This document shows, one piece after another, positions 1 through 36,476 of a stretch of 36,476 nucleotides of DNA. Position 1 is the stretch's first letter. Every line of letters begins with the position of its first letter. Source of the stretch: Chloroflexota bacterium (GTDB lineage: Bacteria; Chloroflexota; Dehalococcoidia; Dehalococcoidales; JACPPQ01); NCBI GenBank assembly GCA_016190925.1, contig JACPPQ010000133.1, forward strand, positions 1 to 36,476. The letters are read 5' to 3'. The notes under the pieces are model-generated. The model saw nothing but the letters and a program-made list of their open reading frames with translations. It had not been told where the DNA came from and ran no database searches. A program made the position numbers and the translations under genes.

Positions 1-68
1 CGACAAAGCTCAGGACAGGCCCTGCGCCCCTTCTTCACTAAAGTTACGAAGGGCAAGCAGGCGCAGGG
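1..68. repeat. Intergenic palindromic repeat, 5' edge of window
   Basis: The first 21 bases carry the module CTCAGGACAGGCC, which recurs near 32745 and 32830. Bases 20-28 (CCCTGCGCC) are the exact reverse complement of 60-68. Inside them CCCTTC (28-33) faces GAAGGG (48-53) around a TTCACTAAAG-type loop. The same loop occurs at 33075-33084, where the flanking arms are CCCTCC and GGAGGG, so the paired bases have changed together. It is a non-coding hairpin repeat, probably cut by the window edge. Confidence 0.7.
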
Positions 69-304
69 CGTTTACTTATGTAAAACCGGGAGAAATCTGA
101 TAACAAGCGCCAGATTAAGTGGTCCATAAGCCGTTAGAACAGGCCAAAACACCACGCTAAATCTTGAAAACGCCAAGAAAGCCGGCCCAACAAAGTTACA
201 AAAAACCAATCGCTGGTTTTGGGTATCCTTCAGGACAGTGACAAATTCCTCCGACAGTTGTATGATGAAAATTGCAGGGGATTTTTTGCCGCTCATCCCC
301 GCAG
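69..304. other. Intergenic, no gene seen
   Basis: This stretch lies between the edge repeat and the rpsL promoter. A possible 82-codon reading frame on the - strand (72-320) starts with TTG, has no Shine-Dalgarno sequence and covers the rpsL -35 box, so I do not call it. I recognise no RNA gene. Confidence 0.5.
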
Positions 305-334
305 TTGACAGCCAATTCAAAATTATGTTAGACT
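305..334 (+). promoter_or_regulatory. Putative sigma-70 promoter of the ribosomal superoperon
   Basis: A perfect -35 TTGACA (305-310) is followed after 18 bases by TAGACT (329-334), a 4/6 match to the -10 consensus. Transcription would start near 341 and leave a leader of about 120 bases before rpsL. The sensor-kinase promoter at 32906-32934 has the same ATGTTAGACT-like -10 block, which supports this as a genuine promoter type in this genome. Confidence 0.55.
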
Positions 335-363
335 TGAAAGTTATTGCTTTGAAGCTGAGAATA

Positions 364-393
364 AAGATTTAGCTGAGTTTCTGGCTAAATCTT
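364..393 (+). promoter_or_regulatory. rpsL leader hairpin 1
   Basis: AAGATTTAGC (364-373) and GCTAAATCTT (384-393) form a perfect 10-bp stem with a 10-base loop, just downstream of the predicted transcription start. No T-run follows, so it is not a simple terminator. It lies in tandem with the stronger hairpin at 408-435. A role in control of the ribosomal operon is inference. Confidence 0.6.
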
Positions 394-407
394 CATAGTC
401 ACCGTTA

Positions 408-435
408 GAGTGGATGAGCTTCGGCTCATCCACTC
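408..435 (+). promoter_or_regulatory. rpsL leader hairpin 2 with UUCG tetraloop
   Basis: GAGTGGATGAGC (408-419) pairs perfectly with GCTCATCCACTC (424-435) around TTCG. That gives a 12-bp stem closed by C(UUCG)G, one of the most stable RNA tetraloops. It ends 26 bases before the rpsL start codon and about 11 bases before its ribosome binding region. There is no T-tract. An in-frame ATG at 414 lies inside the stem and is unlikely to be used. Confidence 0.75.
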
Positions 436-461
436 AAATTGTGGGACAGGGAGAAAAGAAA

Positions 462-893
462 TTGCCGACGATTAATCAGTTGGTCCGCAAGGGCCGGGGT
501 AAGCTGACCAAGAGGACCAAGGCGCCAGCTCTGGGTGTCAGCTATAATGCTTTGAAGAATAAGGTGATAAAGGGAGCCGGCTCGCCTCAAAAGCGGGGGG
601 TCTGCACCCAGGTCAGAACGATGACTCCCAAGAAACCGAATTCGGCACTGCGGAAGATAGCCAGGGTGCGCTTGACCAACGGAATAGAGGTAACCGCCTA
701 TATTCCCGGCGAGGGCCATGAGCTACAGGAGCACTCTGTGGTCTTGATTCGCGGTGGCAGGGTGAAAGACCTGCCGGGCGTTCGTTACCACATTATTCGC
801 GGAGCGCTGGATACCAGCGGGGTGGCTAACCGCCGCCAGGGGCGGAGTCGCTACGGAGCCAAACAGCCTAAAGCCGCAGTTGAAGAATCCTGA
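462..893 (+). CDS. rpsL: 30S ribosomal protein S12
   Basis: S12 sits at the decoding centre of the small subunit and is needed for accurate tRNA selection. The product is 143 residues and begins [12 protein letters not shown], the normal S12 start. I therefore chose the TTG at 462, preceded by CAGGGAGA, over the in-frame ATG at 414, which lies within a hairpin. The signature [11 protein letters not shown] is present, as is [10 protein letters not shown]. The lysines equivalent to E. coli K42 and K87 (here K57 and K102) are wild type, so no classical streptomycin-resistance substitution is seen at those two positions. A 14-15 residue insertion before SPQKRGVC gives the long S12 form of Gram-positive-like bacteria. 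It is the first gene of the superoperon. Confidence 0.97.
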
Positions 894-910
894 GGCAAGG
901 AGCTAACAAG

Positions 911-1381
911 ATGCCAAGACGGGCACACATCGATAAAAGAATAGAACCGGTTGATGCGGTCTACCGCAATGAAGTGGTAGGCAAGATAATCAACAGGTTA
1001 ATGAAAAACGGTAAGAAGAGCACCGCCGAACGTGTCATCTATGATGCCTTGAGGATTATCGAGGAGAGAGAGAAAAAGGACCCGGTCAGCGTCCTTGAGC
1101 AGGCGGTAAAGAATGTGGTACCCCTGCTCGAGGTGAAAGCCCGCCGTGTCGGCGGCGCTACGTACCAGGTACCCGTGGAAGTCCGCCAGGACCGCGGCTT
1201 TTCCCTGGGCATACGCTGGATGTTGAAGTCCAGCCAGGCCAGAACAGGCAAGTCCATGGCTGAGAAGTTCGCCGCTGAAATCACCGATGCCGCAAAAGGC
1301 CAGGGAGCGAGCATCAAGAAGCGTGAAGATACTCACAAGATGGCAGAGGCCAACAGAGCCTTTGCCCACTATAGATGGTAA
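911..1381 (+). CDS. rpsG: 30S ribosomal protein S7
   Basis: S7 nucleates assembly of the 3' domain of 16S rRNA and forms part of the head near the E site. The 156-residue product has the usual family length and begins MPRRAHIDKR. It contains KARRVGGATYQVPVEV, the conserved rRNA-binding block, and ends in AFAHYRW. AAGGAG at 897-902 gives an 8-base spacing to ATG. It lies 17 bases after rpsL, as in the classical str operon, where S7 is often the autoregulatory protein. Whether that holds here cannot be seen from sequence. Confidence 0.98.
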   Translation: MPRRAHIDKRIEPVDAVYRNEVVGKIINRLMKNGKKSTAERVIYDALRIIEEREKKDPVSVLEQAVKNVVPLLEVKARRVGGATYQVPVEVRQDRGFSLGIRWMLKSSQARTGKSMAEKFAAEITDAAKGQGASIKKREDTHKMAEANRAFAHYRW

Positions 1382-1422
1382 ATGGGAAGGAATGGCTAAT
1401 AACATAGCTCAAGTGAAGCATT

Positions 1423-3555
1423 ATGGTAATAACTCCGACAACACTTAAGAATAAACCTATGACTACGTCCGAACGTTTCCCCTTAGAGCGTATACGGAAT
1501 ATCGGCATCATCGCCCACATCGATGCTGGCAAGACCACCACCAGCGAGAGGATTCTCTTTTATACCGGCCGCACCTACAAAATTGGAGCGGTGGATGAGG
1601 GAACGGCGGTGCTGGACTGGATGGAGCAGGAGAGGGAGCGTGGTATCACCATTACCTCGGCGGCTACCACCTGCCAGTGGCACAACCACCGTATAAACCT
1701 CATCGATACCCCCGGGCACGTGGATTTCACGGCAGAGGTCGAACGCAGCCTCAGGGTACTGGACGGCGGCGTTGTGGTCCTCGATGCGGTAGCCGGTGTT
1801 GAAGCCCAATCCGAGACGGTGTGGCGGCAGGCTAACCGCTATCATGTGCCGCGGATTTGTTTCGTGAACAAGATGGACCGCGTTGGTGCAGACTATTACA
1901 ATACCATCGCGATGATAGAGAAACGCCTCCAGGCAACGCCCCTGCCGATACAACTGCCGCTGGGCAAAGAAGAAACGTTTCGTGGCGTGATTGATTTGAT
2001 AGAGAACAAAGCCTGGACATTCATTCAAGATGCCCAGTCCCCTTCGGAACCGGTGGAAGTCCCTGTGCCGGAGTCTGACCGGGCGGAGTGTGCCAAATTC
2101 CGTGAGAAGCTGATTGAAAAGCTGGCGGAACTCGACGACCATATTATGGTAGCCTATCTTGAGGGCAAGGAAGTCACCATCTCCGAGCTAAAAGAAGCCT
2201 TGAGAAGGGTGACGCTGGCCAACAAAGGTGTTCCCGTTCTCTGCGGCACTTCTCTGAGAAATAAGGGCGTCCAGCCATTGCTTGATGCCGTCATCGATTA
2301 TCTTCCATCTCCCCAGGATACCCCGCCTGTAGCCGGTATAGACGCACGGTCCGGTGCTCCGGTTACACGTCCAGCCAACGATGATGCCCCCTTTTGCGCC
2401 CTCGCCTTCAAAGCGGTGGCAGACCCGTTCATGGGCAGGCTGGTATATATCAGGGTATATTCCGGTCAGGTAAAGACTGGAACACAGGTGCTCAATTCCA
2501 CCCGGGGCAAGCGTGAACGCATTGGTCGACTGGTATTAATGCATGCCAACCACCGTGAGGACATCACCGGGACAGAAACTGGCGCCATCGTAGCCTGCCT
2601 GGGACTTAAAGACACTTTTACCGGCGATACGCTGTGTAGTTCTGAGCACCCGATTTTACTGGAATCTATCCGTTTCCCCGAACCGGTACTTAGCGTTGCC
2701 ATAGAACCTAAGACCAGGATGGACCAGGACAAGATGTTTGATGGTTTACAGAAGCTTACCGATGAAGACCCCACTTTCAAGGTAGCGCATAACCAGGAAA
2801 CGGGACAGACGATTATATCCGGTATGGGAGAGTTGCACCTGGAAATTCTGGTAGACCGCTTGCTCAGGGAGTTTGGCGTTGGGGCTAAAGTCGGTCCACC
2901 GCAGGTGGCTTACAGAGAGACCATAACCAAGAAGGCGAAGGCGGAAGGTAGATTTGTACGGCAGAGCGGCGGACGCGGCCAGTACGGAGATATCTGGCTT
3001 GAGGTGGAACCTCTGGAGCGTGGCGCCGGCTACCAGTTTGTGGATGAGGTCAAAGGCGGTAACGTGCCCAGAGAGTTTATTGTAGCCGCCGAGGCTGGCA
3101 TCAGGGAAGCGTTGAACGTGGGAGTGCTCGCCGATTATCCTGTGGTTGACATCAAAGTGACCGCTGTGGATGGCAGCTACCATGAGGTCGATTCCTCACA
3201 GATGGCCTTCAAGATGGCTGGTTCGATAGGTCTGAAAGAAGCGGCCCGAAGGGCGGGGCCAGTCCTCCTTGAACCTATTATGCGACTCGAGGTGGTGACC
3301 CCCGGTCAGTTTATGGGCGACATTATAGGCGACCTCAATTCCAGGCGTGGACATATCGAGACCATTGAGACGCAACAGGCTGGAACGTGCATCATCCGTT
3401 GCTTGATACCGCTTTCAGAGACTTTCGGTTATGCTACCACTGTAAGGTCGCTGACTCAGGGCAGGGCAACACACTCCATGGAACCCCATAGCTACCGGCA
3501 AGTGCCCGCCGACGTGGCAAACCAGATAACGGGCAAAACTACGGAGGTTAAATAA
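1423..3555 (+). CDS. fusA: Elongation factor G
   Basis: EF-G is the GTPase that drives tRNA and mRNA translocation on the ribosome. The GTP-binding motifs are in order: AHIDAGKT at residues 31-38, RGITIT at 73-78, DTPGH at 95-99 and NKMD at 149-152. Domains II-V follow, giving 710 residues in full. The first 12 residues resemble no EF-G. An in-frame ATG at 1459 would give [16 protein letters not shown] and a more typical 698 residues. Neither start has a strong Shine-Dalgarno sequence, so the start is uncertain. It follows rpsG as in the str operon, but the next gene is rpsJ, not tuf. Confidence 0.97.
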
Positions 3556-3566
3556 AGGTACTTCAT

Positions 3567-3875
3567 ATGGCTAAGCAGAAGATTCGCATCAAGCTGAAGA
3601 GCTTCGACCACAAGATTCTGGACCTGTCCGCCGAGCAGATTGTGCAGGCAGTGGAACGCACGGGGGCGGTCATCGCCGGCCCGGTGCCTCTGCCGACGCA
3701 CATCGAGAAGTTCAGCATTATCCGCTCCACCTTCATAGATAAGGACTCGCAGGAACAATTTGAGATACGCACCCATAAGCGCCTTATCGACATTGTTGAG
3801 ACCACCTCCAAGACCATCGATGCCCTGACCAAGCTGGAGCTACCCTCCGGGGTGGATATAGATATTAAGCTGTAA
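3567..3875 (+). CDS. rpsJ: 30S ribosomal protein S10
   Basis: S10 is a head protein of the small subunit and, as NusE, a partner of NusB/NusG in transcription antitermination. The 102-residue product starts [19 protein letters not shown] and keeps the family blocks GPVPLPT and [12 protein letters not shown]. It lies 11 bases after fusA; GGAGG sits in the fusA end and AAAGGT lies nearer the ATG. It opens the S10 operon segment, here fused directly to the str segment without tuf between. Confidence 0.98.
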
Positions 3876-3892
3876 GACAGGACGATAATAAC

Positions 3893-4519
3893 ATGATTCA
3901 AGGAATTATCGGCAAGAAACTGGGGATGACCCAGGTATTCAAAGAGAAAAGCGGCGAGGTGGTGGGAGTAACCGCCATCGAAGCTGGCCCGTGCACGGTG
4001 GTACAGCTCAAGACCGCGGATAAAGATGGGTATAACGCTGCCCAGCTCGGCTTCGGACAGGCGAAGAAACTCAACTCGCCTGAGCGCGGGCATCTCAAAG
4101 AGTTGGGGCAGTTCAGGTATCTCCGGGAATTCAGGCTGGATGATGTTCAGGGTGTAGAAACGGGACAGAAGGTGGATGTCAGCATGTTCAAAGCCGGAGA
4201 TTTGATTGACGTTACCGGCACCTCCAAGGGCAAGGGGTTTGCCGGTGTGGTCAAGCGCCATCATTTTGCCGGCGGTTTAAAGACACACGGGCAGTCTGAC
4301 CGTCACCGCGCCCCGGGTGCCATCGGCTCCACAACGTCCCCTGGCCGGGTGTGGAAAGGGACGCGGATGGCCGGCCGCCTGGGTGATGACAGGGTAACTG
4401 TGCGCCGACTGCAAGTTGTGGAGGCATACCCGGAGCGCAACCTGCTTCTGGTTAATGGAGCAGTGCCGGGCGCTGCCAAAGGTCTTCTGTTGATTAAGAA
4501 ATCGGTCGGGGGTAAGTAG
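3893..4519 (+). CDS. rplC: 50S ribosomal protein L3
   Basis: L3 is an early-binding 23S rRNA protein whose long loop reaches the peptidyl transferase centre. The 208-residue protein begins MIQGIIGKKLGMTQVF. It has the diagnostic loop GGLKTHGQSDRHRAPGAIG and then WKGTRMAGRLGDDRVT. Length and order (rpsJ-rplC-rplD) are standard. The ATG is preceded by an AGGA-type binding site 17 bases after rpsJ. Confidence 0.98.
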   Translation: MIQGIIGKKLGMTQVFKEKSGEVVGVTAIEAGPCTVVQLKTADKDGYNAAQLGFGQAKKLNSPERGHLKELGQFRYLREFRLDDVQGVETGQKVDVSMFKAGDLIDVTGTSKGKGFAGVVKRHHFAGGLKTHGQSDRHRAPGAIGSTTSPGRVWKGTRMAGRLGDDRVTVRRLQVVEAYPERNLLLVNGAVPGAAKGLLLIKKSVGGK

Positions 4520-4521
4520 AA

Positions 4522-5178
4522 GTGCAAGTTCCTGTTTACAACCTCGCCGGTGAGGTAGTCAAGAATATCGAGATAGACGAATCCGTTTTCGGCGTTCCTG
4601 CGAATGAATCGGTAGTACACCAGGCGGTACTGCGGCAGCGAGCAAATGCCCGCCATGGAACTGCTGATACCAAGACCAGGGGTGAGGTTGCCGGCAGTAC
4701 CAAAAAGCTCTTCCGACAGAAGGGCACCGGGGAAGCCCGCGCCGGCAGTATGAAGTCGCCACTGCGTAAGGGAGGGGGAACCGTCTTCGGTCCTCATCCG
4801 CGCAGCTACAGACAATCGATGCCAAAGAAGATGCGCCGGTTAGCGCTCAGATGCGCGCTTTCAGCCAAGGCCGGTGATGGTGAGTTGCTGGTGCTCGATC
4901 GCCTTCAACTGGAGAAGCCCAGGACCAGGGATATGGAGCAGATTCTGGGCACACTTGGCGTAGGCTCTACTGCCCTGGTGGTTACTGAGAGTCCGGAAGA
5001 AAACGTGATTATATCAGCCCGCAACCTGCCCGGTGTCTGGACGTTGCCAGCCAGCCTGCTCAACGTGGTCGATATCCTCGGCCACAAACAGCTGCTCATG
5101 ACCGAGGCAGCAGTGCGCAAGGTTGAACAGCTATGGGGACTGGAACCGTCCCAGAGGGAAAACAATGCATCTTTATGA
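4522..5178 (+). CDS. rplD: 50S ribosomal protein L4
   Basis: L4 lines the peptide exit tunnel with a long basic loop. In Enterobacteria it also represses the S10 operon. The 218-residue product starts at GTG 4522, two bases after the rplC stop. It carries the loop region RGEVAGSTKKLFRQKGTG and GGGTVFGPHPRSY, followed by the globular C-terminal part. The last 14 bases overlap rplW, so translation of the two is probably coupled. A slightly extended C-terminus is the only oddity. Confidence 0.97.
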   Translation: MQVPVYNLAGEVVKNIEIDESVFGVPANESVVHQAVLRQRANARHGTADTKTRGEVAGSTKKLFRQKGTGEARAGSMKSPLRKGGGTVFGPHPRSYRQSMPKKMRRLALRCALSAKAGDGELLVLDRLQLEKPRTRDMEQILGTLGVGSTALVVTESPEENVIISARNLPGVWTLPASLLNVVDILGHKQLLMTEAAVRKVEQLWGLEPSQRENNASL

Positions 5179-5449
5179 AGTATTGCGCCGTCCGCTCGTA
5201 ACTGAAAAGAACACCGACCTGCAGGCCCAGGGCAAGTACAGCTTTGAGGTGGCCAGGGGAGCCAATAAGCATCAAATCAAAGAGGCCGTGGAAACCGCAT
5301 TTAGTGTAACGGTACTCTCGGTCAACGTGTTGAACTTGCCGGGGAAAAAGCGCCGGGTCGCCAAAGGGTGGGTAGAAACCTCTCCCACCAAGAAGGCAGT
5401 GGTCACACTGAAACCGGGTGACAGCATACAGTTCTTTGAGGGCGCATAG
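5165..5449 (+). CDS. rplW: 50S ribosomal protein L23
   Basis: L23 lies at the exit of the peptide tunnel and docks trigger factor and SRP. I place the start at ATG 5165, inside the rplD end and just after GAGGG. The 94-residue protein then begins MHLYEVLRRPLVTEKN, matching family start and length. An in-frame upstream ATG at 5123 would add 14 residues with no family resemblance. The block VNVLNLPGKKRR is the usual rRNA-binding loop region. Confidence 0.97.
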   Translation: MHLYEVLRRPLVTEKNTDLQAQGKYSFEVARGANKHQIKEAVETAFSVTVLSVNVLNLPGKKRRVAKGWVETSPTKKAVVTLKPGDSIQFFEGA

Positions 5450-5467
5450 AGCCAAGGAGGAGCCTGA

Positions 5468-6295
5468 GTGGCACTGAAAACATATAAGCCGACCTCTCCC
5501 GGCAGGCGGGGCATGACCGGCGGTACCTTTGAAGAAATAACCAAAAGCAAGCCAGAGAAAGCCCTGCTTGTATCGCTCAAGAAGAACGCCGGGCGCAACA
5601 ATCAAGGCAAGGTAACAGTCCGCCACCGGGGTGGCGGAGCCAAGCGCAAGATACGCATTATCGATTTTAAGCGAGATAAGCTCGGCGTGCCGGGCAGGGT
5701 AGCGGCCATCGAATATGACCCGAACCATTCGGCAAACATCGCGCTGATATTCTATGCCGATGGCGAGAAGCGCTATATTCTTGCGCCGTCCGAACTGCAT
5801 GTGGGAGACACCATCAAGGCAGGAGAGGGCGCCGAAATAAAGGCGGGAAACGCTTTGCCTATGGGGCTGATGCCCAGCGGCACGGTGATTCATAATATAG
5901 AAATGCAGCGGGGCAAGGGCGGGCAGATGGTGCGGAGCGCCGGTGTTTCAGCCCAGCTGATGACCAAGGAGGGCGAATATGTGCTCATTCGTCTGCCCTC
6001 CGGCGAGATGAGGCGAATACGCAGCGAATGTTATGCCACTGTCGGACAGCTTGGAAATGCGGAGCACCGCAGCATCAAGCTGGGTAAGGCAGGTCGCAGC
6101 CGGTGGCTGGGCATACGACCGACGGTGAGGGGCACGGTAATGTCTCCGCGTGACCATCCGCATGGCGGCGGGGAAGGTAAAACCCCGAGAGGGCTACCCG
6201 GCCCCAAGACCAAATGGGGAAAGCCGGCGTTGGGCTATAAAACTCGCAAGAACAAACCTTCGGACAAGCTAATCGTTAAACGTAGAGGAAAGTAG
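5468..6295 (+). CDS. rplB: 50S ribosomal protein L2
   Basis: L2 is needed for subunit association and contacts the peptidyl transferase region. The 275-residue protein starts at GTG 5468 after AAGGAGG (5455-5461). It shows the hallmark C-terminal stretch [17 protein letters not shown], which includes the conserved histidine, and the central [12 protein letters not shown] block. Full length, in standard S10-operon order after rplW. Confidence 0.98.
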
Positions 6296-6300
6296 GCAAC

Positions 6301-6582
6301 ATGTCGAGGTCAACCAAGAAGGGGCCTGCCGTAGACCCCAAGCTGATGAAGAAAGTGGATGCGGTCATCCGCTCCGGCCAGAAAACGGTAATAAAGACCT
6401 GGGCGCGCTGGTCTACAATCATGCCCGAGATGGTGGGGATGACTATCGGAGTGCATGACGGGCGGAGGCACGTGCCTATCTACATCACGGAGAACATGGT
6501 GGGTCACAGGCTGGGAGAGTTTGCCATAACGCGGACCTTCAGAGGTCACGGAGGCAAAGCAGAGAAAGCTCCAGCTGCCTAG
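6301..6582 (+). CDS. rpsS: 30S ribosomal protein S19
   Basis: S19 lies in the head of the small subunit with S13 near the A-site tRNA. The 93-residue product begins [15 protein letters not shown] and contains [20 protein letters not shown] and [13 protein letters not shown], both family blocks. It starts five bases after rplB, so the two are almost certainly co-translated. Confidence 0.98.
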
Positions 6583-6615
6583 TATAGAAAGTTTAAGCAA
6601 CGGATATAAGAATAA

Positions 6616-6957
6616 ATGGAAGTAATGGCAATAGCAAGAAATACCGGTATACCATCTCTCAAAATGCGGCTTTTGGTCGATACTGTGCGGGGCAAGAAAG
6701 TCAGCGATGCATTGGCGATATTGGCTTTCACGCCAACGCCTACGGCCAAGATTCTGGCCAAGGTGATAAAGTCAGCGGCAGCTAATGCGGAGAACAACTA
6801 CCAGATGTACCCGCAGAACTTGAGGATTGTGAAAATCTTTGCTGACGAGGCGCGGACCCTGCGAAGGTTCCGGGCCGGGCCTCGCGGGAGAGCGAAGCCC
6901 ATCCTCAAACGTTCGAGTCATGTTACAGTAGTCGTTGCTGAGCAACAGGAGGCATAA
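6616..6957 (+). CDS. rplV: 50S ribosomal protein L22
   Basis: L22 contributes a beta-hairpin to the narrowest part of the exit tunnel, the site of macrolide-linked mutations. The 113-residue product has GIPSLKMRLLVDTVRGKKV at the N-terminus. The tunnel hairpin block TLRRFRAGPRGRAKPILKRSSH is typical. A second ATG at 6625 (MAIARNTG) is possible, as neither start has a strong ribosome binding site. The stop codon abuts the rpsC start. Confidence 0.96.
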   Translation: MEVMAIARNTGIPSLKMRLLVDTVRGKKVSDALAILAFTPTPTAKILAKVIKSAAANAENNYQMYPQNLRIVKIFADEARTLRRFRAGPRGRAKPILKRSSHVTVVVAEQQEA

Positions 6958-8028
6958 TTGGGGCGCAAGGTTCATCCTACAGGTTTTAGAATCGGTGTGA
7001 TACGTGACTGGCAGGCAAGATGGTACGCAGATAAGCATTATGCGGACTTTTTGCAGGAAGACCTGAAACTCAGGAAGGCCATTCAGGGCAAGTATACCGA
7101 TGCCGGCATCTCCCGGGTGGAGATTGACCGCCAGGCGAACAGGGTGTCAGTTACCATCCACACCGCCCGCCCTGGCATTGTGATTGGGCGGGGAGGACAG
7201 AGGGTCGATGAAATGCGGGGATACCTTGAGGGCCTGATTGGCAAGAAAATTCAGTTGAATATCCAGGAGATTCATCATCCGGAGCTCGATGCTTTCCTGG
7301 TGGCCCGGTCCGTAGCCGACCAGATGGAGCGACGTGTTGCCTACCGCAGGGCGATGAAGCAGGCGATGTTCCGCACCATCCAGGCCGGAGCGAAGGGGGT
7401 AAGAGTCAATTGCGCCGGCAGGCTGGGTGGCGCAGAGATAGCACGCCGCCAGACCATGCATGAAGGAAGAGTTCCCCTGCACACGATACGCGCCGATATT
7501 GACTATGGCTTTACGGAAGCGCGCACTACCATGGGCCGCATCGGGGTGAAAGTCTGGGTTTATAAAGGAGACATTCTGCCTGAGGTGGCAGCGGTTGAGG
7601 AAGTTACCGCACCGGCGGCAGCTGCGGAAGGGGCTCCTATTGAGGCTGCGGCCACAGAAGCTGCGGCTCCGGTTGAAGCCATGCCGGCCGCAACACCCGT
7701 GGCGGAAGCGCCACCAGCCGCAGAGCTTGCCTCTCCGGCAGAAGCGAAGCCGGCTGGGGAACCGGCGGAGGCTGGCGAAGCGTCGCCTGCCGCAGAAACA
7801 AAACCGAAACCAGCAAGAGCGCCGAGGACCAGGAAAGCGAAACCGGAAACAACGGCGGTAACTGCACCTTCCGAGGAGCCAGAAGCGAAAGCTGCTGAAC
7901 CAGCGCCATCCGCAGAAGCAGAAGCGAAGCCTGCAAGAGCGCCGAGAAGCAGGAAAGTGAAAAAGGAAGTGGAACCGGAAGCTTCCATGGAGCCGGCGCC
8001 AGAGGAGGGCGACAATGCTGCAACCTAA
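6958..8028 (+). CDS. rpsC: 30S ribosomal protein S3 with long low-complexity C-terminal tail
   Basis: S3 forms part of the mRNA entry pore and helicase of the ribosome. The start is TTG 6958, directly after the rplV stop, giving [18 protein letters not shown]. The KH domain shows [16 protein letters not shown] (residues 72-87) and the C-terminal domain has [11 protein letters not shown]. The conserved core ends near residue 209 (YKGDILPE). Beyond it lies a tail of about 147 residues made almost only of Ala, Pro, Glu and Lys, which raises the total to 356 residues against roughly 210-235 in most bacteria. Two near-identical basic blocks, [12 protein letters not shown] (284-295) and [12 protein letters not shown] (324-335), punctuate it. 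The frame stays open into rplP, so the tail is not a frameshift artefact of the normal stop. Confidence 0.97.
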
Positions 8029-8461
8029 GCGGGTAAAGTTCCGCAAGGTGCATAAGGGACGCCGCGAGGGCTCAGCCCATTCGGGGACAGCCGTTGCCTT
8101 CGGAGATTTCGGTCTCCAGGCGCAGGAGTGTGCCTGGCTGACCAATCGCCAGATTGAAGCGGCACGGCGCGCCATGACCCGCTATATCCGCCGCGGTGGA
8201 AAAGTATGGATACGGATTTTTCCAGACAAACCGGTGACCAAAAAACCGGCGGAGACCCGCATGGGTGGAGGCAAAGGTACTCCGGACCATTGGGTGGCGG
8301 TGGTCAAGCCGGGGAGAATAATATTCGAGATGGCTGGTATTGATGAAAAGGTGGCCAAAGAGGCCATGCGGCTTGCGGCTCACAAGCTTCCGATAGAGAC
8401 CAGGTTCGTCGCCCGGGAAACTTCAATCATTGCCGGCAGTGAATCTGTAGCAGGGAGTTGA
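8015..8461 (+). CDS. rplP: 50S ribosomal protein L16
   Basis: L16 organises the A-site and 5S rRNA region of the large subunit. The 148-residue protein starts [16 protein letters not shown] and keeps WVRIFP-like [20 protein letters not shown] and the C-terminal PIETRFVAR block. GAGGAGG (8002-8008) within the rpsC tail serves the ATG at 8015, overlapping rpsC by 14 bases. That overlap shows that ribosomes must translate through the S3 tail to couple the two genes. Confidence 0.98.
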
Positions 8462-8467
8462 TGAAAG

Positions 8468-8665
8468 TTGAAAATTGAGGAGATAAGGAATCTCGATATC
8501 GCGGAACTATCGAAGCAGCTTGAGGCCGCCCATCGTGAGCAATTCGACCTCCGTTTCAAGTTGTCCACCAGGCAACTGGTCAACCACCGCGAGCTCCCGC
8601 GGGTCAAGAAGGAAATTGCCAGGCTGAAGACCATAATACGCGAGAAAGAACTTGGTGTAAGGTAG
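8468..8665 (+). CDS. rpmC: 50S ribosomal protein L29
   Basis: L29 is a small two-helix protein at the tunnel exit beside L23. The 65-residue product starts at TTG 8468 with AGGGAG at 8452-8457. It has the pattern [27 protein letters not shown] followed by [17 protein letters not shown], as in the family. It sits six bases after rplP in standard order. Confidence 0.96.
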
Positions 8666-8675
8666 GCGTCACTTA

Positions 8676-8957
8676 ATGGAGAAGAATCGCAAAATCATGA
8701 TTGGCAAGGTGGTCAGCAACAACATGCAAAAAACCGTGGTGGTCACTGTGGTGAAACCACACCGCCATCCCCTGTATAAAAAGACCCTCAAGAAAACAAC
8801 CAGGTATAAAGTCCATGATGAAAAAAACCAGTGCAGCATCGGGGACATGGTAAAGATTATCGAGTCCCGGCCCCTCTCAAAAGAAAAACGCTGGCGGGTA
8901 GCCGAGATAGTGAAGAAGGGCCAGGTGGTAGAGGTTAAACCGGAGGAAGTAGCCTAA
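8676..8957 (+). CDS. rpsQ: 30S ribosomal protein S17
   Basis: S17 is a primary 16S rRNA binder with an OB fold in the 5' domain. The 93-residue product has [18 protein letters not shown] near the N-terminus and [21 protein letters not shown] near the C-terminus, both diagnostic. AAGGTAGG precedes the ATG. It ends the S10-type segment and leads into the spc-type genes. Confidence 0.97.
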
Positions 8958-8980
8958 ATCAAACTTTGGGGTAGAATATC

Positions 8981-9346
8981 ATGATTCAGTCTTTTACCAG
9001 ACTTAAGGCAGCGGATAACACGGGAGCCCGTCAGATAATGTGCATCGGCGTCCTGACGGGCAGGAGAAGGTACGCCTATTGCGGCGATGTTATTACGGCT
9101 ACGGTCAAAAAAGCCATTCCCGGAGGGATGGTGAAGAAGGGGGAAGTGGTCAGAGCGGTAGTGGTCCGCACCACTTTCCAGCAGCGGCGGCCTGACGGTT
9201 CCTATATCAAATTCGATGATAATGCGGCAGTGATTCTGTCCGAAAAGAACAACCCTAAGGGCACCCGAATATTTGGACCGGTGGCAAGGGAGCTGAGAGA
9301 GAAGGAATTTACCAAAATAGTATCCCTTGCACCCGAAGTATTGTGA
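8981..9346 (+). CDS. rplN: 50S ribosomal protein L14
   Basis: L14 lies at the subunit interface and forms bridges with 16S rRNA; RsfS binds it during silencing. The 121-residue product begins [22 protein letters not shown]. It contains [29 protein letters not shown], as expected, and has normal length. First gene of the spc segment. Confidence 0.98.
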
Positions 9347-9352
9347 GTGGTT

Positions 9353-9664
9353 ATGAAAATCAGAAAGAATGATAACGTACTGGTTATAGCTGGCAAGGAT
9401 AGGGGTAAGAAGGGCAAGGTGCGATTCTCATACCCCGATAAGCAGCGTGTTATTGTCGAGGGCGTCAACTTCATCAAGAGGCACATAAGGGCGGTGGGGC
9501 AAGTGAGGCAGGCCGGCATCGTCGAGAGAGAGGCTCCGCTCAGTGTGTCCAATGTGATGCTCCTGTGCAGCAAGTGCAACCACCCTGCTCGCATCGGCTT
9601 CCGCATCCTGCAGGATGGGAGGAGGGTGCGCGTCTGCCGCGCCTGCGGAGAGGTGATTGATTAG
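9353..9664 (+). CDS. rplX: 50S ribosomal protein L24, zinc-ribbon form
   Basis: L24 initiates large-subunit assembly. I use ATG 9353, which gives MKIRKNDNVLVIAGKDRGKKG, the usual start with its KOW motif. A GTG at 9347, directly after the rplN stop, would add two residues. The 103-residue protein ends with paired CxxC motifs, C72/C75 and C95/C98, a zinc-ribbon tail found in many bacterial L24 proteins. The reading frame ends exactly at the base before rplE. Confidence 0.95.
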   Translation: MKIRKNDNVLVIAGKDRGKKGKVRFSYPDKQRVIVEGVNFIKRHIRAVGQVRQAGIVEREAPLSVSNVMLLCSKCNHPARIGFRILQDGRRVRVCRACGEVID

Positions 9665-10216
9665 ATGTCTAGCTTAAAGGAAAAGTACCAGAAAGAGGTT
9701 GTCCCGGCTCTCACGGAGCGCTATGGATATGGCAATGTAATGCAGGTCCCCACCCTGGAAAAGGTGGTGCTCAACATCGGAATGGGAGAGGCTATTGCGA
9801 ACGCCAAATCGCTGGAAGCAGCAGAGGGTGATTTAACCACCATAACCGGACAGCACCCCATAATTACCCGCTCCAAGAGGTCCATAGCGGCCTTCAAATT
9901 GAGGGCGGGAATGCCCATCGGGATAAAGGTGACGCTGCGGGGAAAGCGCATGTATGCCTTTGTCGATAAGCTGATTAACGCCGTCCTGCCCCGCGTGCGC
10001 GAGTTTCAAGGTGTTTCCCGTGACGCCTTCGATGGCAGAGGGAACTATACCCTGGGCGTTAAGGAGCAGATAATTTTCCCTGAAATAGAGTATGACAAGG
10101 TGGATAAGGTACGGGGACTGGAAATTATCATAGTTACATCGGCAAAAACGGATGAGGAAGGCAGAAGCCTGCTTGAGATGTTAGGCATGCCTTTCGCAGC
10201 CGCTGAGGGTAAGTAA
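9665..10216 (+). CDS. rplE: 50S ribosomal protein L5
   Basis: L5 binds 5S rRNA in the central protuberance and touches P-site tRNA. The 183-residue protein has [10 protein letters not shown], the block [18 protein letters not shown] and [17 protein letters not shown], in family order. The ATG lies immediately after the rplX stop, with GGAGAGG upstream. Normal length. Confidence 0.98.
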
Positions 10217-10218
10217 AA

Positions 10219-10404
10219 ATGGCAAAAATTTCAATGATTGTGAAGTCGCAGCGCCCACCGAAATTCAGGGTGCAACAGCATAATCGGTGTCGTCAGTGCG
10301 GCCGGCCTCGGGGTTATATCCGCAGGTTCGGCCTGTGCCGAATTTGCTTTCGCCGGCTGGCGCTTGCAGGACAACTTCCTGGTGTAAGAAAGTCTAGCTG
10401 GTAG
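10219..10404 (+). CDS. rpsN: 30S ribosomal protein S14, zinc-binding short form
   Basis: S14 assembles into the head of the small subunit. The 61-residue protein is the short C+ (type Z) form, with zinc ligands C24, C27, C40 and C43 (CRQC and CRIC) and the end GVRKSSW. It starts two bases after the rplE stop. No long zinc-free S14 is seen in the window. Confidence 0.97.
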
Positions 10405-10439
10405 ACTGCCAGCGTGCAGAATGAGACGAGGGGGTAAAG

Positions 10440-10838
10440 GTGACTGTCTCAGATCCAATTGCGGATATGCTAACACGGATACGCAATGCCATTATGGTGA
10501 GGCATGATTCTGTATTGATTCCGGCTTCGAAATCGAAGATGTCCATCGCCAAAATCCTCAAGACAGAGGGATTCATTTCAGATTATGAGGTGCTCAACGA
10601 GAAGCCGGGGCGAGTGCTAAAGATTCGTTTGAAATACGATGAGCAAAATCAGCCAATCATCTCGGGGCTGGAGCGTATCAGCAAACCGGGGCTAAGGATA
10701 TATTCCCGGCATAACGAGGTGCCGCGTGTTTACGGCGGCCTGGGAATAGCCATACTCTCCACCTCCAAAGGAGTGATGACCGGCCATCAGGCCTGGCGTC
10801 AGAGCATCGGCGGCGAAATCCTGTGCTACGTATGGTGA
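10440..10838 (+). CDS. rpsH: 30S ribosomal protein S8
   Basis: S8 is a primary 16S rRNA binder and, in E. coli, the repressor of the spc operon. The product is 132 residues, starting at GTG 10440 ([18 protein letters not shown]) after a G-rich ribosome binding site. The C-terminal [20 protein letters not shown] is diagnostic. The following 82-base gap to rplF, the largest within the spc segment, carries a hairpin (10853-10901). Confidence 0.97.
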
Positions 10839-10852
10839 ATCCCGTAAAAAGA

Positions 10853-10901
10853 AGCTACCAGCCGTCAGCCTCCAGACATGGGGGTGGAGGGACTGATAGC
10901 T
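10853..10901 (+). promoter_or_regulatory. Hairpin between rpsH and rplF
   Basis: Three helices stack: AGCTA (10853-10857) with TAGCT (10897-10901), TCAG (10865-10868) with CTGA (10893-10896), and CCTCCA (10869-10874) with TGGAGG (10885-10890). They are separated by a 7-base internal bulge on one side and a 2-base bulge on the other. This irregular stem resembles a protein-binding RNA more than a terminator, and no T-run follows. A link to S8 feedback is only a guess. Confidence 0.45.
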
Positions 10902-10920
10902 AATACTCAGGAGATTATGG

Positions 10921-11466
10921 ATGTCTAGAATAGGGCGGATGCCAATAACAGTACCAACAGGCGTGAAGGTGGACATCGGTCAGGGGGGGGTGACAGTTAA
11001 AGGCCCCAAGGGAGAGCTACATCGTAGTTTCGACCCCAGCATGTCCATTGCCTTAAAAGAGAATACTTTGATAGTGTCACGTCCCAGCGATGCGAGGGAG
11101 CACCGCTGCCTGCACGGGTTGACGCGCAGCCTGCTGGCAAACATGGTGCAGGGCGTGTCCCAGGGTTTCGAGAAGAACCTGGAAATCGTGGGAGTAGGCT
11201 ACCGGGCGGAAAAAGCCGGGGAAAAGCTGGTGCTCCGTGTCGGCCTTTCCCATACGCTGGAAGTTGCGCCGCCAAAAGGCGTGTCTTTTGCTGTGGAAGG
11301 CGTTAACAAGATTAAAGTTATCGGGATTGACAAGGAGGCGGTGGGAGAAACAGCAGCAAACCTGCGTGAGATGCGACCCCCTGATACGTACAAAGGTAAA
11401 GGTATCAGGTATCTCGGTGAGAAAGTCCGAATCAAACCAGGGAAGGCTATAGGTAAGAAGAAATAA
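10921..11466 (+). CDS. rplF: 50S ribosomal protein L6
   Basis: L6 lies near the GTPase-associated centre. The 181-residue protein begins [15 protein letters not shown] and ends with [23 protein letters not shown], the C-terminal family signature. AGGAG (10909-10913) precedes the ATG. The last base of its stop codon is the first base of the rplR ATG (TAATG), indicating stop-start coupling. Confidence 0.98.
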
Positions 11467-11831
11467 TGGCAAAAGTTGAAACAAGAGAAGCACGCATCAG
11501 GAGACATGCCAGGGTCCGGCTCAATCTAAAGGGCACGACGGAAAGACCGCGTTTGTCCGTATTCCGCAGTCTGAATCATGTTTACGCCCAGGTTATTGAT
11601 GACATCCAGGGGCAAACTCTTGCGTCAGCATCGACTCTCGACCCGGAAATAAAGGGCGAGACGGCGGGTAAAACAAAGACTGACGAGGCCAAGCTCGTTG
11701 GGTCTCTGGTTGCCAAGCGGGCGCTGAGCAAGGGCATAAGCCAGGTAGTATTCGACCGCGGCGGGTTCCAGTATCACGGCAGGGTCCAAGCCGTGGCGGA
11801 TGCAGCCCGCGAGGCAGGATTGAAGTTCTAA
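11466..11831 (+). CDS. rplR: 50S ribosomal protein L18
   Basis: L18 binds 5S rRNA and carries it into the large subunit. The 121-residue product has [23 protein letters not shown] and ends [27 protein letters not shown], both typical. Its ATG overlaps the rplF stop by one base. Normal length and position. Confidence 0.98.
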
Positions 11832-11849
11832 GGAGGTTGGCTTAGGCAA

Positions 11850-12383
11850 GTGAAGGCGCCGATTAGTAAGATAGACCCAACAGAACTAACACTGAACGAT
11901 AAGCTGGTATACATTAACCGTGTCGCTAAGGTGGTTAAGGGCGGCAAGCGCCTCAGCTTCAGCGCCCTGGTAGTGACCGGTGATGGTGCCGGACATGTGG
12001 GCGTTGGCCTGGGCAAGTCCAACGAGGTGCCCGGAGCTATCAGTAAGGCCGGAGCGGATGCGAAAAAGAACCTTGTCAAGGTGCCCATGGTTAATGCTAC
12101 CATTCCCCATGAGATTACCGTTAAATACCGGGCTGCCGAAGTGTTTCTGAAGCCGGCGGCGCCTGGCACGGGAGTCATTGCCGGCAGTAGCGCCCGAGCT
12201 GTTCTTGAAGCGGCTGGCATAAGGGACATCCTGAGCAAGTCCAAGGGCAGCGAAAACCGGACTAACGTGGCTAGAGCCACGATTCTTGCCCTGAGCCAGC
12301 TAAGAATGCCCAAAGAAGTAATCGCCAAGCGCAAAGGTATTGTTAAAACTGAAAAGACCGAGGAGTCAGCGACCGGTGGCTAA
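11850..12383 (+). CDS. rpsE: 30S ribosomal protein S5
   Basis: S5 helps line the mRNA entry channel and affects decoding fidelity. The 177-residue protein starts at GTG 11850, with AGGAGG at 11831-11836. It contains [35 protein letters not shown] and the C-terminal [13 protein letters not shown] block. The extra residues at the end ([12 protein letters not shown]) are poorly conserved, and rpmD starts inside the last codons. Confidence 0.97.
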
Positions 12384-12558
12384 GTTACGTGTTATCCTTG
12401 TTAAGAGCGGTATTGGGTATGCTGAAGACCAGAAGAGGACACTGAAGGCTCTGGGACTACGGCGAATGAACCAGAGTGTAGTCCATGAGGATTCACCTTC
12501 ACTGCGAGGCATGGTCAGCAAAGTGAGACATCTGGTAAAAGTGGAGGAAAGCTCGTGA
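12376..12558 (+). CDS. rpmD: 50S ribosomal protein L30
   Basis: L30 is a small large-subunit protein near 5S rRNA. I place the start at GTG 12376, giving [15 protein letters not shown] and 60 residues, the normal size. GAGGAG at 12359-12364 serves it. An upstream in-frame ATG at 12340 would add 12 unrelated residues inside rpsE. It overlaps rpsE by 8 bases and rplO by 4. Confidence 0.95.
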
Positions 12559-13022
12559 GAGAGGACACAATTTCCCCGCCTCCCGGCTCTAACAAGAACC
12601 GGAAGCGGGTCGGACGAGGAAACGGCAGCGGACATGGCAACTATTCAGGGTACGGTTGTAAAGGCGAGAAGCAACGCGCCGGACGAGGCCATATGCGCCC
12701 GGGTTTTGAGGGCGGGCAGTTGCCATTAATAAAGCGCCTTCCGCACACGCATGGCTTCACTAATAAATTCAGACAGGAGTATAACGTTATTAATCTGGGC
12801 CAGCTGAACGTCTTCGAATCCGGCGCCGAGGTAACACTGGAAGCCCTGGCGAAAGCCGGGCTTGTAAAGTCGCTGCGCCTGCCGGTCAAAATACTGGCTG
12901 ATGGTGAACTGAAGCATCCTCTTACCATACTAGCAAACAAATTCTCTTCTGCTGCTAAAGCCAAGATTGAGGCAGCCGGTGGCAAAGTGGAGGAGGTTGA
13001 GTATGCGGCAAAGGCAGTCTAG
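12555..13022 (+). CDS. rplO: 50S ribosomal protein L15
   Basis: L15 is a late-assembly protein of the large subunit. The 155-residue product starts at GTG 12555, overlapping the rpmD stop in a GTGA junction. It shows the glycine-rich N-terminal region [34 protein letters not shown] and the C-terminal globular domain. Its last 20 bases overlap secY. Confidence 0.97.
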
Positions 13023-14319
13023 GCCGCGACTACTTCAGGCGATGTTCGATGCCTTCAGTCTGCCTGACCTGAGGCAACGTATCCTTATCACCATCGCTAT
13101 CCTGGCGATTTTCCGTTTCATAGCGCATGTGCCGCTTCCCGGAGTGGACCTCGATGCTTTGCAGCAACTTTTCGAGCGGAACGCCATGCTGGGCATGCTC
13201 GATATGTTCAGCGGCGGCGCCATGAGGCGACTCAGCGTTGCGGCTATGGGGGTTTATCCCTATATCACCGCCTCTATCATCATGCAACTAATGGTGCCGG
13301 TCATACCCAGGTTGCAGGCGCTTGCCCTTGAGGGAGAGGCCGGACGGGACAAGATGAACCGTATTACTCACTGGGCAACGGTGCCCCTCGGCGGCTTGCA
13401 GGCCTACGGCCAACTGGTATTTTTCCAGAATCAGGGCATTTTCACCGCCCCTACCCCTCTGCTAATGGCAACCATGGTGCTGTCAATGATAGCGGGTACC
13501 ATGTTCACCATCTGGCTGGGTGAGCGTATTTCCGAGTATGGCATCGGGAACGGCATATCGATAATAATCTTCGGCGGCATTGTGGCGGGTTTACCTGAGC
13601 TGATAGGGGAAGGGTTTCTTGCCAGGGCAAATCCCCTCGGTCTTTTCTTTTATATTTTCATTGCGGTGGCTACGGTGGTGTTGATTGTGGTCTTCACCGA
13701 AGCCCACCGGAGAATCCCGGTGCAATATTCCCGCAGCGTTATCCGCGGCAACCGCATGTACAAGCAACAGGGGGCCACCCACATTCCGTTGCGGGTGAAT
13801 ACCGCAGGCATGATACCCCTTATCTTTTCCATGTCGCTGGTGCTCTTTCCCAGCATAGTCGCCAGCTACTTTGCAGCGCCTCAGGGCGCCGACCCGAATT
13901 TTGCCAACCAGATTATGACACTGTTTGACCCCAATGCGCGGATACCCCTGGGCCTGTTCTACTGGGGATTGTTTTTCCTCCTGACGGTTGCCTTTGCCTT
14001 CTTTTACACCATGGTAGTATTCCAGCAGCAGGACCTTCCTGGCGCTCTGCAAAAACAGGGAGGGTTCATCCCTGGAATCCGGCCGGGTAAAGCTACCAAA
14101 GACTTCCTCGATGGCGTTATCAGGCGCATCACCTGGGCGGGGGCTATTTTCCTGGGACTGGTGGGTATTATGCCTTTCATAGCCAGAGAAGCTACCGGCA
14201 TCCAGGTCATCCAGCTATCCAGCCTGGGTTTGATTATCGTGGTTGGCGTGGTGCTGGACACCATGAAGCAACTCGAGGCACAGCTGGTGATGCGCCGGTA
14301 CGAGGGCTTTATAAAGTAG
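13003..14319 (+). CDS. secY: Preprotein translocase subunit SecY
   Basis: SecY is the channel of the Sec translocon in the cytoplasmic membrane. The 438-residue product has about ten hydrophobic segments. It carries the family stretches VPLPGVD, the plug region SGGAMRRLSVAAMGVYPYITASIIMQL in the first third, and RGNRMYKQQGATHIPLRVNTAGMIP in the cytosolic loop. GGAGGAGG just upstream supports ATG 13003. An in-frame start at 12967 would add 12 residues with no hydrophobic or family character. It sits between rplO and adk, as in most bacteria. Confidence 0.97.
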   Translation: MRQRQSRPRLLQAMFDAFSLPDLRQRILITIAILAIFRFIAHVPLPGVDLDALQQLFERNAMLGMLDMFSGGAMRRLSVAAMGVYPYITASIIMQLMVPVIPRLQALALEGEAGRDKMNRITHWATVPLGGLQAYGQLVFFQNQGIFTAPTPLLMATMVLSMIAGTMFTIWLGERISEYGIGNGISIIIFGGIVAGLPELIGEGFLARANPLGLFFYIFIAVATVVLIVVFTEAHRRIPVQYSRSVIRGNRMYKQQGATHIPLRVNTAGMIPLIFSMSLVLFPSIVASYFAAPQGADPNFANQIMTLFDPNARIPLGLFYWGLFFLLTVAFAFFYTMVVFQQQDLPGALQKQGGFIPGIRPGKATKDFLDGVIRRITWAGAIFLGLVGIMPFIAREATGIQVIQLSSLGLIIVVGVVLDTMKQLEAQLVMRRYEGFIK

Positions 14320-14326
14320 GAGAGAG

Positions 14327-14983
14327 GTGTATATTATCTTCCTGGGTGCTCCCGGAGCAGGAAAAGGCACGCAAGCCGCAAACGTGGCAAAAAAGAGGGG
14401 ACTGACCCATATTGCTACCGGCGACCTTTTCCGGCAGGCACAGGAGCAGAAGACCGAGCTGGGGCTTAAAGCCAGGTCATACATGGAAAAGGGACAGCTT
14501 GTCCCTGATGAAATTACAATAAAGATGGTTGTGGAAAGGCTATCGGCGACGGATTGCCGCTCCGGAGCGATTTTCGACGGCTTTCCGCGGAACCTGGAAC
14601 AGGCAAAGGCGCTGGACAAGGCGCTGGCTGCCCAGGGCAAGGCGGTCGACAAGGTAATATATATCAAAGTTTCTGAAGAGGAGCTGGTGAAGAGGCTCAG
14701 CGGGCGCTGGATTTGCCGCAATTGCCAGACTCCCTATCACGAGGTGAGTTCACCTCCCAGGGTCAAGGGAAAGTGTGACAAGTGCGGCGGCGAGCTGTAC
14801 CAGCGCTCTGATGATACAATCGATACAGTCAAGCAGCGCTTGAAGGTGTATTTCAGCCAGACAGTCCCTCTCATCGACTACTATAGCCGGGCGGGGAAAT
14901 TGATAGAAGTAGATGGTGAGGGAGCCGTGGATAAGATTAGTGGGAGGATAGTTTCAGCTATCGGTGGCGAGAAGGGCCGGTAA
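14327..14983 (+). CDS. adk: Adenylate kinase, zinc-LID form
   Basis: Adk interconverts ATP + AMP and 2 ADP in the cytosol. The 218-residue protein starts at GTG 14327 after AGGAGAGAG. It has the P-loop GAPGAGKGT (7-15), the AMP-binding DGFPRN (84-89) and a LID domain with four cysteines, C130/C133 and C150/C153, so it is the zinc-binding long form. It lies seven bases after secY, the usual place. Confidence 0.97.
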   Translation: MYIIFLGAPGAGKGTQAANVAKKRGLTHIATGDLFRQAQEQKTELGLKARSYMEKGQLVPDEITIKMVVERLSATDCRSGAIFDGFPRNLEQAKALDKALAAQGKAVDKVIYIKVSEEELVKRLSGRWICRNCQTPYHEVSSPPRVKGKCDKCGGELYQRSDDTIDTVKQRLKVYFSQTVPLIDYYSRAGKLIEVDGEGAVDKISGRIVSAIGGEKGR

Positions 14984-14990
14984 CCAGCAG

Positions 14991-15755
14991 ATGGGCATAG
15001 TGATTAAATCTGAACGGGAGCTCGAAGCTATGCGGCAGGCTGGAAGGGTAGTGGCGACCGTTCTTGAGATACTGGAAAAACACGTAAAACCGGGCGTGAA
15101 GACAAAAGAGCTGGATGAAATTGCAGCCCGGGAGCTTGAAAAGCTAGGGGGAAAGTCTTCGTTCAAGGGATACCGTGGATATCCCGCTAGTTTGTGTGTA
15201 TCAGTTAATGACCAGATAGTACATGGGATTCCGGGGGAGCGGGTTTTGAAGGAGGGTGATATAGTATCACTCGATTTTGGAGCAATTGTGAACGGGTTTC
15301 AGGGTGATTCCGCGGTAACAGTAGGCGTGGGCAAAATCAGCCCGGAGGCAAAGCGCCTGATAGAGACTGCGGAGGGTGCCCTGTACGCCGGTATTGCCGC
15401 CGCCCGCGCCAAAAATAGGCTGGGGGATATCTCTGCCGCCATCCAGCAATATGCCGAGTCAAGGAGATTTTCAGTTGTGCGTGAGTATACCGGGCATGGC
15501 ATCGGCAGGGAGATGCATGAAGACCCCCTGATTCCAAACGTTGGCGAACCCGGCACCGGGCCGGCGCTGCGGAAGGGCATGACGCTGGCTCTTGAACCAA
15601 TGGTGAACGCCGGTGGCTGGCGCACCAGGGTTGGCAATGATAAGTGGACAGTGTATACTCTCGATGGGAGCAACTCGGCGCACTTCGAACATACTATTGC
15701 CGTCACCGGCGGTGAAGCAGAGGTGCTCACCAACAGAGCGCAGGGCCATGGCTAA
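14991..15755 (+). CDS. map: Methionine aminopeptidase, type I
   Basis: This enzyme removes the initiator methionine from nascent proteins. All five metal ligands are visible when counted from ATG 14991: D95, D106, H169, E202 and E233, within [36 protein letters not shown] and HFEHT. Length is 254 residues. The ATG gives [18 protein letters not shown], close to the family start. A GTG at 14964 inside adk would add nine residues. It has no N-terminal zinc finger. Order adk-map-infA is standard. Confidence 0.96.
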
Positions 15756-15966
15756 GAAAGAGGTTATCGAGGTTGAAGGGACGGTAACGGAATCTTTGCC
15801 CAATGCCATGTTTCGGGTGGAACTGGCAAACGGGCATCCGGTGCTGGCGCACATTTCCGGCAAGATGCGGATACACTATATCAAGATATTGCCCGGTGAC
15901 AAGGTGCTGGTACAACTTTCGCCTTATGACCTCAGTCGTGGTAGAATAACCTATAGACTCAAATAA
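15748..15966 (+). CDS. infA: Translation initiation factor IF-1
   Basis: IF-1 blocks the A site during initiation. The start is ATG 15748, overlapping map by 8 bases, giving 72 residues beginning [22 protein letters not shown]. The OB-fold motifs [19 protein letters not shown] and [13 protein letters not shown] are complete. A longer in-frame extension upstream to 15613 lies within map and is not part of the gene. Confidence 0.97.
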
Positions 15967-15981
15967 GAAGGGTTTACTATA

Positions 15982-16095
15982 ATGAAAGTCAGAGCTTCGG
16001 TCAAAACAAGGTGCGAAAAGTGCAAGATAGTCAAGCGCAAGGGCGTAGTCAGGGTCATTTGTTCTAACCCGAAGCACAAGCAGAGACAGGGTTAG
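15982..16095 (+). CDS. rpmJ: 50S ribosomal protein L36, zinc form
   Basis: This 37-residue gene lies between infA and rpsM. The product reads [20 protein letters not shown] and onward, ending in KHKQRQG. The zinc ligands C11, C14, C27 and H32 are all present, so this is the C+ form of L36. GAAGGG (15967-15972) provides the binding site. Size, motif and position all match rpmJ. Confidence 0.96.
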
Positions 16096-16121
16096 GTGTT
16101 CTACAAACAGGGAGGAGTGCA

Positions 16122-16508
16122 ATGGCGCGTATAGCCGGGGTAGACATACCAAGAAATAAGCAGGTGTGGGTCTCACTGCAATATATTTATGGTATCGGTC
16201 CCACTTTGGCCAAGAAGGTGCTGGCTGAGACCAGCATCGAACCCGAAATCAAGGTGAGCGACCTTACGGATGCGCAGGTCAACACCCTGAGGGAAGCCGT
16301 AGCCAAATATGAGGTCGAAGGTGAGCTGAGAAAAGAAATCAATCTCAATATCAAGCGACTCATCGAGATTGGCAGCCGGCGCGGCCAGAGGCATCGCCGC
16401 AGCCTTCCGGTCAGAGGGCAGCGTTCCAGGACAAACGCTCGCACCAAGCGCGGACAACGTAAGACAGTGGCCGGAAGAGGCCAGAAGCGCGGCACGGCCA
16501 AGAAGTAA
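16122..16508 (+). CDS. rpsM: 30S ribosomal protein S13
   Basis: S13 sits in the head and bridges to the large subunit. The 128-residue product begins [26 protein letters not shown]. It contains [26 protein letters not shown], where the common RHRRGLPVRGQRT carries a Ser. GGGAGGAG precedes the ATG. It opens the alpha-operon segment (rpsM-rpsK-rpsD-rpoA-rplQ). Confidence 0.98.
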
Positions 16509-16537
16509 AGTCCCCTAACAGGATTTGAAGGAGTAGC

Positions 16538-16918
16538 ATGGCACAGAAAAAGCGAAGGAAAGAACGGAAGTCTATCCCATCGGGGAGAGCCTATATACAG
16601 TCTACTTTTAATAACACTGTAGTGACTCTCACCGACCCTCAGGGAAATGTTATTTCCTGGGGAAGCTCAGGGACAGCCGGATTCAAGGGCTCCCGCAAGG
16701 GGACCCCCTATGCCGCCCAATTGGCCGCCCGCGATGCTGCGCGGAAGGCAATGGAGCAGGGACTGCGGCAGATAGAGGTCTACGTAAAGGGACCCGGCAG
16801 CGGACGCGAAGCCGCCATCCGTTCCCTTCAAAGCTCGGGGCTTTATATTACCGGTATCAAGGACGTGACACCCATTCCTCATAATGGCTGCCGTCCATCC
16901 AAGAGAAGAAGGGTGTAA
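16538..16918 (+). CDS. rpsK: 30S ribosomal protein S11
   Basis: S11 lines the platform near the E site and the Shine-Dalgarno helix. The 126-residue protein carries [41 protein letters not shown] and [23 protein letters not shown], which are highly conserved. GAAGGAG sits before the ATG. Normal length. Confidence 0.98.
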
Positions 16919-16928
16919 GGATAGAGAA

Positions 16929-17555
16929 ATGGCAACATACATTGGACCATCTTGCAGATTATGTCGCCGTTCTGGCGATAAATTAATGCTTAAGGGTGGC
17001 AGGTGCTATTCTCCCAAGTGCGGAGTGGATAAGCGTCCCAAGCCACCGGGACAGGCTTCAACCCAGCGGCGAAGGATTTCCGACCGCGGTACCCAGTTGC
17101 GGGAGAAACAGAAGGCGCGGTATAGCTACGGAATAATGGAAACGCAATTCAAACGGATGTTTCGCGAGGCTGAGCGGCAACCGGGCGTTTCGGGAGATAA
17201 CTTGATGGTGCTCCTCGAAAGGCGCCTGGATAACGTGGTCTACCGTCTGGGCTTTGCGGACTCGCGTTCCCAGGCCCGCCAGTTGGTGCAACACGGTCAC
17301 ATAAAGGTAAATGAACATGCGACCAACATTCCATCTTTTTTGGTGCGTGAAGGCGATACCATAACCTGGGTTGAGACCAGTGCCAAATCCGTTTACTATA
17401 AAGACCTGGCTCAGACCATAGCTTCCAAGGTCGTCCCTAACTGGTTGAGTCTGGACCGTCAAATACTCATCGGCAAGGTCGTATCCGTCCCTACTCCGGA
17501 AGATGCCGAGTCCAAGTTTGACGCAAAGTCCATAGTTGAATACTACTCGCGATAA
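16929..17555 (+). CDS. rpsD: 30S ribosomal protein S4, zinc-finger form
   Basis: S4 is a primary assembly protein and a regulator of alpha operons in some bacteria. ATG 16929 gives a 208-residue protein starting MATYIGPSCRLCRRSG. A 15-codon in-frame extension upstream lies inside rpsK and is rejected. The N-terminal zinc site is C9, C12, C26 and C31. The S4 RNA-binding fold includes LERRLDNVVYRLGFADSRSQARQLVQHGHI. Complete and in standard order. Confidence 0.97.
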   Translation: MATYIGPSCRLCRRSGDKLMLKGGRCYSPKCGVDKRPKPPGQASTQRRRISDRGTQLREKQKARYSYGIMETQFKRMFREAERQPGVSGDNLMVLLERRLDNVVYRLGFADSRSQARQLVQHGHIKVNEHATNIPSFLVREGDTITWVETSAKSVYYKDLAQTIASKVVPNWLSLDRQILIGKVVSVPTPEDAESKFDAKSIVEYYSR

Positions 17556-17574
17556 CGCGTTAGGAGGCAGGACA

Positions 17575-18594
17575 TTGTCTCGTCTGGTGGTACCAGTAAT
17601 TGAATGTGTTGAAACAAGAGAGAACTTCGGGCGGTTCGTGGCCAAGCCACTGGAAAGAGGCTTCGGTGTAACGCTGGGCAACGCCCTTCGAAGAGTTCTA
17701 CTGAGCTATCTGCCCGGTGCGGCTGTAACCTGGGTAAAGATTGATGGAATTCAACACGAGTTCTCCGTCATCCCCAGTGTGAAAGAAGATACCATGGATT
17801 TTACACTCAATGTGAAGTCCATCCGGCTGAAATCCCTTTCCGGGCAACCGGCAAGGTTGAAATTAGATGTAGAAAAAGAAGGTACGGTGTGTGCCGGGGA
17901 CATCCAGCCTTCGAATGACTTCGAGGTTGTTAACCCGGAGCTTCATCTGGCTTCTGTGAATGCACCTTCAGCCAGGCTTCATGTCGAATTCAACGTGGAA
18001 CTTGGCGAAGGTTACAGGACAGCCGAAACCAGTGATAATCTGCCCATCGGGGCTATTCCGGTGGATTCTATCTTCAGCCCCGTCCGCAAGGTAAACTTTA
18101 CTACCGAGCCCGCTCACATCGGGCGGGAGACCAGCCACGAGCAGCTAAACCTGGAGGTATGGACGGATGGCACCATAGCGCCCGGTGATGCGGTGAGCCG
18201 TGCAGCCGAGATGTTGATAGAGCAACTCTCTCCGTTTATCAACTACACCGAGATGCCCAAAGAGGCTCTGGAGAAGGAGCTTGCCCGCCCGGCAATCCCC
18301 GATGAGAAGTACAATATGCCGGTGGAGCAGCTTGACCTCTCCGTGCGCACCATGAACTGCTTACGGCGCGGCGGTATCACTACTGTTGGAGAGCTGGTGA
18401 GCAAGACCGAGAAAGAGTTGCTCTCACTGCGGAACTTCGGGCAGAAGTCCAAGAATGAGATAGACCAGAAACTCGCGTCTCTGGGATTATCCCTTGTCGA
18501 GGGTGAAGGCGACGAGAAGAAGGTCATAGAGGGCGAGACAGAAGAAGAGCCCTCAGATACTGAGCAGGACGAGGAAGAGTCAGATGAGACATAG
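17575..18594 (+). CDS. rpoA: DNA-directed RNA polymerase alpha subunit
   Basis: The alpha dimer scaffolds RNA polymerase, and its C-terminal domain binds UP elements and activators. I chose TTG 17575 because AGGAGG at 17562-17567 is ideally spaced; an in-frame TTG at 17536 lies within rpsD. The 339-residue product has the N-terminal dimerisation motif [20 protein letters not shown] (25-44). A C-terminal helix-hairpin-helix domain follows, including [20 protein letters not shown]. It ends with about 30 very acidic residues (GEGDEKK to EEESDET), which are not part of the folded domain. It overlaps rplQ by 11 bases. Confidence 0.97.
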
Positions 18595-18937
18595 AACGGG
18601 CGGCCACAAGCTGGGCAGGACTACCAGTCATCGCATGTCGATGTATCGCAACCTGGTCACTGACCTGCTGGGCTATGAAAAAATAACCACTACCGAAGTC
18701 AAGGCAAAGGAAATCCGCAGCTTTGCCGAGAGAATGATTACCCTGGGCAAAGACGGGGGGCTTCCTTCTCGCCGTCGTGCCCTGGCCTTCGTCACTAAAA
18801 AAGGCGTGGCGGACAAGCTCTTCGGAGAGCTGGGGCCGCGGTATGCTGAGCGCCACGGCGGGTATACCAGAATCGTCAAACTGGGGCCGAGGCTGGGTGA
18901 CGGCGCGCACATGGTCCAAATCGAGCTGGTGAAATAA
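18584..18937 (+). CDS. rplQ: 50S ribosomal protein L17
   Basis: L17 is at the tunnel-exit side of the large subunit. The 117-residue product begins [29 protein letters not shown] and ends [30 protein letters not shown], both diagnostic. Its ATG overlaps the rpoA end, and its own stop overlaps the truA ATG by one base. Confidence 0.98.
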
Positions 18938-19743
18938 TGGTATTGACTTCGGTCCGGCCGGAAACAGAGAAAGCCAAGTCAGCGGATAGCCTCACCATGA
19001 TTGTCCTGATTCTGGAGTACGACGGCACCTGCTACAACGGCTTTCAGCTACAGGCTAATGCCCCGACCATTCAGGGGGAACTGGAAAAGGCGTTACATAC
19101 ACTTACGGGAGAACATATCCGGGTAGCAGCTGCCAGCCGCACGGATGCCGGGGTTCATGCCAGGGGACAGGTGGTCAGCTTCAAGACAGCTTCACCTCTG
19201 TCTTCGGAAATATTTGTGAAGGCGCTGAATTACCACCTGCCTGCTGACATCGCGGTCAGGGAAGCACACAAGACAGATATTTCCCTTGACGTGAGACGCG
19301 CGGCTACCAGCCGTGAGTACAGCTATCATATTTTGAATAGCCCCGCTCGCTCTCCGTTGAGCCGCGGTTATGCCTATCATGTGCCGGGACGGCTTGACAT
19401 CGAAGCGATGAATATGGCCTGCCGGGAGCTCGTCGGTACGCATGATTTCGCTTCGTTCGTTACCTGTGTGCCTGTTAAGGGGAGCGCTGTACGGAGAGTC
19501 TACCGCGCAGAGGTGAAAAGAGAGGGCGAATTGGTCATTTTCAATATCGAGGCAAGCTCTTTTTTGATTCACCAGGTACGCAACACGGTCGGCGCTCTAA
19601 TCCGGGTTGGCCTGGATAAAATAAGCGCCGGAGAGTTCCATAAGATACTGGAAGCCAAACAGCCCGGCCTGGCCTGGCCTATGGCGCCTGCCTGCGGGCT
19701 GCGCCTTATGAAAGTAAATTATTCTCGTCCATCTGGGGAGTGA
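18937..19743 (+). CDS. truA: tRNA pseudouridine(38-40) synthase TruA
   Basis: TruA converts uridines 38-40 of the tRNA anticodon stem to pseudouridine. The 268-residue protein shows [10 protein letters not shown], the catalytic SRTDAGVHA with D70, and the C-terminal [19 protein letters not shown]. The ATG at 18937 forms a TAATG junction with rplQ. The first 20 residues are not family-like, so an internal ATG at 18997 ([10 protein letters not shown]) could be the true start, but it lacks a clear binding site. truA between rplQ and rplM is a known arrangement in many Gram-positive-type genomes. Confidence 0.95.
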
Positions 19744-19747
19744 TGTA

Positions 19748-20191
19748 ATGAAAACCTATTCTGTTAAAGCTTCGGAAATAAAACGGGAATGGCACGTTAT
19801 CGATGCCAGGGACCAGGTTCTGGGACAGATTGCTACGCAGGCAGCCAGGCTGCTCCTGGGAAAACATAAGCCCATATTCACACGCAATCTGGACACCGGC
19901 GACTATGTGGTGGTCATTAACGCTGAGAAGGTCCGCTTCACCGGCAACAAGGGCAAACAGAAGATGTACTACCGGCACAGCAACTATCCCGGGGGATTCA
20001 AGAGTGTCAGCCTGGAACTGATGCTTGAAACTCATCCTACCCGCGTCATTGAACATGCGGTCAAGGGTATGTTGCCCCGTAACCGGCTGGGAGATGCCAT
20101 GCTCAAAAAGCTCAAAGTCTATGCCGGCGAGACTCATCCTTTTCTGGGCCAGGTGAAGGTAGTGGCTGGCAAAGAAGCTAAGGAAAGCTAG
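19748..20191 (+). CDS. rplM: 50S ribosomal protein L13
   Basis: L13 is an early assembly protein. The 147-residue product has [28 protein letters not shown] at the N-terminus and then [20 protein letters not shown] and the final [13 protein letters not shown] are family landmarks. GGGGAG precedes the ATG, four bases after truA. Pairing with rpsI is conserved across bacteria. Confidence 0.98.
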
Positions 20192-20226
20192 AAAAACAAA
20201 AATACGTTCCTTGAGGGGAAAAATAA

Positions 20227-20622
20227 ATGGAAAAACAAGCTTATTTTTACGGAACAGGAAGACGCAAGACGGCTGTAGCCCGTGTGAAATTACTACCCGG
20301 CGACGGCGCGATTATTGTGAACGGCACCCCTTACGAGGAGCGTTTCAGCCGCCCCGAATACCGCGAGGCAATACGCCAGCCTCTTCTGGTGACCGAAAAT
20401 CTGAACAAGTTCAGCGTAATGGCCAAGGTGGTAGGGGGTGGAATGTCCGGCCAGTGTGATGCCATTTCCCACGGCATCGCGCGGGCGCTGCTGGCCGCAG
20501 ACGAGAAGTTCAAGCCGTTGCTGCGGCAGAACGGGCTGCTCACCCGCGACTCCAGAACCAAGGAGCGGAAGAAGCCCGGTCTAAAGCGTGCCCGCAAAGC
20601 GCCTCAATATACCAAGCGTTAA
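20227..20622 (+). CDS. rpsI: 30S ribosomal protein S9
   Basis: S9 has a long basic C-terminal tail reaching the P-site tRNA. The 131-residue product begins MEKQAYFYGTGRRKTAVARVKL. It contains GGGMSGQCDAISHGIARAL and DSRTKERKKPGLKRARKAPQYTKR, ending in the conserved KR. GAGGGG precedes the ATG. It is the last gene of the superoperon and is followed by a terminator. Confidence 0.98.
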   Translation: MEKQAYFYGTGRRKTAVARVKLLPGDGAIIVNGTPYEERFSRPEYREAIRQPLLVTENLNKFSVMAKVVGGGMSGQCDAISHGIARALLAADEKFKPLLRQNGLLTRDSRTKERKKPGLKRARKAPQYTKR

Positions 20623-20646
20623 GATTCTGAAAGAATCAGTTAAAGC

Positions 20647-20707
20647 AGGGCGGAAGTTCCTTTGTAGGTGATGTAACATTACTTACGAAACTTCCGTCCT
20701 ATTTTTT
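20647..20707 (+). terminator. Intrinsic terminator of the ribosomal superoperon
   Basis: AGGGCGGAAGTT (20647-20658) pairs with AACTTCCGTCCT (20689-20700), with one G-U pair. A second, G-U-rich stem lies in the loop (GTAGGTGATG against ATTACTTAC). ATTTTTT follows directly (20701-20707). The position 25 bases after rpsI and before a convergent gene fits a strong factor-independent terminator. Confidence 0.85.
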
Positions 20708-20748
20708 GTCCTTGGAAAGAAGGGCAGCAAGCGAAAGGGGATTCGCAG

Positions 20749-21558
20749 TTACTGGTTGGCCGTTTTACCCCCAAATTTATTGGCTAATGCAGCAGTGGCT
20801 TTGTCCAATTGCTCTGCTTGAGTGGTAAGTTTGGAGACAATATCTTCACGTATTCTACTAAAATGTTCGGCTCTCCGAGTCTCAAGTGACCGTGATAATT
20901 CGCCATATCCCTGAATAGTTCTCTGTAAATACTCCTGCGCAAGATGCATATGCCTAACAAACTCTTCCCTATTGTTCGCCCTTATAAATAACGAGATATC
21001 CTGCAAGCGCTGAACTGCGGCGCTAATTTCGCCAATTGACTTTGAAAGGGAATCTTCCTTGGCCTTCATCTCTGCCAGCGTTGTATCAGGGCCTGGAGCG
21101 GCCAAAGATTTGAGCGTTCCTTTCAACCATTGGTGAATGTTCATTTCGCCCAAGAAACCCACGTAAGCTCCAACCGACAATTGGTGGTTTCTTGGAACGA
21201 CGTCAGGTCTGCGACGAAACTGCAGCAGAGTTGCAGGAGAAACCCTTCCTTCAATATTCCATTGTATTTTAGAGAGCTCACTATAAGTGCATCGATGTTC
21301 GTAAGAAAATGATTGCCCTCCTGCAAGGTTTGTCAACTTTTCCACATGCCAATCAGGAGATATACCTACCCGTAATCGTACTTCCTCAAACAATATTTCT
21401 GGTTGGTCTTCCGAATTTTGCGCGGAGTTTGTGACTACGAACCGGATGAGCACAGGGTTATCACGGTTTGGTAGTTCATTTTCGCTTACACTAACATCAA
21501 CCTTTAGATATGCGTTCAAGCTTTCCCAGATACCTGGCAACCCGAAATTCTCAGTCAT
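20749..21558 (-). CDS. Unknown protein, beta-rich N-terminus and coiled-coil C-terminus
   Basis: I do not recognise this 269-residue protein. Residues 18-115 look like alternating strands (for example NPVLIRFVVTNSAQ and ILFEEVRLRVGIS), perhaps a beta-sandwich with similarity to CARDB-like or arrestin-like folds, but no motif proves it. Residues 160-262 are charged, heptad-like and helical, suggesting a coiled coil. No signal peptide or membrane segment is seen, so it is probably cytosolic. GGAGGAGG lies nine bases before the ATG on this strand, strong support for real translation. Composition is more AT-rich than the ribosomal genes next to it, which may mean later acquisition. It converges on rpsI and follows the PGI/PMI gene by about 90 bases. 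Confidence 0.75.
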   Translation of the reverse strand: MTENFGLPGIWESLNAYLKVDVSVSENELPNRDNPVLIRFVVTNSAQNSEDQPEILFEEVRLRVGISPDWHVEKLTNLAGGQSFSYEHRCTYSELSKIQWNIEGRVSPATLLQFRRRPDVVPRNHQLSVGAYVGFLGEMNIHQWLKGTLKSLAAPGPDTTLAEMKAKEDSLSKSIGEISAAVQRLQDISLFIRANNREEFVRHMHLAQEYLQRTIQGYGELSRSLETRRAEHFSRIREDIVSKLTTQAEQLDKATAALANKFGGKTANQ

Positions 21559-21650
21559 CTTTAGCCTCCTCCATTATATTGTCAGGCGAATCGACTTCTA
21601 CTTCGTATTAATTCGATTAACTCAACAAACTCTATAACTCAAAAAACATT

Positions 21651-22721
21651 TTAGCTTCCCTGAGCATCTGCCAATCGTTCCTTCAGAAAGTCTATGTTCT
21701 TTACCGGAGAAGGGTCAATATTGTTCAGCAATGCCAGGTAATAGCTGGCGTAGTCGCCGGTGAGCACCAAACTCATCATTTGAGCTAGCGGACTGTCTCC
21801 CTCTCCATCCACAACTTGATAAACAACTCCAGCACGGTCGAGGAGCTGGCAGGTGACTTCATACCGCAGCCTGAGACGCTGGGAGAGAAGGGGCGAACGG
21901 AGCAGCACCACCATTACCTGCTTGAGCAGTTCAACAGGGAACTGGTAGCCTACCACCGCGTTGTGGTTGAGCTCGGAGAAGACCTCATGAAAGGCCCATG
22001 CCTTGCTGTTCTCATTCAGCTGGGTTTTCCAGCGATGCGCCACCTCGGACGTTATCCCCGCTCCATATATCACCGCCAGGTGTCCGTGCAGCTTCTGCGC
22101 CAGTTGCTTGGCGGGATTCTGGGAAAGCGGTACCTTCTCGTTTATCTTACCTGAAATCTTGTTTAGTATCTCAACCATCTCAGCCACATCCGGTGATTTA
22201 TCACTCACAAAGCCGAGCTTCTGCATAAAGCAGAGGATGGGCAATAAGCTGAATGGCAGAGAAGCGCGCGGGGGACATCTGTAATCGAAGTTGAAGACAG
22301 GGATTCCCTTCTCGTCTGCCAGCGCTTTCAGTTTGCCGCCGGTGGTGATGGCGAGCTTCTTCGATTTTGTCTTCAGGGACTGTTCGAAGGCGGATAGCGT
22401 TTCTTCGGTCATGCCTGAGTAGCTGGAGGCTATCACCAGCGTACGGCCATCAACGAAAGCCGGCAGGTCATAGCTGCGGTGGACAATAACCGGCAGCTTT
22501 GCCTCGGTCTCTACCAGTCTGCTCACAAGGTCGCCGCCGATGGCTGAGCCGCCCATGCCCAGAATGACAACCTCGTTTATCCCGGAGTAGCCGGGGGAAA
22601 GCTCAAGCTCCATCGCCATTTGCCAAGCCCGCTGGCACAGCTCCGGCATCCTGTGGAGGTGCGAGAGCATGTCCTCCGAGTCGAGTTGTTTTAGTAAGGA
22701 GGGATTGTCCAGAATGTGCAT
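21651..22721 (-). CDS. Bifunctional phosphoglucose/phosphomannose isomerase
   Basis: This family interconverts fructose-6-P with glucose-6-P and with mannose-6-P. The 356-residue protein has two SIS domains. The first carries ILGMGGSAIGGD (53-64) and SSYSGMTEETL (99-109). The second has the catalytic FSELNHN with E250 and H253. Length and motifs fit the short bifunctional PGI/PMI type known from archaea and some bacteria, not classical Pgi. AAGGG precedes the ATG. The phosphohexomutase just upstream in the same direction would supply the next step, glucose-1-P or mannose-1-P, for sugar nucleotide or osmolyte synthesis. That last link is inference. Confidence 0.92.
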   Translation of the reverse strand: MHILDNPSLLKQLDSEDMLSHLHRMPELCQRAWQMAMELELSPGYSGINEVVILGMGGSAIGGDLVSRLVETEAKLPVIVHRSYDLPAFVDGRTLVIASSYSGMTEETLSAFEQSLKTKSKKLAITTGGKLKALADEKGIPVFNFDYRCPPRASLPFSLLPILCFMQKLGFVSDKSPDVAEMVEILNKISGKINEKVPLSQNPAKQLAQKLHGHLAVIYGAGITSEVAHRWKTQLNENSKAWAFHEVFSELNHNAVVGYQFPVELLKQVMVVLLRSPLLSQRLRLRYEVTCQLLDRAGVVYQVVDGEGDSPLAQMMSLVLTGDYASYYLALLNNIDPSPVKNIDFLKERLADAQGS

Positions 22722-22803
22722 TGCTACCCTTTTCTATGCCCCGGCTCTATGGCTGTCAGGAATCTGGCGCTAGTACTTAGTGATAAATAACCGTAATAAT
22801 TAG

Positions 22804-22918
22804 CTTTACATCTCTCCCCTTGTGGGAGAGATGTAAAGCCTGCCCTGAGCGAAGCCGAATGGGTGAGGGGTAAATAAATCAGGTATCACCCTAACCCTCT
22901 CCCCTCGAAGTGAGAGGG
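22804..22918. repeat. Repeat-derived hairpins between phosphohexomutase and PGI/PMI
   Basis: CTTTACATCTCTCCC (22804-22818) and GGGAGAGATGTAAAG (22824-22838) form a perfect 15-bp stem with a 5-base loop. Directly after it, 22839-22859 is the reverse complement of the TTCGGCTTCGCTCAGGGCAGG module found at 31306-31326 and 36442-36464. CCCTCTC (22895-22901) with GAGAGGG (22912-22918) makes a further stem. The gap of 232 bases holds no gene. The first hairpin could slow or end transcription, but no T-run follows on either strand. Confidence 0.75.
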
Positions 22919-22953
22919 AACTTGAAATTTACGCTTTTTATGCAGGCGAGTGC

Positions 22954-24375
22954 TTAGACCCCCGCCATCTTTTTCCCCAGTTCAACCAGCTTTTTGGCTC
23001 TGGCTATGCTGTCGGTTTCGGAGTAAATGCGCAGCACCGGCTCTGTGCCGGAGAACCTGATGAGCAGCCAGGAGGCATCAGCCAGGATAAAACGGAAGCC
23101 ATCGGATTTATCCAGTTTAGCTACATTAATCCCATCGATGGTCTTTGGGGGACTATCGGCAATGCGTGAGATTATTGCCTGGCGCTGCGGCTCGGGAAAC
23201 TCCACGTCCTCGCGCTCATAGTAGTGGGGACCTACCTTGCTGTAAAGGTAGGCTATCAATTCGGAAGGGGTCTTGCCAGTCTTGACCACCAGGTCGAGGA
23301 AGTAGAGTCCGGCGAGGATGCCATCGCGCTCAATCACGTGCCCTCTGAAGGCATAGCCGCCGCTCTCCTCCCCCCCGACGAGCGCATTCTCGGCCATCAT
23401 GATGGGGGCAACGTATTTGAAGCCTACCCTGGTCTCATGCACGGGCACTTTGAAGAGTTCCCCCAGCCGATAGAGCATGCTGGTGGTGGTCAGGGTCTTG
23501 ACGATAGCCCCACGCTCGCCCCTCACCTCCAGCAGGTACAGAGCCAGCAAGGCAAACACCTGGAGCTGGGTGAGGAACAGCCCTTTTTCATCCGTCACAC
23601 CCAAACGGTCGGCGTCACCATCGGTAGCCAGCCCAACGTCAGCCTTTTCCTCTCTTACCCTCACCGATAGTTTTTTGAGGTTGCGGGCAATTGGCTCCGG
23701 CTGTACTCCGCCGAACAGGGCATCGCGCTTTCCGTTTATCTCCACCAGATTGATGTTTCCACCCTGGAGCAGGCCCTTCAAATAGCCGGCCCCGGACCCG
23801 TGCATGGAGTCAATCACGACTTTTACCCGGGCGCGGCGTAGTCCATCCAGGTCGATAAGCCTCTTCACTTGCTCGATATAGCGTGGGCCGGGGTCGATGT
23901 ATTCCACCAGTCCCCGGTTCAGCCCCTCCGCCAGGGGCATCCGCTTCACCCCCCCTGTGTTGAGCGTGCGGGCGATGTTCTTCTCTACAGCAGCGATGAC
24001 CTCGGTGGGGGCGCTGGTTCCTTGCGCGGTTTTAATTTTGAAACCGTTCCAGCGAGCCGGGTTGTGGCTGGCGGTAATCATGATAGCCCCGCCGGTCTTG
24101 TATGCCAGGACGTTGTAGCTGGTAACAGGCGTGGGGACAGCTTCAGCGGAGAGAAGGACTTTGATGTCGTTGGCAGCCACCACCTCCGCCGAGGCTGCGG
24201 CAAAATCCTCGGAGGCGAAGCGGGTGTCATAGCCGATGAGCAGCCCGCGCCCGGAGAGGCCGGACTGTTTGAGGTAATCGGCCACAGCCTGGGCGCAGAC
24301 GCGCACATTATCAAAGGTGAAGTCCTCAGCGATGATGCCGCGCCAGCCGTCGGTGCCGAATTTGATAGGGCTCAT
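22954..24375 (-). CDS. Phosphoglucomutase/phosphomannomutase family protein (alpha-D-phosphohexomutase)
   Basis: The enzyme moves phosphate between C6 and C1 of glucose or mannose. The 473-residue protein has all four family sites: FGTDGWRG at the N-terminus, the phosphoserine loop TASHNP with S103, the metal loop DGDAD (252-256), and the sugar-binding GEESGG (335-340). The phosphate-binding RFSGTEPVLRI (440-450) closes the protein. Substrate choice between glucose and mannose cannot be read from sequence. GAGG sits nine bases before the ATG. It lies upstream of the PGI/PMI gene on the same strand, separated by a repeat-filled gap, so the two may act together without being one tight operon. 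Confidence 0.93.
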   Translation of the reverse strand: MSPIKFGTDGWRGIIAEDFTFDNVRVCAQAVADYLKQSGLSGRGLLIGYDTRFASEDFAAASAEVVAANDIKVLLSAEAVPTPVTSYNVLAYKTGGAIMITASHNPARWNGFKIKTAQGTSAPTEVIAAVEKNIARTLNTGGVKRMPLAEGLNRGLVEYIDPGPRYIEQVKRLIDLDGLRRARVKVVIDSMHGSGAGYLKGLLQGGNINLVEINGKRDALFGGVQPEPIARNLKKLSVRVREEKADVGLATDGDADRLGVTDEKGLFLTQLQVFALLALYLLEVRGERGAIVKTLTTTSMLYRLGELFKVPVHETRVGFKYVAPIMMAENALVGGEESGGYAFRGHVIERDGILAGLYFLDLVVKTGKTPSELIAYLYSKVGPHYYEREDVEFPEPQRQAIISRIADSPPKTIDGINVAKLDKSDGFRFILADASWLLIRFSGTEPVLRIYSETDSIARAKKLVELGKKMAGV

Positions 24376-24406
24376 TTGTCTACCTCACCCCCTATATCCC
24401 CGAGGC

Positions 24407-24496
24407 TGTCCGAGAATGTCATTCTTGAAGGAGCGAAGCGACTGAAGAATCCGTAATTCGTTCGTGGCACGGATTCTTCGCTACGCTCAGAATGAC
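24407..24496. repeat. MITE-like palindromic element, partial copy
   Basis: This is a shorter relative of the element at 36220-36363. The shared parts, in the same order, are TGTCCGA (24407-24413), TGTCATTCT (24417-24425), GAAGAATCCGT (24444-24454), ACGGATTCTTC (24469-24479) and CAGAATGAC (24488-24496). The right-end TCGGACA arm is missing. It fills the gap between the small membrane-anchored gene and the phosphohexomutase and encodes nothing. The palindrome could also act as a transcription stop. Confidence 0.75.
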
Positions 24497-24535
24497 TTAT
24501 GCGCCCTGCTACTCCATGTTCGTAAAGCAAGAAGA

Positions 24536-25051
24536 CTATTGGAAATGCGCTGTTAATTTGGACAGTCTTTCGGGTAATTGTTCTATCCCGATTATATACT
24601 GACCACTGCCTTTACTATCGATCCATTGGGCCCAGAACACTTTATTGTCCGGGTCTTGTGGACTAACTCGCCCATGAGTCTTGAATCCACTATTGATGAG
24701 CCTTCTAATTTCAAGAATTGTTTGGTAAACAGTTGATACTTCCTCGTAAAGAGACGCTGAAAATTCAGCCATTACCCCAGAGCTCAGCGCTTTAAGATAG
24801 GAGGTAGTTTGTAAAAGAGTAAGACGTGTCCCAAAACCGCTGTCATCTTTCAACTCTTCCTTGATCATTTTTTGGATTATGGAATTATTATACTCAATCT
24901 CCCGCTGTAGGGCTTTAGTAATGCTAGTTTTCTGTCGTTTGTGGCGTTCTTTCTCGACCATTAACGTAGCAGCAAAACCTAGCAGAGCTGCAACTGCTCC
25001 CCCCAGAATAGAGCCCCAAAAAGCTAGCATGTTGATTTGAGTCGTCTCCAC
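24536..25051 (-). CDS. Unknown membrane-anchored protein downstream of metK
   Basis: I do not recognise this 171-residue protein. Residues 8-31 (for example LGGAVAALLGFAATL) form one hydrophobic segment followed by a basic, helical stretch (EKERHKRQKTS), so it is probably anchored with most of the chain in the cytosol. The rest is a soluble helical domain with no visible catalytic motif. It starts at GTG only four bases after the metK stop, which puts it at the end of the ahcY-metK transcript; an internal ATG at residue 8 is an alternative. It is clearly more AT-rich than metK, so it may be a late addition to the operon. Confidence 0.65.
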   Translation of the reverse strand: METTQINMLAFWGSILGGAVAALLGFAATLMVEKERHKRQKTSITKALQREIEYNNSIIQKMIKEELKDDSGFGTRLTLLQTTSYLKALSSGVMAEFSASLYEEVSTVYQTILEIRRLINSGFKTHGRVSPQDPDNKVFWAQWIDSKGSGQYIIGIEQLPERLSKLTAHFQ

Positions 25052-25055
25052 TTTA

Positions 25056-26270
25056 TTACTTACCCAGCCCCGCCTCTTTCCTCAGTAGTGCGGCCTTGTC
25101 CGTTTTCTCCCAGGGAAGGTCGAGGTCGTCACGGCCAAAATGCCCGTAGGCGGCGGTCTGTTTGAAAATCGGCCTCCGCAGGTTAAAGTCCCGTATGATG
25201 GCTGCCGGCCTGAGGTCGAAGTGCTTCTTGATAAGCTCCAGTATAAGCTCATGGTCTACTGTTTCGGTACTGAAGGTCTCGGCGGAGACGGAGAGCGGAT
25301 GAGCCACGCCGATGGCGTAAGAGACCTGTAGCTCCAACCGCTCCGCCAGACCGGCTGCCACAACATTCTTGGCAATATAGCGGGCGGCGTAGGCAGCAGA
25401 ACGGTCGACCTTGGTCGGGTCTTTGCCGGAGAAGGCGCCGCCGCCGTGCCTGGCGATTCCGCCGTATGTATCAACCAGAATCTTGCGGCCGGTAAAACCG
25501 CTATCCGATACCGGGCCGCCTATTACGAACCGCCCGGTGGCGTTAACATAATACAGTGTACGGTCGTCGAGGAGGGATGCCGGGATAATCGGCTTGATTA
25601 CGTGCTCGATGACGTCTTTCCGAATTTGCTCCTGGGTGGCGTCAGGGTCATGTTGAGCGCCGATGACCGCAGCAACTATCCTTTTGGGAGCGCCGTTATC
25701 GTACTCCACCGTCACCTGCGATTTGCCGTCAGGGCGCAAGTATGGCAGAACCTTCTCTTTGCGCACTCTTGCCAGGCGCTGGCACAATTTGTGCGCCAGG
25801 GAGATAGGTAAAGGCATAAGCTCGGGAGTCTCCTTGCAGGCGAAGCCCACCATCATCCCCTGGTCTCCCGCCCCCACCTTGTCAAGGTCATCGCCGGATG
25901 TGCCGGATTTTGCCTCCGCAGATTTATTTACCCCCAGCGCAATGTCCTGAGACTGCTCGTTGATGGCGACCATGATGCCGCAGGACCGGTAGTCGAAGCC
26001 GTATTCCGGTCTGGTGTAGCCTATGTCACGGACTACCCCTCGCACAATCCTGGGGATTTCCACATAGGAAGCGGTGGTGATTTCCCCCATGACAAACACC
26101 AGTCCGTTGGTCACGGCGGTCTCGCAGGCTACCCTGCCGTTAGGGTCTTTTTCCATGATAGCATCAAGAACAGCGTCCGATACCTGGTCGCAAATCTTGT
26201 CCGGGTGCCCCTCCGTAACCGATTCCGAGGTAAGCATGTAGTGCGGTGAACTGCAAAAGGTATTGGCCAA
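25056..26270 (-). CDS. metK: S-adenosylmethionine synthetase
   Basis: MetK makes SAM from methionine and ATP. The 404-residue protein starts at TTG with AGGAGG eight bases before it. It carries SVTEGHPDK (17-25), the signature GAGDQG (133-138) and the glycine-rich GGGAFSGKD (276-284). All three tandem domains are present. It follows ahcY by about 17 bases, so SAM production and removal of its by-product SAH are encoded together. Confidence 0.96.
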
Positions 26271-26287
26271 CTCTAGTCCTCCTTAGT

Positions 26288-27577
<1,290 letters not shown>

Positions 27578-27594
27578 CTAAACGCTAGTTATCC

Positions 27595-27603
27595 ATTATA
27601 GCA
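27595..27603 (-). promoter_or_regulatory. Putative extended -10 promoter of ahcY-metK
   Basis: On the - strand the sequence reads TGCTATAAT, a perfect TGnTATAAT extended -10. No convincing -35 lies 16-18 bases upstream, which is common for this promoter type. Transcription would begin near 27588, leaving a leader of about 38 bases, too short for any known SAM or SAH riboswitch. Confidence 0.55.
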
Positions 27604-27920
27604 CGATTGGACCATCTGAGCACCAAAAGAGGAAAATGCGATTTTGGAGGAAACGAATCACGTTTGATTAGCCTCGATTATTCGTTTTTAGAGTTATGTC
27701 AAGTGGAGGCTAAAATTGGCCGGTGAAAACATTCGTTTTGATTCGTTTTGCAAATAAGTTATGTAAAGTCGGGGGCGGTAACTCAAAAATCAAAAAGTTG
27801 GGAGGCCTAGCAGATTCCGGGCGGTTTTGTTGATTTTTCTATTGACAGGATAGCACGAAGCGAGGAGGGGGTCAAGGAACTTTTGTCGTGTTTTTTTGGG
27901 GGGTGGGGAGGGGGAATGAA
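27604..27920. other. Intergenic region upstream of ahcY, with repeated ATTCGTTT motifs and G-run
   Basis: No gene is seen. ATTCGTTT occurs at 27680, 27731 and 27741, and inverted (AAACGAAT) at 27651-27658. The copies at 27731 and 27741 form a tandem 10-bp duplication. AGTTATGT(C/A)AAGT also occurs twice, near 27692 and 27757. At 27891-27914, seven T are followed by three G-runs (six, four and five G), just beyond the methyltransferase stop codon. Confidence 0.55.
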
Positions 27921-30900
27921 TTACCGTTTTATTTCCAGGAGTTCTGACACAAGTTCATCTATTTTCTGGGCTATGCCATCCTCACGGAGTGTGGCGCGGA
28001 TTTTTTGCCTGGCCTTGACAAAGTGCATTCCCTCATCTAGCGGAACGGCGGCGGCAACCCGTTCTGCACGAGTGGATGCATTTGCCAGTGCTTTGTGTAG
28101 CTTATCAGAATGGTCAAACGGCGGAATTGGCAGGGAAAGCACAACTTTGTCAAAGTGGCGTGCTCCCCACTGTCCGCGCGCCTGAAGCCGTTCGGTCAGC
28201 TTACGAGCGGTTTCGCTGTTCAGGATGGACAGCAAGTAATGGCCTTCTCCTTTGCTACCCACTTTCATCCAGTAAAGTCCATGCTCGATAATAGCGGTCT
28301 CGTCGGAAAGCAGAGCAGCCGCTGGCAGTGTGCCCGATGCGCTGTAGACTACCCTTAGTGGTGCAACTGGGAACTGGGCTGAAAGCTGGCCGTAATAGTC
28401 CAACTGCTCTATAAGGGTTCTTCTGCCGCTGCTATATTGGGACCAGATACGCGCGGCTTCTGCTGACCATCTTGCTAGATGCACATAGCCTTGCAACAGG
28501 GCTTCGGTACTGCTCAGCAATTTGTTTTGCTCGTTATCCCAGGGGATTATCGATAGAATTGGTGACAGGACTCTGAATGGCGCGATAGACTCTCCTAAAT
28601 ATAGCGGACGCAAAAAACTGGCTTCAATGTTGTGTCTGAGTGAAGGTAAATTTTTCCAGGGTGGCTTTTCGAGATTCGAACGGCGGCTCACAACGAGGGG
28701 TGCTGCTGGGTTTTTACCTAACTTTCCAACTTCGATTTCTTGCACTGTGAAAAATATTCGTGGAATGATTATGGCACCTGACCTGAAACGGTCAGCGTAC
28801 CCTTCTGTAACTCTACTGGTGCGTTCAGTAGGCCAGGATTGGATATGCCATGAAAGATATTTGCTGGCTTCTGTTGCCGATGCGTCCCTTCGTGGAAGTT
28901 CACCTTGAGCTACGTGCACTCTCTCCGGTAACCGAGGACCTCCCCCATCTCCGGATACGGCAAACAACACGCAGGAGGGTACAGGAAAGAGAGGTTGCAC
29001 CTTATCTGAGAAAACCCAGGCATCTGTAAAGTGTACAGTGGCAAAAACCAACCTGGAACTGCCTTTTTGTGGAGAACCATATAATCCTGTCCTGAAACGG
29101 GCAAACTGACGGCGTGTCATCGCGGCATAGGGCATGATGAAAGCAATGGTGCCACCATCCCTAAGATAAAGCTCAACAGAACGCACGAAGAAATAGGCAG
29201 ATAAGTCCTGCTGTTGCGCTACCTGTCCATGCCAGATACCGAACGACTGGCACTCCATGCGGAAACGCGACTGCAAGTCAGCATCCATGAAGCGGTATGA
29301 CAGCCAGGGAGGATTGCCTATCACTACATCCGCCTTCTGGCTGTTCTGTGATAACCAGATGGGACGCACCAGGTTACGAGCAACAAAACCCCAGATATGG
29401 TCACGCTTATTCCGGTGCAATTCATGAAGAGTGTCATAGGTTTGCGCCAGGGTTTTAAGCGTTTCTTCGCACAAATGATAGTTCCGTTCCAGCCAGTCAG
29501 TTAAGCTATCAGAGGAGGCGCCCTGCTGGCTCAACTCAAGCATGCGTTCAATAACGGCATCGAACAGCACCGGGCCATGGGTAACCTCAAATGGAAACTC
29601 TAACAGCTTATTGGTTTCAGGCACCTCAATCAAAACATCCCGCTCGGCAAGGAAACCACGCGTATTCCATTGCAATGAATCGCCCATATAGACAGGAATG
29701 TTTAAATTTAATGGTCGTTGTTTCAAGCGGTCTTGCCCGACCGCCAGCAGGAAGGTAACACGGGCAATTTGCACCGATACCGGATGAACATCAACACCGA
29801 AAATTTGCCTGCATGCCCGCTCGATAGCGTCCGGTACAGGGATTCCAGATTCATCGGCAGTTTTTAACAATAGACGCACAGCGTGAAAAATAAAGGTGCC
29901 GGAACCGCAAGCCGGGTCCAGGACACGTTGCTCGAGGGGGTTATTGATAGCTTCAACACACATCCGCTCAGCTAACCAATCCGGAGTGTAATATTCTCCT
30001 AGAAAATGGCGCTGGTCCGGATCAATTAAAGACTCGTAAAGACCCTTGAGAACATCGGTCTGCACATCTTCAAGTCGAAAACGGCCAGCCTGTAAAGCAA
30101 TACGGCGAACAAGGTCGACTCCTTTGCCGGACTCAAGCATCCAATCAAAAAAATCCGATTCAACTACACCACCTATGCCAACTTCGGTAAAACGGCGGCC
30201 AGACAATAGTTCACCCGGCTCTGCGGCACTCACGCCAAGAACCCTGGCAGCCATTGTCTTGGCAATGACGGTAAGGTAAGTGTGCTGCAAGAACAAAGAA
30301 TCCTCATCAAGAGTAGCCCCATAAACACGGCGAATAAGTTGTGCCCAGAGGTCATGTTTTAACTGGATTTCAGGATACTTGCAGACTTCATTCCAGATTG
30401 CGCCAAGCTCGTGCCTGGCCACGTTCCAGGCGAGACTGGAGCGCCCTAGCTCACGACGGACTATTTCTGATGTAGGCTCTAAGTCGGCGTTAACAGCCAC
30501 TACTGAACTGAGCCACAATAAAAGTTCTCGAGGGTTGTCCGGGGGTATATTGAAAACCTCAAACTGGCAAAGTTTTCCACCGCGCAGTTCGTAAGGGATG
30601 AAAGTGGCCCAGTCTGTAACCACTCCGATAAAGTGAGTACCCGTTTCCTTTTCGCGCTGGTTGAGGTAATCAGGCAGTTTATTTTCGGCGTCTCGCTGCT
30701 CGCGACGAAGGTCGGACTTAAACTCAAACAAAGTTCTTCCCAGCAAGGCGTCTATGCGCCCGTGGACCTCCGGAACCTGACGCTCAAAATCAAGCTCTGT
30801 GCTCCTTGCACCCAGCCCATTTACAAGGAGTTCATAAACCAGAGAGCGTACTTTTTCGTGGTGGGGTCTGGAAGCTAGTTCTGACGCAATTTCTTTCAAT

Positions 30901-30986
30901 CTTTCCGGGGATATTGTCACTTTTGTTTTCCTGTCGGTCTGTTTGGAATATAATACCACAAAGACCTGCGCAAAAATATTCCCCAT
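27921..30986 (-). CDS. Type IIG-like restriction-modification enzyme (adenine N6-methyltransferase with nuclease-like N-terminus)
   Basis: The protein has about 1021 residues. From ATG 30986, the N-terminus holds a PD-(D/E)XK-like pattern: GRIDALLG with D79, then LFEFKSDL with E88 and K90. The methyltransferase core follows: YYTP (332-335), the SAM motif DPACGSG (357-363), GVDVHP and the catalytic NPPW (558-561), the order of gamma-class N6-adenine enzymes such as Eco57I. The last third should contain the target-recognition part. Cutting and modification in one chain is the Type IIG layout, so it may protect against phage DNA alone. GGAAGG supports ATG 30986. An ATG at 31025 would add 13 residues without a binding site; a GTG at 30920 is also possible. 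No partner restriction, specificity or BREX gene is adjacent. Confidence 0.88.
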   Translation of the reverse strand: MGNIFAQVFVVLYSKQTDRKTKVTISPERLKEIASELASRPHHEKVRSLVYELLVNGLGARSTELDFERQVPEVHGRIDALLGRTLFEFKSDLRREQRDAENKLPDYLNQREKETGTHFIGVVTDWATFIPYELRGGKLCQFEVFNIPPDNPRELLLWLSSVVAVNADLEPTSEIVRRELGRSSLAWNVARHELGAIWNEVCKYPEIQLKHDLWAQLIRRVYGATLDEDSLFLQHTYLTVIAKTMAARVLGVSAAEPGELLSGRRFTEVGIGGVVESDFFDWMLESGKGVDLVRRIALQAGRFRLEDVQTDVLKGLYESLIDPDQRHFLGEYYTPDWLAERMCVEAINNPLEQRVLDPACGSGTFIFHAVRLLLKTADESGIPVPDAIERACRQIFGVDVHPVSVQIARVTFLLAVGQDRLKQRPLNLNIPVYMGDSLQWNTRGFLAERDVLIEVPETNKLLEFPFEVTHGPVLFDAVIERMLELSQQGASSDSLTDWLERNYHLCEETLKTLAQTYDTLHELHRNKRDHIWGFVARNLVRPIWLSQNSQKADVVIGNPPWLSYRFMDADLQSRFRMECQSFGIWHGQVAQQQDLSAYFFVRSVELYLRDGGTIAFIMPYAAMTRRQFARFRTGLYGSPQKGSSRLVFATVHFTDAWVFSDKVQPLFPVPSCVLFAVSGDGGGPRLPERVHVAQGELPRRDASATEASKYLSWHIQSWPTERTSRVTEGYADRFRSGAIIIPRIFFTVQEIEVGKLGKNPAAPLVVSRRSNLEKPPWKNLPSLRHNIEASFLRPLYLGESIAPFRVLSPILSIIPWDNEQNKLLSSTEALLQGYVHLARWSAEAARIWSQYSSGRRTLIEQLDYYGQLSAQFPVAPLRVVYSASGTLPAAALLSDETAIIEHGLYWMKVGSKGEGHYLLSILNSETARKLTERLQARGQWGARHFDKVVLSLPIPPFDHSDKLHKALANASTRAERVAAAVPLDEGMHFVKARQKIRATLREDGIAQKIDELVSELLEIKR

Positions 30987-31166
30987 CTTTACCTTCCGCT
31001 GGCAAAACCAGGTAGCGAGAACCATGTTTCACGATAAAAGTTGCTGGCTAAAACAGCACTAATTGCTAATATATTCCGGCGCAATTCTTTTACGTATTTG
31101 TTTTCCGTTCTCACGAAAATAGAGGTTTAGTTCGACCTAGGGGGATTTGAAATCCCTCTCAATCTC

Positions 31167-31192
31167 CCCCGTATCAAGTACGGGGCAGGCTC
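31167..31192. repeat. Short palindromic repeat, partial copy
   Basis: CCCCGTA (31167-31173) and TACGGGG (31179-31185) form a small stem around TCAAG, followed by the GCAGGCTC tail shared with the 36426 copy. It looks like a deletion form of the 39-bp repeat at 31288-31326. Confidence 0.65.
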
Positions 31193-31287
31193 TTTGCGAA
31201 AGGGAGACGCTTGTATTTTCATACTTCGTGGTGCTGGCTGCAAGCCAGAATGAAAAATTCTCACGAAACTCAACAAGCCAAAATCTT

Positions 31288-31326
31288 CCCCGTATCAAGT
31301 ACCCTTCGGCTTCGCTCAGGGCAGGC
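31288..31326. repeat. 39-bp dispersed repeat, copy 1
   Basis: This segment, from CCCCGTATCAAGTAC to CTCAGGGCAGGC, is identical to 36426-36464. It is non-coding. The inner CCCTTCGGC/GCTCAGGG part can form a short hairpin. The same 3' half occurs inverted at 22839-22859. Confidence 0.85.
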
Positions 31327-31433
31327 CCAGGCAGGCTCCTGGTCACTCTTTATCTAGAGGGAGCTTCCACCTTTCCAAAAGAGGAAATTTGAGGGGGATT
31401 TTGAACGTTTTGCGGGAGGCTCATTCCCTTCTA

Positions 31434-31462
31434 TTGACGCTGTTATGTAAAACGAGGATAAT
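31434..31462 (+). promoter_or_regulatory. Putative sigma-70 promoter of the CorA-like gene
   Basis: TTGACG (31434-31439), a 17-base spacer and GATAAT (31457-31462) give 5/6 matches in both boxes with ideal spacing. Transcription would start near 31469, only about 13 bases before the ATG at 31482. The AGGGG site (31468-31472) would then sit at the very 5' end of the message. Confidence 0.65.
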
Positions 31463-31481
31463 ATCATAGGGGAATATTGAT

Positions 31482-32585
31482 ATGGCGGAGATTAAAATAA
31501 CCGATACGCCAGCCACGGAGAGAGCTGTCAGCGCCACCGAAATCGTGGAAAAACGCTGGTTCTGCGCTGCGGTGTCTCCTTCAGGCACCATCTTCAAAGG
31601 GGCCGCCGAATCGCCGGCCGCCTTCCTCGATACTCTGCGTAACGCTACGATTTCCTGGATTGACTACGTTTGCCAGGACTTCGATAAGGAAGCCCCCGGT
31701 GTTGCCGCACAGCTCGGCTTCAGCAGCCAGCTCACCGGTTCTTTTGCCGATTTGCATACGACCTATCAGGACTTCGATACCGAGCTGGGCATCAAACTCC
31801 CCAGCGTCCAGGTCAGGGGGCTTGAAGTCGAAGCATATCCGCTTCTGCTGCTCTTGAGCCAGAATTTCATCCTTACCATCCACCCCCGCAGCGTCGATAG
31901 AAGGTTCACCAAACTGCGGAGGTACTCCGAGACCGTTTTGAAGAAAATACCGGTTGAGGCAAGCGCAGGGGACAGACTGACGCTTCTCCTGATACGCCTG
32001 GTGGACGAGAATAACGACCGGAACTTCGAGCATCTGCGGGAAATAGATGAACGTGGCGATGAGCTCAATGAGACAATGACCGACCTCAACGTTCCCCGCG
32101 AGAAGCTGGCGACCGAGATTTACCGCATGAAGCATGCGCTTATCGTTTATCTGAACGCGCTCTGGGATACCGTGCATGTGCTTCATACCCTGCGATACGG
32201 GGATGCCGAGCTTATTAGCGACGACCCGCATCTGCTGAACAAGATTACCATCCTGGCTGATGACGTCAACCGGCAGATAGGGCTGGCAGAGCATATGTCG
32301 GAAGTCCTGGCTTCAGGGCTGGAGGTCTTGCAGAGCATCTATAACAATCAGCTCCAGAACCTCAATAACAGGCTGGCTTTGCTCATGACCTATTTGACCA
32401 TCATAGGCACAGCCGTGCTCGTCCCCAATACGCTGGCCACCATTCTGGGCAATGCGGTGTTCGACATCGGGCCGCACGATATCGGCTGGTATCTGGCATT
32501 GATGGTCGGTTCCACGGTGGCGGCCACGGCATCGGTCTACTGGTGGGTACGCAGGCGAGGCTGGCTGCCCAGGAAAATGGACTGA
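31482..32585 (+). CDS. CorA-superfamily membrane protein lacking the GMN motif
   Basis: CorA proteins are pentameric channels for Mg2+ or other divalent metals. This 367-residue protein has the CorA layout: a soluble N-terminal domain, a long helical region (about 140-295), and two C-terminal membrane helices (about 298-323 and 334-355) followed by a basic end. The first helix reads LTIIGTAVLVPNTLATILGN, clearly CorA-like. Where YGMN should close the pore loop it has LGNA (322-325), and no acidic MPEL-like loop follows. Transport of Mg2+ is therefore doubtful; it may carry another ion or be a sensor. It has its own promoter, and a 59-residue membrane peptide begins four bases after its stop. 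Confidence 0.8.
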   Translation: MAEIKITDTPATERAVSATEIVEKRWFCAAVSPSGTIFKGAAESPAAFLDTLRNATISWIDYVCQDFDKEAPGVAAQLGFSSQLTGSFADLHTTYQDFDTELGIKLPSVQVRGLEVEAYPLLLLLSQNFILTIHPRSVDRRFTKLRRYSETVLKKIPVEASAGDRLTLLLIRLVDENNDRNFEHLREIDERGDELNETMTDLNVPREKLATEIYRMKHALIVYLNALWDTVHVLHTLRYGDAELISDDPHLLNKITILADDVNRQIGLAEHMSEVLASGLEVLQSIYNNQLQNLNNRLALLMTYLTIIGTAVLVPNTLATILGNAVFDIGPHDIGWYLALMVGSTVAATASVYWWVRRRGWLPRKMD

Positions 32586-32589
32586 AGCA

Positions 32590-32769
32590 ATGGAAATGCG
32601 AGATTTGATTTTAGTGGCTGCCGGCGCTATTCTGTGCGCGGCGGTGTTCCCGCTGACCCTCTTCTGGGATAGAATCACCGAATGGGTATCCGGCGTGAGG
32701 GAACGCGTTACCGGCGAAACACCGCGTTATGGCTTAAGCAAGGCTCAGGACAGGCCAAAATTGAAATAG
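32590..32769 (+). CDS. Small membrane protein behind the CorA-like gene
   Basis: This 59-residue frame starts four bases after the CorA-like stop. Residues 5-26 (LILVAAGAILCAAVFPLTLFW) are one membrane segment, followed by an amphipathic charged stretch WVSGVRERVTG. The last ten residues (SKAQDRPKLK) are encoded by the CTCAGGACAGGCC repeat module, so the original C-terminus may have been replaced by a repeat insertion. AGGAAAA lies 14-15 bases upstream; translation may depend on coupling. I know no family for it. Tight spacing suggests a partner or regulator of the CorA-like protein, which is inference. Confidence 0.5.
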   Translation: MEMRDLILVAAGAILCAAVFPLTLFWDRITEWVSGVRERVTGETPRYGLSKAQDRPKLK

Positions 32770-32887
32770 TACCTACTTTCATAATTGACTGGTCTTTTGC
32801 GCGCCGTTCGTGGTGAGCCCTTCGACAAACTCAGGACAGGCCTGTCGAACCACCGGCGCGCCCTTCGACAAGCTCAGAGCCTGCCCC
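32740..32887. repeat. Cluster of three TTCGACAAGCTCAGGACAGGC-type repeats
   Basis: Copies lie at 32740-32757 (CAAGGCTCAGGACAGGCC), 32820-32841 and 32864-32887. The middle copy is flanked by TTCGACA and TGTCGAA and so folds back on itself. The first copy runs into the end of the small membrane protein gene. The stretch between that gene and the kinase promoter holds nothing else. Confidence 0.75.
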
Positions 32888-32905
32888 CTACTTCACATCC
32901 CAGAC

Positions 32906-32934
32906 TTGAAAAATCTCACACTTGATGTTAGACT
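32906..32934 (+). promoter_or_regulatory. Putative promoter of the sensor kinase/response regulator operon
   Basis: TTGAAA (32906-32911), 17 bases and TAGACT (32929-32934). The block TGTTAGACT is the same as in the rpsL promoter at 326-334. Transcription would start near 32941. Confidence 0.5.
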
Positions 32935-32955
32935 CAATCTGGTACGACATAGCGG

Positions 32956-35508
32956 GTGGAAGGGCAGATGGGGAAACTTAAGGGGATTTTTTCGGGTCAT
33001 AGTGTTGATTTTAATCCGCATGCTCCCGATATTGGTGGTTTTACTGCTTTGGGTACCAGAGAAAAGAACCCTCCTTCACTAAAGCTACGGAGGGCAAGCA
33101 GGTCTGGGGTGAAAAACAGTCGCAGAATTACGGAGTCATTCAGCCTGACCCTGCAAAGAAGGATTGGGCTGCTGGTCCTTGCCGGGCTGGTGGTGGGGCT
33201 GGGACTGTTCAGCCTGCTGGGAATACAATCGCTGAATGAGAGCACGCAGAAAGTCCTCGAGGAGCGCCTGGTACTGGCGCGCCACATGGCAACTGAACTG
33301 GATGAAACCCTGACAGACATTTTAGGGCACCTGCAAGACGTCAATTGGAACAACGGGGCTTCCATCGAGGACAACTTTGCCCTCTCCGCAGAACCCCTGG
33401 TCAACACATACACCAGAGCTAGAATTTTTGTCAGAAGCATAATTCTTGTCGATGCATCGGGGAGAGTCATCCGGGTTGAGCCGAAAAATTCGGCGATTTT
33501 GGGAACAAATCTCTCTATATACAGCAAAATCCGCGAAGCCATCGAGACGGGTATTCCTACCATCTCCGACCTGGTCTCCGAACCTCTGATAGAGACGCCG
33601 GTGGTGTTCGCCACTGCTCCCATCAAGGACTGGGACGGGAAAATCGCCGGGGCTGTTATCAGCTCAATCGATATCGCCCAATCAACCAACAATTCTTTCA
33701 GCCCGACTATTACGATAGAAAAGACGGGATATGTCGAGATTGTCGATGGCAGCGGCATCGTCCTTTCCAGGACCAGCCCCGGATTACCGCCGAGGGGGTT
33801 TGAAAGAAGCGACCATCCCGGCCGCTTTGCCGACCTGATAAGTAAACAGGAAGCCACCGTGGGGACATGCCACCGATGTCATGAAGTTAATGAGGGCATA
33901 GAGAGACGCCAGGACGTTCTCGCCTTTGCTCCCCTTTCGACCGCTTCCTGGGGTGTCGCCATTCGTCAATCGGAGGAGGAGGCCCTGGCAGGAACGCGCC
34001 AGTTGGAGAGGAGGTTGATTCTCCTGGGCGCTATAGTCCTTGTAACCAGTCTGATAATGGCGTGGTCTATGATGCAGAGCGTTGTGCGGCCGCTAAAAAT
34101 GCTCACCGCAGCCGCCAAGAAAGTGGCCGCGGGGGATTTCAAAACTGCCATTCCGGTCAAGCGCAAGGATGAAATCGGCCAGCTGAGCGCCGCTTTCCAT
34201 GCGATGACCACCGAATTAGACAAGAACAGGGAGGAATTGGTCTCCCGCAACGAGGAGCTATCAGCCCTCAACTCCATAGCCACCACGGTCAGCCAGTCTC
34301 TTAACCTCAAGGAGGTGGTCGAGCATGCCCTGCGGAAGGTTCTCGAAGTAACCAGGACCACCGCCGGCTGCGTCTTTCTGAGGGACTCCACTGGCAACTC
34401 GCTTGAGATGGTTAGCAGTGTCGGCCCGTCGGATATCTTCAAATGCCGGCAATCCGGCATGGCAATAGCAAACTGCGCCTGCCACACAGTGGTGCGCCAC
34501 GGGCAAACGCTGATGGTAAACCACGTTTCCCAATGCCCCGCGCTTAATGAGGACGCGGTTATCGAGGAGGACATCGGCTGTTTTGTCAGCATACCTCTCA
34601 AAACCAAGAACCGGAATCTGGGCATTATGAATATCGCCTGCTCCGGAGAGCGCGCCTTCACCGAGGACGATTTCAAGATTCTGGAGTCAATAGGCTACCA
34701 TGTAGGCCTGGCGATTGAAAACTCCGTCCTCTTTGAAGATGCCAAGCTGAAAGAAAAGCTGAGGGGAGAAGTGCTGAACAGTGTAATCAATGCCCAGGAA
34801 GAGGAACGCAAGAGGATTGCCAGAGAGCTGCACGACGAGTACGGGCAGACCCTCGCCGGGCTGAGAATGAATATAGACTCAATCGAAAATATGGTGCCGC
34901 CCCAGCAGACTGACGTTAATGAAAAACTGGAAAATGCTAAATCCCTCATTGCTCGCGCGCTGGAAGAAATGCGCAGATTGACCGCCGACCTGCGTCCCTC
35001 AGTCCTCGATGACCTGGGACTGGTAGCCGCAATCCGCGCATACGCCCACAATCGCCTGGACCCTCTGGGGATACAGGTGAAATTCGAGAACTATGGTCTG
35101 AACCGCAGGCGTCTGGCTCCCGCGGTCGAAACCGCCCTGTTCAGAATAGTCCAGGAGGCCATTCATAATACCACCAAGTATGCTGAGGCACATTGTGTTA
35201 GAATACATCTGGAGGTCAGGGATGATAAAATTATCGCTCTTGTCGAAGATGACGGCAAGGGCTTTGACGTGGCAACTGCTCTAAAGTCCGGCAGCAAGAC
35301 AAGGCCGCTGGGTCTGCTCGGCATTCAGGAGAGGGCCACACTCCTGGGCGGCACGGTCAACATCGAATCTGCCATCGGGCGGGGGACCAGAATCACCGTA
35401 GAGATTCCTATCACCGAGTCCATCGAGGATGCCGGGCTGGTGCTGACCAGCCAGAACATCGCGGGCGGGCAAATAGGGCGAGACAATACGCGAAAGAAGG
35501 TGAGCTAA
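32956..35508 (+). CDS. Membrane sensor histidine kinase with CxxCH heme motif, HAMP and cysteine-rich GAF (NarX/NreB-like)
   Basis: This 850-residue kinase has, in order: membrane helix 1 (about 69-90); a Cache-like sensor region (about 95-345); helix 2 (about 354-374); HAMP (about 375-430); GAF (about 450-590); HisKA_3 with ARELHDE (H626); and an ATPase domain with N738, DDGKGFD and GLLGIQERA. The sensor region ends with CHRCH (C305-H309), a c-type heme attachment motif facing outward. The GAF has seven cysteines, including C497, C507, C509 and C527, which could hold an Fe-S centre. The start is uncertain: GTG 32956 or ATG 32968 with GGAAGGG. A GTG at 33109 would leave out about 50 unconserved residues encoded partly by a repeat hairpin (33069-33094). 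The response regulator follows with no gap. Confidence 0.92.
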   Translation: MEGQMGKLKGIFSGHSVDFNPHAPDIGGFTALGTREKNPPSLKLRRASRSGVKNSRRITESFSLTLQRRIGLLVLAGLVVGLGLFSLLGIQSLNESTQKVLEERLVLARHMATELDETLTDILGHLQDVNWNNGASIEDNFALSAEPLVNTYTRARIFVRSIILVDASGRVIRVEPKNSAILGTNLSIYSKIREAIETGIPTISDLVSEPLIETPVVFATAPIKDWDGKIAGAVISSIDIAQSTNNSFSPTITIEKTGYVEIVDGSGIVLSRTSPGLPPRGFERSDHPGRFADLISKQEATVGTCHRCHEVNEGIERRQDVLAFAPLSTASWGVAIRQSEEEALAGTRQLERRLILLGAIVLVTSLIMAWSMMQSVVRPLKMLTAAAKKVAAGDFKTAIPVKRKDEIGQLSAAFHAMTTELDKNREELVSRNEELSALNSIATTVSQSLNLKEVVEHALRKVLEVTRTTAGCVFLRDSTGNSLEMVSSVGPSDIFKCRQSGMAIANCACHTVVRHGQTLMVNHVSQCPALNEDAVIEEDIGCFVSIPLKTKNRNLGIMNIACSGERAFTEDDFKILESIGYHVGLAIENSVLFEDAKLKEKLRGEVLNSVINAQEEERKRIARELHDEYGQTLAGLRMNIDSIENMVPPQQTDVNEKLENAKSLIARALEEMRRLTADLRPSVLDDLGLVAAIRAYAHNRLDPLGIQVKFENYGLNRRRLAPAVETALFRIVQEAIHNTTKYAEAHCVRIHLEVRDDKIIALVEDDGKGFDVATALKSGSKTRPLGLLGIQERATLLGGTVNIESAIGRGTRITVEIPITESIEDAGLVLTSQNIAGGQIGRDNTRKKVS
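33069..33103. repeat. Hairpin repeat overlapping the kinase N-terminal codons
   Basis: CCCTCC (33069-33074) and GGAGGG (33089-33094) flank TTCACTAAAG, followed by CAAGCAGG. The same layout occurs at 28-61 with CCCTTC/GAAGGG arms. Here it is read in frame as part of the predicted kinase N-terminus, ahead of the first membrane helix. Confidence 0.7.
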
Positions 35509-36168
35509 ATGGAAAAAATGCGCGTCCTGATAGCCGACGACCATGTGATAGTCAGGGAGGGTCTGCGTTCTCTTCTTCAGGCCCAGCCTGACATCGAGGT
35601 AGTGGGGGAAGCTGCGGACGGCGAGGAGGCGGTGAGGAAAACAGAGGAGCTTCAACCTGACGTGGTACTAATGGATATCACCATGCCGGGAATGAGCGGG
35701 CTTGAAGCTACCCGGCAGATTAGAAAAGACAACCCGAATGTCAAAATACTGGTCCTCACCATGCATGAGAGCGACGAATATTTCTTCAAGATGCTGGATG
35801 CCGGGGTTTCCGGCTACTTCGTCAAGGGAGGCTCTTCCAACGAGCTGCTGGCAGCTTTGAAGACCATCTCCCAGGGAGATGTGTACTTATATCCCACCAT
35901 GGCCAAAAAGCTCCTCAGCGACTACCTGCAGCGGGTCAGGGCGGGGGCCGATAAGGAAACCTACGATGGCCTCACCGGCCGGGAAAGGCAGATTCTCAAG
36001 CTCATTGCCGAGGGACGCACCACCCAGGACATTGCCGATTCTCTGGTCCTCAGCGGGGCCACAGTTCAAACTCACCGCGCCCACATCATGTCGAAGCTGG
36101 GTCTGCGAAGCCGCACCGAACTGATAAAGTATGCCATCAAACACGGGTACGTGACGCTGGAGACGTAG
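35509..36168 (+). CDS. NarL/FixJ-type response regulator
   Basis: The 219-residue protein is the partner of the adjacent HisKA_3 kinase, whose stop codon touches its ATG. The receiver domain has the acidic pair D10-D11, the phosphoacceptor D56 in VVLMDITMP, T84 and K106. The LuxR-type helix-turn-helix is at about residues 153-215 (LTGRERQILKLIAEGRTTQDIA). It should bind DNA as a dimer when phosphorylated. Its targets are unknown. No palindromic operator is obvious in front of neighbouring genes. Confidence 0.95.
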   Translation: MEKMRVLIADDHVIVREGLRSLLQAQPDIEVVGEAADGEEAVRKTEELQPDVVLMDITMPGMSGLEATRQIRKDNPNVKILVLTMHESDEYFFKMLDAGVSGYFVKGGSSNELLAALKTISQGDVYLYPTMAKKLLSDYLQRVRAGADKETYDGLTGRERQILKLIAEGRTTQDIADSLVLSGATVQTHRAHIMSKLGLRSRTELIKYAIKHGYVTLET

Positions 36169-36219
36169 CTTCCAGCTATCAGCGATTAGCTTTCAGTCCC
36201 CCTGGATACCGACTGAGGC

Positions 36220-36363
36220 TGTCCGAAAACAGCGAATTGTCATTCTGGGCCCTTCGTATTCTCAGGATAAACTCCGCGAAGAATCCGTGTTTTACGTATG
36301 GATAAACGGATTCTTCAGTCGTCCTTCGGCTGAAGGACTCCTTCAGAATGACATTTTCGGACA
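36220..36363. repeat. MITE-like palindromic element, full copy
   Basis: The element is 144 bp. Its outer arms TGTCCGAAAA (36220-36229) and TTTTCGGACA (36354-36363) are exact inverted repeats. Next come TGTCATTCTG (36238-36247) and CAGAATGACA (36344-36353), then GAAGAATCCGT (36278-36288) and ACGGATTCTTC (36306-36316). It has no coding capacity. A degenerate copy is at 24407-24496. Nested arms and two dispersed copies suggest a mobile, non-autonomous element, but no target-site duplication is clear and no transposase is present here. Confidence 0.8.
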
Positions 36364-36425
36364 CCCTTACAAATTTAGTCGGTATGGTTTAACAGTAAAG
36401 CAATTCCGCAACGCAGGGCGTTCAC

Positions 36426-36464
36426 CCCCGTATCAAGTACCCTTCGGCTTCGCTCAGGGCAGGC
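36426..36464. repeat. 39-bp dispersed repeat, copy 2
   Basis: Identical over 39 bases to 31288-31326. It lies close to the window edge and may extend into further repeat sequence. Confidence 0.85.
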
Positions 36465-36476
36465 TCTGTGCTACCG

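Follow-up and report, generated by a model that had tools for sequence, protein, structure and literature searches.

The superoperon that opens with rpsL in the window (the whole 36,476-nucleotide stretch of DNA analysed, contig JACPPQ010000133.1 of a Chloroflexota bacterium) is preceded by a structured 5' leader with two hairpins, P1 and P2, the second of which, together with the short tail that follows it, is almost unchanged in front of rpsL in the related genomes. The conserved range of this leader is most likely one order of the Dehalococcoidia, the Dehalococcoidales. We lean towards regarding it as a cis-acting leader of the ribosomal-protein type, in which P2 and its tail would be read by a protein encoded in the operon, with feedback on rpsL.

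The original prediction, made from the sequence alone, had placed two perfect stems, neither of them followed by a terminator T-run, between a good promoter and the head of a superoperon of 37 genes, and these points were borne out (Table 1). The promoter-like site, TTGACA-18-TAGACT, has 10 of 12 matches and would set the transcript start near position 341. The minimum free energy of window positions 305–470 is −52.8 kcal/mol, compared with −36.0 (s.d. 3.9) in 200 dinucleotide shuffles, none of which was as low (z = −4.35). No T-run is present 3' of P1 or of P2 in the window, and no terminator-like site was found on the + strand within positions 1–1500. The possibility that the hairpins are dispersed repeats was rejected, the leader being single-copy: it gives one match in its own genome, where the exact P2 pattern also occurs once. 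The match of model R1 in the window spans positions 333–444 with 64.3 bits.

Table 1. Features of the rpsL leader and of the operon behind it (window coordinates).
Feature	Position	Strand	Description
Promoter	305–334	+	TTGACA 305–310, 18-nt spacer, TAGACT 329–334; promoter-like by sequence
rpsL superoperon 5' leader RNA	341–461	+	about 121 nt; start predicted from the promoter
P1 hairpin	364–393	+	11 pairs: perfect 10-bp stem 364–373/384–393 and an 11th pair, U.G, at 374/383
P2 hairpin	408–435	+	perfect 12-bp stem 408–419/424–435 closed by C(UUCG)G; UUCG loop 420–423
Conserved tail 3' of P2	436–443	+	AAATTGTG in the window; consensus N-AAA-TTGT-G
Shine–Dalgarno region	449–454	+	GGGAGA
rpsL (S12)	462–893	+	TTG start; first gene of the operon; TIGR00981, 217.5 bits
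36 more superoperon genes, rpsG to rpsI	911–20622	+	NCBIfam matches

The 37 genes are consecutive on the + strand and mostly ribosome-building, comprising rpsL, rpsG, fusA, the S10, spc and alpha clusters, rplM and rpsI, and all 37 frames match the NCBIfam model of the expected protein. The largest intergenic gap seen among these genes, 82 nt between rpsH and rplF (10839–10920), contains a long imperfect hairpin (z = −2.71; four of 200 shuffles as low). The S3 protein (6958–8028) has 356 residues, of which the family model spans residues 1–207; the remainder is a low-complexity tail rich in Ala, Pro, Glu and Lys.

For the comparison within the order, rpsL was located in 149 of 156 genomes and 144 loci were analysed, with G025, G044, G045, G076 and G100 left out (truncated gene or almost no upstream sequence) and a second place used for the rpsL locus of G071. 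An rpsL start motif could be recognised in 141 of these loci, on which the P2 counts rest, and the genome of the window is the sole representative of its family among the genomes compared. Of the 141 leaders, 137 carry a relaxed form of P2 ahead of rpsL. The exact P2 pattern was found in 103 of the 156 genomes, at one site each and at two in one genome, while a reversed control pattern had no match in the same 156. The four leaders without relaxed P2 are L218, L221, L222 and L223; in the last of these model R1 places the element farther upstream, and the model also matches the three loci in which no start motif was recognised (L131, L219 and L225). P2 is not recognisable in L218 (genome G111), L221 (G112) and L222 (G155). 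In G111 and G112 other hairpins occupy its place, and the leader has perhaps been replaced.

Across the order the P2 stem reads GGAUGRGC-NNNN-GCUCAUCC, followed by AAAUUGU, and 11 of its pairs can be aligned. Among 127 distinct P2 entries the GG, AUG and AG elements and their partners hardly change and the loop is variable; the tail N-AAA-UUGU-G was defined from column counts after P2 across the order leaders and from alignment A1, described below. The C(UUCG)G cap singled out in the original prediction is present in the window but is not a feature of the family: UUCG occurs once among the 93 four-base loops listed, 66 of which have the form YNNG, and is specific to the window. The surroundings of P2 are also steady. 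The sequence TTGAC is found in the searched upstream stretch of 138 of 141 leaders, usually some 106 nt ahead of P2; in 112 of 137 the inner arm of P2 ends 27–33 nt short of the start codon, and a Shine–Dalgarno-like string lies at most 18 nt from the start in all 137. The start codon itself varies among these 137 leaders, TTG being the commonest (77, the window included), followed by ATG (35) and GTG (25).

Alignment A1 is a structure-blind MAFFT alignment of 34 leaders picked for alignability from the 137. RNAalifold applied to A1 recovers exactly the P1 and P2 helices; 91.7% of the cells pair, and only 25–45% do so when the structure is slid along the alignment. Double changes were found in 13 of 22 pairs against a shuffle mean of 7.1, a value reached by none of 500 column shuffles, and comprise all 11 pairs of P1, the sequence of which varies freely between species with compensatory changes, and two of the 11 pairs of P2. 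A tree-aware null, calculated with our own script, which follows the R-scape idea in simplified form, gave no significant pair in its one-set test on the 34 sequences of A1. On a structure-blind alignment of 117 leaders it gave one of 22 pairs in the one-set and two of 22 in the two-set form, the one-set pair being the outer pair of P2 with U-A/A-U flips (E = 0.017), and on a CM-fitted alignment of 89 leaders, which is fitted to the structure, the one-set test again gave one pair. The tree-aware test supports P1 weakly. There is little covariation of the classical sort, since P2 offers scarcely any variation and P1 is difficult to align. Independently of any alignment, the folding z-score of the region upstream of P2, taken over 80 non-redundant leaders, averages −1.98 and is below −2 in 41 of them. 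The relatives share P2, as the original prediction required; as for covarying base pairs, compensatory changes in P1 and selection on pairing in P2 are seen, but at most one pair passes the tree-aware one-set test.

The changes tolerated within P2 indicate the molecule on which selection acts. A one-sided transition in a pair leads to either G.U or A.C, and a DNA dyad should yield both. In pairs 1–7 of P2, one-sided transitions gave G.U in 41 cells and A.C in one, counted in cells that are not independent events, as related genomes inherit changes; there were also two transversion mismatches and five double changes restoring Watson–Crick pairing. Over all eight core pairs, 47 one-sided transitions led to G.U and six to a mismatch, alongside 13 one-sided transversion mismatches and two mismatching double changes. 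The excess of G.U over A.C therefore points to selection on RNA pairing rather than on a DNA palindrome.

Ribosomal-protein leaders have been recognized by a consistent place before ribosomal-protein genes combined with covariation (PMC7247131, partial text), and a steady place of this kind is seen in the 137 of 141 rpsL leaders with an identified start. The letters of P2 are nearly invariant while those of P1 drift, which argues for sequence-specific recognition. In the mechanism that we propose, an abundant RNA-binding protein, most likely a ribosomal protein from the same operon, would read the P2 stem and the AAAUUGU tail. When in excess over rRNA, this protein would sit on the upstream border of the site where the 30S subunit lands, repressing the translation of rpsL, and the repression would spread to the tightly packed genes behind through translational coupling. 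P1 probably serves as a spacer or insulator for P2 while P2 is leaving the polymerase. The ligand is placed inside the operon because of the precedent of other ribosomal-protein leaders (PMC7247131, partial text), and S7, S4, L4 and S8 are candidates by analogy. The fold does not conceal the Shine–Dalgarno region (median probability of being unpaired 0.44), so that repression is not accounted for by the leader on its own. As to the earlier proposal of a structured leader controlling the superoperon, the structure is backed by the selection on P2 pairing, the changes in P1 and the folding energy, while a regulatory role is presumed.

How P2 might be recognized was also considered from the side of rRNA. 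In six rRNA sequences, the best match to the pair of P2 arms reached 12–13 of 16 positions, the same as in shuffles. Mimicry was rejected as an explanation: the single strand GGATGAGC does occur in the 23S rRNA of two genomes, but the two arms taken jointly match no better than expected by chance. A broader and more doubtful proposal, which we put forward tentatively, is that the leader represents a new class in which a protein reads near-invariant base pairs of a stem instead of an rRNA mimic, that it acts as a single switch for 37 genes, and that sister Chloroflexota use an unrelated hairpin in the same manner. If this were true, one switch would govern most ribosomal proteins, EF-G, SecY and the alpha subunit of RNA polymerase, and the phylum would constitute a natural experiment in the repeated invention of a master switch for the ribosome. 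The control of the str, S10, spc and alpha genes is understood in detail chiefly in E. coli and Bacillus. In the present order, which presumably includes Dehalococcoides-like dechlorinators, one conserved element precedes all of these genes, and the P2 stem allows direct testing for the protein that reads it.

The range of the leader was assessed with model R1, which detects 125 of 144 loci of the order at E ≤ 0.01 (90 of 100 and 35 of 44), 34 of them being its training set, and which misses the most divergent leaders of the order. Among 393 genomes of the class, under strict filters, 30 match and all belong to the same order. Among 80 named rpsL loci, sense-strand matches were obtained for L002, L006 and L007, which are genomes of the order already counted and add no further evidence, and none for the other 77. 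The P2 pattern occurs somewhere in 34 of 381 sampled genomes of the phylum outside the order (42 of 400 less the eight found among 19 genomes of the order), and in none of seven inspected sites was rpsL within 200 nt; these sites were dismissed as scattered chance matches, not members.

Other Chloroflexota have a different hairpin upstream of rpsL, formed by GAGGCCATC, a loop of 8–16 nt and GATGGYCTC and often followed by ATTTCTTG. It was found in 37 of 400 sampled genomes of the phylum; of 12 sites retrieved (L276–L287), 11 have it 46–77 nt ahead of rpsL, and it was seen at L009, L010, L020 and L035 as well. On the basis of sequence it is a candidate for a second leader class unrelated to P2.

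Several other readings of P2 were weighed against that of a ribosomal-protein leader. It is rather unlikely, though conceivable, that P2 and its tail are a structural or processing element setting mRNA stability or the efficiency of initiation without feedback, be it a site of RNase cutting or protection, a 30S standby site or an insulating hairpin. Such an element would fit a very stable hairpin (core pairing probability above 0.9 in 116 of 137 leaders) held at a steady distance on the upstream border of the footprint of the ribosome; it should, however, drift as P1 does, yet the letters of the P2 stem hardly change.

Recruitment by P2 of an elongation or antitermination factor that carries the polymerase through the 20-kb operon is improbable. 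It is suggested by the resemblance to the dfn/LoaP system, in which a hairpin whose loop is UNCG-like stands in the leader of a very long operon (PMC12691694, partial text), but each of 15 genomes of the order inspected has exactly one NusG-family gene, which leaves no dedicated paralog, and the leader is devoid of a terminator. In a variant of this reading the part may be played by the housekeeping NusG, by NusA/NusB/S10 or by some other factor.

That the leader switches between terminator and antiterminator folds as a transcription attenuator, the arrangement of published rpsL leaders, is very improbable given that neither stem in the window is followed by a T-run and that a run of five T residues within 18 nt of the P2 arm occurs in just six of 137 leaders. 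We give scarcely any credence to P2 being a DNA operator, a perfect dyad bound by a dimeric transcription factor: conserved half-sites around a variable 4-bp centre would suit it, but the changes in pairs 1–7 are one-sided and G.U-tolerated (the 41 against one noted above, in non-independent cells), whereas a dyad should show both arms alike. P2 almost certainly does not hold a start codon or small reading frame beginning at the AUG within GGAUGAGC, for although the ATG at window position 414 is in frame and reads into rpsL, the phase from this AUG to rpsL is random across the order (44, 46 and 47 of 137) and the frame is both in phase and open in only 16 of 137.

The original prediction knew of no described leader family of this shape at rpsL, and none emerged from Rfam or from the literature searched. 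A search of Rfam gave no family at its gathering score and six weak, unrelated matches at E values up to 10; a match to SorY (E = 0.0044) was set aside as chance, its 24 bits falling far short of the cut-off of 111. The Rfam families rpsL_ricks and rpsL_psuedo we take to be the rpsL leaders of Naville and Gautheret. No published description of the leader was found in the literature searched, which lay outside supplements and most subscription papers. The main text of PMC7247131, as far as it was available and apart from its supplements, contains no entry for rpsL/uS12 or Chloroflexi, and word searches of the partial texts of PMC7247131, PMC6429828 and PMC2864571 returned no Dehalococcoides or similar rpsL leader. 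The leader is thus likely to belong to a known kind, the ribosomal-protein leaders, yet to match no described family.

Published rpsL leaders are transcription attenuators with T-runs, known from other phyla and multiform between lineages (Naville and Gautheret 2010, PMC2965389, partial text); the present leader shares with them the gene, the place and the multiformity between lineages but has neither a terminator nor an Rfam match. In E. coli, S7 controls the str operon from a site between rpsL and rpsG (PMC10931766, partial text). The head of the operon is the same in both cases, and the control of a whole coupled operon by a single protein, as in E. coli, is what we propose for the leader, but the element of the window lies before rpsL, and its rpsL–rpsG gap is only 17 nt (894–910). 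The dfn hairpin of the LoaP system (PMC12691694, partial text) is the closest parallel in mechanism. The element of the window has in common with it a small leader hairpin and a long operon behind; the loop is of the UNCG type in the window (UUCG), and 66 of the 93 four-base loops listed for the order have the form YNNG. It differs in having no NusG paralog or leader terminator and in a P2 loop whose sequence is not conserved. Among ribosomal-protein leaders at large, the same ligand is often bound to different structures across lineages (Eckert and Weinberg 2020, PMC7247131, partial text). Unlike in many of these, no rRNA mimic was found in the leader of the window, mimicry being frequent among them but not required; like them, it is a structured, lineage-specific 5' leader in a constant place before ribosomal-protein genes.

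Follow-up and report, generated by a model that had tools for sequence, protein, structure and literature searches.

The window analysed here, the whole 36,476-nucleotide stretch of contig, comes from a deep-subsurface Chloroflexota genome and contains a gene for a membrane-bound sensor histidine kinase, which heads a respiratory electron-transfer operon (Table 1). The kinase carries HisKA_3 and HATPase_c domains and adjoins a regulator with receiver and GerE domains, and the two genes thus form a HisKA_3/NarL-type two-component system. Ordinary chromosomal genes occupy positions 1-31025 (EF-G, ribosomal protein S3, SecY, RNA polymerase alpha, phosphomannomutase), together with genes for SAM synthetase, SAH hydrolase and an Eco57I-like methylase/restriction protein (27921-31025), and a CorA-like divalent cation transporter is encoded just 5' of the kinase (31482-32585). 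The two-component genes have short dispersed repeats (CCCTTCGACAAGCTCAGGACAGGCC and similar) on either side, at 32744-32877 and 36435-36470, one of them falling inside a 57-nt contig overlap; a plasmid search gave no match.

Table 1. Features of the kinase locus, with positions in the window and residue numbers of the kinase open reading frame.
Feature	Position	Strand	Residues, evidence or remarks
Sensor histidine kinase ORF	32956..35508	+	850 aa: TM1 - dCache - TM2 - HAMP - GAF - HisKA_3 - HATPase_c
TM1	33163..33225	+	Residues 70-90; hydropathy, K/R counts
Extracytoplasmic dCache_1	33235..33963	+	Residues 94-336; Pfam E=1.6e-12; AF2; PDB fold matches to dCache sensors
His287 of SDHPGRF motif	33814..33816	+	Covaries with His306
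CHRCH (C305, H306, C308, H309)	33868..33882	+	Residues 305-309; predicted c-type heme attachment site
TM2	34009..34077	+	Residues about 352-374
HAMP	34072..34218	+	Residues 373-421; Pfam E=3e-15
Cytosolic GAF	34300..34719	+	Residues 449-588; Pfam GAF_2 E=1.5e-19; fold search
Cys quartet C497-x9-C507-x-C509-x17-C527	34444..34536	+	Predicted Fe-S (AirS-like [2Fe-2S]) ligands
HisKA_3 dimerisation/phosphoacceptor domain	34804..35007	+	Residues 617-684
HATPase_c	35125..35415	+	Residues 724-820
NarL/LuxR-type response regulator	35509..36168	+	Receiver + GerE; cognate partner, directly after kinase
57-nt end overlap with contig C127	36420..36476	+	C127 belongs to the same genome

Since residues 1-57 of the predicted kinase align with no relative, the true start is probably the GTG at 33109 or the ATG at 32968, downstream of the start of the open reading frame. 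Lysine and arginine account for 5 of the 20 residues before TM1 and 5 of the 26 after TM2 on the cytosolic side, and for 3/20 and 2/17 on the Cache side of the membrane. This positive-inside distribution places the Cache domain outside the cytoplasm, and the two membrane segments together with a HAMP domain after TM2 bear out the outer location of the CxxCH motif proposed in an earlier note on this DNA. The same note had located CHRCH in the Cache region, and C-x9-C-x-C-x17-C plus three more cysteines in the GAF domain, and its coordinates are exact; the three further cysteines are C472, C542 and C562. Its statement that the Cache region ends in CHRCH has to be corrected, since the dCache_1 match extends as far as residue 336, with TM2 starting only near residue 352. 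The AF2 model of the Cache domain (mean pLDDT 88) consists of two alpha/beta modules, and profile searches of the PDB gave matches limited to HAMP and to generic dCache and GAF domains.

The CxxCH motif in a double-Cache family

To assess conservation of the outer motif, 84,980 genomes were scanned with the Cache alignment and the peptide patterns IRQSE[ED]EA and T[GD]YxE[IVM]VD[GQ][NS], both of which exclude CxxCH itself. The motif was present in all 28 loci recovered by this motif-free scan, every one from a Chloroflexota/Dehalococcoidia MAG. With class- and phylum-wide searches added, the set comprises 73 distinct homologous Cache domains, which a gap in score divides into an upper group of 55, all with CxxCH, and a lower group of 18, all without it. 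Each of the 55 relatives that bear the motif keeps C305, C308 and H309. Missing conservation in close homologues, which the earlier note had named as grounds for giving up its proposal, was therefore not what we found (28/28 and 55/55). Pfam recognised dCache_1 in 29 of 29 family members, and the family occurs in 26 of the 393 genomes of the class sample. The genome of the window encodes three further CxxCH paralogues (C60, C73, C112) and one paralogue without CxxCH (L007).

Because the relatives without CxxCH have a loop of similar length at this position, CxxCH may have originated inside a loop that was already there, and not have come with an inserted piece. Another Cache relative (L163) has GCLGCTG at the corresponding place, possibly a decayed or intermediate motif.

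One Cache family with a covalent cofactor has been described, and was presented as the first of its kind: sCache_heme (DUF3365/Tll0287-like, PF11845), which includes GSU0582, GSU0935 and Tll0287 (PMC12889525). It consists of a single Cache with a 99% conserved CxxCH and is reported to be rare or absent in Chloroflexota; those of its members that are fused to signalling modules bind NO and undergo changes in heme redox state (PMC12889525). The window family resembles it in having an extracytoplasmic Cache with near-invariant CxxCH, two transmembrane helices, a HAMP domain and signalling outputs, but is a double Cache (dCache_1) with CHxCH, whereas sCache_heme has a single Cache and a generic CxxCH. 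PF11845 gave no match to the kinase at E<=0.1 and was not among the 25 Pfam families listed, out of 31 in total, for the 29 members at E<=1, the other six being single-member families; in the class it was detected in 2 of 197 genomes. An hhalign comparison of the family with two genuine PF11845 members, the only two sequences used for that side, returned a probability of 3.5 and aligned the CxxCH stretch alone. Two strands (251-263 and 269-276) follow CxxCH (242-246, model numbering) before TM2 in the AF2 Cache model, as against one strand-like segment in the PF11845 members L150 and L151. In sCache_heme the motif occupies an insertion that precedes the final strand of the sheet; in the window family it lies elsewhere in the fold, as judged from the sequence and a heme-free model. 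Membership in PF11845 was accordingly rejected on the lack of a Pfam match, the double Cache and the different CxxCH position. The absent PF11845 match, the motif-only profile alignment, the different strand count and the loop in CxxCH-less relatives together make it likely that CxxCH in the double Cache originated independently of sCache_heme.

A periplasmic c-heme and a cytoplasmic PAS domain are combined in one chain in DcrA of Desulfovibrio vulgaris (PMC8396549). DcrA is a chemoreceptor whose cytoplasmic PAS lacks heme, and for which the review gives no Fe-S site (PMC8396549), while the window protein is a kinase. The Geobacter c-heme sensors, for which signalling by a redox-linked change of heme coordination has been proposed (PMC8396549), are by analogy the nearest experimental precedent for the window kinase. 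Apart from the sCache_heme preprint, the open-access library searched yielded no paper on a dCache with CxxCH and none on a kinase combining a c-heme with an Fe-S GAF domain.

The cysteine quartet of the GAF domain

The quartet C497/C507/C509/C527 is invariant in 11 of 11 aligned orthologues, and C472 alone of the further GAF cysteines is invariant among them. Since such invariance holds for CxxCH in 55/55 relatives and for the quartet in 11/11 aligned proteins, neither motif is due to chance. An independent class-wide search with a GAF profile found 11 quartet loci, all of which also encode CxxCH. The co-occurrence that the earlier note had proposed to count thus runs in one direction: CxxCH is kept in every quartet protein found, but there are CxxCH proteins that have no quartet. 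In a tree of the Cache domains, 17 quartet proteins and two that have lost the entire GAF domain form one clade (SH-aLRT 99) nested among CxxCH proteins without the quartet, from which it follows that CxxCH came first and the quartet later; the quartet was probably gained once, to judge from this tree. One protein from outside the class (L152) has both motifs. The GAF domains of CxxCH-less dCache kinases or other GAF kinases (L086, L087, L089, L160) contain looser cysteine sets of the form C-x(n)-C-x-C-x(n)-C; the inner theme is therefore broader than the quartet clade, which suggests a wider family of Cys-GAF kinases.

Of the Fe-S kinases compared, AirS (YhcS) of Staphylococcus aureus (PMC4601167, PMC8774646) comes closest in spacing: according to a review, its Cys-x7-Cys-x-Cys-x17-Cys binds a [2Fe-2S] cluster (PMC4601167). 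Compared by published spacing, two of the three spacers are identical (x7-x-x17 against x9-x-x17), and both histidine kinases have the cysteines in their sensor part and point to regulation of a redox, O2 or NO type. The review gives the location in AirS only as the 'N-terminal region' (PMC4601167); in the window kinase the quartet sits in the GAF domain, as indicated by Pfam GAF_2 (449-588) and by GAF folds in the PDB search. Unlike AirS, the window kinase spans the membrane and has the added extracytoplasmic CxxCH Cache. In the AF2 model of the GAF domain C497 comes behind a strand and C507 and C509 stand where a helix begins, with C527 in the loop that follows; pLDDT is below 50 for model residues 74-81, between C497 and C507.

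The likeness to NarX and NreB put forward in the earlier note is a loose one. E. coli NarX and NarQ share the order HAMP - GAF-like - HisKA_3 - HATPase_c and a NarL-type regulator with the window kinase, and NarX has a four-cysteine cluster in its GAF-like region. That cluster, however, is spaced C302-x5-C-x4-C-x2-C316, much further from the window kinase than AirS, NarQ has none, and the sensor of both proteins is a nitrate-sensing helical bundle rather than a dCache. In NreB of Staphylococcus, a kinase controlling anaerobic respiration, four cysteines bind a [4Fe-4S] cluster (PMC4601167); this kinase is cytoplasmic with its cluster in a PAS domain, whereas the window kinase is a membrane protein with its quartet in a GAF domain. 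Membership in the NarX/NreB group was rejected on the sensor domain and the cysteine spacing. The GAF [3Fe-4S] site of CSK/Hik2 was also dismissed, as it has one Cys ligand only and no comparable motif (PMC6949291).

Operon context and cytochrome maturation genes

At loci of the quartet clade, the kinase gene is followed by that of the NarL-type regulator and usually by genes for a receiver-like protein and a cNMP-binding protein. In L042-L045, L047, L147 and L148, these are mostly followed by genes for an SPFH protein, an Fe-S protein and NrfD and then, if the gene exists and the contig is long enough to include it, by one for cytochrome c. The gene order has gaps in some loci (in L043, for instance, neither an SPFH nor a cNMP gene was read), and the Pfam assignments were made for L044. 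The contig of the window stops 308 nt past the regulator, and its final 57 nt have a single further copy in the genome, which forms the end of contig C127. In matching orientation, C127 carries receiver-like, cNMP-binding, SPFH, Fer4_11, NrfD and cytochrome c genes. On the strength of this unique overlap between the two sequences, the window operon continues on C127. The C73 paralogue, which has lost its GAF domain, adjoins SPFH, tetraheme cytochrome and Fe-S/NrfD-like genes.

Cytochrome c assembly genes are present in the window genome and in each of the 12 others that were checked. Across the class sample, PF01578 assembly genes were found in 25 of the 26 CxxCH genomes as against 239 of 367 others (Fisher p=3e-4), an association confounded by general cytochrome content; the sole CxxCH genome without ccm genes, G085, is incomplete. 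One CxxCH paralogue (L015) lies directly after CcmE, CcmF, ABC ATPase, CcmB and CcmC-like genes (CcmE, CcmF and CcmB by Pfam), which are preceded by multiheme cytochromes, and a paralogue in the window genome (L002) has the same arrangement. At L136:6737-15153 and in L134 at about 10688-17475, CxxCH paralogue kinases are encoded directly behind ccm genes and multiheme cytochromes. The ccm-adjoining kinases look as if they sensed heme or cytochrome status. Within the fetched flanks of the CxxCH loci L051-L067, a cytochrome with at least five CxxCH motifs or a ccm-like cluster was seen at 10 of 17, a count made by eye from translations without a random control.

Two predicted cofactors in one signalling chain

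From these motifs and gene neighbourhoods we infer a membrane histidine kinase with two cofactor-bearing sensors, a c-heme outside and an Fe-S GAF domain inside, that controls the adjoining operon; we hold this reading to be somewhat more probable than its negation. The membrane-proximal half of the dCache would bind a c-type heme covalently through C305/C308/H309, with the Ccm system of the cell loading it. The GAF domain would hold, on C497/C507/C509/C527, an iron-sulfur cluster that is labile to redox change or gases and most similar to the [2Fe-2S] cluster of AirS. The redox or ligand state of the heme (redox poise or NO) would move TM2 and HAMP, the GAF cluster would supply a cytosolic redox input, and both would jointly set HisKA_3 autophosphorylation. 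The adjoining NarL-type regulator would then control the downstream membrane Fe-S/NrfD/cytochrome c electron-transfer module. The suggestion of the earlier note that the kinase compares redox state across the membrane, with metal centres that it inferred, is plausible in this light and is backed by the operon context.

An objection comes from His306. It is conserved in 53 of 55 sensors (46/48 in another count), whereas CHxCH occurs in none of the 48 CxxCH motifs of eight multiheme or cytochrome c proteins from two of these genomes; because of partial homology between the two cytochrome sets, these are not 48 independent observations. CHxCH is therefore narrower than a mere signal for heme attachment, and could serve as a dithiol site or as a metal site with Cys and His ligands. 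Kept together with H287 in 53 CxxCH Cache domains, H306 is lost together with it in two (L063, L077), and neither is ever found alone. On this view the extracytoplasmic CHxCH would be either a metal site of the Cys2His2 type or a CxxC dithiol switch that is redox-active, His287 would serve as an additional ligand or base, and the kinase would sense a metal or thiol redox outside the cell. Yet L063 and L077 retain exactly C305, C308 and H309. Two cysteines and a histidine satisfy the requirements of a heme c site but not those of a zinc site with four ligands. H287 moreover occurs in 17 of the 18 relatives that lack CxxCH, and is thus ancestral and not specific to this site; for the same reason His287 was rejected as a proven sixth heme ligand. 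The operon linkage of the family to ccm genes and multiheme cytochromes also speaks against a non-heme site. Given the unusually conserved His306, we allow such a site a small probability, and consider heme c clearly the more probable occupant of CHxCH. The AF2 model is less confident at the motif itself (block means 61-74).

The heme could also be real and the GAF quartet a zinc site or a set of disulfides, structural or acting as a thiol switch. Zinc is often bound by four-cysteine sites, the loop is modelled with low confidence and the first spacer is 9 residues rather than the 7 of AirS, but the CxC followed by x17-C matches the last two spacers of AirS exactly, related kinases have the looser cysteine sets in the same GAF region and the function of the operon is electron transfer, and we judge this version rather improbable. 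That the protein is an ordinary ligand-binding dCache kinase with incidental cysteines would fit the nearest PDB folds of the Cache domain, all of which are ligand-binding dCache domains; invariance of C305/C308/H309 in 55/55 relatives and of the quartet within its clade, along with the cytochrome/ccm linkage, makes this very hard to believe.

Read across the family, the heme-and-cluster kinase would belong to a second, independently evolved c-heme Cache family ('dCache heme') that arose from a double-Cache loop in Chloroflexota, one clade of which then added a cytosolic AirS-like Fe-S GAF domain and came to control an Fe-S/NrfD/cytochrome c respiratory module; we give this wider scenario an even chance. 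If it is correct, there is a double-Cache heme family separate from the published single-Cache one and with a different attachment site, and the Cys-GAF clade places two redox cofactors on opposite sides of the membrane in one signalling chain. The integration of outside and inside redox state by bacteria within one kinase would thereby become testable, and for the electron-transfer operons of uncultured subsurface Dehalococcoidia the kinase would offer a candidate regulator. At L138:7266-8366, a LuxR-type (GerE) regulator whose N-terminal part matches no Pfam family is encoded beside the GAF-less CxxCH paralogue.
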